The notes beneath the pieces were generated by a model, which worked only from the letters and a program-made list of their open reading frames with translations, was not told where the DNA came from and did not search any database. From Procambarus clarkii (taxonomy: Eukaryota > Arthropoda > Malacostraca > Decapoda > Cambaridae): a stretch of 64,000 nucleotides of DNA. The stretch lies in NCBI RefSeq assembly GCF_040958095.1, contig NC_091214.1, forward strand, positions 9,407,871 through 9,471,870, written 5' to 3'. Each line of letters starts with the position of its first letter. Position 1 is the first letter of the stretch. Below are positions 1-64,000 of the stretch, one piece after another. A program made the position numbers and the translations under genes.

Positions 1-3000
1 ACACTATTGGGCGACTCTTAGGCGCAACACTAGTGGGCGACTGCTAGGCGCAACACTAGTGGGCGACTGCTGGGCGCAACACTAGTGGGCGACTGCTGGG
101 CGCAACACTAGTGGGCGACTGCTGGGCGCAACACCAGTGGGCGACTGCTAGGCGCAACACTAGTGGGCGACTGCTGGGCGCAACACTAGTGGGCGACTGC
201 TGGGCGCAACACTAGTGGGCGACTGCTGGGCGCAACACTAGTGGGCGACTGCTGGGCGCAACACTAGTGGGCAACCGTTAGGCGCAACACTAGTGGACGA
301 CTGCTAGGCGCAACACTAGTGGGCGACTGCTAGGCGCAACACTAGTGGGCGACTGCTGGGCGCAACACTAGTGGGCGACTGCTGGGCGCAACACTAGTGG
401 GCGACTGCTGGGCGCAACACTAGTGGGCGACTGCTAGGCGCAACACTAGTGGGCGACTGCTGGGCGCAACACTAGTGGGCGACTGCTGGGCGCAACACTA
501 GTGGGCGACTGCTAGGCGCGCCACTAGTGGGCGACTGCTAGGCGCAACACTAGTGGGCGACTGCTGGGCGCAACACTAGTGGGCGACTGCTAGGCGCGCC
601 ACTAGTGGGCGACCGCTAGGCGCAACACTAGTGGGCGACTGCTAGGCGCGCCACTAGTGGGCGACTGCTGGGCGCAACACTAGTGGGCGACTGCTAGGCG
701 AGCCACTAGTGGGCGACTGCTAGGCGCGCCACTATTGGGCGACTGCTGGCGCGCCACTAGTGGGCGACTGCTGGGCGCGCCACTATTGGGCGACTGCTAG
801 GCGCGCCACTAGTGTGCGACTGCTAGGCGCAACACTAGTGGGCGACTGCTGGGCGCAACACTAGTGGGCGACTACTAGGCGCGCCACTAGTGTGCGACTG
901 CTAGGCGCAACACTAGAGGGCGACTGCTAGGTGCGCCACTAGTGGGCGACTGCTGGGCGCAACCCTAGTGGGCGACTGCTAGGCGCGCCACTAGTGGGCG
1001 ACTGCTAGGCGCAACACTAGTGGGCGACTGCTAGGCGCGCCACTAGTGGGCGACCGCTAGGCGCAACACTAGTGGGCGACTGCTAGGCGCGCCACTAGTG
1101 GGCGACTGCTGGGCGCAACACTAGTGGGCGACTGCTAGGCGCAACACTAGTGGGCAACCGCTAGGCGCAACACTAGTGGGCGACTGCTAGGCGCAACACT
1201 AGTGGGCGACTGCTAGGCGCAACACTAGTGGGCGACTGCTGGGCGCAACACTAGTGGGCGACTGCTGGGCGCAACACTAGTGGGCGACTGCTGGGCGCAA
1301 CACTAGTGGGCGACTGCTAGGCGCAACACTAGTGGGCGACTGCTGGGCGCAACACTAGTGGGCGACTGCTGGGCGCAACACTAGTGGGCGACTGCTGGGC
1401 GCAACACTAGTGGGCGACTGCTGGGCGCAACACTAGTGGGCGACTGCTGGGCGCAACACTAGTGGGCAACCGTTAGGCGCAACACTAGTGGGCGACTGCT
1501 AGGCGCAACACTAGTGGGCGACTGCTAGGCGCAACACTAGTGGGCGACTGCTGGGCGCAACACTAGTGGGCGACTGCTGGGCGCAACACTAGTGGGCGAC
1601 TGCTGGGCGCAACACTAGTGGGCGACTGCTAGGCGCAACACTAGTGGGCGACTGCTGGGCTCAACACTAGTGGGCGACTGCTAGGCGCGCCACTAGTGGG
1701 CGACTGCTAGGCGCAACACTAGTGGGCGACTGCTGGGCGCAACACTAGTGGGCGACTGCTAGGCGCGCCACTAGTGGGCGACTGCTAGGCGCAACACTAG
1801 TGGGCGACTACTAGGCGCGCCACTAGTGTGCGACTGCTAGGCGCAACACTAGTGGGCGACTGCTAGGCGCGCCACTAGTGGGCGACCGCTAGGCGCAACA
1901 CTAGTGGGCGACTGCTAGGCGCGCCACTAGTGGGCGACTGCTGGGCGCAACACTAGTGGGCGACTGCTAGGCGAGCCACTAGTGGGCGACTGCTAGGCGC
2001 GCCACTATTGGGCGACTGCTGGCGCGCCACTAGTGGGCGACTGCTGGGCGCGCCACTAGTGGGCGACTGCTGGGCGCGCCACTAGTGGGCGACTGCTAGG
2101 TGCGCCACTAGTGGGCGACTGCTGGGCGCAACACTAGTGGGCGACTGCGAGGCGCAACACTAGTGGGCGACTGCTAGGCGCGCCACTAGTGGGCGACCGC
2201 TAGGCGCGCCACTAGTGGGCGACTGCTGGGCGCGCCACTAGTGGGCGACTGCTGGGCGCAACACTAGTGGGCGACTGCTGGGCGCAACCCTAGTGGGCGA
2301 CTGCTAGGCGCGCCACTAGTGGGCGACTGCTAGGCGCAACACTAGTGGGCGACTGCTAGGCGCAACACTAGTGGGCGACTGCTGGGCGCAACACTAGTGG
2401 GCGACTGCTAGGCGCGCCACTAGTGGGCGACTGCTAGGCGCAACACTAGTGGGCGACTGCTAGGCGCAACACTAGTGGGCGACTGCTGGGCGCAACACTA
2501 GTGTGCGACTGCTGGGCGCGCCACTAGTGGGCGACTGCTAGGCGCGCCACTAGTGGGCGACTGCTAGGTGCAAAACTAGTGGGCGACTGCTGGGCGCAAC
2601 ACTAGTGGGCGACTGCTAGGCGCAACACTAGTGGGCGACTGCTAGGCGCAACACTAGTGGGCAACTGCTGGGCGCAACACTAGTGGGCGACTGCTAGGCG
2701 CGCCACTAGTGGGCGACTGCTAGGCGCAACACTAGTGGGCGACTGCTGGGCGCAACACTAGTGGGCGACCGCTAGGCGCAACACTAGTGGGCGACTGCTT
2801 GGCGCGCCACTAGTGGGCGACTGCTAGGCGCGCCACTAGTGGGCGACTGCTAGGCGCAACACTAGTGGGCGACTGCTGGGCGCAACACTAGTGGGCGACT
2901 GCTGGGCGCAACACTAGTGGGCGACTGCTGGGCGCAACACTAGTGGGCGACTGCTAGGCGCGCCACTAGTGGGCGACTGCTAGGCGCAACACTAGTGGGC

Positions 3001-6000
3001 GACTGCTAGGCGCAACACTAGTGGGCGACCACTAGGCGCAACATTAGTGGGCGACTGCTAGGCGCAACACTAGTGGGCGACTGCTAGGCACAACACTAGT
3101 GGGCGACTGCTGGGCGCAACACTAGTGGGCGACTGCTGGGCGCAACACTAGTGGGCGACTGCTAGGCGCGCCACTAGTGGGCGACTGCTAGGCGCAACAC
3201 TAGTGGGCGACTGCTGGGCGCAACACTAGTGGGCGACTGCTGGGCGCAACACTAGTGGGCGACTGCTGGGCGCAACACTAGTGGGCGACTGCTAGGCGCA
3301 ACACTAGTGGGCGACTGCTAGGCGCAACACTAGTGGGCGACTGCTGGGCGCAACACTAGTGGGCGACTGCTGGGCGCAACACTAGTGGGCGACTGCTGGG
3401 CGCAACACTAGTGGGCGACTGCTAGGCGCAACACTAGTGGGCGACTGCTGGGCGCAACACTAGTGGGCGACTGCTGGGCTCAACACTAGTGGGCGACTGC
3501 TAGGCGCGCCACTAGTGGGCGACTGCTAGGCGCAACACTAGTGGGCGACTGCTGGGCGCAACACTAGTGGGCGACTGCTAGGCGCGCCACTAGTGGGCGA
3601 CTGCTAGGCGCAACACTAGTGGGCGACTACTAGGCGCGCCACTAGTGTGCGACTGCTAGGCGCAACACTAGTGGGCGACTGCTAGGCGCGCCACTAGTGG
3701 GCGACCGCTAGGCGCAACACTAGTGGGCGACTGCTAGGCGCGCCACTAGTGGGCGACTGCTGGGCGCAACACTAGTGGGCGACTGCTAGGCGAGCCACTA
3801 GTGGGCGACTGCTAGGCGCGCCACTATTGGGCGACTGCTGGCGCGCCACTAGTGGGCGACTGCTGGGCGCGCCACTAGTGGGCGACTGCTGGGCGCGCCA
3901 CTAGTGGGCGACTGCTAGGTGCGCCACTAGTGGGCGACTGCTGGGCCCAACCCTAGTGGGCGACTGCTAGGCGCGCCACTAGTGGGCGACTGCTAGGCGC
4001 AACACTAGTGGGCGACTGCTGGGCGCAACACTAGTGGGCGACTGCTGGGCGCAACACTAGTGGGCGACTGCTGGGCGCAACACTAGTGGGCGACTGCTGG
4101 GCGCAACACTAGTGGGCAACCGCTAGGCGCAACACTAGTGGGCGACTGCTAGGCGCAACACTAGTGGGCGACTGCTAGGCGCAACACTAGTGGGCGACTG
4201 CCGGGCGCAACACTAGTGGGCGACTGCTGGGCGCAACACTAGTGGGCGACTGCTAGGCGCAACACTAGTGGGCGACTGCTGGGCGCAACACTAGTGGGCG
4301 ACTGCTAGGCGCGCGTCTAGTGGGCGACTGCTAGGCGCAACACTAGTGGGCGACTGCTGGGCGCAACACTAGTGGGCGACTGCTAGGCGCGCCACTAGTG
4401 GGCGACTGCTAGGCGCAACACTAGTGGGCGACTACTAGGCGCGCCACTAGTGTGCGACTGCTAGGCGCAACACTAGTGGGCGACTGCTAGGCGCGCCACT
4501 AGTGGGCGACCGCTAGGCGCAACACTAGTGGGCGACTGCTAGGCGCGCCACTAGTGGGCGACTGCTAGGCGCTACTAGTGGGCGACTGCTAGGCGCGCCA
4601 CTAATGGGCGACTGCTGGGCGCGCCACTAGTGGGTGACTGCTGGGCGCAACACTAGTGGGCGACCGCTAGGCGCGCCACTAGTGGGCGACCGCTAGGCGC
4701 GCCACTAGTGGGCGACTGCTAGGCGCAACACTAGTGGGCGACTGCTAGGCGCGCCACTAGTGGGCGACTGCTAGGCGCGCCACTAGTGGGCGACTGCTGG
4801 GCGCGCCACTAGTGGGCGACTCCTAGGCGCAACACTAATGGGCGACTGTTAGGCGCGCCACTAGTGGGCGACTGCTGGGAACGCCACTAGTTGGCGACTG
4901 CTAGGCGCGCCACTAGTGGGCGACTGCTAGGCGCGCCACTAGTGGGCGACTGCTAGGCTCAACACTAGTGGGCGACTGATAGGCGCGCCACTAGTGGGCG
5001 ACCGCTAGGCGCGCCACTAGTGGGCAACTGCTGGGCGCGCCACTAGTGGGCGACTGCTGGGCGCAACTCTAGTGGGCGACTGCTGGGCGCAACACTAGTG
5101 GGCGACTGCTAGGCGCGCCACTAGTGGGCGACTGCTAGGCGCAACACTAGTGGGCGACTGCGAGGCGCAACACTAGTGGGCGACTGCTAGGCGCGCCACT
5201 AGTGGGCGACCGCTAGGCGCGCACACTAGTGGGCGACTGCTGGGCGCGCCACTAGTGGGCGACTGCTGGGCGCAACACTAGTGGGCGACTGCTGGGCGCA
5301 ACCCTAGTGGGCGACTGCTAGGCGCGCCACTAGTGGGCGACTGCTAGGCGCAACACTAGTGGGCGACTGCTAGGCGCAACACTAGTGGGCGACTGCTGGG
5401 CGCAACACTAGTGGGCGACTGCTAGGCGCGCCACTAGTGGGCGACTGCTAGGCGCAACACTAGTGGGCGACTGCTAGGCGCAACACTAGTGGGCGACTGC
5501 TGGGCGCAACACTAGTGTGCGACTGCTGGGCGCGCCACTAGTGGGCGACTGCTAGGCGCGCCACTAGTGAGCGACTGCTAGGTGCAAAACTAGTGGGCGA
5601 CTGCTGGGCGCAACACTAGTGGGCGACTGCTAGGCGCAACACTAGTGGGCGACTGCTAGGCGCAACACTAGTGGGCAACTGCTGGGCGCAACACTAGTGG
5701 GCGACTGCTAGGCGCGCCACTAGTGGGCGACTGCTAGGCGCAACACTAGTGGGCGACTGCTGGGCGCAACACTAGTGGGCGACCGCTAGGCGCAACACTA
5801 GTGGGCGACTGCTTGGCGCGCCACTAGTGGGCGACTGCTAGGCGCGCCACTAGTGGGCGACTGCTAGGCGCAACACTAGTGGGCGACTGCTGGGCGCAAC
5901 ACTAGTGGGCGACTGCTGGGCGCAACACTAGTGGGCGACTGCTGGGCGCAACACTAGTGGGCGACTGCTCGGCGCGCCACTAGTGGGCGACTGCTAGGCG

Positions 6001-9000
6001 CAACACTAGTGGGCGACTGCTGGGCGCAACACTAGTGGGCGACTGCTAGGCGCAACACTAGTGGGCGACCACTAGGCGCAACATTAGTGGGCGACTGCTA
6101 GGCGCAACACTAGTGGGCGACTGCTAGGCACAACACTAGTGGGCGACTGTTGGGCGCAACACTAGTGGGCGACTGCTGGGCGCAACACTAGTGGGCGACT
6201 GCTAGGCGCGCCACTAGTGGGCGACTGCTAGGCGCAACACTAGTGGGCGACTGCTGGGCGCAACACTAGTGGGCGACTGCTGGGCGCAACACTAGTGGGC
6301 GACTGCTGGGCGCAACACTAGTGGGCGACTGCTAGGCGCAACACTAGTGGGCGACTGCTGGGCGCAACACTAGTGGGCGACTACTAGGCGCGCCACTAGT
6401 GGGCGACTGCTAGGCGCAACACTAGTGGGCGACTGCTAGGCGCGTCACTAGTGGGCGACCGCTAGGCGCAACACTAGTGGGCGACTGCTAGGCGCGCCAC
6501 TAGTGGGCGACTGCTGGGCGCAACACTAGTAGGCGACTGCTAGGCGCAACACTAGTGGGCAACCGCTAGGCGCAACACTAGTGGGCGACTGCTAGGCGCA
6601 ACACTAGTGGGCGACTGCTAGGCGCAACACTAGTGGGCGACTGCTGGGCGCAACACTAGTGGGCGACTGCTGGGCGCAACACTAGTGGGCGACTGCTGGG
6701 CGCAACACTAGTGGGCGACTGCTAGGCGCAACACTAGTGGGCGACTGCTGGGCGCAACACTAGTGGGCGACTGCTGGGCGCAACACTAGTGGGCGACTGC
6801 TGGGCGCAACACTAGTGGGCGACTGCTGGGCGCAACACTAGTGGGCAACCGTTAGGCGCAACACTAGTGGGCGACTGCTAGGCGCAACACTAGTGGGCGA
6901 CTGCTAGGCGCAACACTAGTGGGCGACTGCTGGGCGCAACACTAGTTGGGCGACTGCTGGGCGCAACACTAGTGGGCGACTGCTGGGCGCAACACTAGTG
7001 GGCGACTGCTAGGCGCAACACTAGTGGGCGACTGCTGGGCGCAACACTAGTGGGCGACTGCTGGGCTCAACACTAGTGGGCGACTGCTAGGCGCGCCACT
7101 AGTGGGCGACTGCTAGGCGCAACACTAGTGGGCGACTGCTGGGCGCAACACTAGTGGGCGACTGCTAGGCGCGCCACTAGTGGGCGACTGCTAGGCGCAA
7201 CACTAGTGGGCGACTACTAGGCGCGCCACTAGTGTGCGACTGCTAGGCGCAACACTAGTGGGCGACTGCTAGGCGCGCCACTAGTGGGCGACCGCTAGGC
7301 GCAACACTAGTGGGCGACTGCTAGGCGCGCCACTAGTGGGCGACTGCTGGGCGCAACACTAGTGGGCGACTGCTAGGCGAGCCACTAGTGGGCGACTGCT
7401 AGGCGCGCCACTATTGGGCGACTGCTGGCGCGCCACTAGTGGGCGACTGCTGGGCGCGCCACTAGTGGGCGACTGCTGGGCGCGCCACTAGTGGGCGACT
7501 GCTAGGTGCGCCACTAGTGGGCGACTGCTAGGCGCGCCACTAGTGGGCGACTGCTAGGTGCGCCACTAGTGGGCGACTGCTGGGCGCGCCACTAGTGGGC
7601 GACTGCTAGGCGCGCCACTAGTGGGCGACTGGTAGGCGCGCCACTAGTGGGCGACTGCTAGGCGCGCCACTAGTGAGCGACTGCTAGGCGCGCCACTAGT
7701 AGGCGTCTGCTAGGCGCGCCACTAGTGGGCGACTGGTAGGCACAACACTAGTGGGCGACTGCTAGGCGCGCCACTAGTGGGCGACTGCTAGGCGCGCCAC
7801 TAGTGGGCGACTGCTAGGCACAACACTAGTGGGCGACTGCTAGGCGCGCCACTAGTGGGCGACTCCTAGGCGCGCCACTAGTGGGCGATTGCTAGGCACA
7901 ACACTAGTGGGCGACTGCTGGGCGCGCCACTAGTGGGCGACTGCTAGGCGCAACACTAGTGGGCGACTGCTAGGCGCAACACTAGTGGGCGACTGCTGGG
8001 CGCAACACTAGTGGGCGACTACTAGGCGCAACACTAGTGGGCGACTGCTGGGCGCAACACTAGTGGGCGACTGCTAGGCGCAACACTAGTGGGCGACCGC
8101 TAGGCGCAACATTAGTGGGCGACTGCTAGGCGCAACACTAGTGGGCGACTGCTGGGCGCAACACTAGTGGGCGACTGCTAGGCGCAACACTAGTGGGCGA
8201 CCGCTAGGCGCAACACTAGTGGGCGACTGCTGGGCGCAACACTAGTGGGCGACTGCTGGGCGCAACACTAGTCGGCGACCGCTAGGCGCAACACTAGTGG
8301 GCGACTGCTAGGCGCAACACTAGTGGGCGACTGCTGGGCGCAACACTAGTGGGCGACTGCTGGGCGCAACACTAGTGGGCGACTGCTAGGCGCGCCACTA
8401 GTGGGCGACTGCTAGGCGTAACACTAGTGGGCGACTGCTGGGCGCAACACTAGTGGGCGACTGCTGGGCGCAACACTAGTGGGCGACTGCTAGGCGCAAC
8501 ACTAGTGGGCGATTGCTGGGCGCAACACTAGTGGGCGACTGCTAGGCGCAACACTAGTGGGCGACTACTAGGCGCGCCACTAGTGTGCGACTGCTAGGCG
8601 CAACACTAGTGGGCGACTGCTAGGCGCGCCACTAGTGGGCGACCGCTAGGCGCAACACTAGTGGGCGACTGCTAGGCGCGCCACTAGTGGACGACTGCTG
8701 GGCGCAACACTAGTGGGCGACTGCTAGGCGCGCCACTAGTGGGCGACTGCTAGGCGCGCCACTATTGGGCGACTGCTGGCGCGCCACTAGTGGGCGACTG
8801 CTGGGCGCGCCACTAGTGGGCGACTGCTGGGCGCGCCACTAGTGGGCGACTGCTGGGCGCGCCACTAGTGGGCGACTGCTAGGCGCGCCACTAGTGGGCG
8901 ACTGCTGGGCGCGCCACTAGTGGGCGACTGCTAGGCGCGCCACTAGTGGGCGACTGCTAGGCGCGCCACTAGTGGGCGACTGCTAGGCGCGCCACTAGTG

Positions 9001-12000
9001 GGCGACTGCTAGGCGCGCCACTAGTAGGCGACTGCTAGGCGCGCCACTAGTGGGCGACTGCTAGGCACAACACTAGTGGGCGACTGCTAGGCGCGCCACT
9101 AGTGGGCGACTGCTAGGCGCGCCACTAGTGGGCGACTGCTAGGCACAACACTAGTGGGCGACTGCTAGGCGCGCCACTAGTGGGCGACTGCTAGGCGCGC
9201 CACTAGTGGGCGATTGCTAGGCACAACACTAGTGGGCGACTGCTGGGCGCGCCACTAGTGGGCGACTGCTAGGCGCAACACTAGTGGGCGACTGCTAGGC
9301 GCAACACTAGTGGGCGACTGCTAGGCGTAACACTAGTGGGCGACTGCTGGGCGCAACACTAGTGGGCGACTACTAGGCGCAACACTAGTGGGCGACTGCT
9401 GGGCGCAACACTAGTGGGCGACTGCTAGGCGCAACACTAGTGGGCGACCGCTAGGCGCAACATTAGTGGGCGACTGCTAGGCGCAACACTAGTGGGCGAC
9501 TGCTGGGCGCAACACTAGTGGGCGACTGCTAGGCGCAACACTAGTGGGCGACCGCTAGGCGCAACACTAGTGGGCGACTGCTGGGCGCAACACTAGTGGG
9601 CGACTGCTGGGCGCAACACTAGTGGGCGACCGCTAGGCGCAACACTAGTGGGCGACTGCTAGGCGCAACACTAGTGGGCGACTGCTGGGCGCAACACTAG
9701 TGGGCGACTGCTGGGCGCAACACTAGTGGGCGACTGCTAGGCGCGCCACTAGTGGGCGACTGCTAGGCGCTACTAGTGGGCGACTGCTAGGCGCGCCACT
9801 AGTGGGCGACTGCTAGGCGCTACTAGTGGGCGACTGCTAGGCGCGCCACTAATGGGCGACTGCTGGGCGCGCCACTAGTGGGTGACTGCTGGGCGCAACA
9901 CTAGTGGGCGACCGCTAGGCGCGCCACTAGTGGGCGACCGCTAGGCGCGCCACTAGTGGGCGACTGCCAGGCACAACACTAGTGGGCGACTGCTAGGCGC
10001 GCCACTAGTGGGCGACTGCTAGGCGCGCCACTAGTGGGCGACTGCTGGTCGCGCCACTAGTGGGCGACTCCTAGGCGCAACACTAATGGGCGACTGCTAG
10101 GCGCGCCACTAGTGGGCGACTGCTGGGAGCGCCACTAGTGGGCGACTGCTAGGCGCGCCACTAGTGGGCGACTGCTAGGCGCGCCACTAGTGGGCGACTG
10201 CTAGGCTCAACACTAGTGGGCGACTGCTAGGCGCGCCACTAGTGGGCGACTGCTAGGCGCGCCACTAGTGGGCAACTGCTGGGCGCGCCACTAGTGGGCG
10301 ACTGCTGGGTGCAACTCTAGTGGGCGACTGCTGGGCGCAACACTAGTGGGCGACTGCTAGGCGCGCCACTAGTGGGCGACTGCTAGGCGCAACACTAGTG
10401 GGCGACTGCGAGGCGCAACACTAGTGGGCGACTGCTAGGCGCGCCACTAGTGGGCGACCGCTAGGCGCGCCACTAGTGGGCGACTGCTGGGCGCGCCACT
10501 AGTGGGCGACTGCTGGGCGCAACACTAGTGGGCGACTGCTGGGCGCAACCCTAGTGGGCGACTGCTAGGCGCGCCACTAGTGGGCGACTGCTAGGCGCAA
10601 CACTAGTGGGCGACTGTTAGGCGCAACACTAGTGGGCGACTGCTGGGCGCAACACTAGTGGGCGACTGCTAGGCGCGCCACTAGTGGGCGACTGCTAGGC
10701 GCAACACTAGTGGGCGACTGCTAGGCGCAACACTAGTGGGCGACTGCTGGGCGCAACACTAGTGGGCGACTGCTGGGCGCGCCACTAGTGGGCGACTGCT
10801 AGGCGCGCCACTAGTGAGCGACTGCTAGGTGCAACACTAGTGGGCGACTGCTGGGCACAACACTAGTGGGCGACTGCTAGGCGCAACACTAGTGGGCGAC
10901 TGCTAGGCGCAACACTAGTGGGCAACTGCTGGGCGCAACACTAGTGGGCGACTGCTAGGCGCGCCACTAGTGGGCGACTGCTAGGCGCAACACTAGTGGG
11001 CGACTGCTGGGCGCAACACTAGTGGGCGACCGCTAGGCGCAACACTAGTGGCGACTGCTAGGCGCGCCACTAGTGGGCGACTGCTAGGCGCGCCACTAGT
11101 GGGTGACTGCTAGGCGCAACACTAGTGGGCGACTGCTGGGCGCAACACTAGTGGGCGACTGCTGGGCGCAACACTAGTGGGCGACTGCTGGCGCAACACT
11201 AGTGGGCGACTGCTAGGCGCGCCACTAGTGGGCGACTGCTAGGCGCAACACTAGTGGGCGACTGCTGGGCGCAACACTAGTGGGCGACTGCTAGGCGCAA
11301 CACTAGTGGGCGACCACTAGGCGCAACATTAGTGGGCGACTGCTAGGCGCAACACTAGTGGGCGACTGCTAGGCACAACACTAGTGGGCGACTGCTGGGC
11401 GCAACACTAGTGGGCGACTGCTGGGCGCAACACTAGTGGGCGACTGCTAGGCGCGCCACTAGTGGGCGACTGCTAGGCGCAACACTAGTGGGCGACTGCT
11501 GGGCGCAACACTAGTGGGCGACTGCTGGGCGCAACACTAGTGGGCGACTGCTGGGACTGCTAGGCGCAGCACTAGTGGGCGACTGCTAGGCGCAACACTA
11601 GTGGGCGACTGCTAGGGCGCAACACTAGTGGGCGACTGCTAGGCGCGCCACTAGTGGGCGACTGCTAGGCGCAACACTAGTGGGCGACTGCTAGGCGCGC
11701 CACTAGTGGGCGACTGCTAGGCGCAACACTAGTGGGCGACTGCTAGGCGCGCCACTAGTGGCGACTGCTAGGCGCAACACTAGTGGGCGACTGCTAGGGC
11801 GCAACACTAGTGGGCAACCGCTAGGCGCAACACTATTGGGCGACTGCTAGGCGCAACACTAGTGGGCGACTGCTAGGCGCAACACTAGTGGGCGACTGCT
11901 GGGCGCAACACTAGTGGGCGACTGCTGGGCGCAACACTAGTGGGCGACTGCTGGGCGCAACACCAGTGGGCGACTGCTAGGCGCAACACTAGTGGGCGAC

Positions 12001-14784
12001 TGCTGGGCGCAACACTAGTGGGCGACTGCTGGGCGCAACACTAGTGGGCGACTGCTGGGCGCAACACTAGTGGGCGACTGCTGGGCGCAACACTAGTGGG
12101 CAACCGTTAGGCGCAACACTAGTGGACGACTGCTAGGCGCAACACTAGTGGGCGACTGCTAGGCGCAACACTAGTGGGCGACTGCTGGGCGCAACACTAG
12201 TGGGTGACTGCTGGGCGCAACACTAGTGGGCGACTGCTGGGCGCAATACTAGTGGGCGACTGCTAGGCGCAACACTAGTGGGCGACTGCTGGGCGCAACA
12301 CTAGTGGGCGACTGCTGGGCGCAACACTAGTGGGCGACTGCTAGGCGCGCCACTAGTGGGCGACTGCTAGGCGCAACACTAGTGGGCGACTGCTGGGCGC
12401 AACACTAGTGGGCGACTGCTAGGCGCGCCACTAGTGGGCGACTGCTAGGCGCAACACTAGTGGGCGACTACTAGGCGCGCCACTAGTGTGCGACTGCTAG
12501 GCGCAACACTAGTGGGCGACTGCTAGGCGCGCCACTAGTGGGCGACCGCTAGGCGCAACACTAGTGGGCGACTGCTAGGCGCGCCACTAGTGGGCGACTG
12601 CTGGGCGCAACACTAGTGGGCGACTGCTAGGCGAGCCACTAGTGGGCGACTGCTAGGCGCGCCACTATTGGGCGACTGCTGGCGCGCCACTAGTGGGCGA
12701 CTGCTGGGCGCGCCACTAGTGGGCGACTACTGGGCGCGCCACTAGTGGGCGACTGCTAGGTGCGCCACTAGTGGGCGACTGCTAGGCGCGCCACTAGTGG
12801 GCGACTGCTAGGTGCGCCACTAGTGGGCGACTGCTGGGCGCGCCACTAGTGGGCGACTGCTAGGCGCGCCACTAGTGGGCGACTGCTAGGCGCGCCACTA
12901 GTGGGCGACTGCTAGGCGCGCCACTAGTGAGCGACTGCTAGGCGCGCCACTAGTAGGCGACTGCTAGGCGCGCCACTAGTGGGCGACTGGTAGGCACAAC
13001 ACTAGTGGGCGACTGCTAGGCGCGCCACTAGTGGGCGACTGCTAGGCGCGCCACTAGTGGGCGACTGCTAGGCACAACACTAGTGGGCGACTGCTAGGCG
13101 CGCCACTAGTGGGCGACTGCTAGGCGCGCCACTAGTGGGCGATTGCTAGGCACAACACTAGTGGGCGACTGCTGGGCGCGCCACTAGTGGGCGACTGCTA
13201 GGCGCAACACTAGTGGGCGACTGCTAGGCGCAACACTAGTGGGCGACTGCTAGGCGTAACACTAGTGGGCGACTGCTGGGCGCAACACTAGTGGGCGACT
13301 ACTAGGCGCAACACTAGTGGGCGACTGCTGGGCGCAACACTAGTGGGCGACTGCTAGGCGCAACACTAGTGGGCGACCGCTAGGCGCAACATTAGTGGGC
13401 GACTGCTAGGCGCAACACTAGTGGGCGACTGCTGGGCGCAACACTAGTGGGCGACTGCTAGGCGCAACACTAGTGGGCGACCGCTAGGCGCAACACTAGT
13501 GGGAGACTGCTGGGCGCAACACTAGTGGGCGACTGCTGGGCGCAACACTAGTGGGCGACCGCTAGGCGCAACACTAGTGGGCGACTGCTGGGCGCAACAC
13601 TAGTGGGCGACTGCTGGGCGCAACACTAGTGGGCGACTGCTGGGCGCAACACTAGTGGGCGACTGCTAGGCGCGCCACTAGTGGGCGACTGCTAGGCGTA
13701 ACACTAGTGGGCGACTGCTGGGCTCAACACTAGTGGGCGACTGCTGGGCGCAACACTAGTGGGCGACTGCTAGGCGCAACACTAGTGGGCGATTGCTGGG
13801 CGCAACACTAGTGGGCGACTGCTAGGCGCGCCACTAGTGGGCGACTGCTAGGCGCAACACTAGTGGGCGACTGCTGGGCGCAACACTAGTGGGCGACTGC
13901 TAGGCGCGCCACTAGTGGGCGACTGCTAGGCGCAACACTAGTGGGGGACTACTAGGCGCGCCACTAGTGAGCGACTGCTAGGCACAACACTAGTGGGCGA
14001 CTGCTGGGCGCGCCACTAGTGGGCAACTGCTGGGCGCGCCACTAGTGGGCGACTGCTAGGCGCAACACTAGTGGGCGACTGCTAGGCGCGCCACTAGTGG
14101 GCGACTGCTGGGCGCAACAGTTGTGGGCGACTGCTAGGCGCAACACTAGTGGGCGACTGCTAGGCGCAACACTAGTGGGCGACCGCTAGGCGCGCCACTA
14201 GTGGGCGACTGCTGGGCGCGCCACTAGTGGGCGACTGCTAGGCGCGCCACTAGTGGGCGACTGCTGGGCGCAACACTAGTGGGCGACTGATAGGCGCAAC
14301 ACTAGTGGGCGACTGCTGGGCGCGCCACTAGTGGGCGACTGCTAGGCGCGCCACTAGTGGGCGACTGCTGGGCGCAGCACTAGTGGGCGACTGCTAGGCG
14401 CGCCACTAGTGGGCGACTGCTAGGCACAATACTAGTGGGCGACTGCTAGGCGCGCCACTAGTGGGCGACTGCTAGGCGCGCCACTAGTGGGCGACTGTTA
14501 GGCACAACACAAGTGGGCGACTGCTAGGCGCGCCACTAGTGGGCGACTGCTAGGCGCAACTCTAGTGGGCGACTGCTAGGCGCGCCACTAGTGGGCGACT
14601 GCTGGGCGCAACACTAGTGGGCGACTGCTGGGCGCGCCACTAGTGGGCGACTGCTAGGCGCGTCACTAGTGGGCGACTGCTGGGCGCGCCACTAGTGGGC
14701 GACTGCTAGGCGCGCCACTAGTGGGCGACTGCTAGGCGCAGCACTAGTGGGCGACTGCTAGGCGCGCCACTAGTGGGCGACTGC
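1..14784. repeat. 26-bp GC-rich satellite array, left part
   Basis: About 570 head-to-tail copies of a 26-bp monomer, reading roughly CACTAGTGGGCGACTGCTRG followed by GCGCAA or GCGCGC. Two main variants alternate (GGCGCAAC and GGCGCGCC), and A or G varies after CT. Nearly every copy carries the palindrome ACTAGT. Rare variant monomers recur in blocks: a one-base-short copy beginning ACTATTGGGC occurs at 731, 2004, 3823, 7410, 8761 and 12664, which shows higher-order duplications of a few kb. No coding potential was found; all six frames are simple repeats or broken. A centromeric or heterochromatic role is possible but not shown by the sequence. Confidence 0.97.
14779..14784. other. Target site duplication GACTGC, left copy
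   Basis: The last six bases of the left satellite, GACTGC, are repeated exactly at 27028-27033 just after the inverted-repeat element. In an unbroken monomer GACTGC is followed by TAGGC, and that is what follows the right copy. Removing the element and one copy therefore restores the satellite phase perfectly. Confidence 0.93.
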
Positions 14785-14803
14785 AGTAGTAGGGATGGCT
14801 CCA

Positions 14804-14843
14804 CACAGGGGAATTTTTTTTTCTGGGAGAAAATTCCCCTGTG
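14804..14843. repeat. Perfect 14-bp hairpin 20 bases from the left tip
   Basis: CACAGGGGAATTTT at 14804-14817 is followed by its exact complement AAAATTCCCCTGTG at 14830-14843, leaving a 12-base loop. The same hairpin sits at 26969-27008 in the other arm. A stem this close to a transposon or viral terminus could be a recognition site or a replication structure; that role is inference. Confidence 0.85.
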
Positions 14844-14990
14844 CGCCCCAAGGGTTTCAGGTAAATTTAGAATATCCCCTGTGCGCCCCAAGGGTTTCAG
14901 GTAAATTTAGAATATCCCCTGTGCGCCCCAAGGGTTTCAGGTCAAATATCCCCTGTGCGCCCCAAGGGTTTTCAGGCGAATTTGGGGAGT
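14836..14990 (+). repeat. Subterminal repeats with CCCCTGTGCGCCCCAAGGG core
   Basis: Four copies of the core CCCCTGTGCGCCCCAAGGG begin at about 14836, 14876, 14916 and 14950, with periods of 40, 40 and 34. The first copy overlaps the right arm of the tip hairpin. Arrays of short subterminal motifs are typical transposase or integrase binding sites. The small ORF crossing them (14795-15001) only translates the repeat and is not a gene. Confidence 0.85.
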
Positions 14991-15524
14991 CACAGATTTA
15001 GAATTAGGGAATTCTTATAATGAAAAATAATGTCATACGAGTTTGCTAAAGTTCTTATAAGAAAAATAATTTCCGAGACTTAGAAGTTTGTTAAGGCCTT
15101 ATGGGAGAAATTCAAATAACATGTGTAGCACTTTAGGGCTTCCAGGAGAACTCTACGGACATATTTTACGTGTTTTCAACTTACAAAATCGTCTATGTAA
15201 GCCTTAGTTATTCATATAAATTTAGAAAATCACCTGTGTAAGTCATTGTTTTCAGGGTTTCGTACATCACACCCCCCTCCCTCCCCCCTTACCTCGCAAT
15301 CTGTCGCCTCACCTGTGTTTACTTTAGACGTCAGCCAGCCAGTCGGCTCTTAATCTTAGCGTATCTTATCTTATCCATAATATCTGGACCGTCCCTCCTC
15401 TCTCTCTCTCTCTCCTTTCATTCAGTTCAACTATTTTCCAACATCGTATGTTTGCTCCTTTTCATTAAGCAAGTCAGTATGTTTGCTCCTTTTCATTAAG
15501 CAAGTCAGTTTTACACAAATAAAT

Positions 15525-16360
15525 CATGTTAGTAAGCAAGTTCTAGCTCACGTTCCCCACCTTAGTCCCCTGTCGTATAAAGAATACTATCATTCCAATC
15601 CCTCTAAAATTTAAAAATAATCATATTTCAAATGTAGTTCAATACAGTAATTAGTTACCAAGCTCCAGCTCTTGTCCTCCGCCTTAGCTCTCTCTCGTAT
15701 CTTCGTTAGTATCAGTCCAATTTCCCTGAAATTTCTACCCTCTGTATTTCAGACATAGTTTAGTAAATGCAAACAATTATCAAACTCTAGCTCTTGTCCC
15801 CAGCTTAGTTCATTTGTACAAAATCATTAGTAACAGTCCAATTTCCCTTAAATTGTTACCCTCTGTATTTCAGACACCGTAAATAAAATCAAATAGTTAT
15901 CGAGCTCCAGCTCTCGTCCCCGCCTTAATTCTCTTTCGTATCTTTGTAAATAACCCATCAATTTCCCTAAAATTAAAAGCAGACATACTTCAAAGTTAGT
16001 AAATAAGATCAAGTCAGTTACTGAGCTCCAGCTCTCGTCCCCGCCTTAGTTCTCTTTCATATCTTCGTTAGTATCAGTCCAATTTCCCTGAAATTTTTAC
16101 CCTCTGTATTTCAGACATAGTAAATATGAAGTAAACAATTATAAAACTCTAGCTCTTGTCCTCTGTCCAAGCTCACTTTTGTAAAATCATTACTCTCAGT
16201 CCAAATCACCCAACTACATTTTCAGACATAGTAAATAAAAAACCAGTTCAGTTATTAAGTTTCAACTCTTGTGCCCCAGCTTAGTTCATTTGTACAAGTT
16301 CTTTATTTTCCAACTAAATCACCCTGAGATTTAAGATCACCGTATTTTCTAACGTAGTAA
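15525..16360 (+). repeat. Tandem units of about 120 bp in the left arm
   Basis: About seven diverged units each contain, in order, an AGCTCTAGCTC/AGCTCCAGCTC box, a YCTTAGTTC box, a CAGTCCAATTTCCCT box and a CTGTATTTCAGACATAG box, with spacing of about 115-125 bases. The mirror copy is at about 25456-26291. No open frame runs through them. This looks like expanded noncoding arm sequence. Confidence 0.75.
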
Positions 16361-16661
16361 AATTAATCTGGACATTAGCCTTAGATCATCAGACATAAAT
16401 ATATTCGATCAAGTCCGTCTCCAGCGTATCTCTTATCCGAGTATACACATAACCCCAACCTGTTTAATTATCTTTCACCCCCTCCCACCTTCCTCCATCT
16501 CATCCAAGTCTCGTAAATTTAAAATGTAGCTGTTAATTTGCGTTCTTTCCCCGTTCATAGCATATTCTCTGTAAGTTCAGATCTGTACTTAGTCTTACAT
16601 ATTCTCTACTTCTTTCCAATTTTATACAAGACTTAAACAACTATTACCGTCTCCTCTATCT

Positions 16662-17080
16662 TATTTAAACATGAGTCATATGTAAATATACCCCGACTCT
16701 TTCCATCCAATACAAGTCCTAGCTTGTTCACCGCCCAACTCACTACGCTATTTCTACTCTACATGTTATAGCATGTTTTCCGCTCATCTTGGTACCAACC
16801 CTTACAATCTCTCTCTCATTCCTTTTACATGTCTCAGCATGTCTCAGCATGTTCGCCTCGCATCTTACTACGCTGTCTACTTTACATGTTGTAGCGTGTA
16901 TTACTGTGTCCCATATCTTATTTAAACATGAGTCATATGTAAATATACCCGACTCCTTCCATCCATTACAAGTCCTAGCTTGTTCACCGCCCAACTCTCT
17001 ACACTGTCTACTTTACATGTTGTAGCATGTTTTCCGCACATCTTGATACCATCCCTTACAATCTCTCAATCCTTTACACA
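16662..17080 (+). repeat. Duplicated block of about 259 bp in the left arm
   Basis: The sequence from about 16662 (AAACATGAGTCATATG onward) is repeated from about 16921, including the CTAGCTTGTTCACCGCCCAACTC stretch and the ACATGTTRTAGCATGTTTTCC stretch. The mirror copy lies at about 24736-25154. Short ORFs seen here on both strands are by-products of the repeat, because they read identically in both arms and have no recognisable domain. Confidence 0.75.
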
Positions 17081-17627
17081 TCCCAACTTTCAACCCTTTC
17101 TTACAATTTTCCTCCATCCCTCCGCTACATGTTCTTACCCGTTCATTACAGTCCACTACTTATTCTCTAATCATCTCTGTACTAATTCTCAAAACTAGTT
17201 GGTTCTGTCATTTTAGTAAGTAAGTAAGTAGATCATCGTTATTAACAACGACAACAACAACAACAACAGTAACATTACTAATTCACAGTAAGTTACTACT
17301 GAGCATTTGGTAGTTATCCATTTTCAAATAATGTCAATATAAATCATTCTAAGACATCTTCGTACAATTAAAGATACTTGCCCGTGCACTAAGTCATTAC
17401 TTACAGTAGCATCTTAAGGCATTGTTTTCGTAACTCAGTTTTATTAAACATACACCTTCATTAGTCAAAGGAAAACTTTTCAAGTCATTGTATTCAATAT
17501 TTCCGTTAAACTTACTACATCATGTCATTATTCGGTTTCATAATTAAGTACTTGTTTCAGTCCTCCAATGTAATAAGCAAATTATTCTATTAAGGATAAA
17601 GAAATCTTATTTAGAAGAGGCATTAAG

Positions 17628-17633
17628 TTTATT
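17628..17633 (-). terminator. Polyadenylation signal in the left arm
   Basis: TTTATT on the plus strand reads AATAAA on the minus strand, about 190 bases after the stop of the methyltransferase-like gene that runs outward into this arm. The mirror copy at 24183-24188 serves the IAP gene. Signal use is inferred from position. Confidence 0.55.
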
Positions 17634-17731
17634 ACAACATTTAACGCATACAAGTGTTCTTAGTAGTTATACAGGTATTCAAGAAATCATAAGTGTTCTT
17701 AGTAGTTTTACAAGTGTTCAAGAAAATCATA

Positions 17732-17820
17732 AGTGTTCAAGAAGCAATTATATACAGTTATTCTTAGTAGTTATACAAGTGTTCAAGAAAAACATATACA
17801 AGTGTTCAAGAAATCATAAA
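17732..17820. repeat. Inner-edge short repeats of the left arm
   Basis: Units related to AAGTGTTCAAGAAATCAT and AAGTGTTCTTAGTAGTTATAC are scrambled here. The right inner edge (23887-24084) is built from the same units in different number and order. These repeats mark where the two arms stop being collinear. Confidence 0.8.
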
Positions 17821-17822
17821 CA

Positions 17823-19239
17823 CTATAGTCTTATATAGAAATAAACATTTGAATTTATAAAAGAATTATAAGTAAAACATGTATTTGATTTCACACAATG
17901 AAACTCACTATCCAGCAAGTTAAAAAATCCATCACATGCACAGCATCCCCCTTCCCCTTCTCCAAAATAGATTAGTTTTTGTCCCTTAAATTCCTTTAAA
18001 ACATAGAAAGCATCGCTATAAACATTATCATCACGAATCAATTCAGGCCAGGACATTAGAAGTACTTCTCTGTCATTACAATAAGTCCTAACTGCTTCTA
18101 CAGCATCCATTTGTTCAACCTCCATCCACTTACTCTCACCCATATTCGAGTAATTATCTGTAGCTCGTACCACATTAGTATGTCTTATCCTAATAAGATT
18201 TTCAATAAAGGCCATACCAGAGAAAACACCAAGTACAGGATCCTGTCCTATAAATCTCATCACTGCCTCTATTTCTATCTTTTGGGGGGTATGATATCCT
18301 ATTTCTGGTCTCATCTTTATTAAATTTAACGGAAAAGATGGAAAGCTCTCCTCCATATGATCAATTAAACTCCAATGTTCATCTTCTTCTGTTTTAGGGT
18401 GAATAATACTAAGCTCTTTCACAGTCTTACTATTTACCTGCTGTTGCAGTTCATCCTGGCTCATTATAGTATACACTTCTCGTTCTTCAGAACTCAACTT
18501 ATTAATAAACCAGTTTGCAGCATTTGGAGAACCAATTTCATCCACAAATTTTCTTATAAAAAATTTATCCTTTAAGTTACATCCTATAGGCACTTCTTCA
18601 AATTCTGGAAATATGTATTTAAAACGGGGTTTAGGTCTAAAAGTGCAAATTATTTTATCGCCTTTAAATAACAAAGAAATTTTCTTCATCTCGGCCTTAC
18701 TAGGAGTTTTCGTCAGCAACAACACTTGACAATTCTCATGTTTCTTGAGTACATCTGTAACACTCTCTTTTAAGCTAAATAAGACTATGTCGCATTTTAT
18801 CATTGGAAGTTCTTCTTTCAACTTTATAAAATCATGACCGATCAGTATCATTAAAACATTTTCACTTTTGCTAATAAACTTTGCTAGAGCTGGAACAATG
18901 TTCTCATGCGTACATTTATCAGTATGTGTCATCACTTTATAAGTCCGTTTTTCAGCCAGGGGCATATTCTTCCACAAAACAGTCGAAGCTGGACTTTGCC
19001 ATATAGTTTCTGACACAAGATCAGGCATGCTTCCAAACCCTGGTAGACTCTTCACATCCATCACATGGGGTAGATCTTTAAACAAAGAAAAATACAATAT
19101 TTAACACAGGGACTATTAAATAATCATAATATTTCAAAACTAAAAGATATTCAATAATAAGCAAAAATTATATCACAACAAATATAACGAGTACTGTAAG
19201 TACATCATACAATAATCACTTACTGTATACAGCAGCCAT
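17823..19239 (-). CDS. Methyltransferase-like protein, two exons
   Basis: Proposed exons are 19239-19224 (ATG plus four codons and one base) and 19075-17823. The donor is ACA|GTAAGT, the acceptor is TTTAAAG|AT and the intron is 148 bp. The join keeps frame and gives 422 residues, stop TAG at 17825-17823. Reading the big exon alone has no ATG at its start, which is why I prefer the spliced model. The C-terminal half has the order expected of Rossmann-type methyltransferase-like folds: a GVFSGMAFIENL loop, VVRATDNYS, then LLMSWPELI, then KLIYFGEGEGGC near the C-terminus. The glycine-rich loop is degenerate (GVFSG), so SAM binding is uncertain. The N-terminal 180 residues are not recognised. It is the last of four minus-strand genes and runs outward into the left arm. 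Methyltransferase-like fold is an inference; catalytic activity is not shown. Confidence 0.65.
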
Positions 19240-19291
19240 CGATCCGAGTATGTCTTCTCACTGCTGGACCGAGATGGGGAGTTTATGTCAA

Positions 19292-19298
19292 GATATAT
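19292..19298 (-). promoter_or_regulatory. TATA-like box before the methyltransferase-like gene
   Basis: The minus strand reads GGATATATCTTG about 55 bases before the proposed ATG at 19239. Gene spacing is tight (164 bases to the previous stop at 19404), so each gene seems to have its own promoter. Confidence 0.4.
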
Positions 19299-19403
19299 CC
19301 CGACCTAGCTTATCACATCGGAGATTGTTACGCTCCGCCCCCTCTCTCTTAGCTGTAGTTTCCAAATTAGTTATATGTATTATTTCAGATCTACTAGTTT
19401 TAA

Positions 19404-20030
19404 CTACGACATTCTCTTCCGTTTATTAGATCTACCCTCTACTTGTTTCTTCTCTCTCCCAGTCCCCGTAACATCTTCTCCAAGAGGTATACGAACCATT
19501 AATAATTCTTTTTTATTATTCTTTAAAACATAAGCTAAATGGGCTAGTCCTGGAAAATAGTGTGTCTCCCATTCTTCTTGTTCTTCTTTACTCCATCCTA
19601 TTCCGTCATTAAACCCAATACCATATGGAATAATTATACGCTGGATTAAATTATTATTTCTTGCCTGACAACAAATTTGCCTTATTGCAGATTTAAAACT
19701 CCAACGTTTAATAATATCTTTCTGTAATCCTAGATCTTCATTAGAGCTACTGTATTGAAGTCCTATAATATGAGGTTTTATTTCTGGTTCTGGAGATAAA
19801 GCAAGTACTATACCACCAGGAGTTATATTATTCTGTACCACTTCACACTCGGAAACTTTACTGTAAGGATATTTTTCCCATAACAGTTGTGCAAATCCAC
19901 CAGATAAATTATGAGAATCGTAGACAAGACAGTCTCCAGGTTTTAGAATTTCATCACTAGTAAAATCAGCATCTATAATACACTTATTCAAACGCTTAAG
20001 CTTCACTTGCATGTACATAGAACAATCCAT
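19404..20030 (-). CDS. Macro-domain-like protein, paralogue 1, basic C-terminus
   Basis: A 208-residue protein starting at MDCSMYMQV. The frame is open further upstream to 20126, but the first well-placed ATG is at 20030, just after a TATA-like box. It shares the macro-fold order of the two next genes: GDCLVYDSH, then a G-loop region SGGFAQLLWEKYPYS, then PGGIVLAL, then HIIGLQYSS, then a helix and RIIIPYGIGF followed by WETHYFPGL. This resembles the TARG1/Poa1-type macro domain, which binds ADP-ribose and can remove it from proteins or phosphate esters. The first ligand loop is altered from the usual GxGxA, while the second (GIG) is kept, so activity is uncertain. The C-terminus GREKKQVEGRSNKRKRMS is strongly basic and could be a nuclear signal. 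Single exon. Confidence 0.65.
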   Translation of the reverse strand: MDCSMYMQVKLKRLNKCIIDADFTSDEILKPGDCLVYDSHNLSGGFAQLLWEKYPYSKVSECEVVQNNITPGGIVLALSPEPEIKPHIIGLQYSSSNEDLGLQKDIIKRWSFKSAIRQICCQARNNNLIQRIIIPYGIGFNDGIGWSKEEQEEWETHYFPGLAHLAYVLKNNKKELLMVRIPLGEDVTGTGREKKQVEGRSNKRKRMS

Positions 20031-20065
20031 CTTGAAGTAAGACAGAAAAAGTTTCGTACCTCTTC

Positions 20066-20073
20066 CTATATAC
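20066..20073 (-). promoter_or_regulatory. TATA-like box before macro paralogue 1
   Basis: GTATATAG on the minus strand lies about 36 bases before the proposed ATG at 20030. If used, the leader would be only about 10 bases long, so a start further upstream or a different TATA cannot be excluded. Confidence 0.3.
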
Positions 20074-20215
20074 TCAGAAAAGTAGAGTTGACATTTAGAC
20101 ATTAAAAAGGGAGAAAATAAACACACGAGTTTCTATTTTGTTATTTAATGTGTAAAAATGTACAATGTATTTAATTTGTAAAAATGTACAAAGTATAAAT
20201 TATTTACAGACATTA

Positions 20216-21115
20216 TTATTCCCAATCCATCTTCTCTTCTAAATTTGTAAAACTACTACTAACACACATTGTAACATTAGTATCAACAGACGTAGTAACA
20301 TTAACAGGTGTTGAATTAATTGTATCAGACAACTTAGTGTTGATAGAAGGTGAACTAGCATCAGCGGTAGCAGGCGTAGCATCATCTTCAGGTGTCCTAG
20401 CAGCATCAGTAGCATTAGTTGTGGATCCATTTTGAAGAACAGCAATGTATGGAATCTTATTTTCAAAGATGCCGTGGGTGGATGACTGAGGAGGAACGAT
20501 GTTTTCGGGACGTACTATGAAGAGTACAATACCTCGTTTTCGTAGTTTTTGTCCTATTTTCTCAAGTATAGGCAAATATTTACTTTCCCATACTGCGCAG
20601 TTGTCCAAATAACTTGACATGCCAAACCCATATGGAATAATAATTCTCTTAACACATCTTTTAAGAATGAAAACAAGGGCTTCCTTCAGAGCATTTTCAA
20701 ACCAGCGCCATCTCTGATATTCTGTATCTTTTTCAAGTCCATCGTAAAAATGTTCATCTAAACTTCGTACTTCACACGGAGGATTTTCATATGCTGGTAA
20801 AGTTGCAGGTCTACTAGCAAACTGAGTCACTAAACCAATAATAAGGGGTAGATGGGGATCTTCATCCATCCTGTTGTTAAATTCAGGTGGTTCTCCAATA
20901 TGTATACTGCCAGGGTTACTGCGATAAGATACAACAGCCCTGTTTTTGTAAGGAAAGTTTTCACGATGTAATCTCGCATATGGGTAACGATCCCACAATC
21001 CTTGCACAATTTTACACATTTGTACACTCGTAGCATCAAGATCGTACAATAAACAGTCGTGATTATTGTAGACGGGCAGGGAGGCAAAGTCTCCAATAAT
21101 AGTCTTGATCTCCAT
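20216..21115 (-). CDS. Macro-domain-like protein, paralogue 2, Ser/Thr-rich tail
   Basis: A 299-residue protein starting at MEIKTIIGDFASL. A longer frame to 21238 exists, but the TATA-like box at 21195-21200 and the alignment to the sister proteins favour this ATG. Macro-like landmarks in order: HDCLLYDLD, KIVQGLWDRYPYA (the first ligand loop has lost its glycines), NPGSIHIGE, LPLIIGLVTQFA, a helix around RWFENALKEAL, and RIIIPYGFGM followed by VWESKYLPIL. From about residue 235 the protein changes to a Thr/Ser/Asn/Ala-rich tail, probably disordered, ending KMDWE. The loss at the first loop suggests an ADP-ribose binder with altered chemistry or a pseudo-enzyme. It is followed by 185 bases before paralogue 1. 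Confidence 0.65.
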   Translation of the reverse strand: MEIKTIIGDFASLPVYNNHDCLLYDLDATSVQMCKIVQGLWDRYPYARLHRENFPYKNRAVVSYRSNPGSIHIGEPPEFNNRMDEDPHLPLIIGLVTQFASRPATLPAYENPPCEVRSLDEHFYDGLEKDTEYQRWRWFENALKEALVFILKRCVKRIIIPYGFGMSSYLDNCAVWESKYLPILEKIGQKLRKRGIVLFIVRPENIVPPQSSTHGIFENKIPYIAVLQNGSTTNATDAARTPEDDATPATADASSPSINTKLSDTINSTPVNVTTSVDTNVTMCVSSSFTNLEEKMDWE

Positions 21116-21194
21116 AGCCTTGAATATCCAAGCTTGAAGTAGATTCTGACATCCAAGAAGAGGAGGACACCGTAAGAGATCACTCCGGGGAAGC

Positions 21195-21200
21195 ATATAT
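21195..21200 (-). promoter_or_regulatory. TATA-like box before macro paralogue 2
   Basis: The minus strand reads GATGTATATATGC about 80 bases before the ATG at 21115, inside the 137-base gap after the previous gene's stop (21253). Confidence 0.4.
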
Positions 21201-21252
21201 ACATCTTTAGGCTGCGCGTAGAAACACTGCGCACACAAAAGGTTGCCAAGTG

Positions 21253-21873
21253 TTACTTGCTCTTCCTCTGCATAATCTCCTCGTTAAACAGTAATTTAAC
21301 TTCCACTCCGTAGGGTTTTAACTGTTTATACATATCTTCAATAACAGGAAGATAAGTATTTTCCCAAACCTTATCTCTTCGAACACATGTAATCCCAATT
21401 CCTGTTGGTATTATAACTCTCATAATTTGAGGAGAGCCCTTGATAAAGTTAAATAAATCTTTCATACCATTCTTGAAGTAGACGAGACGATTAATGGATG
21501 TATCTTCGTTTAATCCAGAGAGCATGTTTCTGTCTTTTGAGTTTTCTATAATTCCCTGAGCAATGTTATTACTTTCTATAGGTAATCCAATACCGTATTG
21601 GGTGGCTATAGCAACAATATACGGAAGATTTTCTCCTTTAGAGATATGAATTGTTCCTGGTACTGGACGATCTTCAGGGATACATCTCTTAAGACTGTAC
21701 AAGGGTCGGCGAACATTATAAGCGTCAGCGTGAGAATATTTCTTGGCTAAGTCTAGGGCCATTCCTCGGGGAACACAGGATATACAGTTCACTCCGTACA
21801 CAATACAGGTTTCATTATTACAAAATGAATCGTCGGTTAAATAACCCTGACAAGTTGTCAGAACAGTATCCAT
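21253..21873 (-). CDS. Macro-domain-like protein, paralogue 3, best-preserved ligand loops
   Basis: A 206-residue single-exon protein whose ATG sits in a strong context (TTCACCATGG). Macro-like landmarks: TCIVYGVNC, then PRGMALDLAKKYSHAD (a G-x-A loop close to the family form), VPGTIHISKG, YIVAIATQYGIG, a helix around RLVYFKNGMKDLF, and RVIIPTGIGITC followed by VWENTYLPVIEDM. Of the three paralogues this one best keeps both loops expected to hold ADP-ribose, so it is the likeliest active enzyme. Family knowledge: TARG1-like macro domains reverse ADP-ribosylation, and viral ones counter host ADP-ribosyl signalling. The role here is inference. It is the first gene of the minus-strand set, divergent from the IAP gene across 564 bases. 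Confidence 0.7.
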   Translation of the reverse strand: MDTVLTTCQGYLTDDSFCNNETCIVYGVNCISCVPRGMALDLAKKYSHADAYNVRRPLYSLKRCIPEDRPVPGTIHISKGENLPYIVAIATQYGIGLPIESNNIAQGIIENSKDRNMLSGLNEDTSINRLVYFKNGMKDLFNFIKGSPQIMRVIIPTGIGITCVRRDKVWENTYLPVIEDMYKQLKPYGVEVKLLFNEEIMQRKSK

Positions 21874-21951
21874 GGTGAATTTTTCTTCCTCGTAAGGTAG
21901 TAGATACGATCCAGATAGTCGTAATAATATCCCTAATGTGAGGTCCGCGCT

Positions 21952-21959
21952 CTTATATT
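21952..21959 (-). promoter_or_regulatory. TATA box before macro paralogue 3
   Basis: AATATAAG on the minus strand, the best TATA-like match in the element, about 80 bases before ATG 21873. Confidence 0.55.
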
Positions 21960-22388
21960 GGGGGAAATGTAAAAGTTACCACGTATTTGAATATATTAAT
22001 AAGGATTTTTGTTACCTTAGAGTGATATTATATATGACATTATAACTAATAGTATATTTCATTTTAGGATATAGATGCTTTAAGCATATATTTTAATTAG
22101 ATTAAATAAGAATTTACTACTAAATTATATATATATATCTATCATTATGCACGGCAGCTACGAATAATGACGTAACAGTATACTTTTAGCGAGATTGCCA
22201 AAGTGATGTATTTTTCTAATAAGTCTAATAAATAATGAAAGTAGTTTACTAAGTATTTATATAAGAGCTTTATTTAATTAAGAAACTTTAAGGATTTTTA
22301 AGTAGAGAAGTATTTAGAGGAGATTACTGTCTATTATAAATGAGGAAACTGTTAAATATGTAGCGATGTACGATACTTATTTTAGGGA

Positions 22389-22396
22389 TATATATA
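22389..22396 (+). promoter_or_regulatory. TATA box before the IAP gene
   Basis: TATATATA followed about 30 bases later by TAGTTAGTGC and then by the ATG at 22438. Confidence 0.5.
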
Positions 22397-22437
22397 CTTG
22401 CTTATCCTACTCTAATAGTTAGTGCTGCCCTCACACG

Positions 22438-23894
22438 ATGGATCCTTTGTGTGCCAGGAAGTTTTACAGTATAGAAAGCCTTAAATGTGCAGGAGTTAGA
22501 CTACAAACATTTGTGGATTGGCCCATTAAGTGGTTAAACCCTATTGACTTAGTTGAAGATGGGTTCTATTACCTTCGCAATAGTGATTATTGTTTGTGTG
22601 CATTTTGTTATTGTATAGTAGGTGCATGGATTGTTGGTGATACCCCCAGAAGACGTCATAAGATCATTAATCAAGACTGTGCCTTTATTAGAGGCGAGAG
22701 GAGTGACAATGTTTCTTTAGAGGTGTCTGAGATAGCTTTCAAATATGGACTGGAATTTGTTTCCCATAAAATAGAACTGGGAAATAAGAAAATAAGTGGT
22801 AGTAGTAAGTATATATTCTTATGATGTATTCTTATACCAGTCTTATATACTCTGTACAAAACTTGATTGCTTAAATAGATACTTCTTATTCTTCTAAAGA
22901 ATAATTTACGTAACTACGTTATATTTTTTTAGGTGGTGCTCCTCCTAAGGAAGATCTGGGATTGATCAAATTTAGGAAATCGCTGAATCCAGGATTGGTA
23001 ACTTATAAATCTCGCCTAGAGACATTTGATATGACATGGCCTGGAAGCGTCAAGCAAACTTCTCATGAGCTGGCAGAAGCTGGTTTTTTTTACTGTGGTA
23101 TGAAGTGTTTTAACTATTTTAAACTTAATAGAGTTATAAGTAAAGAAATAATGAATATTAGTTAAAAGATAGTAACGAGATAATGCTGGATTGTTTTATG
23201 GTTTTCAGGTATAAGTGACCACGTCTGCTGCTATCACTGCGCCTGTGGAATACGAAATTGGAGACCAGAAGATGATCCTTGGACGTTACATGCGAGATGT
23301 AGTCCAGAATGTGCTTACATTATTCTTGCAAGGGGCAAGGAATTTGTTAAGAATGCTAGATTGACAATACCATTACCTATAAAACCTATAGACAATGATT
23401 TAATTAATATCTTAATGGAGGGTATGGATAAGTTCAAACATCTGATTCATAAAAAATTAATACCTGTGGAGAGTATAAGATATGCTTTAAGTGAGTACCT
23501 TAAGGAATCCAGAGATTTGTTGCCTTTTATTATACAAAGTAGATGTCTAGAAATCGTGTTGAGGTATATGCAAGAGGGAACAGATATTTATTTACGGGTA
23601 CGGGACTTAATTTATGAAGCAGTTGATGATAAAAAGGAACAAGAAGCTACGCTTGAAGATCTGGGATTGAAAACTTTACCGGAGACTTGTACTAACACTG
23701 ATGAAAACAAGGACTGTATAGAACAATCTTGGGAAGAAGATATTTTATGCAGAGTTTGTATGGATAAAAATATAAATATTGTAATACTACCATGTAAACA
23801 TATGGTGACATGCAGTGGTTGTCTTTTAGCTCTGAAATGCTGTCCAATTTGTAGAGGAAATATTTTATATATAATAAATCCAATTGCTTCTTGA
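22438..23894 (+). CDS. Inhibitor-of-apoptosis protein: two BIR domains and a RING, three exons
   Basis: Exons are 22438-22804, 22933-23097 and 23209-23894. Donors are GTAAGT and GTATGA, acceptors TTTTTTTAG and TTTTCAG, and all phases agree, giving 405 residues. BIR1 spans about residues 20-86 with zinc ligands C54, C57, H74 and C81. BIR2 spans about residues 150-215, is completed across the second intron and has ligands C185, C188, H205 and C212. A C3HC4 RING fills the last 50 residues (CRVC, PCKH, CSGC, CPIC). IAPs bind caspases or IAP antagonists through BIR domains and ubiquitinate targets through the RING, in the cytosol. The DDPWTLHARCSPEC motif of BIR2 is canonical; BIR1 is more diverged. 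It is divergent from the macro genes and runs outward into the right arm, its stop lying in the arm's edge repeat. IAP carriage is common in large insect viruses, but the introns argue for a nuclear, host-type gene structure. Confidence 0.92.
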
Positions 23895-24084
23895 ACACTT
23901 ATGATTTTCTTGAACACTTGTATAACTACTAAGAACACTTGTATATGATTTTCTTGAACACTTATGAATACCTGTATAACTACTAAGAATAACTGTATAT
24001 GATTTTCTTGAACACTTGTATATAATTGCTTCTTGAACACTTATGATTTCTTGAACACTTGTATAACTACTAAGAACACTTGTA
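23887..24084. repeat. Inner-edge short repeats of the right arm
   Basis: Repeats of TTCTTGAACACTTRTATGAT and GTATAACTACTAAGAACACT, expanded by comparison with the left edge (17732-17820). The IAP stop codon TGA falls inside the first TTCTTGAACACTT unit, so the gene's last codons abut the arm. Confidence 0.8.
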
Positions 24085-24182
24085 TATGATTTTCTTGAAC
24101 ACTTGTAAAACTACTAAGAACACTTATGATTTCTTGAATACCTGTATAACTACTAAGAACACTTGTATGCGTTAAATGTTGT

Positions 24183-24188
24183 AATAAA
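24183..24188 (+). terminator. Polyadenylation signal in the right arm for the IAP gene
   Basis: AATAAA about 290 bases after the IAP stop, within the inverted repeat. Its mirror (17628-17633) lies after the outward gene at the other end of the core. Confidence 0.55.
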
Positions 24189-26968
24189 CTTAATGCCTCT
24201 TCTAAATAAGATTTCTTTATCCTTAATAGAATAATTTGCTTATTACATTGGAGGACTGAAACAAGTACTTAATTATGAAACCGAATAATGACATGATGTA
24301 GTAAGTTTAACGGAAATATTGAATACAATGACTTGAAAAGTTTTCCTTTGACTAATGAAGGTGTATGTTTAATAAAACTGAGTTACGAAAACAATGCCTT
24401 AAGATGCTACTGTAAGTAATGACTTAGTGCACGGGCAAGTATCTTTAATTGTACGAAGATGTCTTAGAATGATTTATATTGACATTATTTGAAAATGGAT
24501 AACTACCAAATGCTCAGTAGTAACTTACTGTGAATTAGTAATGTTACTGTTGTTGTTGTTGTTGTCGTTGTTAATAACGATGATCTACTTACTTACTTAC
24601 TAAAATGACAGAACCAACTAGTTTTGAGAATTAGTACAGAGATGATTAGAGAATAAGTAGTGGACTGTAATGAACGGGTAAGAACATGTAGCGGAGGGAT
24701 GGAGGAAAATTGTAAGAAAGGGTTGAAAGTTGGGATGTGTAAAGGATTGAGAGATTGTAAGGGATGGTATCAAGATGTGCGGAAAACATGCTACAACATG
24801 TAAAGTAGACAGTGTAGAGAGTTGGGCGGTGAACAAGCTAGGACTTGTAATGGATGGAAGGAGTCGGGTATATTTACATATGACTCATGTTTAAATAAGA
24901 TATGGGACACAGTAATACACGCTACAACATGTAAAGTAGACAGCGTAGTAAGATGCGAGGCGAACATGCTGAGACATGCTGAGACATGTAAAAGGAATGA
25001 GAGAGAGATTGTAAGGGTTGGTACCAAGATGAGCGGAAAACATGCTATAACATGTAGAGTAGAAATAGCGTAGTGAGTTGGGCGGTGAACAAGCTAGGAC
25101 TTGTATTGGATGGAAAGAGTCGGGGTATATTTACATATGACTCATGTTTAAATAAGATAGAGGAGACGGTAATAGTTGTTTAAGTCTTGTATAAAATTGG
25201 AAAGAAGTAGAGAATATGTAAGACTAAGTACAGATCTGAACTTACAGAGAATATGCTATGAACGGGGAAAGAACGCAAATTAACAGCTACATTTTAAATT
25301 TACGAGACTTGGATGAGATGGAGGAAGGTGGGAGGGGGTGAAAGATAATTAAACAGGTTGGGGTTATGTGTATACTCGGATAAGAGATACGCTGGAGACG
25401 GACTTGATCGAATATATTTATGTCTGATGATCTAAGGCTAATGTCCAGATTAATTTTACTACGTTAGAAAATACGGTGATCTTAAATCTCAGGGTGATTT
25501 AGTTGGAAAATAAAGAACTTGTACAAATGAACTAAGCTGGGGCACAAGAGTTGAAACTTAATAACTGAACTGGTTTTTTATTTACTATGTCTGAAAATGT
25601 AGTTGGGTGATTTGGACTGAGAGTAATGATTTTACAAAAGTGAGCTTGGACAGAGGACAAGAGCTAGAGTTTTATAATTGTTTACTTCATATTTACTATG
25701 TCTGAAATACAGAGGGTAAAAATTTCAGGGAAATTGGACTGATACTAACGAAGATATGAAAGAGAACTAAGGCGGGGACGAGAGCTGGAGCTCAGTAACT
25801 GACTTGATCTTATTTACTAACTTTGAAGTATGTCTGCTTTTAATTTTAGGGAAATTGATGGGTTATTTACAAAGATACGAAAGAGAATTAAGGCGGGGAC
25901 GAGAGCTGGAGCTCGATAACTATTTTGATTTTATTTACGGTGTCTGAAATACAGAGGGTAACAATTTAAGGGAAATTGGACTGTTACTAATGATTTTGTA
26001 CAAATGAACTAAGCTGGGGACAAGAGCTAGAGTTTGATAATTGTTTGCATTTACTAAACTATGTCTGAAATACAGAGGGTAGAAATTTCAGGGAAATTGG
26101 ACTGATACTAACGAAGATACGAGAGAGAGCTAAGGCGGAGGACAAGAGCTGGAGCTTGGTAACTAATTACTGTATTGAACTACATTTGAAATATGATTAT
26201 TTTTAAATTTTAGAGGGATTGGAATGATAGTATTCTTTATACGACAGGGGACTAAGGTGGGGAACGTGAGCTAGAACTTGCTTACTAACATGATTTATTT
26301 GTGTAAAACTGACTTGCTTAATGAAAAGGAGCAAACATACTGACTTGCTTAATGAAAAGGAGCAAACATACGATGTTGGAAAATAGTTGAACTGAATGAA
26401 AGGAGAGAGAGAGAGAGAGGAGGGACGGTCCAGATATTATGGATAAGATAAGATAAGATTAAGAGCCGACTGGCTGGCTGACGTCTAAAGTAAACACAGG
26501 TGAGGCGACAGATTGCGAGGTAAGGGGGGAGGGAGGGGGGTGTGATGTACGAAACCCTGAAAACAATGACTTACACAGGTGATTTTCTAAATTTATATGA
26601 ATAACTAAGGCTTACATAGACGATTTTGTAAGTTGAAAACACGTAAAATATGTCCGTAGAGTTCTCCTGGAAGCCCTAAAGTGCTACACATGTTATTTGA
26701 ATTTCTCCCATAAGGCCTTAACAAACTTCTAAGTCTCGGAAATTATTTTTCTTATAAGAACTTTAGCAAACTCGTATGACATTATTTTTCATTATAAGAA
26801 TTCCCTAATTCTAAATCTGTGACTCCCCAAATTCGCCTGAAAACCCTTGGGGCGCACAGGGGATATTTGACCTGAAACCCTTGGGGCGCACAGGGGATAT
26901 TCTAAATTTACCTGAAACCCTTGGGGCGCACAGGGGATATTCTAAATTTACCTGAAACCCTTGGGGCG

Positions 26969-27008
26969 CACAGGGGAATTTTCTCCCAGAAAAAAAAATT
27001 CCCCTGTG
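26969..27008. repeat. Perfect 14-bp hairpin near the right tip
   Basis: Mirror image of the hairpin at 14804-14843: CACAGGGGAATTTT and AAAATTCCCCTGTG separated by 12 bases, 19 bases from the terminal base. Confidence 0.85.
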
Positions 27009-27027
27009 TGGAGCCATCCCTACTACT

Positions 27028-27033
27028 GACTGC
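27028..27033. other. Target site duplication GACTGC, right copy
   Basis: Directly follows the terminal CTACTACT of the element and continues as a normal monomer (GACTGCTAGGC). Confidence 0.93.
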
Positions 27034-30000
27034 TAGGCACAACACTAGTGGGCGACTGCTAGGCGCGCCACTAGTGGGCGACTGCTAGGCGCAACTCTAG
27101 TGGGCGACTGCTAGGCGCGCCACTAGTGGGCGACTGCTGGGCGCAACACTAGTGGGCGACTGCTAGGCGTGCCACTAGTGGGCGACTGCTAGGCGCGCCA
27201 CTAGTGGGCGACTGCTAGGCGCGCCACTAGTGGGCGACTGCTAGGCACAACACTAGTGGGCGACTGCTAGGCGCGCCACTAGTGGGCGACTGCTAGGCGC
27301 GCCACTAGTGGGCGACTGCTAGGCACAACACTAGTGGGCGACTGCTGGGCGCGCCACTAGTGGGCGACTGCTAGGCACAACACTAGTGGGCGACTGCTGG
27401 GCGCGCCACTAGTGGGCGACTGCTGGGCGCGCCACTAGTGGGCGACTGCTGGGCGCAACACTAGTGGGCGACTGCTAGGCGTGCCACTAGTGGGCGACTG
27501 CTAGGCGCGCCACTAGTGGGCGACTGCTAGGCGCGCCACTAGTGGGCGACTGCTAGGCACAACACTAGTGGGCGACTGCTAGGCGCGCCACTAGTGGGCG
27601 ACTGCTAGGCGCGCCACTAGTGGGCGACTGCTAGGCACAACACTAGTGGGCGACTGCTGGGCGCGCCACTAGTGGGCGACTGCTAGGCACAACACTAGTG
27701 GGCGACTGCTGGGCGCGCCACTAGTGGGCGACTGCTGGGCGCGCCACTAGTGGGCGACTGCTAGGCGCAACACTAGTGGGCGACTGCTAGGCGCGCCACT
27801 AGTGGGCGACTGCTGGGCGCAACACTAGTGGGCGACTGCTAGGCGCAACACTAGTGGGCGACTGCTAGGCGCAACACTAGTGGGCGACCGCTAGGCGCGC
27901 CACTAGTGGGCGACTGCTGGGCGCGCCACTAGTGGGCGACTGCTAGGCGCGCCACTAGTGGGCGACTGCTGGGCGCAACACTAGTGGGCGACTGCTAGGC
28001 GCAACACTAGTGCGCGACTGCTGGGCGCGCCACTAGTGGGCGACTGCTGGGCGCAGCACTAGTGGGCGACTGCTAGGCGCGCCACTAGTGGGCGACTGCT
28101 GGGCGCAGCACTAGTGGGCGACTGCTAGGCGCGCCACTAGTGGGCGACTGCTAGGCACAATACTAGTGGGCGACTGCTAGGCGCACCACTAGTGGGCGAC
28201 TGCTAGGCGCGCCACTAGTGGGCGACTGCTAGGCGCGCCACTAGTGGGCGACTGCTAGGCACAACACAAGTGGGCGACTGCTAGGCGCGCCACTAGTGGG
28301 CGACTGCTAGGCGCAACTCTAGTGGGCGACTGCTAGGCGCGCCACTAGTGGGCGACTGCTGGGCGCAACACTAGTGGGCGACTGCTGGGCGCGCCACTAG
28401 TGGGCGACTGCTAGGCGCAACACTAGTGGGCGACTGCTGGGCGCGCCACTAGTGGGCGACTGCTAGGCGCGCCACTAGTGGGCGACTGCTAGGCGCAGCA
28501 CTAGTGGGCGACTGCTAGGCGCGCCACTAGTGGGCGACTGCTAGGCACAACACTAGTGGGCGACTGCTGGGCGCGCCACTAGTGGGCGACTGCTAGGCGC
28601 AACACTAGTGGGCGACTGCTAGGCGCGCCACTAGTGGGCGACTGCTGGGCTCAACACTAGTGGGCGACTGCTAGGCGCAACACTAGTGGGCGACTGCTAG
28701 GCGCAACACTAGTGGGCGACCGCTAGGCGCGCCACTAGTGGGCGACTGCTGGGCGCGCCACTAGTGGGCGACTGCTAGGCGCGCCACTAGTGGGCGACTG
28801 CTGGGCGCAACACTAGTGGGCGACTGCTAGGCGCAACACTAGTGGGCGACTGCTGGGCGCGCCACTAGTGGGCGACTGCTAGGCGCGCCACTAGTGGGCG
28901 ACTGCTGGGCGCAGCACTAGTGGGCGACTGCTAGGCGCGCCACTAGTGGGCGACTGCTGGGCGCAGCACTAGTGGGCGACTGCTAGGCGCGCCACTAGTG
29001 GGCGACTGCTAGGCACAATACTAGTGGGCGACTGCTAGGCGCGCCACTAGTGGGCGACTGCTAGGCGCGCCACTAGTGGGCGACTGCTAGGCGCGCCACT
29101 AGTGGGCGACTGCTAGGCGCGCCACTAGTGGGCGACTGCTAGGCACAACACAAGTGGGCGACTGCTAGGCGCGCCACTAGTGGGCGACTGCTAGGCGCAA
29201 CTCTAGTGGGCGACTGCTAGGCGCGCCACTAGTGGGCGACTGCTAGGCGCGCCACTAGTGGGCGACTGCTAGGCGCAACACTAGTGTTCGACTGCTGGGC
29301 GCAACACTAGTGGGCGACTGCTAGGCGCAACACTAGTGGGCGACCACTAGGCGCAACATTAGTGGGCGACTGCTAGGCGCGCCACTAGTGGGCGACTGCT
29401 AGGCGCGCCACTAGTGGGCGACTGCTAGGCGCAACACTAGTGGGCGACTGCTGGGCGCAACACTAGTGGGCGACTGCTAGGCGCAACACTAGTGGGCGAC
29501 CACTAGGCGCAACATTAGTGGGCGACTGCTAGGCGCAACACTAGTGGGCGACTGCTAGGCACAACACTAGTGGGCGACTGCTGGGCGCAACACTAGTGGG
29601 CGACTGCTGGGCGCAACACTAGTGGGCGACTGCTAGGCGCGCCACTAGTGGGCGACTGCTAGGCGCAACACTAGTGGGCGACTGCTGGGCGCAACACTAG
29701 TGGGCGACTGCTGGGCGCAACACTAGTGGGCGACTGCTGGGCGCAACACTAGTGGGCGACTGCTAGGCGCAACACTAGTGGGCGACTGCTGGGCGCAACA
29801 CTAGTGGGCGACTACTAGGCGCGCCACTAGTGGGCGACTGCTAGGCGCAACACTAGTGGGCGACTGCTAGGCGCGCCACTAGTGGGCGACCGCTAGGCGC
29901 AACACTAGTGGGCGACTGCTAGGCGCGCCACTAGTTGGCGACTGCTGGGCGCAACACTAGTGGGCGACTGCTAGGCGCAACACTAGTGGGCAACCGCTAG

Positions 30001-33000
30001 GCGCAACACTATTGGGCGACTGCTAGGCGCAACACTAGTGGGCGACTGCTAGGCGCAACACTAGTGGGCGACTGCTGGGCGCAACACTAGTGGGCGACTG
30101 CTGGGCGCAACACTAGTGGGCGACTGCTGGGCGCAACACCAGTGGGCGACTGCTAGGCGCAACACTAGTGGGCGACTGCTGGGCGCAACACTAGTGGGCG
30201 ACTGCTGGGCGCAACACTAGTGGGCGACTGCTGGGCGCAACACTAGTGGGCGACTGCTGGGCGCAACACTAGTGGGCAACCGTTAGGCGCAACACTAGTG
30301 GACGACTGCTAGGCGCAACACTAGTGGGCGACTGCTAGGCGCAACACTAGTGGGCGACTGCTGGGCGCAACACTAGTGGGCGACTGCTGGGCGCAACACT
30401 AGTGGGCGACTGCTGGGCGCAACACTAGTGGGCGACTGCTAGGCGCAACACTAGTGGGCGACTGCTGGGCGCAACACTAGTGGGCGACTGCTGGGCGCAA
30501 CACTAGTGGGCGACTGCTAGGCGCGCCACTAGTGGGCGACTGCTAGGCGCAACACTAGTGGGCGACTGCTGGGCGCAACACTAGTGGGCGACTGCTAGGC
30601 GCGCCACTAGTGGGCGACTGCTAGGCGCAACACTAGTGGGCGACTACTAGGCGCGCCACTAGTGTGCGACTGCTAGGCGCAACACTAGTGGGCGACTGCT
30701 AGGCGCGCCACTAGTGGGCGACCGCTAGGCGCAACACTAGTGGGCGACTGCTAGGCGCGCCACTAGTGGGCGACTGCTGGGCGCAACACTAGTGGGCGAC
30801 TGCTAGGCGAGCCACTAGTGGGCGACTGCTAGGCGCGCCACTATTGGGCGACTGCTGGCGCGCCACTAGTGGGCGACTGCTGGGCGCGCCACTAGTGGGC
30901 GACTACTGGGCGCGCCACTAGTGGGCGACTGCTAGGTGCGCCACTAGTGGGCGACTGCTAGGCGCGCCACTAGTGGGCGACTGCTAGGTGCGCCACTAGT
31001 GGGCGACTGCTGGGCGCGCCACTAGTGGGCGACTGCTAGGCGCGCCACTAGTGGGCGACTGGTAGGCGCGCCACTAGTGGGCGACTGCTAGGCGCGCCAC
31101 TAGTGAGCGACTGCTAGGCGCGCCACTAGTAGGCGACTGCTAGGCGCGCCACTAGTGGGCGACTGGTAGGCACAACACTAGTGGGCGACTGCTAGGCGCG
31201 CCACTAGTGGGCGACTGCTAGGCGCGCCACTAGTGGGCGACTGCTAGGCACAACACTAGTGGGCGACTGCTGGGCGCGCCACTAGTGGGCGACTGCTAGG
31301 CGCAACACTAGTGGGCGACTGCTAGGCGCAACACTAGTGGGCGACTGCTAGGCGTAACACTAGTGGGCGACTGCTGGGCGCAACACTAGTGGGCGACTAC
31401 TAGGCGCAACACTAGTGGGCGACTGCTGGGCGCAACACTAGTGGGCGACTGCTAGGCGCAACACTAGTGGGCGACCGCTAGGCGCAACATTAGTGGGCGA
31501 CTGCTAGGCGCAACACTAGTGGGCGACTGCTGGGCGCAACACTAGTGGGCGACTGCTAGGCGCAACACTAGTGGGCGACCGCTAGGCGCAACACTAGTGG
31601 GAGACTGCTGGGCGCAACACTAGTGGGCGACTGCTGGGCGCAACACTAGTGGGCGACCGCTAGGCGCAACACTAGTGGGCGACTGCTAGGCGCAACACTA
31701 GTGGGCGACTGCTGGGCGCAACACTAGTGGGCGACTGCTGGGCGCAACACTAGTGGGCGACTGCTAGGCGCGCCACTAGTGGGCGACTGCTAGGCGTAAC
31801 ACTAGTGGGCGACTGCTGGGCTCAACACTAGTATGCGACTGCTGGGCGCAACACTAGTGGGCGACTGCTAGGCGCAACACTAGTGGGCGATTGCTGGGCG
31901 CAACACTAGTGGGCGACTGCTAGGCGCGCCACTAGTGGGCGACTGCTAGGCGCAACACTAGTGGGCGACTGCTGGGCGCAACACTAGTGGGCGACTGCTA
32001 GGCGCGCCACTAGTGGGCGACTGCTAGGCGCAACACTAGTGGGCGACTACTAGGCGCGCCACTAGTGAGCGACTGCTAGGCACAACACTAGTGGGCGACT
32101 GCTGGGCGCGCCACTAGTGGGCAACTGCTGGGCGCGCCACTAGTGGGCGACTGCTAGGCGCAACACTAGTGGGCGACTGCTAGGCGCGCCACTAGTGGGC
32201 GACTGCTGGGCGCAACACTAGTGGGCGACTGCTAGGCGCAACACTAGTGGGCGACTGCTAGGCGCAACACTAGTGGGCGACCGCTAGGCGCGCCACTAGT
32301 GGGCGACTGCTGGGCGCGCCACTAGTGGGCGACTGCTAGGCGCGCCACTAGTGGGCGACTGCTGGGCGCAACACTAGTGGGCGACTGATAGGCGCAACAC
32401 TAGTGGGCGACTGCTGGGCGCGCCACTAGTGGGCGACTGCTAGGCGCGCCACTAGTGGGCGACTGCTGGGCGCAGCACTAGTGGGCGACTGCTAGGCGCG
32501 CCACTAGTGGGCGACTGCTAGGCACAATACTAGTGGGCGACTGCTAGGCGCGCCACTAGTGGGCGACTGCTAGGCGCGCCACTAGTGGGCGACTGTTAGG
32601 CACAACACAAGTGGGCGACTGCTAGGCGCGCCACTAGTGGGCGACTGCTAGGCGCAACTCTAGTGGGCGACTGCTAGGCGCGCCACTAGTGGGCGACTGC
32701 TGGGCGCAACACTAGTGGGCGACTGCTGGGCGCGCCACTAGTGGGCGACTGCTAGGCGCGCCACTAGTGGGCGACTGCTAGGCGCAGCACTAGTGGGCGA
32801 CTGCTAGGCGCGCCACTAGTGGGCGACTGCTAGGCACAACACTAGTGGGCGACTGCTAGGCGCGCCACTAGTGGGCGACTGCTAGGCGCAACTCTAGTGG
32901 GCGACTGCTAGGCGCGCCACTAGTGGGCGACTGCTGGGCGCAACACTAGTGGGCGACTGCTGGGCGCGCCACTAGTTGGCGACTGCTAGGCGCGCCACTA

Positions 33001-34700
33001 GTGGGCGACTGCTAGGCGCGCCACTAGTGGGCGACTGCTAGGCGCGCCACTAGTGGGCGACTGCTGGGCGCAACACTAGTGAGCGACTGCTAGGCGCGCC
33101 ACTAGTGGGCGACTGCTAGGCGCGCCACTAGTGGGCGACTGCTGGGCGCAACACTAGTGGGCGACTGCTAGGCGTGCCACTAGTGGGCGACTGCTAGGCG
33201 CGCCACTAGTGGGCGACTGCTAGGCGCGCCACTAGTGGGCGACTGCTAGGCACAACACTAGTGGGCGACTGCTAGGCGCGCCACTAGTGGGCGACTGCTA
33301 GGCGCGCCACTAGTGGGCGACTGCTAGGCACAACACAAGTGGGCGACTGCTAGGCGCGCCACTAGTGGGCGACTGCTAGGCGCAACTCTAGTGGGCGACT
33401 GCTAGGCGCGCCACTAGTGGGCGACTGCTGGGCGCAACACTAGTGGGCGACTGCTGGGCGCGCCACTAGTGGGCGACTGCTAGGCGCGTCACTAGTGGGC
33501 GACTGCTGGGCGCGCCACTAGTGGGCGACTGCTAGGCGCGCCACTAGTGGGCGACTGCTAGGCGCAGCACTAGTGGGCGACTGCTAGGCGCGCCACTAGT
33601 GGGCGACTGCTAGGCACAACACTAGTGGGCGACTGCTGGGCGCGCCACTAGTGGGCGACTGCTAGGCGCAACACTAGTGGGCGACTGCTAGGCGCGCCAC
33701 TAGTGGGCGACTGCTGGGCGCAACACTAGTGGGCGACTGCTAGGCGCAACACTAGTGGGCGACTGCTAGGCGCAACACTAGTGGGCGACCGCTAGGCGCG
33801 CCACTAGTGGGCGACTGCTGGGCGCGCCACTAGTGGGCGACTGCTAGGCGCTCCACTAGTGGGCGACTGCTGGGCGCAACACTAGTGGGCGACTGCTAGG
33901 CGCAACACTAGTGGGCGACTGCTGGGCGCGCCACTAGTGGGCGACTGCTAGGCGCGCCACTAGTGGGCGACTGCTGGGCGCAGCACTAGTGGGCGACTGC
34001 TAGGCGCGCCACTAGTGGGCGACTGCTGGGCGCAGCACTAGTGGGCGACTGCTAGGCGCGCCACTAGTGGGCGACTGCTAGGCACAATACTAGTGGGCGA
34101 CTGCTAGGCGCGCCACTAGTGGGCGACTGCTAGGCGCGCCACTAGTGGGCGACTGCTAGGCGCGCCACTAGTGGGCGACTGCTAGGCACAACACAAGTGG
34201 GCGACTGCTAGGCGCGCCACTAGTGGGCGACTGCTAGGCGCAACTCTAGTGGGCGACTGCTAGGCGCGCCACTAGTGGGCGACTGCTGGGCGCAACACTA
34301 GTGGGCGACTGCTGGGCGCGCCACTAGTGGGCGACTGCTAGGCGCGTCACTAGTGGGCGACTGCTAGGCGCGCCACTAGTGGGCGACTGCTAGGCGCAGC
34401 ACTAGTGGGCGACTGCTAGGCGCGCCACTAGTGGGCGACTGCTAGGCACAACACTAGTGGGCGACTGCTAGGCGCGCCACTAGTGGGCGACTGCTAGGCG
34501 CAACTCTAGTGGGCGACTGCTAGGCGCGCCACTAGTGGGCGACTGCTGGGCGCAACACTAGTGGGCGACTGCTAGGCGCAACTCTAGTGGGCGACTGCTA
34601 GGCGCAACTCTAGTGGGCGACTGCTAGGCGCGCCACTAGTGGGCGACTGCTGGGCGCGCCACTAGTGGGCGACTGCTAGGCGCGCCACTAGTGGGCGACC
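27034..34700. repeat. 26-bp GC-rich satellite array, right part
   Basis: About 295 copies, same monomer and orientation as 1-14784. Variant monomers show that 29990-32830 is a copy of 11815-14784. Matching markers are offset by 18176 bases at 11831/30007 and at 12664/30840, and by 18046 at 14784/32830, so the right copy lacks about five monomers. The array ends abruptly in GTGGGCGACCGAAGCTT. No genes are seen. Confidence 0.97.
32825..32830. other. Paralogous empty insertion site
   Basis: The monomers before this GACTGC (CGCAGCAC then CGCGCCAC) match those before the left junction at 14784. The monomers after it (TAGGCACAACAC, then CGCGCC, then CGCAACTCT) match those after the right junction at 27033 for about 130 bases. 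This is the duplicated target without the element. A second similar context is at 34437-34442. Confidence 0.85.
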
Positions 34701-35013
34701 GAAGCTTAAGGATGGTTAAGTTGAACTGCTGTAGAGAAAATTCATTATTAACATATTTTATATTAACCCCCCAGGATAATAAAGGTTAGGTTGAAGATGG
34801 GTATATATTGATGTGGACAAAAATATTACGAATATGATGCAATATTGAACCAAGATCCCTGTATCAGAGGTTCAGTCCAGAGCGGTTGGGTTGATGCATA
34901 AACAACACTTTCCTCCTGAAAATACGATAAATTTGAAGTTAGATACAGGGAGGTTAGGTGCGGGCCGGATGGGTTGATGTGTAAAACAAAACACTTACCC
35001 AACAATATAGCTA
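34701..35013. repeat. Diverged tandem repeats of about 100-120 bp, first part
   Basis: Non-coding sequence just outside the satellite, with loosely repeated boxes such as GGTTGGGTTGATGCATAAA, ACACTTTCCTC/ACACTTACCC and ACAATRTT. The same boxes continue at 35401-35690. No ORF is found. Confidence 0.5.
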
Positions 35014-35400
35014 CAATGTTGCAACCCGTTCTCGCAAATTCGTAAAGTCAGTATTGACTTATTAACTACGTGCATAGGTGATATACTAAACATAATAGAT
35101 ACCCTTAAAAAGATTCATAGAAAACACCGACCTTACCTAACCTTGTTAGTATCTTAAGATAAGCATCTTATTGCTTCGTAATTACAATTATTACTTAACC
35201 TATACCTATTATAGGTTAGGTAATAATTGTAATTACGAAGCAATAAGATGCTTATCTTAAGATACTAACAAGGTTAGGTAAGGTCGGTGTTTTCTATGAA
35301 TCTTTTTAAGGGTATCTATTATGTTAAGTATGTCACCTATGCACATATTTAATAAGTCAATATTGACTTATTAAATTTGCGAGAACGGGTTGCAATATTG
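35014..35400. mobile_element. Foldback (MITE-like) palindrome
   Basis: Two arms of about 180 bases are near-perfect inverted copies: TTGCAACCCGTTCTCGCAAA at the left end and its complement at the right end, meeting at CCTATACCTATTATAGG near 35205-35222. There is no ORF, so it is a short non-autonomous foldback. It splits the tandem repeats on either side. The arms differ at a few bases. Confidence 0.8.
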
Positions 35401-35690
35401 AACATAAATCCAAGTTTAATAGGCGAGTGGTAGTTAGGTCCATATCCAAAACATCACTTTTCTATGAATATGGATACAATGTTCAACAAAGAACCTGGTA
35501 GGTTTGGCACAGTGCGGTTAGGTTAATATCCAAAACTTTACTTTTCCAAGAATATAGATTTAATATTCAACAAAGCTCCATGACCTCTGCAGGCTAGGTG
35601 TGGGGCAGTTAGGTTCATATCCAAAAAAAAACATCACTTTTCTGAGTATATGTCGTATCAGAGGTGTGGTCTGAGGTGGTTGATTTGTAG
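35401..35690. repeat. Diverged tandem repeats of about 110 bp, second part
   Basis: About three units carrying GTTAGGTYCATATCCAAAAC, ACTTTTCTATGAATATGG and AATGTTCAACAAAG. They continue the repeat interrupted by the foldback. Non-coding. Confidence 0.6.
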
Positions 35691-36120
35691 TAATTTGAGG
35701 AAAATACCTATTAATAACATCCTTCACATAATAATATATTAGCCAAATTATCTGTAATCTAGGGTGGAATGGAGATTGGGAATAGACATTATCAGCTATT
35801 ATCAGTCAATTCATGCTCTGGATGTGATGTGCATAGGTACATTTAGTAGAATTTGGGGTTTTGGTTTGATAAAATTAGGAAAAATTTAGTGGAATTGACA
35901 CAATTTGGGATAATTTGGATGAATTCACCTAATGCTATGTAGGTTAGATCTGGTTTGGTAGGTTTGTTGAAGGTAAACTAATCTGCAAAATTGGAAATAG
36001 CTAGATGGACACAGCACTAGCTCTATGAAAATGGTCTTTGGAATGAGGGGATGTTGTGCGAAGACTGGATGTTGGATATTGGAAGTTTAGATGGAGTAGG
36101 GATAAAGAGGGTTAAAAATG
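35691..36120. other. Non-coding A/T-rich stretch
   Basis: No ORF of note, RNA gene or clear repeat is visible. Scattered AGGTTAGG-like words are common in this neighbourhood. Confidence 0.4.
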
Positions 36121-36830
36121 GGCTTTGGCTGTGCTATCATACAAAACATTTTGGGTATATTTGGTAGAAATTCTTAAATTAGGTTGAATTTAGGTGGGAT
36201 AGCTTAAATTTCCCAACTTTAATCAAATCTAGCTTTGGATATGTTAGGTGAGGTTGTTTAGGGTATTTTGGAATAGGCAAAAATTTGGCTAAAATGGACA
36301 TTTGGCTGTGCTATGTTACAAAACATTTTTGGGTATATATGTGGAAATTGTCATAAATTAGGTTGAATTTAGGTTGGACAGCATAAATTTCACCAACTTT
36401 TAATGAAATCTAGCTTCGTAAATATTAGGATAGGTTAGGTAAGGTTGTGTAGGGTAGGTTATAATAATGAAAACTCGGCTAAAATGGTCTTTGGCTGTGC
36501 TATGTAACAAAAAAATGTGTATATTTGATAGAAATTGTCTTAAATTAGGTTAAATTTAGGTGGGAATGGCTTAAATTTTGCCAACTTCAATCAAATCTAG
36601 CTTTGAATGTCAGGTGAGGTTGTCTAGGGCAGGTTGTAATAGGTGAAAACTTGGCTGAAATGGGTTTTGGCTGTGCTATGTTACAAAACATTTTTGGGTA
36701 TATTTGTGGAAATTGTCTTAAATTTGCTTACATTAGATGGGATAGTAGAAATTTCGCCAACTTTAATCAATTCTAGCTTTGGATATGCTAGGCCAGGTTG
36801 TGTAGGGTAGGATATATAATATCTTAGGGG
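36121..36830. repeat. About four tandem units of about 175-185 bp
   Basis: Each unit contains TTTGGCTGTGCTATGTTACA, then TTGGGTATATTTG, TAGGTTGAATTTAGGTGG, CCAACTTTAATCAAATCTAG and GGTTGTGTAGGGTAGG. Units are diverged and unequal in length. No coding potential is seen. Confidence 0.75.
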
Positions 36831-36988
36831 TAATGAACATTCAAATTTGTTTTGTAAGTTTACCTATTTTGGGGTTCTAGCTATAGCTAACTCATTTATT
36901 GACAGAGGTGACATAGGCTTGTATGAGAGGATATGGGATGCTCATATTGAGTTAGTTTAACTTTTGCTAGGTTGAATTCGGTTAAGTT
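36831..36988. other. Non-coding spacer
   Basis: Short A/T-rich gap between the tandem repeats and the next inverted-repeat element. Nothing is recognised. Confidence 0.3.
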
Positions 36989-37597
36989 TCTATAGTATAA
37001 GTATTTTTTTCGATGGATTTAGATGAATTTAGGGTTTAATTGGTTGCATTTTTGATCGGATATAGTAAATTTGCTTAAAATTATCATAGAATTTACTGAC
37101 TTCACCTAACCTCGCCTGTCCCTAACATAACTAAGACTAGAACCAATAGGTCTGTTTGAGGGTGTGTCTAAATATATATGGGTGACATGATTGAAGACGA
37201 TGTAACATGGGGGGTATTAATAAGACATTAAAAACAATGGTCATATGCTAGATGAATAGTTTAGCACTAATAATGTTGAAACATTTATGGAAATGTGTTT
37301 TTATATTGAGCTCATAGGATGTCAGACTTGCCATTCATTCATGTGAAATTCTGACTTTTTGGGGGGCTTGGTTAAACTCGGCATATTATAAATGATGACC
37401 AAAACATACCTGGAAAAAATATAATGCAAATTGTGTATTGTATACCTAGTCTGACTGACTAACTGTACAAATAGCACAATTATTTTACTTATGCAAGTTG
37501 TCTATTAGTTGTGAAGAATCTGTATTTTGCATAAGTCATATGATGATTGCAATTATGTATTAATTATATTCCTACGAATTGTGTATTGTTTGTGCAA

Positions 37598-37630
<33 letters not shown>

Positions 37631-37825
37631 CATATATATTTAGACAAACCCTCAAACAGACCTATTGGTTCTAGTCTTAGTTATGTTACGGACAGGCGAG
37701 GTTAGGTGAAGTCAGTAAATTCTATGATAATTTTAAGCAAATTTACTATATCCGATCAAAAATGCAACCAATTAAACCCTAAATTCATCTAAATCCGTCG
37801 AAAAAAATACTTATACTATAGAAAT
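36989..37825. mobile_element. Non-autonomous element with inverted repeats of about 200 bp
   Basis: 36989-37186 is the reverse complement of 37627-37825, starting TTTCTATAGTATAAGTATTT and passing through GTCCCTAACATAACTAAGAC. The middle of about 440 bases has no ORF. A (TA)n tract abuts the inner end of the right repeat (37600-37628). This looks like a MITE or foldback element. Target duplication is not clear. Confidence 0.8.
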
Positions 37826-38893
<1,068 letters not shown>

Positions 38894-39656
38894 GCCAGAC
38901 ATTGTAGCTCAGTATATTAGAGGAATGGTAGAGGTAAATTCTAAAATAGGGGATTTGGCCAAGTTGGCAGAAAACTACCAATTGGCGGGCAAAAGGCCCA
39001 ATAAAAATAATTGTACCCCACAGAGTAACAAAACTTATACCCACAGCCAGTCCAGACCAGCTCATTCTAACCCTTTAACTAATGCACCTTCTGTTTCAGA
39101 CATAACTAACCCTGTTAAAGTGTCTAGCCCCACGGCACCTAAGGGTGAACCGAAGGGTAATTCTGTTAGTAATGTCTCTTCTCCCCGACGTTTTTGTGGT
39201 CACTGTAAACGCCCAAACCACACTATTAGCCGTTGTTGGCAACTGTACCCGGAAAAAAGACCCAATGCTCTAGTTGTGACACAGGGCTTGAGGCCTTCGG
39301 AAGGGTTAGGGAGTAAGACCTCCAACCCACAGTGGTTGGACTTGCTTACCCCATTCTTATCGAAAGGGAGACTACTTTTGTCTGAGGGTTCTTCCTGGAA
39401 GGACGTGGTGATCTTCCGAGACACCGGTGCCATCCAGACTTTAATTTTAGAGAGTGCGTTGCAAGGTGCCGACACTCTCGACACTGGAGAGGTGGTACTG
39501 GTCGAGGGTGTCACTAGTGATACTCGAGCAGTACCCCTCCATAAGGTTACCCTGGAATCGGATTTCCACAAGGGTGTTTGTACAGTCGGAGTCACTTCAT
39601 ACCTACCTTTCCCTAATGTTGATGTAATAGTTGGTAATGATTTAGCAGGAGATTAG
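38894..39656 (+). pseudogene. Gypsy gag C-terminus and aspartic protease
   Basis: The frame is open from inside the last SINE copy and ends at TAG 39654-39656, about 250 retrotransposon residues. A CCHC zinc knuckle (CGHCKRPNHTISRCW) marks the nucleocapsid end of Gag. The retroviral-type protease is shown by VVIFRDTGAIQTLIL, with DTGA as the catalytic motif, and by DVIVGNDLAGD near its end. The stop falls just after that motif, and the frame continues beyond it, so it is probably a point mutation. The N-terminal part of Gag is absent. Confidence 0.8.
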
Positions 39657-42449
39657 GTAGGGGACTCCAGACTGCCTATTATGTTGCCTACCCCTAAGGT
39701 TTGCCTGGATCCACCCACCACAGAGGTTACTGTTGTGTACCCTGCATGCGCAGTGACCAGGTCTATGGGACTTAAATGTAAGGGCAGCCCTGTGCTTGCC
39801 AAGGTGGTAAATCCCGAGGACACAAGGAACTTTCCGAGTGGTGAAAACCAAGTGGACCTCGCGGACACATTCATGGCCCGACTCGATGACATGGCCGAGG
39901 ACATTGTGGAGAGCCTGCCACCGCCATCTACCGAGAGTAGTGGGGAGGTGGAGGAGAACACTGTTGAGCCTCGGCCAATAGCATCTGACCAAGGCCTAGA
40001 TGCCTCCTTGAGTGAGTTACAGAAAGCTGACCCCACTCTTGCAGATTGTCATGAGACAGCTGTCTCTATGGAGGAAATTGTAGACGCAGCAACTGGGTAC
40101 TACTACAATGATCAGATTTTTATGAGAAAATGGAGATCACAGAATGCTCCCTTGTCAAATGAGTGGGAGGTAGTCCACCAGGTTATGTTGCCAACCTGCT
40201 ATAGAGAAAGAGTTTTGGCAGCTGCTCATGATGATCCTATGGGGGGACATCAAGGTATTAATATTACGTATCACAAAATTTTAAAGTATTTTTTCTGGCC
40301 CAAGCTGAAAAGTGATGTGGCAAAATTTTGTAATGTGTGTATTGTTTATCAACTGGTTGGGAAACCAAACCAGACTCTACCTAAAGCTCCTCTAAGGCCT
40401 ATTGTCGTGCCAGAGGAATCATTTTCTCATGTGGTAATGGACTGTGTTGGACCATTACCTAGAACTAAGTCTGGTAATATTTACCTAATCACGATGATGT
40501 GTATCACTACTCGTTACCCAGAGGCTTTTGCTGTAAGGAACATCCGAGCAAAAACTGTTGTTGCTCGTATGTTGCAATTTTTTTCCACTTTTGGACTGCC
40601 TCGGGTCGTGCAAACTGACAATGGTACTAACTTTAAGTCTGATATTTTTGAGCAATTTTGTTAGGACCTTGGAATAACTCATAAGGTTTCCAGCCCATAC
40701 CATCCACAGAGTCAGGGGGTAATTGAACGTTTCCATCTAACTCTGAAGCAGATGTTGAAGACATCGTGCGAGAGTTCCCACACCTTCTGGGATGAGAATT
40801 TACTGTATGTTTTGTTTGCGGCTAGAGAGGGATTACAAAGTTCACTGGGTTGTTCTCCTTTTGAGTTAGTCTTTGGTCATAAAGTTCGTGGATCCTTGCA
40901 AATGTTACAGGAGAATCTGTTAGGGAACGTAACGTTAACCGAAGGTTCGGCTTTCTTTGTGCAACGCCACCAGAGACTCAAGGACTGCAAGGCTGCTGCA
41001 CTAAAGTATCTTGGGAAGGCCCAAGAAAAGATGAAAGACCGAAACGATGCTACGGCTAAGTTACGGGTATTTCAGCCTGGCGACCCTGTCCTGGTATTAA
41101 AGCCTCGACTAGGGAACACTATGTCCCACAAGTACGAAGGCCCCTACATTGTGACAGAAAAGACTGGGGACCTCACATACAAAGTGAGGCACTCTGACAA
41201 ATGTAACCAGGTAATGCTCGTACATGTAAATCGGCTGAAGAAGTTCCAGGGCCCCAGGCCCATTGCACTAACCAATGTTTCCATTTCCAGTGAGGGAGCG
41301 GATGATTGTTCTGGGGACCCAACTAATCTCATTTTCAATAATTCGAGTTCTGTGAATGCTGTGGAGGGACTGTCCCATTTGCAGATGGCCCAACGTGAAG
41401 AGGTGCAGTCGTTGGTTGATGAATTCTCCAGTCTGTTCGGGGAGGTCCCGACCCAGACTGATGCCATTTGCCATGATGTCAAGTTGACGGACTACACTCC
41501 CATTCGCCTTCAACCCTATCGGATGAGTCCAGAAAAGAAGGCCATCGTACGGAAGGAGGTCGACTTCTTGCTCCAGCACGGCCTCATCCGACTGAGCCAG
41601 GGCTCTTGGTGCTCGCCCTGCCTTTTGGTCCCCAAACCAGACGGCTCCTGGCGATTATGCACCGACTATTGGCAGCTCAACAAGGTGACCATTGTGGATG
41701 CCTATCCGCTGCCTCTCCTCGAGGACTGCATCGACGAGCTGGGAAACGCCAAGTACGTCTCGAAATTCGACCTCTCAAAGGGGTATTATCAAATTCCACT
41801 CACTGAATGTGCTAAACAACTAACTGCGTTCGTGACATCCGAGGGTGTTTTTGAGTATCAAGTGTTACCGTTCGGCTTGCGTAATGCCCCTGCCATGTTC
41901 CAGAGGCTAATGAACTCTCTGCACGCTAATATGCCAAATTGTCGGGCGTATTTAGATGATATTGTGCTCTTTGACAGTAATTGGGCTGACCACATAGCTA
42001 GGTTATGCCAGTTGTTTGCAATCTTGAAAAGGGCAAATCTTACCTTAAATGCTAAAAAGTGTCATTTTGGCCAAGGCACAGTGATGTACCTCGGTTATGA
42101 AGTGGGCCAAGGAAAAGTGTTACCTCGGCAACATAAAATCAGTGTTATTCTGGAATATCCAGTGCTAAAGTCTAAACAGGACGTTCAAAGATTTATCGGT
42201 ATGTGTGCGTACTATCGACGCTTTTGTCAGAACTTTTCCAGTGTTGCCACTCCACTCACAGACTTGTTGCGGAAAGCCGTTATATTTAAGTGGTCATCAG
42301 ACTGTGCAGAGGCATTTAAAAATTTGAAATTGATCTTAGCTTCCGCCCCAGTGCTTGCTAGTCCAAGGTTCGATCGACCGTTTAAAATTCATGTCGACGC
42401 GTCTGACTCGGGTGCTGGTGCAGTGTTGTTGCAAACTGGGGATGATCAT
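39657..42449 (+). pseudogene. Gypsy pol: integrase, then reverse transcriptase, then start of RNase H
   Basis: A single frame continues from the protease with one further stop at 40662-40664. The integrase is first, with a zinc-binding HDDPMGGHQG...C-x2-C region, catalytic MDCVGPLP and QTDNGTNFKS, HPQSQGVIERFH after the stop, and a GPY/F-type YEGPYIV tail near 41130. The RT follows with YPLPLLEDCID, SKFDLSKGYYQIPL, LPFGLRNAPAMFQ and the active site AYLDDIVLF (YLDD). RNase H begins KIHVDASDSGAGAVLL and is cut at about 42449 by LINE A1. Order IN-RT-RH is the notable point: Copia-like order with Gypsy-type sequences. Confidence 0.88.
42446..42449. other. Short target duplication TCAT, left side of LINE A1
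   Basis: TCAT at 42446-42449 recurs at 46382-46385. Removing the LINE and one copy restores the RNase H frame (...QTGDDHPGNQVEHP...), which fixes the insertion point. Confidence 0.75.
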
Positions 42450-45400
42450 TTATTTATTTATTTATTTATGCATATACAAGAATGTACATAAGGAATGTGA
42501 GGATACAATTATGGTAATTACAGTCTTGTAAAGCCACTAGCACGCGCAGCGTTTCGGGCAGGTCCTTAATCTAAGAAAATTTTAAGGAGGTAAATACTTG
42601 CAAAATTTATAGACAAAAAAATGATAACAGATTACATGGAATGAAAAAAAAAAAAGATGAGAGAAAATTATAGGTACAGTATATTAAAGCACATAGGTAG
42701 CTATGATTGATTGCAATGACAGCTTAAAATGGTAGTTGACAACAAATTGGTAGGCACAATACAGCAGAAACAATATAAGATTGATTGCAATGACAGCTTG
42801 AATGGTAGTTGACAAAAATTGGTAGTCACAATACAGCATATGGCTAGCACATAAAAGAAGACAGCAATGAACACAATGATAAGGTTGTTTGATATTACAT
42901 AAAAATTAGGAGATTGGGTACCACTAGGTACAGAGCAAATTTAAAGCTCAGTGTAGGAAACTAAATAGATGAAGTTAGGTACTTTTTGGTTTTGCTTTTA
43001 AATAAGGCAAAAGTTTTACAGTTTTTCAATTCACTAGGGAGTGAGTTCCATAGACTAGGTCCCTTAATTTGCATAGAGTGTTTACACAGATTAAGTTTGA
43101 CCCTGGGGATATCAAAGAGATATTTATTTCTGGTGTGGTGATAATGGGTCCTATTACATCTGTCCAGGGAGAGTTTCAGAGCATGGTTTGCATTTAAGAA
43201 CAGGGTTTTGTAAATGTAGTTGACACAAGAGAATGTGTGGAGGGAGTTAATATTTAGCAAGTTTAGAGATTTAAACAAGGGAGCTGAGTGTTGTCTGAAA
43301 GCAGAGTTAGTTATTATTCTGATAGCAGATTTTTGCTGTGTGATGATGGGCTTAAGGTGGTTTGCAGTGGTAGACCCCCATGCACAGATACCATAATTAA
43401 GATAGGGGTAGATTAGTGCATAATATAGTGAGAGGAGAGCAGAGTTAGGAACATAATATCTGATTTTGGAGAGTATACCAACTGTCTTAGAGACTTTCTT
43501 AGTTATGTGTTGAATGTGGGTGCTGAAGTTGAGTCTCTTGTCTAGGAATAGGCCAAGAAACTTGCCATCATTTTTATTACTGATGTTAATGTTGTCTATC
43601 TGTAGCTGAATTGCATTTGATGATTTGCTTCCAAATAAGATGTAGTAAGTCTTTTCGATGTTTAATGTTAGTTTGTTCGTTGACATCCATAAGTGGACTT
43701 TTTTTAATTCATTATTCACAACATTATTTAGTGTATGTGGGTTGAGGTTTGAGTAGATAAGGGTAGTATCGTCAGCAAACAATATAGGTTTGAGAATATT
43801 AGAGACATTAGGCAGATCGTTTATATATATAAGAAATAGAAGAGGTCCTAAGATGCTGCCCTGTGGCACTCCAACGGTAATTGGTAGAGTGGAAGAAGTT
43901 GTATCATTGATGGTTACATATTGGTGTCTGTCACTAAGATAGGATCGGATGTAGTCAAGGGCAAGGCCTCGGATTCCATAATGCTGGAGTTTAAATAAGA
44001 GGTAGTTGTGATTAACAGTATCAAAGGCTTTTCTTAGGTCAATGAAGAGTCCAATCGGAAACTCATTTTTGTCAAGGGCTGAGTAGATAATGTCAAGGAG
44101 ACTAATGATTGCATCATTGGTACTCTTTTGGGACCGGAAGCCAAACTGGCAGGGGCTGAGTATGTCGAATTTTACGAGGTAGGAGTAGAGCTGTTTGTAA
44201 ATAATTTTTTCAAATATTTTTGATAGAATGGGTAGATTTGATATTGGTCTATAATTGTTTATGTCCGCCGGATTGCCTCCTTTATGGACTGGCGTTACTC
44301 TTGCTTTTTTGAGGATATCAGGGAAGGTGTGACACTCTATAGATTTGTTGAACAGTAGTGCTATGGGTGGGGCAAGGGCATGGGAGGCTCTCTTGTACAC
44401 AATGGACGGAATTTCACTGGTGTTCCCTGCCTTGGTTTTTAGAGAGTGTATGATGGACACAACATCTGCCGGGCTGATTGGTGAAAGGAGAAGAGAGTTT
44501 GGATAGCTGCCTGAGAGATATGTGTTAATATGTGTCTGAGTCTGTGGGATTTTACTGGCAAGATTAGCACCAACCGATGAAAAGAAACTATTAAATTCAT
44601 TTGCCATTTCTAAATCAGTTGACGGTATATCCCCATCCTTGTAGAGTTTTATTTGGTTATGTGAGTGTTGTTTAGTTCCTAGGATACTAGAGATAGTTTT
44701 CCAAGTGTTTTTCATGTTGCCTTTTGCTTCATTGAATCTATTCACATAATATGCAAGTTTTGCCTTTCTTATGATACTGGTAAGCATTGATGAGTACCTT
44801 TTAGCTACTTCCTTTGAAACTAGGCCAATCCTAACTTTCTTTTCATATTCATGTTTCTTGTTGATTGAGTTGAGAATGCCATTTGTGAGCCATGGATTGT
44901 TTAATCTTTTGTCAGTTACTTGCTTTGTAAGAAGGGGACAATGAAGGTTGTAGAGGCTTAGAGTTTTGGAGAGGAAGAGGTTAGCTAATGAATTTATATC
45001 ATGGGTATTATTGAATTCAGAATCCCAGTTAATATTGTGAAGTGCCTCTGTAAGATTGTCTAAAGCTGATTCACTGTGTAGCCTAAATGAAAATTTCTTG
45101 CTTTTTGGTGGTGTTATGTCCATGTTCGCTATGAGAAAGGTAGGATAGTGGTCAGTTGTTCTGTCGTAGATTATACCAGATACAAGGGGAGCTGTTATGT
45201 TTGTCCATATGTGGTCCAAGGTAGTGGCTGATGTTTGAGTGACTCGGGTAGGTTTGGTGATAGTGGGGATTAGCATACAGGAGTTCATGCTGTTAAGGAA
45301 ATAGTCAACTTGAGAGCAGTTTTGTTGACCCAGGTCAATATTAAAGTCTCCTCCCAGAATGATGTGGTTTTTGTTGAGATTGTTGTTTATAATAAGATTC

Positions 45401-46381
45401 CTTAGGTTGTCTGAGAAAGAAGCTATGTTAGTATTAGGAAATCTATAGATGGCTCCAATAGTCAAAGAGGATTTAAGGGATTTAATTGTAAACTGAGCAA
45501 AAGTATATTCACAGTAGTCATCTCTGTCACTAATAACACTGTTGCAGATAAATGTATCTCGGTAATATATAGCTGTGCCACCACCTTTTTTATTAGGCCT
45601 ACAGTTATGAATGGCTTTATAACCAGCTAAGTTGTAGAGTTGGGTATAGTCTTTATTTAGCCAAGTTTCTGTTAAAATAATGAACGATAGGTTAGTACCT
45701 AGTGCTGTGAGTAGTGCATTTAAATCGTCAAAATGTTTACCAAGTGATCTAACATTTTGGTTATAAACTGATAGATAGGTGCTATTTTGGAGTTTGTTTT
45801 TAGCCTGGTGTGCTGTGAAATACTTACAATAATGATGATCAATGTGCTGGTTGGTATAGATATGAGACAGAAGATTTTGATCAGGATCAATATCAGTGTG
45901 CATAGAGATGCAGAGGGATCACGATACAAGATACACGATAAAGCAAAACACAAGAATAAGAGCAGATACAATAAAATAGTAACAATTTAGAAGTAAAATA
46001 AAGATCCAATAGATAGCCAGGGAGGACACAGAAGTTACGTAAAATAAAACACAAAAAATCAGTAGAGACTGACAATATAAATGTAAAATAAAAAATAATA
46101 AGAAAAATAATAATCATAAAAAAATGATCTTGAAGATAATTAGCTTAGTAATGGTTAATTAACAGGGTAATAAAAAGCCCTAGGTTTAGTGACAAGGGGA
46201 TTAACTAAGAACAAATAATTAAGAGTATAAAACAGGCAAAGATGACAAACAAAAAATAAAGTAAAAATTAAAATAAAAATAAAAATAAACACCTTTGGAA
46301 AGGAAAGGCAGAGCTTAAGTACACTTTGGTTGTATGTGAGACTACAAATTATGTTCTGGTTATTCAGCTGATATCCCACAG
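42450..46381 (-). mobile_element. LINE A1 (CR1/Jockey-like), inserted in the Gypsy RNase H
   Basis: A minus-strand non-LTR retrotransposon with a (TTTA)n-type tail at 42450-42468, a conserved 3' region with CCCGAAACGCTGCGCGTGC, one intact ORF2 and about 480 bases of 5' sequence without ORF1, so it is probably 5'-truncated. The same family appears at 48454-53435 and as a 3' fragment at 61012-61245. Confidence 0.88.
42961..45903 (-). CDS. LINE A1 ORF2: endonuclease and reverse transcriptase, intact
   Basis: 980 residues without a stop. The apurinic-type endonuclease fills about residues 50-265, with NVRSLG, LTETWLN, GGDFNIDL, LDHIWTN and TDHYPTFL as expected of the family. The reverse transcriptase follows with PISNLPILSKIFEKI, FIDLRKAFDTVNH, GVPQGSILGPLLFLIYIND and the catalytic FADDTTLIYS. 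The enzyme nicks DNA and copies its RNA at the nick. No RNase H domain is visible. An intact frame suggests recent activity. The CR1/Jockey-type assignment rests on motif style and the (TTTA)n tail. Confidence 0.9.
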   Translation of the reverse strand: MHTDIDPDQNLLSHIYTNQHIDHHYCKYFTAHQAKNKLQNSTYLSVYNQNVRSLGKHFDDLNALLTALGTNLSFIILTETWLNKDYTQLYNLAGYKAIHNCRPNKKGGGTAIYYRDTFICNSVISDRDDYCEYTFAQFTIKSLKSSLTIGAIYRFPNTNIASFSDNLRNLIINNNLNKNHIILGGDFNIDLGQQNCSQVDYFLNSMNSCMLIPTITKPTRVTQTSATTLDHIWTNITAPLVSGIIYDRTTDHYPTFLIANMDITPPKSKKFSFRLHSESALDNLTEALHNINWDSEFNNTHDINSLANLFLSKTLSLYNLHCPLLTKQVTDKRLNNPWLTNGILNSINKKHEYEKKVRIGLVSKEVAKRYSSMLTSIIRKAKLAYYVNRFNEAKGNMKNTWKTISSILGTKQHSHNQIKLYKDGDIPSTDLEMANEFNSFFSSVGANLASKIPQTQTHINTYLSGSYPNSLLLSPISPADVVSIIHSLKTKAGNTSEIPSIVYKRASHALAPPIALLFNKSIECHTFPDILKKARVTPVHKGGNPADINNYRPISNLPILSKIFEKIIYKQLYSYLVKFDILSPCQFGFRSQKSTNDAIISLLDIIYSALDKNEFPIGLFIDLRKAFDTVNHNYLLFKLQHYGIRGLALDYIRSYLSDRHQYVTINDTTSSTLPITVGVPQGSILGPLLFLIYINDLPNVSNILKPILFADDTTLIYSNLNPHTLNNVVNNELKKVHLWMSTNKLTLNIEKTYYILFGSKSSNAIQLQIDNINISNKNDGKFLGLFLDKRLNFSTHIQHITKKVSKTVGILSKIRYYVPNSALLSLYYALIYPYLNYGICAWGSTTANHLKPIITQQKSAIRIITNSAFRQHSAPLFKSLNLLNINSLHTFSCVNYIYKTLFLNANHALKLSLDRCNRTHYHHTRNKYLFDIPRVKLNLCKHSMQIKGPSLWNSLPSELKNCKTFALFKSKTKKYLTSSI

Positions 46382-46706
46382 TCATCCAGGAAATCAGGTG
46401 GAACACCCAGTATATTATTACTCTGTGAAATTTGACAAGGCACAACGCAGTGGTAGAAATTCAGTGGTAGAAAAAGAGGCGTTGGCGCTAGTATTAACAT
46501 GTAAAAAGTTTGAAGTTTACCTCACAGGTAATATAGTGGAAGTGTACACGGACCATAACCCACTAGTCTTCCTGACTCAGATGAAGGGTAAGAATAAACG
46601 CATCCTCAGGTGGACATTGTACCTACAGGACTTCAATCTTTCTATTACCCACCTACCGGGCAGGCTCAACGTGATAGCCGACGCTCTGTCCCGGTTGCCT
46701 GAGTAA
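46382..46706 (+). pseudogene. Gypsy RNase H, second half
   Basis: Resumes the frame interrupted at 42449, with EHPVYYYSVKFDKAQRSGRN, VEKEALALVLTCKKFEVYL, VYTDHNPL and LSITHLPGRLNVIADALSRL before the TAA at 46704-46706. These are the typical C-terminal RNase H and connection motifs of Ty3/Gypsy Pol. Nothing like an integrase follows, confirming that integrase lies upstream of RT in this element. Confidence 0.85.
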
Positions 46707-47023
46707 CATTCATCTGGGCCACAGGAAGCCATTTACCAACTGTCATGCTTTAGTTAATTTTTTTTTTTAGGTTCTCCTGTGACATTAAATATTCCGTGTC
46801 CAATTTATTTACTTCCCTGTTTTTTTGTTTTTTTTGTGTACGTTTTTTTTTTTCTTTCAGAGAACTCCTTTGTATTTTTCTTGCAGAGAAATTGCTGTTT
46901 ACGATTGATTTTTTGTTTTTGTCATATATTTTTTCTTTTTATTCTCTGTATACTCTTACCAAAAAAAAATATGACTACTATTCTAGTGGTCACATTTTTT
47001 TTTTTCTCTGAAGGGGGGAGGAG
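46707..47023 (+). other. Gypsy 3' non-coding region with polypurine tract
   Basis: A very T-rich stretch with no credible ORF, ending in AAGGGGGGAGGAG (47011-47023), a purine tract directly before the LTR start, as needed for plus-strand priming. Confidence 0.75.
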
Positions 47024-47206
47024 TGTTACGACCCTGGGTTCTTCAGTGGAAACCAGAGGTCAAAATTGAGCTATATATTAAACTTTCTTATAGTACAGTT
47101 GGTGTATCACGAGCGGCAATTGTTTGTATCTTCCCTGCCAGACGTAAGACTATTCTTGTTTCTCAAAGAGCATTTAAAGACTGAGCTGGGGGTTGATTAT
47201 TAAATA
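47024..47206 (+). repeat. Gypsy 3' LTR, first part
   Basis: Begins TGTTACGACC directly after the polypurine tract and is interrupted by LINE B1. The LTR resumes at 58856 and ends TATAACA at 59633, giving terminal TGTTA/TAACA inverted repeats and a total LTR of about 960 bases. Confidence 0.8.
47200..47206. other. Target duplication TTAAATA around LINE B1, left copy
   Basis: TTAAATA recurs at 58849-58855, bracketing the LINE stack that splits the LTR. Confidence 0.7.
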
Positions 47207-47506
47207 CAATACAATACAATACAACTTTATTTAGGTAAGGTACATACATACAATAAATTTTTACAAGGATTGGTTGACTTATAGGTAGAGCTAGTACATA
47301 CAATGCCTAAAGCCACTATTACGCAAAGCGTTTCGGGCATGATAAACTTAAATGACAAGCTTAATACTAATTGAGCATAATGAGTAGAATGAAAACAAGA
47401 AATGAAAACATAGATGAAAACGCAGCACAAATACAATTATGTCGACAAACAGCGCTCTTTAAAGAAAAACAGACATTGGTTGACAATAGAAGGGTAAGGT
47501 AGGTTA

Positions 47507-48453
47507 CAGGGAATTTATTAGGTATAGCTTCGTTTTTAACTTAAACTGGTTGAGAGAGGTACAGTCTTTAACATGGTTGGGAAGGTCATTCCACATTCTG
47601 GGCCCCTTGATTTGTAGAGCATTTCTAGTTTGATTAAGTCGTACTCTAGGAATATCAAAACTGTATTTATTTATGGTGTGGTGCTCATGGGTTCTGTTAC
47701 AACCTTCTATGAAGCTTTTGAGATCAGGATTGACATTATAGTTTAGCGTTTTATATATGTATAATACACATGAGAGAATGTGCAGTGACTTAATGTCTAA
47801 CATATTCAGAGATTTGAGTAGGGGTACCGAGTGATGTCTGGGGCCAGAATTGGATATATTGTCCTAATAGCAGCTTTGTGTTGAGTAATTAGAGGACGTA
47901 AGTGATTTTGGGTAGTAGAGCCCCAAGCACAAATACCATAGTTGAGATATGGATAGATAAGGGAGTAATAGAGAGTCACCAGGGCAGGGCGTGGTACATA
48001 ATATCTGATCTTAGAAAGAATGCCCACAGTTTTTGAAACTTTTTTTGATATGTTTAGAATGTGTCCCTGGAAATTCAGCTTGTGGTCAATGAGAATGCCA
48101 AGGAATTTGCCATCTAATTTGTTACAAATTTGGGTATTGTTTATTTTGAGATTTATTTGATTAGAGGATTTATTGCCAAACAGAATATAGAAAGTTTTGT
48201 CAATATTAAGGGTGAGTTTGTTGGCAGTTAGCCACAGATGGACTTTATTTAGCTCAGTATTTACTGTGGCATTTAGAGCAAGGGGATCAGGACTGGAGTA
48301 AATGAAGGTTGTGTCGTCAGCAAATAGAATTGGTTTGAGGTGTTGGGAGGCATTTGGAAGGTCATTAATGTAGATGAGAAAGAGGAGAGGGCCAAGTATG
48401 CTGCCCTGGGGAACACCAATGTTGATGGGTAGGATGGGAGAAATTGTATTATT
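47507..48453 (-). pseudogene. LINE B1 RT, C-terminal part
   Basis: Minus-strand coding remnant with GVPQGSILGPLLFLIYIND near 48400, FADDTTFIYS near 48320, SKIRYYVPRPALVTLYYSL near 47990 and NQTRNALQIKGPRMWNDL near 47600, ending before a stop at about 47504. At least one frameshift at about 47805-47850 breaks it. The upstream part of the same gene resumes at 53436. Confidence 0.8.
48448..48453. other. Target duplication ATTATT around LINE A2, left copy
   Basis: ATTATT recurs at 53436-53441. Collapsing both restores the family-B sequence as seen intact at 50625-50640. Confidence 0.65.
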
Positions 48454-48977
48454 TATTTATTTAATTATTTATTTATTTATGCATATACAAGAATGTACAT
48501 AAGGAATGTGAGGATACAAATATGGTAATTACAGTCTTGTAAAGCCACTAGCACGCGCAGCGTTTCGGGCAGGTCCTTAATCTAAGAAAATTTTAAGGAG
48601 GTAAATACTTGCAAAATTTATAGACAAAAAAATGATAACAGATTACATGAAATGAAAAAAAAAAAAAAAAAAGATGAGAGAAAATTGTAGGTACAGTATA
48701 TTAAAGCACATAAGTAGCTAAGATTGATTGCAATGACAGCTTAAAATGGTAGTTGACAACAAATTGGTAGGCACAATACAGCAGAAACAATATAAGATTG
48801 ATTGCAAAGACAGCTTGAATGGTAGTTGACAAAAATTGGTAGTCACAATACAGCATATGGCTAGCACATAAAAGAAGACAGCAATGAACACAATGATAAG
48901 GTTGTTTGATATTACATAAAAATTAGGAGATTGGGTAACACTAGGTACAGAGCAAATTTAAAGCTCAGTGTAGGAAA

Positions 48978-49472
48978 CTAAGAAGATGAAGTTAGGTACT
49001 TTTTGGTTTTGCTTTTAAATAAGGCAAAAGTTTTACAGTTTTTCAATTCACTAGGGAGTGAGTTCCATAGACTAGGTCCCTTAATTTGCATAGAGTGTTT
49101 ACACAGATTAAGTTTGACCCTGGGGATATCAAAGAGATATTTATTTCTGGTGTGGTGATAATGGGTCCTATTACATCTGTCCAGGGAGAGTTTCAGAGCA
49201 TGGTTTGCATTTAAGAACAGGGTTTTGTAAATGTAGTTGACACAAGAGAATGTGTGGAGGGAGTTAATATTTAGCAAGTTTAGGGATTTAAACAAGGGAG
49301 CTGAGTGTTGTCTGAAAGCAGAGTTAGTTATTATTCTGATAGCAGATTTTTGCTGTGTGATGATGGGCTTAAGGTGGTTTGCAGTGGTAGACCCCCATGC
49401 ACAGATACCATAATTAAGATAGGGGTAGATTAGTGCATAATATAGTGAGAGGAGAGCAGAGTTAGGAACATA
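48978..49472 (-). pseudogene. LINE A2 RT, C-terminal part
   Basis: Nearly identical to the end of A1 ORF2: YVPNSALLSLYYALIYPYLN through KYLTSS. The frame is broken at its upstream end by the B2 insertion. No other mutation of note. Confidence 0.85.
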
Positions 49473-51902
49473 GTTAGGTGATCTTACTTCAGGTATAATC
49501 ACCGATAGCACTACAGACCATTACCCCACATTTCTCTTAACTAACATTAGCAAACCACCTCTAGAGACAAGGGAGTTAAGCTTTAGGCTGCACAATGAAA
49601 CTGCTGTAAACAATTTTATAACTGCTGCTGATAATGTCAACTGGGAGTCCGAGTTAGGTAACATAGGGGACATCAACCTAGCAGTGAAATCTTTTCTACA
49701 AACAACTCTTAGCCTTTATAACACCCACTGTCCTATGCTTACAAAACAAGTCACAAGCAAAAGACTTAACAATCCTTGGCTTACAAAGGGAATACTTAAA
49801 TCCATTAACAAAAAACACGACCTTGAGAAGAAGTATAGGTTAGGAACAGTCTCCAAAGAATTCTCAAAGAATTACTCGTTATTGCTATGGTTTTTCGCCT
49901 TTCGATGGGTCAGCTTTCAGCCTCTGATTCTGCTATTGAGTTCAATAGGTTCTTCTCTTCCATTGGTTCATCCCTTGCAAATGATATTCCATCTTCCTGT
50001 ACTGATGTTAAGGACTATCTTACAGGTAACTATCCACAGTCTCTGTACCTAAAGCCTACTAGTTCCACTGATGTCATTGAAATAATCCTTTCCCTTAAAA
50101 CCAAGTCTAGTGCCCTCGAGGAGATACCAACTTTAATTTACAAAAAAGCCTCCAGATCTCTAGCCCCTGCTATTGCATTGCTCTTCAACAAGTCACTTGA
50201 ACTCCAAACCTTTCCTGACATTCTAAAAAAAGCAAGGGTAACCCCTGTCCACAAATGTGGTGATCTCACTGATGTTAACAACTACAGACCTATATCAATC
50301 CTGCCTAACTTGTCAAAAATATTCGAAAAGCTAATCTACAAGCAGCTTTACTCTTTTCTAGCCAAACACAATATACTTAGCTCTTGTCAATATGGCTTCA
50401 GACCCAAAAAAAGCACTAACGATGCACTTATTAGTATGATTAACTTAATTCACGCAGCTCTTGATAAAAAGGAGTTTCCTGTTGGGTTATTTGTGGACCT
50501 GCGTAAGGCTTTTGACACTGTCAACCATCAAAACCTTCTTCTTAAATTACATCATTATGGAGTCAGAGGACACTCCCTGCAATACCTCAAATCTTATCTT
50601 ACTGACAGGCTCCAGTATGTTTCTGTGAATAATACAATTTCTCCCACCCTACCCATCAACATTGGTGTTCCTCAGGGCAGCATACTTGGCCCTCTCCTCT
50701 TTCTCATCTACATTAATGACCTTCCAAATGCCTCCCAACACCTCAAACCAATTCTATTTGCTGACGACACAACCTTCATTTACTCCAGTCCTGACCCCCT
50801 TGCTCTAAATGCCACAGTAAATACTGAGCTAGAGAAAGTCCATCTTTGGCTAACTGCCAACAAACTCACCCTTAACATTGACAAAACGTTTTATATTCTG
50901 TTTGGCAATAAATCCTCTAATCAGATAAATCTCAAAATAAACAATACCCAAATTTGTAACAAATTAGATGGCAAATTCCTTGGCGTTCTCATCGACCACA
51001 AGCTGAATTTCCAGGGTCACATTCTAAATATATCAAAAAAAGTTTCAAAAACTGTTGGCATTCTTTCTAAGATCAGATATTATGTACCCCGCCCTGCCCT
51101 GGTTACTCTCTATTACTCCCTCATCTATCCATACCTCAACTATGGTATTTGTGCTTGGGGTTCTACTACCCAAAATCATTTACGTCCTCTCATTACCCAA
51201 CACAAAGCTGCTATTAGGACAATATCCAACTCTGGCCCCAGACAGCACTCGGTACCCTTACTCAAATCTCTGAATATGTTAGATATTAAGTCACTGCACA
51301 TTCTCTCATGTGTATTATACATATATAAAACGCTGAACTGTAATGCCAATCCTGACCTCAAAAGCTTCATTGAAGGTTGTAACAGAACCCATGAGCACCA
51401 CACCAGGAATAAATACAGTTTTGATATTCCTAGAGTACGTCTTAATCAAACTAGAAATGCTCTACAAATCAAGGGACCCAGAATGTGGAATGACCTTCCC
51501 AACCATGTTAAAGACTGTACCTCTCTCAACCAGTTTAAGATAAAAACTAAACACTACCTAATAAATTCCCTGTAACCCACCTCACTCCTTTATTGTCAAC
51601 CCATGTCTGTTATTTTATTTTATTATTATTACTTTTTTTTTTTTTTTTTAATCAACACTGTTTGTCAACCTATTGTATTTGTGCTGCTTTTTCAGTCATG
51701 TTCCCCCTTTTTTTATCTTTATTTGTATTTGTTTTCAACACTTTTTATTCTTTATGCTCAATTAGTATTAAGTTCTAGATATTAATGTTTTTCTTGCCCG
51801 AAACGCATTGCGTAATAGTGGCTTTAGGCATTGTATGTACTAGCTCTATCTATATATCAATCCATTAATGTAACATCACTTGTATGTATGTACCTTACCT
51901 GA

Positions 51903-51937
<35 letters not shown>
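49473..51937 (+). mobile_element. LINE B2, plus strand, inserted in LINE A2
   Basis: A 5'-truncated family-B LINE starting within the endonuclease and ending with the family's CCCGAAACGCATTGCGTAAT signature (about 51798) and a (TTTA)n tail at 51907-51937. It lies opposite in orientation to its hosts. Confidence 0.85.
49480..51575 (+). pseudogene. LINE B2 ORF2: end of endonuclease and RT, frameshifted
   Basis: The first part (to about 49890) reads the endonuclease end and linker, including TTDHYPTFL and LNNPWLTKGILKSINKKHD. A deletion of roughly 165 bases relative to B1 near 49888, with a frame change, moves the rest into the frame 49887-51575. That frame carries the full RT core with FVDLRKAFDTVNH, GVPQGSILGPLLFLIYIND and FADDTTFIYS, ending HYLINSL. 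The deletion removes the KTKYYEDKF...NNDGQLS linker. Confidence 0.82.
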
Positions 51938-51940
<3 letters not shown>

Positions 51941-53435
51941 TATCTGATTTTGGAGAGTATACCAACTGTCTTAGAGACTTTCTTAGTTATGTGTTGAATG
52001 TGGGTGCTGAAGTTGAGTCTCTTGTCTAGGAATAGGCCAAGAAACTTGCCATCATTTTTATTACTGATGTTAATGTTATCTATCTGTAGCTGAATTGCAT
52101 TTGATGATTTGCTTCCAAATAAGATGTAGTAAGTCTTTTCGATGTTTAATGTTAGTTTGTTCGTTGACATCCATAAGTGGACTTTTTTTAATTCATTATT
52201 CACAACATTATTTAGTGTATGTGGGTTGAGGTTTGAGTAGATAAGGGTAGTATCGTCAGCAAACAATATAGGTTTGAGAATATTAGAGACATTAGGCAGA
52301 TCGTTTATATATATAAGAAATAGAAGAGGTCCTAAGATGCTGCCCTGTGGCACTCCAACGGTAATTGGTAGAGTGGAAGAAGTTGTATCATTGATGGTTA
52401 CATATTGGTGTCTGTCACTAAGATAGGATCGGATGTAGTCAAGGGCAAGGCCTCGGATTCCATAATGCTGGAGTTTAAGTAAGAGGTAGTTGTGATTAAC
52501 AGTATCAAAGGCTTTTCTTAGGTCAATGAAGAGTCCAATCGGAAACTCATTTTTGTCAAGGGCTGAGTAGATAATGTCAAGGAGACTAATGATTGCATCG
52601 TTGGTGCTCTTTTGGGACCGGAAGCCAAACTGGCAGGGGCTGAGTATGTCGAATTTTACGAGGTAGGAATAGAGCTGTTTGTAAATAATTTTTTCAAATA
52701 TTTTTGATAGAATGGGTAGATTTGATATTGGTCTATAATTGTTTATGTCCGCCGGATTGCCTCCTTTATGGACTGGCGTTACTCTTGCTTTTTTGAGGAT
52801 ATCAGGGAAGGTGTGATACTCTATAGATTTGTTGAACAGTAGTGCTATGGGTGGGGCAAGGGCATGGGAGGCTCTCTTGTACACAATGGACGGAATTTCA
52901 CTGGTGTTCCCTGCCTTGGTTTTTAGAGAGTGTATGATGGACACAACATCTGCCGGGCTGATTGGTGAAAGGAGAAGAGAGTTTGGATAGCTGCCTGAGA
53001 GATATGTGTTAATATGTGTCTGAGTCTGTGGGATTTTACTAGCAAGATTAGCACCAACCGATGAAAAGAAACTATTAAATTCATTTGCCATTTCTAAATC
53101 AGTTGACGGTATATCCCCATCCTTGTAGAGTTTTATTTGGTTATGTGAGTGTTGTTTAGTTCCTAGGATACTAGAGATAGTTTTCCAAGTGCTTTTCATG
53201 TTGCCTTTTGCTTCATTGAATCTATTCACATAATATGCAAGTTTTGCCTTTCTTATGATACTGGCAAGCATTGATGAGTACCTTTTAGCTACTTCCTTTG
53301 AAACTAGGCCAATCCTAACTTTCTTTTCATATTCATGTTTCTTGTTGATTGAGTTGAGAATGCCACTTGTGAGCCATGGATTGTTTAATCTTTTGTCAGT
53401 TACTTGCTTGGTAAGAAGGGGACAATGAAGGTTGA
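51938..53435 (-). pseudogene. LINE A2 RT core
   Basis: Open frame from about 53271 down to 51937 with FNSFFSSVGAN, PISNLPILSKIFEKI, FIDLRKAFDTVNH, GVPQGSILGPLLFL and FADDTTLIYS, more than 98% like A1 by eye. It ends at SKIRY where B2 is inserted and begins within the linker because of 5' truncation. Confidence 0.85.
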
Positions 53436-55188
53436 ATTATTCACAGAAACATATTGGAGCCTGTCAGTAAGGTAGGATTTGAGGTATTGTAGGGAGTGTC
53501 CTCTGACTCCATAATGATGTAATTTAAGAAGAAGGTTTTGGTGGTTGACAGTATCAAAAGCTTTACGCAGGTCCACAAACAACCCAACAGGGAACTCATT
53601 TTTATCAAGAGCTGTATGAAGCGAGTTAAGCATACTAATAAGTGCATCGTTAGTGCTTTTTTTGGGTCTGAAGCCATATTGGCAAGGGCTAAGTATATTG
53701 AGTTTGGCTAGATATGAGTAAAGCTGCTTATAGATTAGTTTTTCAAAAAATTTTGACAAGTTTGGCAGGATAGATTGTCTGTAGTTGTTAACATCTGTGA
53801 GATCACCACATTTGTGGACAGGCGTTACTCTCGCTTTTTTCAGAATATCTGGGAAGGTTTGGAGTTCAAGTGACTTGTTGAAGAGCAAAGCAATAGCAGG
53901 GGCTAAAGATCTGGAGGCTTTTTTGTAAATTAAAGTTGGTATCTCCTCAAGGGCACCAGACTTGGTTTTAAGGGAAAGGATTATCTCATTGACGTCAGTG
54001 GAATTAATAGGCTTTAGGTACAGAGACTGTGGATAGTTACCTGTAAGATAGTCCTTAATGTCAGTACTGGAAGATGGAATATCATTTGCAAGGGATGAAC
54101 CAATGGAAGAGAAGAACCTATTGAACTCAATAGCAGAATCAGAGGCTGAAAGCTGACCATCGTTATTAGACAGGAGAGTCGGTTTGTTATTTAAAGACTT
54201 CTTTGATCCCAATATTTGTGAAATTGTTCTCCAAGTTTGTTTAATGTTGCTCTTTATTTGGGTAAATTTATCTTCGTAGTATTTAGTTTTGGCTCGTCTA
54301 ATTATCTTAGACAGCAATAATGAGTAATTCTTTGAGAATTCTTTGGAGACAATTCCCAACCTATACTTCTTCTCAAGGTCATGTTTTTTATTAATAGATT
54401 TAAGTATTCCCTTTGTAAGCCAGGGATTGTTAAGCCTTTTGGTTGTGACTTGTTTTGTAAGCATAGGACAGTGGGTATTATAAAGGCTAAGAGTTTTTTG
54501 AAGAAAAGATTGCACTGCTAGGTTGATGTTATCTAACTCGGACTCCCAGTTGACATTATCAGTAGCAGTTATAAAATTGTCTATAGCAGTTTCATTGTGT
54601 AGTCTGAAACGTATCTCTCTTGACTCAAGAGGTGGTTTGCTAATGTTAGTTAAGAGAAATGTGGGGTAATGGTCTGTAGTGCTATCGGTGATTATACCTG
54701 AAGTAAGCGGAGAGGTTATGTTTGTCCAGATGTGATCTAGCGTCGTGGCAGTGCTATCAGTGATTCTAGTAGGTCTAGTGATTAAGGGTATGAGGAAGCA
54801 GGAATCCATACAGTTGAGGAAGCTAACAGCAGTAGGGTGTTCAGGCTCGCAGAGGTCAATATTAAAGTCCCCTGCGATAATTAGGTGGTTTTTGTTCAGT
54901 CTGTTATCAAGTATTAGATTTCTAAGGTTTGAGTTGAATTCGGACACATCAGTGTTAGGAATTCTATAAACTGCACCCACAGTCAGGACAGACTCGGCAC
55001 CCTTGACTCTGAAGCTGGTGAAGATATGCTCCCCATAGCAGTCTCTGGTTCTAATTTCTTTTAAGCATGTTAGTTCTTGGTGGTAGTAAAGAGCAGTGCC
55101 ACCACCTCTCTGAAGTTGACGACAGTTGTGAATTGCTGAGTAGTTAGGCATGTTAAAGAGCTGAGTAGTATCCTCTTTCAACCATGTC
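53436..55188 (-). pseudogene. LINE B1 endonuclease and RT N-terminal half
   Basis: Minus-strand frame with GGGTALYYHQEL, VGAVYRIPNTDVSEF, AGDFNIDLCEP, LDHIWTNITSPL and TTDHYPTFLL (endonuclease), then the RT up to LQYVSVNNS, where A2 is inserted. The open frame across 53400-55241 includes flanking bases of neighbouring inserts. The start of the endonuclease lies beyond the B3 insertion at 57712-57967. Confidence 0.82.
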
Positions 55189-55235
55189 ATCCCTTGCAAA
55201 TGGGTCATCCCTTGGGTCATCCCTTGCAAATGATA

Positions 55236-56828
55236 TTCCATCTTCCTGTACTGATGTTAAGGACTATCTTACAGGTAACTATCCACAGTCTCTGTACCTA
55301 AAGCCTACTAGTTCCACTGATGTCAATGAAATAATCCTTTCCCTTAAAACCAAGTCTAGTGCCCTCGAGGAGATACCAACTTTAATTTACAAAAAAGCCT
55401 CCAGATCTCTAGCCCCTGCTATTGCATTGCTCTTCAACAAGTCACTTGAACTCCAAACCTTTCCTGACATTCTAAAAAAAAGCAAGAGTAACCCCTGTCC
55501 ACAAATGTGGTGATCTCACTGATGTTAACAACTACAGACCTATATCAATCCTGCCTAACTTGTCAAAAATATTCGAAAAACTAATCTACAAGCAGCTTTA
55601 CTCTTTTCTAGCCAAACACAATATACTTAGCTCTTGTCAATATGGCTTCAGACCCAAAAAAAGCACTAACGATGCACTTATTAGTATGATTAACTTAATT
55701 CACGCAGCTCTTGATTAAAAGGAGTTTCCTGTTGGGTTATTTGTGGACCTGCGTAAGGCTTTTGACACTGTCAACCATCAAAACCTTCTTCTTAAATTAC
55801 ATCATTATGGAGTCAAAGGACACTCCCTGCAATACCTCAAATCTTATCTTACTGACAGGCTCCAATATGTTTCTGTGAATAATACAATTTCTCCCACCCT
55901 ACCCATCAACATTGGTGTTCCTCAGGGCAGCATACTTGGCCCTCTCCTCTTTCTCATCTACATTAATGACCTTCCAAATGCCTCCCAACACCTCAAACCA
56001 ATTCTATTTGCTGACGACACAACCTTCATTTACTCCAGTCCTGACCCCCTTGCTCTAAATGCCACAGTAAATACTGAGCTAGAGAAAGTCCATCTTTGGC
56101 TAACCGCCAACAAACTCACCCTTAACATTGACAAAACGTTTTATATTCTGTTTGGCAATAAATCCTCTAATCAGATAAATCTCAAAATAAACAATACCCA
56201 AATTTGTAACAAATTAGATGGCAAATTCCTTGGCGTTCTCATCGACCACAAGCTGAATTTCCAGGGTCACATTCTAAATATATCAAAAAAAGTTTCAAAA
56301 ACTGTTGGCATTCTTTCTAAGATCAGATCTATAGCTCTATCTATATATCAATCTATATAAGCTCTATCTATATATCAATCCATTAATGTAACATCACTTG
56401 TATGTATATACCTTACCTGAATAAACATCTGAATCTGAATCTGAATGAGATATTATGTACCCCGCCCTGCCCTGGTGACTCTCTATTACTCCCTCATCTA
56501 TCCATACCTCAACTATGGTATTTGTGCTTGGGGTTCTACTACCCAAAATCATTTACGTCCTCTTATTACCCAACACAAAGCTGCTATTAGGACAATATCC
56601 AACTCTGGCCCCAGACAGCACTCGGTACCCTTACTCAAATCTCTGAATATGTTAGATATTAAGTCACTGCACATTCTCTCTTGTGTATTATACATATATA
56701 AAACGCTGAACTGTAATGCCAATCCTGACCTCAAAAGCTTCATTGAAGGTTGTAACAGAACCCATGAGCACCACACCAGAAATAAATACAGTTTTGATAT
56801 TCCTAGAGTACGACTTAATCAAACTTAA
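55236..56828 (+). pseudogene. LINE B3 RT, several lesions
   Basis: RT sequence matching B2. An extra A in the run near 55483 breaks the frame at KKSKSNPCPQMW, a TAA arises at about 55715 (TTGATTAAAAGG), and the frame then continues with DLRKAFDTVNH through SKIRS at 56330. After the inserted tail fragment it resumes RYYVPRPALVTLYYS until about 56825, where the second fragment cuts it. The last RT codons (LEMLYKS region) reappear after 57128. Confidence 0.8.
56330..56447 (+). mobile_element. 3'-end fragment of a LINE with (ATCTGA)n tail, copy 1
   Basis: Reads the last approximately 100 bases of a family-B relative (CATTAATGTAACATCACTTG, ACCTGAATAAACATCTGAAT) and splits the RT codons of B3 precisely between SKIR and RYYVP. 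Confidence 0.75.
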
Positions 56829-57128
56829 CTTATGGTTACTTACTATGGTTTGAGGTGTTGTTTGTCAACCTATTGTATTTGTGCTGCTTTTTCAGTCATG
56901 TTCCCCCTTTTTTTTTTATCTTTATTTGTATTTGTTCTCAACATCTTTTATTCTTTATGCTCAATTAGTATTAAGTTCTAGATATTAATGTTTTCTTGCC
57001 CGAAACGCATTGCGTAATAGTGGCTTTAGGCATTGTATGTACTAGCTCTATCTATATATCAATCCATTAATGTAACATCACTTGTATGTATATACCTTAC
57101 CTGAATAAACATCTGAATCTGAATCTGA
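56826..57128 (+). mobile_element. 3'-end fragment of a LINE with (ATCTGA)n tail, copy 2
   Basis: About 300 bases of family-B 3' UTR including CCCGAAACGCATTGCGTAAT and ending ATCTGAATCTGAATCTGAA, inserted between AATCAAACT and AGAAATGCTC of B3. Confidence 0.75.
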
Positions 57129-57596
57129 ACTAGAAATGCTCTACAAATCAAGGGACCCAGAATGTGGAATGACCTTCCCAACCATGTTAAAGACTGTACC
57201 TCTCTCAACCAGTTTAAGATAAAAACTAAACACTACCTAATAAATTCCCTGTAACCTACCTCACTCCTCTATTGTGAACCCATGTCTGTAATTTTTTTTG
57301 TTTAATCAACACTGTTTGTCAACCTATTGTATTTGTGCTGCTTTTTCAGTCATGTTCCCCCTTTTTTTTTATCTTTATTTGTATTTGTTCTCAACACTTT
57401 TTATTCTTTATGCTCAATTAGTATTAAGTTCTAGATATTAATGTTTTTCTTGCCCGAAACGCATTGCGTAATAGTGGCTTTAGGCATTGTATGTACTAGC
57501 TCTATCTATATATCAATCCATTAATGTAACATCACTTGTATGTATGTATGTACCTTACCTGAATAAACATATTTATATTTATTTATTTATTTATGT

Positions 57597-57700
57597 TTCA
57601 GTATAAAATAAATATGTTTATTCAGGTAAGGCATATACATACAAGTGATGTTACATTAATGGATTGATATATACCTGATATATAATGGATTGATATATAC
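57597..57700 (-). mobile_element. Inverted 3'-end fragment of a family-B LINE
   Basis: TTTATTCAGGTAAGGCATATACATACAAGTG onward is the complement of the end of B3 (57500-57570), making a tail-to-tail inverted pair about 40 bases apart. It joins B1 endonuclease sequence at about 57700. Confidence 0.65.
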
Positions 57701-57967
57701 AAGATCAGTAAGTATAATAAAAGAGAATTTGTTTTCAATAACTTCAATCAAGGCACTAACATCATCGAAGTGTTTACCTAGGGATCTAACGTTCAAATTG
57801 ATTACAGAGATATTGTGATTATGAGTTAATACATTGTTTACATCATGTGCTGCAAAATATCTGCAATTTAGATCATTAAAGTGATAATTGTCATAGATAG
57901 TGGATAAGAGGTTAAGTTCTGGGTCTATACTTGACTGCATAAAAAAAGCTGATTGCAGGAAAAACAA
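57701..57967 (-). pseudogene. LINE B1 endonuclease, N-terminal part
   Basis: Minus-strand frame with DPELNLLSTIYDNYHFNDL, VINLNVRSLGKHFDDVSAL and FSFIILTD, equivalent to residues 1-85 of A1 ORF2. It breaks at FIILTD, exactly where 53436-55188 resumes as TWLKED. Confidence 0.8.
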
Positions 57968-58590
57968 GGAAAGAAAGGCAAATTACAAGGTAGAAATAAG
58001 CTATAAAATAGGGAAAATAAATGTACACAATACTGTACAAAACAAACACAAAAGGGGCTTACAGGGGTACAATGGAGTAAGGGAGTATGGCTAGGCTAGG
58101 CAACCTAGGTAATAAATGAGATTAAAGAAAAAACATATAAACATGGACTATACAAAACACAAGATATAGATATACAAAACAAAAATATAAACAAGACCAA
58201 GCAATACAAAAACAAATTGAGCAAAAATGAAAAATGAGGTAGATTGCTTACAAGTACTCTCAGGTACACTGTAAGTAACAATTTGCAATTTGAGATACAG
58301 GCAAAGCCAGGGGTACAATGGAGTAAGGGAGCATGGCGAGGCTAGGCAACCTAGGTAATAAATGAAATCAAAGAAAAGTTGAATAATAAGCATAGGCAAA
58401 TTTAAGCTAATGATTATTAACTATAAATAGTTCAGTTATGACTGTATAATTAATAAGACCTGAAGAACTATTAATGCACTCAATTAAATAATTTCAGTAA
58501 ATGACTAGTTAAGAGTAAGTTAAAAATTAAGTCAGAAAATGAAACAAGGAGACTGAGGATACCTAGCCCCACTAGTTGACAGGGGGTTAA
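57968..58590 (-). other. LINE B1 inter-ORF region with an internal duplication
   Basis: Non-coding. A block of about 70 bases (GGGTACAATGGAGTAAGGGA, AGGCTAGGCAACCTAGGTAA) occurs at 58061-58130 and again at 58308-58377, about 247 bases apart. No other feature is found. Confidence 0.6.
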
Positions 58591-58848
58591 TTAAGTTAAT
58601 TCACTGGGAGTGATAATGAGCTGAGACAGACCACACTGGGAGAGGAAAGTGTTGAGGTTCTCTTCTTTAGTAATTGTGAACATTTTGCCCTCTGCGGTTT
58701 TTCTCACCTTTATCAGTCCATCTCTAACGAAGCACTGATGAATCGCATCTGGGTTTTTTTGACGGATTTGACGCAGGCGGTAGAGGAGTTGCTGTCTGTT
58801 CCTAGTCAAGCACTCGTTGATGTATAATCCCTTCCGTTGGGTTGTATG
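58591..58848 (-). pseudogene. LINE B1 ORF1, C-terminal part
   Basis: About 80 residues end at the stop at 58591, with YINECLTRNRQQLLYRLRQ, then FVRDGLIKVRKTAEGKMFTI and NTFLSQCGL. The pattern INE-LT-x-R-x2-LL followed by a basic helix and a DG-hairpin is typical of the C-terminus of ORF1 proteins from CR1/Jockey-like LINEs, which bind RNA. The start is missing through 5' truncation at the insertion point. Confidence 0.55.
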
Positions 58849-58855
58849 TTAAATA
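58849..58855. other. Target duplication TTAAATA around LINE B1, right copy
   Basis: Matches 47200-47206 and marks where the Gypsy LTR resumes. Confidence 0.7.
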
Positions 58856-59633
58856 ATAACATAGGCTCCAACTATGTTTAATAATACTCTAATCATTTGT
58901 AAAGTAAACCGGAGTAAACTTGGTATAGGGCCGCGGTACGATTAGTTGAGCAGTCTGCCAGCAACGAGATAGCTGGCGGGAGGCTGATCTGGGCTGAAGC
59001 GGTCTTCTCTGGTTGCTGGCTGTGGTGAAAGGAACTTCCTATCCTTCCTCTTCGTTTCCTTATTTCTGTGTCTTGTTCAAGCTAAGTATATTGAGCACGT
59101 TATTATGAATATCTGGCATAATTATGTTCTATGTGTAGAGTAGTCTATTCTATGTGTAGTAGGTGTTTTTAGGGTTTATATTATTAGTTATTCTAAAGGG
59201 GGTCCCATTGGAACCATGTGGTCCCTACCCTAAGCTGACTCTAACTTCAAGTTGTTCAATAGTAGAGCTTTACCCTAGCTTGTACCATGTATCCTGTTTA
59301 TGTGGACCAAGGCTTTTAACGTAAGGTAGTGTGGTAAAGTTATTATTATTATTCTTGTTATTGGTGTGAATGTATATGGGGGGCTGTTAAGGGGTTAATA
59401 AATAAGTACATGAATTATAGGAGTATCCCTTCTTCCTGTGTGGGAGTGCATTGATCAACCCTTAGACTGACATATATGGTCTAGTAGCAAGGTATTATTA
59501 CTGTGGATAGTTTATTTTGGGGGCCGGGCCTTTTAGCTCTCCCATAGTTGATACTCTGTCTTCTAACTACCCTTACCACTTAATAGTACCAGTTCCCCCA
59601 TAGCAAGCCCACACCAACATATATTTTATAACA
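58856..59633 (+). repeat. Gypsy 3' LTR, second part
   Basis: Continuation of the LTR begun at 47024; it ends ATTTTATAACA. The (TTA/ATT)n-rich segment near 59340-59360 and the TTAATAAATAAG near 59396 could include the LTR polyadenylation signal. No ORF is present. Confidence 0.75.
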
Positions 59634-59684
59634 GAAAGCAAGACACACGCTCGTCCTGGAAGTCAGGACATTCAACAAGGATAC
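59634..59684. other. Spacer after the LTR
   Basis: About 50 bases with no feature. The five bases directly after the LTR (GAAAG) would be the retrotransposon's target duplication, but the partner copy was lost with its 5' end. Confidence 0.35.
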
Positions 59685-60473
59685 CTTGAGGTTACCTTGA
59701 GGTGCTTCCGGGGCTTAGCGTCCCCGCGGCCCGGTCGTCGACCAGGCCTCCTGGTTGCATGGACTGATCAACCAGGCTGTTGGACGCGGCTGCTCGCAGC
59801 CTGACGTATGAGTCACAGCCTGGTTGATTAGGTATCCTTTGGAGGTGCTTATCCAGTTCTCTCTTGAACACTGTGAGGGGTCGGCCAGTTATGCCCCTTA
59901 TGTGTAGTGGAAGCGTGTTGAACAGTCTCGGGCCTCTGATGTTGATAAAGTTCTCTCTCAGAGTACCTGTTGCACCTCCGCTTTTCAACGGGGGTATTCT
60001 GCACATCCTGCCATGTCTTCTGGTCTAATGTGATGTTATTTCTGTGTGCAGGTTTGGGACCAGCCCCTCTAACATTTTCCACGTGTAAATTATTATATAT
60101 CTCTCCCGCCTGCGCTCAAGAGAGTACAGATTTAGGCTCTTTAGTCGGTCCTAATAGTTTAGGTGTTTTACTGAGTGAATTCTAGCAGTATAGGATCTCT
60201 GCACGCTCTCCAGGTCGGCAATTTCTCCAGCTTTGAAAGGGGCTGTCATTGTGCAGCAGTACTCCACTCTAGAGAGCACAAGCGTTTTGAAAAGTGTCAT
60301 CATCGGTATAGCATCTCTAGTGTGAAAAGTTCTTGTTATCCAACCTGTCATTTTTCTTGCAGTTGTAACGGCTACTTTATTGTGTTCTTTAAAGGTAAGG
60401 TCTTCCGACATGAGTACACCCAGATCCTTTACATTGCCTTTTCGTTCTATGTCATGATTTGCCTGAGTTTGCA
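59685..60473 (-). pseudogene. LINE C, RT C-terminus and 3' end, degenerate
   Basis: Minus-strand RT remnant: GVLMSEDLTFKEHNKVAV, KMTGWITRTFHTRDAIPMM, LFKTLVLSRVEYCCTM and IADLESVQRSYTARI, then frameshifts around 60150-60080 and an end with FINIRGPRLFNTLPLHIRG. The 3' end carries a short repeated tail (ACCTCAAGGTAACCTCAAGG on the minus strand). A GC-rich 3' block with ACGCGGCTGCTCGCAGCCTG resembles a repeat I recall from decapods. EN and the RT active site are absent. Confidence 0.75.
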
Positions 60474-60535
60474 CAACTGTAAGGATAGGATATGCACAAC
60501 TGTAAGGATAGGATATGCACAACTGTAAGAGGGAC
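60474..60535. repeat. Short tandem repeat of about 23 bp
   Basis: Nearly three copies of ATGCACAACTGTAAGGATAGG sit exactly where LINE C meets LINE D. They make overlapping spurious ORFs on both strands. Confidence 0.8.
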
Positions 60536-61008
60536 AACGCAATTCGGACAATAAGGAGCAGGGCGGCGCTCCATTAAGTGACCGTGGGTTAAGCGGGTAT
60601 GACCAACCCGCAGCCGTGCCAAAGCAGTGTCCCACCGCCGGTTACGGTGGTAGGAGGAAGGCCACGGGGACACACTACGTTTGAGAGTACGCAGCTTGTT
60701 ATCAACCACAGAGGACCAACAACCCTGCCAACGGGCAAGAATGGAAGAATGAATAACAGGATAAAAGTCGGAATAAGGAAGACCTTTACAGGAGATGGGA
60801 CAAGAACGGATAGCTTCCTTAGCGGCAGCATCCGCACGCTCATTGAAAGAAACACCAATATGGCTGGGAACCCAGCAAAACTCAACTGATTTAAATTTAC
60901 TAGAAATAAGAAACAGCCAATGTTGAATCTCGACGACCACCGGATGTTCAGGATTAAAAGACCCTAGAGCCATGAGGGCACTACGAGAGTCAACTTTTTT
61001 TTAACTTA
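60536..61008 (-). pseudogene. LINE D RNase H, C-terminal part
   Basis: Carries VDSRSALMALGSF, FCWVPSHIGVSFNERADAAA (the RNase H motif with catalytic Asp) and a closing zinc-knuckle-like YCPNCVVPLTVVHIL, which dissolves into the 23-bp repeats. The N-terminal half of the same domain lies at 61246 onward. Confidence 0.8.
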
Positions 61009-61011
61009 CTC

Positions 61012-61245
61012 GTCAACTTACGAGTTTTTTTGTTTTTTTGTTTTTTTTTTTTCATTCCATGTAATGTTATCATTTTTTTGTCTATAAATTTTGCAAGTAT
61101 TTACCTCCTTAAAATTTTCTTAGATTAAGGACCTGCCCGAAACGCTGCGCGTGCTAGTGGCTTTACAAGACTGTAATTACCATAATTGTATCCTCACATT
61201 CCTTATGTACATTCTTGTATATGCATAAATAAATAAATAAATAAA
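61012..61245 (+). mobile_element. 3' fragment of a family-A LINE inside LINE D
   Basis: Plus-strand copy of the A-family 3' end: GACCTGCCCGAAACGCTGCG, ACAAGACTGTAATTACC and a (AAAT)n tail, preceded by T-rich filler. It splits the RNase H codons after FVVV and before VDSRS; a 3-base AAC may be the target duplication. Confidence 0.85.
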
Positions 61246-64000
61246 AACTACAACCACAAAGGAGGAATGAGAATGAGAAAGCAAGAGAAGAAGAGCATAG
61301 AGAATAGCATAAAGTTCTGCCGTAAAGACGCTAGCCTCCGAAGGGAGGCGACACATATAAGTACGGTCAGGAAAAACAACAGAGTAGCCCACACCGTCCG
61401 CAGACTTAGACCCATCAGTGAAGATGGAAATAGAGTAGGAGTGCGAAGAAAAGTGCTCAAGGAAGAGGTTTTTCAGAATTGTAGGAGGGGTAAAGGCTTT
61501 AGTAATACAAGTCAAGGACGTACAAAACTTGGGAAGGGGGACTCTCCACGGAGGTAATAAGGAAGGAACAATACGAGGAGAAACAGTAGAAATATGAACA
61601 GAAAGAGAATCCTGTAAGTGAGATAACCAGACAGAAAGTGGGAGACAATGAAGAGGAACAGGAACCACAGGAGGAGGAAAAGTCAATGCACGACAGAGGC
61701 GAGAGGAAGGATGTTGGAAGGACCGCGCAAGATAGCGAAGACAGTAGCGATCACGGCGCTCCTGAAGAGATAGGAAGCCAGTGTCAACATACAAACTGAG
61801 GGCGGGAGTCGAACGAAAGGCACCAGAGCCGAGACGCAACCCAGTATGGTGCAAAGCATCAAGACGGCGAAGAGTAGAAGGAGAAGCAGAAGAGTATGCA
61901 GGGCAACCATAATCGAGTTTAGACAGGACGAGAGAGGAGTGCAAATAGTGGAGCGTGCACCTATCCGCTCCCCAAGAAGTATGGGACAAAACCTTAAGGA
62001 GGTTAAGGGCCTTGGAGCATTCAACTCGGAGGTAAGAGATATGGGCTGACCAAGACAAACGAGTGTCAAAGACTAACCCCAAAAGCTTCGCGGAATCCCT
62101 GTACACAATGGGATGACCATAAAGCGACAAAGAGGGACGAAGAACGACATGCCTCCGAGTAAAAGTCATAGCACAAGTCTTAGACGCAGAAAACTTGAAG
62201 CCATGAATGGTGGCCCAAGACGACACGGCATCAATCGCAAGTTGAAGCCGCTGTTGAAGGAGAGGGAAGTCATCACCCCGACAGCAAAGGGTAAGATCAT
62301 CAACATAGAGAGCAGAGAAGATGCCAGAAGGAAGAGAGGAAAGAAGACCGTTGAGGGCAACTAGAAAAAGAGTAGTGCTCAGAACACTACCCTGGGGTAC
62401 ACCCTCATACTGCTGAAAAGGGGCAGAGAGAGCAGTACCAAGCCGCACACGAAAGGAACGACGAGAGAGGAAGCTCCGGAGGAAGAGAGGGAGGTTCCCA
62501 CGAAGGCCAAAAGAAGGAAGTTGAGACAGAATATGATACCGCCAGGTAGTGTCGTAAGCCTTTTCCAGGTCAAAAAGGACGGCAACAACGGAGGTCTTCG
62601 CAGCAAAAGCAGTACGAATATAGATCTCCAAGTTCACCAGGACATCCGTTGTGCTGCGGCACTTGCGAAAACCAAATTGAGAAGGGGAGAGGTGGCGATA
62701 GTGTTCTAAGAACCACATCAAACGAACGTTGACCATACGTTCAAAGAGCTTGCAGACACAACTCGTGAGAGCAATAGGGCGGAAGTCCTTGGGGGATGAC
62801 CCGAGAGACCCTGGTTTCCGAACAGGGAGGACAACAGCATCGAGCCAGTCTTCAGGGACTGACGACGACTCCCAGGCCCGATTGTACAGACTCAGTAAAT
62901 ACTGAGACGTGCACGGAGGGAGATAGCGAAGCATTTCATAATGAATGTCATCGGAGCCCGCTGCCGTAGAACCACAAAGGGCTAGGGCAGACTGAAGCTC
63001 AGAGAGAGAGAAGGGATCATTATAGGGAAGGTGAAGATAAGTACAGAAATTTAAAGCACGAGATTCAAGGAGAGGCTTACGAAGAAGGAAGGATTGGGGG
63101 AGATGAGAACCAGAACTAACAGAGGAGAAATGGGAACCCAGTTTGGTCGCAACCTGCAACCGGTCCGCCACAAGAGCACTATGAAGGCGAAGGACCGGTG
63201 AGACATCGGGAACGAACTTACCCGCAATCTTGCGGATACGCTTCCAGACCAGTGGAAGAGGAGTTTCGGACGTAACGGTGGAGACATAAAACTCCCAGCA
63301 AGCACGTTTAGCCGCACGGATGGTCCTACGGGCCACCGCACTCGCCTTCCGAAACAAAAGAAAAGACGCAACCGTCTGCCGGCGGCGATGTCTCTTCCAG
63401 GCTGCACGCTTACCGCGGACAGCCCGAGCACAGTCCAAACTCCACCAGGGAACGCACTTCCGCGTTCCCCGAGAGGAAGAGCGAGGAATAGAGTGGAGGG
63501 CAGCGTCAAAGACAGTGTCATGAAAAAGAAGGAGGGCGCGAGGGAGAGGTAAAACGGAAAGGTCGGAAATAGTAGCACGGAGAGTAAAGAGGCGCCAGTC
63601 AGCCTCGGCAAACCGCCACTTAGGGAAGGAGAGAGGAGGGCGAAAGGAGAAAAAAGTGACAAGGATAGGAAAATGGTCACTGCCATGGAGGTCATCAAGG
63701 ACTCGCCACCCAAAATCTAAGGAAAGGGATGACGAGCACAGAGAAAGATCAAGACAAGAAAGGGAGCGAGTCCGAGAGTCCAAATGAGTGGGCTCACCAG
63801 AATTGAGAAGGGACAAGGAAGAAGAGAGGATGAAAGGTTCAAGGAGGCGACCCCGGGTGTTTGTCAGCACATCACCCCAAAGGGCATGACGACAATTGAA
63901 ATCACACAGCAGGAGCACAGGCTCCGGCAAGGAGTCTAGGAGGTGTTTAAGATCGGGAAGAGAAAGTGGGACAGTGGGGGGGGGGAGATAAATGGAACAA
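61246..64000 (-). pseudogene. LINE D endonuclease, RT and RNase H start
   Basis: One open frame of about 918 codons, open past the right window edge, so the start is not seen. The endonuclease end has LLLCDFNCRHALWG and GSDHFPILV. The RT has DFRPIALTSCVCKLFERMV, FDLEKAYDTTWRYHIL, GVPQGSVLSTTLFLVALNGL and the active site LYVDDLTLCC (YVDD). A thumb and linker follow, then RNase H opens with ISIFTDGSKSADGVGYSV and EASVFTAELYAI before the inserted LINE fragment. An EN-RT-RNH layout fits the I superfamily. It is intact apart from the insertion. Confidence 0.85.

What the first reader, a model, noticed from the sequence alone, without database searches (positions are those of the whole stretch)
14785..27027. 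A transposon-like element carrying only host-interaction cargo: IAP, three macro-like proteins and a methyltransferase-like protein
Seen: perfect 6-bp duplication, AG...CT ends, inverted arms of about 2.95 kb and five tightly packed genes with no mobility, replication or capsid gene. Known: Polintons/Mavericks have long TIRs, 5'-AG ends and 6-bp duplications. IAPs block apoptosis, and macro domains reverse ADP-ribosylation, both common tools of large DNA viruses. Inferred: a non-autonomous Polinton-like (or virus-derived) element that carries a cell-death and ADP-ribose module, possibly mobilised in trans. I know of no described element with this gene set.
Basis: partly seen in the sequence, partly recalled or inferred. 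Interest (0 to 1): 0.92.

Follow-up and report, generated by a model that had tools for sequence, protein, structure and literature searches.

The report
Gene-carrying satellite of crayfish Polintons
A crayfish genome holds about a hundred or more copies of a mobile DNA element that has the ends of a virus-like transposon (Polinton) but none of its machinery, and instead carries a cell-death inhibitor and three related proteins; a second, long-separated version with other Polinton ends suggests a lasting partnership.

Summary
The element (14785-27027, 12,243 bp) lies in a 26-bp satellite array, with a perfect 6-bp duplication, AGTAGT...ACTACT ends and ~3.0-kb inverted arms with one mismatch. 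The host is a crayfish, most likely Procambarus clarkii. The element is therefore a non-autonomous Polinton derivative; mobilisation in trans is inferred. It is multi-copy: the 412-aa gene was scored at 101 places (93 without a stop), dN/dS 0.31-0.61 between copies. Three results were not foreseen. A diverged element (MAC1 62% identical) with the same IAP + three-macro module lies between the arms of a different Polinton family; the two modules are about as diverged as the two Polintons. A gene-less class forms near-complete 12.8-13.4-kb palindromes. The terminal hairpin is kept by compensatory changes. IAP is certain; the macro fold is moderately supported; the methyltransferase label is not confirmed. 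Best reading: long-term helper-satellite pairs. Boldest reading not excluded: a two-segment Polinton virus.

The parts
14779..14784 (.). 6-bp target-site duplication GACTGC, left
27028..27033 (.). 6-bp target-site duplication GACTGC, right
14785..17807 (+). left inverted arm; first ~630 bp match the arm of the Polinton at C92 (85%)
23933..27027 (-). right inverted arm (1 mismatch to left arm, five indels)
14804..14843 (.). terminal hairpin, left: 14-bp stem with compensatory changes between copies
26969..27008 (.). terminal hairpin, right (mirror of the left one)
   Evidence: position by symmetry of the arms
17823..19075 (-). 'MT' gene main exon, 412-aa core; C-terminal part matches phrog_19090 (unknown function)
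19224..19239 (-). 'MT' gene first exon (MAAVY), GTAAGT donor; inferred from the P. clarkii protein P0004
19404..20030 (-). MAC3, macro-like protein
20216..21115 (-). MAC2, macro-like protein
21253..21873 (-). MAC1, macro-like protein (206 aa); model resembles TARG1/DarG/MACROD-type macrodomains
22438..22804 (+). IAP exon 1 (BIR 1)
22933..23097 (+). IAP exon 2 (first half of BIR 2)
23209..23894 (+). IAP exon 3 (second half of BIR 2, RING finger)
1..14784 (.). 26-bp satellite array, left part (insertion site)
27028..34699 (.). 26-bp satellite array, right part (insertion site)

Best explanation
A non-autonomous Polinton/Maverick derivative that works as a long-term satellite. Shown: it has Polinton ends (AGTAGT tip, 6-bp duplication, hairpin and arm shared with a Polinton of the same genome), shows none of the Polinton genes tested, exists in about a hundred or more copies, and carries genes kept open by selection. 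Inferred: the Polinton integrase recognises the AGTAGT tip and inserts it; the protein-primed Polinton polymerase copies it as a linear molecule, the arms being made equal in each round; possibly it is packaged in the Polinton capsid. Inferred cargo role: the IAP blocks caspase-driven death and the macro proteins bind or remove ADP-ribose marks of the host response, in cells where the Polinton is active, to the gain of both elements.
For: Tip, hairpin and ~630 bp of arm shared with the C92 Polinton, which encodes PolB (44 bits, over cut-off; 54% to the C35 PolB), an A32-type packaging ATPase and a chromodomain integrase (over cut-offs). Polinton end motif (AGT)2//(ACT)2 and 6-bp duplication (passage; 14 of 14 elements examined). 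Complementary gene sets: 13 cargo queries found nothing in the fetched pieces of two Polintons, nine Polinton queries nothing in the window element, 10 further B-type copies or the C15 element. Second pairing: the C15 element with the same module (MAC1 62%) has the arm of the C35 Polinton (98% over ~396 bp). Divergence matches: PolB 54, integrase 63, capsid-like frame 56, protease-like frame 42, two other frames 48 and 38%, against MAC1 62, MAC2 72 and 43 (two parts), MAC3 44, IAP exons 55/56/36%. 93 of 101 MT places without a stop; dN/dS 0.31-0.61 in 14 of 15 pairs, the other with dS 0. Arms mostly 99.4-100% equal within copies while other copies are 88-99% identical to the window in the first 1 kb.
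Confidence: 0.77

Rival explanations
1. Two-segment virus: the Polinton (polymerase, integrase, capsid) and the cargo element (IAP, macro proteins) are two segments of one polintovirus genome, both needed for a full infection, as in bidnaviruses, whose second segment is thought to have arisen by replacing genes between kept ends.
For: Two Polinton/cargo pairs with shared ends, similar sizes (13.6 vs 12.2-13.8 kb; 16.3 vs 14.7 kb), similar divergence, complementary genes. Krupovic & Koonin 2014 (PMC4061559, passages) propose such an origin for bidnavirus VD2.
Against: No particle, no packaging, no evidence that the Polinton needs the cargo; the Polintons look complete without it. Cargo genes carry introns, which intact vertebrate Maverick ORFs lack (PMC8097293 passage). 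Two pairs only.
Confidence: 0.2
2. Selfish passenger: a Polinton deletion derivative captured host immune genes once and is copied only because of its ends; the genes have no role for element or helper.
For: Host-like genes with introns; gene-less copies of the same family spread as well.
Against: Open frames at 93 of 101 places and dN/dS 0.31-0.61; same module and order kept in a second lineage (MAC1 62%) and the macro triad in a third (MAC1 ~50%).
Confidence: 0.15
3. Element of another class (other DDE transposon, or fragment of an endogenous nimavirus), with Polinton-like ends by coincidence.
For: Nimaviruses of crustaceans carry IAP genes, some of their eukaryotic-like genes have introns, and they insert into microsatellites or rDNA (PMC10871703, passages).
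Against: Shared 10-base tip, hairpin and 630-bp arm with a Polinton and, for the sister element, 98% over ~396 bp with another. The nimaviruses in those passages use tyrosine recombinases or Ginger2 and other ends.
Confidence: 0.03
4. Assembly artefact of the inverted arms.
For: Long near-perfect palindromes are hard to assemble (general knowledge).
Against: Eleven copies at different places, each with a duplication, its own arm variants and a complete second end.
Confidence: 0.02

Closest known systems
Polinton/Maverick (polintovirus, adintovirus)
   Same: AGTAGT...ACTACT ends, 6-bp duplication, long inverted arms; same tip and hairpin as a Polinton in this genome
   Different: no polymerase, integrase, ATPase, protease or capsid gene found; five unrelated genes, two with introns
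Bidnaviridae (two-segment viruses derived in part from polintoviruses)
   Same: a second molecule with kept ends and different genes beside a PolB-bearing one (PMC4061559 passages)
   Different: here both are large integrated elements; no virion or segment packaging shown
Virophages and other satellite viruses
   Same: depends, by inference, on another element's machinery
   Different: virophages carry their own capsid genes (recall); none was found here
Endogenous nimaviruses of crustaceans (majaniviruses)
   Same: IAP genes and some intron-bearing host-like genes in integrated virus-derived DNA
   Different: far larger (one of 579 kb, others 265-285 kb in the passages), other ends and recombinases; WSSV-type genes were not searched for here
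Long-armed DNA transposons of Foldback/Galileo type (abstract in listing)
   Same: very long, internally repetitive inverted arms
   Different: 6-bp duplication and Polinton tip; coding module kept by selection

Membership tests
Autonomous Polinton/Maverick | 6-bp target-site duplication | tested here: met
   14 of 14 elements incl. two Polintons with PolB
Autonomous Polinton/Maverick | (AGT)2//(ACT)2 end motif | tested here: met
   motif from PMC8097293 passage
Autonomous Polinton/Maverick | long terminal inverted repeats | tested here: met
Autonomous Polinton/Maverick | encodes PolB, RVE integrase, ATPase, protease, capsid (set named in PMC4028283 passages) | tested here: not met
   none found; so it is not an autonomous Polinton
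Non-autonomous Polinton derivative | shares terminal sequence with a PolB/integrase-bearing Polinton of the genome | tested here: met
Non-autonomous Polinton derivative | moved by the Polinton's proteins | not testable with these tools
   inferred from shared ends
IAP family | BIR domains and RING finger | tested here: met
   BIR 2.5e-14 and, in two exons, 3.5e-06 and 7.4e-10; RING 1.3e-12
Macrodomain | Pfam Macro match | tested here: not met
   none in 13 proteins (three each from three element lineages, four database proteins)
Macrodomain | macro fold | tested here: inconclusive
SAM-dependent methyltransferase | match to a known methyltransferase family | tested here: inconclusive
   none; only phrog_19090 of unknown function, 1.7e-10, 4.5e-11; no structure was predicted
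Two-segment virus | segments share ends | tested here: met
   (85% for the window element, 98% for C15)
Two-segment virus | both segments packaged and needed for infection | not testable with these tools
   no particle data

The most novel reading that the evidence does not exclude
Crayfish polintoviruses have two-segment genomes: a machinery segment (PolB, integrase, capsid) and an accessory segment (IAP plus a triad of ADP-ribose-acting proteins) with the same ends and near-equal size, kept together through the split of at least two virus lineages, with 12-13-kb palindromes as integrated defective genomes that fill the same particle.
Probability: 0.2. Interest if true: 0.92.

Novelty: new variant of a known kind. 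Interest (0 to 1): 0.77.

Why it matters
Polintons are known mainly as elements that carry their own machinery, and whether they still behave as viruses in animals is open. A satellite class with a conserved anti-death and (probably) ADP-ribose module, matched to two Polinton lineages in one host, would be a strong hint of a virus-like life cycle with host defence to overcome, and gives a concrete system to test it. The structured, co-varying terminal hairpin and the gene-less palindromes give handles on how Polinton ends are recognised and copied.

Tried and rejected
Led nowhere: viral-contig scans with the 412-aa protein, the macro alignment and the C92 capsid-like frame confirmed no relative; phage records no match for the 412-aa protein; PADLOC none; PDB sequence searches only weak hits without sense or none. 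A weak PHROG hit of MAC1 named 'phosphatase' (0.042; 0.34 for the C64 MAC1) was not relied on. A second structure job with more sequences gave a worse model and was not used. The MAC1 dN/dS between lineages is void (frames not gap-aligned, saturated) and dropped. The search for the tip pattern in the genome did not complete.

Considered and rejected: cargo and Polinton as one long element. Of 150 MAC1 places, one (C8) lies within 25 kb of any of the 91 PolB places, and there two separate tips lie ~160 bp apart; of 107 other macro places (50 of the C15 lineage's rows, 49, 8) none does. Other transposon class and nimavirus fragment: see rivals.

Counts are lower bounds: the genome search scores only the best candidates. 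The 10 further copies were taken from the 12 arm pairs (the window is one of the 12; C62 was not fetched).
Full report
Host and element. The 412-aa protein is 98% identical to a predicted protein of Procambarus clarkii, and the window lies in a 4.03-Gb genome of 2308 contigs; the host is a crayfish, most likely that species (inference). A 26-bp satellite array fills 1-34699 apart from the element, 14785-27027. The flanking GACTGC is present once per satellite unit and is doubled at the insertion, so it is a true 6-bp target-site duplication. The arms (14785-17807, 23933-27027) differ by one mismatch and five indels.

Copies. The first 1001 bases of the arm gave 75 matches, 40 of 3532 candidates scored. 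Twelve arm pairs are visible there: the window, ten that were fetched, and C62, which was not. With the window, 11 of 11 copies have AGTAGTAGGG...CCCTACTACT tips, perfect 6-bp duplications and lengths of 12,236-13,755 bp. Five of the 11 (window, C23, C185, C59, C45) carry the five genes; six (C36, C8, C1565, C307, C27, C2) carry none of them and none of the nine Polinton proteins tested. In the cargo class the arms are ~3.0-3.5 kb, longer with repeats in C59; in five of the six gene-less copies the arms run on to ~6.1-6.4 kb at 99.8-100% identity, leaving 0.4-0.6 kb in the middle, so the whole element is one giant palindrome; in C307 the outer 3.7 kb are identical and the inner part only 94-97%. 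In the other ten copies the arms are 99.4-100% identical (window, rest), while the other scored copies are 88-99% identical to the window in the first 1 kb. Arms are thus made equal in each round of copying (inference), and several diverged lineages have inserted recently.

Selection. The 412-aa gene was scored at 101 places on 69 contigs, 93 of them without a stop. A separate count: 93 of the 101 have MAC1 on the same strand within 6 kb and in the same order. Between the window and five diverged copies dN/dS is 0.31-0.61 in 14 of 15 pairs; one pair has dS 0 with five amino-acid changes. A plain simulation of 20 or 50 random substitutions leaves 36% or 10% of frames without a stop. MAC1 was scored at 150 places, 130 of 79% identity or more and 20 at 62-63%; 10 of the 150 have stops.

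The autonomous partner. A PF03175 polymerase was scored at 91 places. Two were opened. C35 (16,287 bp): PolB (77.5 bits), integrase core plus chromodomain, arm ~1.05 kb, tip AGTAGTGAAT, duplication GAGGGG; short stretches of it were not fetched. C92 (13,572 bp): PolB (44 bits over part of the profile, over cut-off; 54% identical to C35 over 1210 aa; but no Pfam match at E 0.1 in the filtered scan of the whole frame), A32-type packaging ATPase and integrase with chromodomain over cut-off. Both have a protease-like frame, matching Peptidase_C48 below its cut-off, and a 442-467-aa frame that I name capsid from recall alone; Pfam, PHROGs, PDB and viral contigs gave nothing of sense for it. C92 has duplication CCTGGC, tip AGTAGTAGGG followed by the same hairpin as the window element, and arm similarity 85% over ~630 bp. 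End motif (AGT)2//(ACT)2 and 6-bp duplications are those reported for vertebrate Mavericks (PMC8097293, passages read); the gene set is that of Polintons (PMC4028283, passages read).

The hairpin. In 11 tips (10 distinct; window, 9 copies, C92 Polinton; C2 left out because its tip diverges), a 14-bp stem is paired in 96.4% of cells; 6 of 14 pairs change on both sides (1 of 500 shuffles as high), with 14 compensated cells against 4.0 in shuffles (0 of 500 as high); the other 8 pairs never vary; slid controls give 32-63% paired. C59/C45 have a mismatched stem. Related tips can beat such shuffles without structure, and the stem was first seen in these sequences, but the slid controls keep relatedness and fall far below. 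The structure is probably under constraint, as DNA or RNA; I suggest a recognition or replication signal.

A second pairing. The 62% MAC1 group was opened at C15 (14,691 bp, duplication TGGGTA, tip AGTAGTGAAT). It has IAP (exons 55, 56, 36%), MAC1 (62%), MAC2 (72% over 54 aa, 43% over the rest) and MAC3 (44%) in the same order, another 202-aa frame in place of the 412-aa gene, and no match to the window's arms. Its arm is 98% identical over ~396 bp to the C35 Polinton on the left and 96-99.6% on the right. Of 20 scored MAC1 places of this group, 20 have a MAC3 match within 5 kb (partial MAC3 rows included). The two Polintons differ by as much as the two modules: PolB 54%, integrase 63%, capsid-like 56%, protease-like 42%, two other frames 48 and 38%. 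So two Polinton lineages each have a cargo partner with their own ends. A third group (MAC3 at 40-44%, 49 places) has the MAC1-MAC2-MAC3 triad in order at C64 (50, 41, 37% to the window), no IAP in the 8 kb read, ends not seen. A group at 51-52% (8 places) was not opened.

How it works. Shown: ends, copies, gene sets, selection, pairings. Inferred: the Polinton integrase inserts it through the AGTAGT tip; the protein-primed polymerase copies it; palindromes arise by snap-back copying of a displaced strand, as recalled for defective adenovirus genomes (recall, no call); similar lengths of coding and gene-less forms hint at a size limit such as a capsid, from 11 copies only. The IAP and macro-like proteins most likely act on host death and ADP-ribose signalling when the Polinton is active. 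Whether the pair is helper and satellite, or two segments of one virus, is open. Bidnaviruses offer a precedent: their second segment is thought to have kept the ends and replaced the genes (PMC4061559, abstract and passages); some bidnavirus relatives are reported with up to twelve segments (PMC11071296, passage).

Novelty. Searches of the held library for Polinton with crayfish or Procambarus, Maverick with Procambarus and IAP (26), non-autonomous or satellite Polintons (47, 99), IAP (98), endogenous virus in Procambarus (48), adintovirus and apoptosis (101), bidnavirus (102) and macro domain or segments (126) listed no paper on such an element by title or opening of abstract; only the passages cited were read, long lists were seen in part, and subscription journals and Repbase are not covered. 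Crustacean nimaviruses are known to carry IAP genes and intron-bearing host-like genes (PMC10871703, passages).

Changes made on checking: the macro Pfam count, the identity ranges of arms and of the third group, the limits of the transposase check and the weak basis of the capsid and protease labels were mended.

Noticed in passing
L048 (C8:40311700-40314300): A cargo element and, probably, a Polinton of the same tip family lie about 160 bp apart, each with its own tip; with 150 MAC1 and 91 PolB places in 4 Gb about 0.1-0.2 such neighbours within 15-25 kb would be expected by my arithmetic, and one was found. It may point to shared target preference.
   Followed up: partly
P0007: A protein named 'ionotropic receptor 93a-like' of P. 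clarkii ends in a MAC1 copy; it is probably a false gene model that runs into an element, or a real fusion.
   Followed up: no
window 37944-38893 and L054 about 293-1311: The same ~260-bp tandem unit (91% identical) occurs in the window and beside the third-lineage macro triad.
   Followed up: partly
window 38850-63930: Right of the satellite lies a nest of retroelements, judged by eye from the frames: LTR-type integrase/RT frames and several LINE-type endonuclease/RT frames, some long and open (980, 917 aa).
   Followed up: no
L045 2221-2826 (-): A 202-aa open frame without Pfam match stands in the C15 element where the window element has the 412-aa gene.
   Followed up: partly
G000 C399, C12, C28, C46, C44, C33, C2, C25: A further macro-like group at 51-52% identity to the C15 MAC3, eight places scored; a fourth cargo lineage is likely.
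   Followed up: no
L042 from 4726 (C92 Polinton arm): By eye, the Polinton arm repeats the 3' half of the hairpin as a ~40-bp tandem unit, as does the window element (14835-14983).
   Followed up: no
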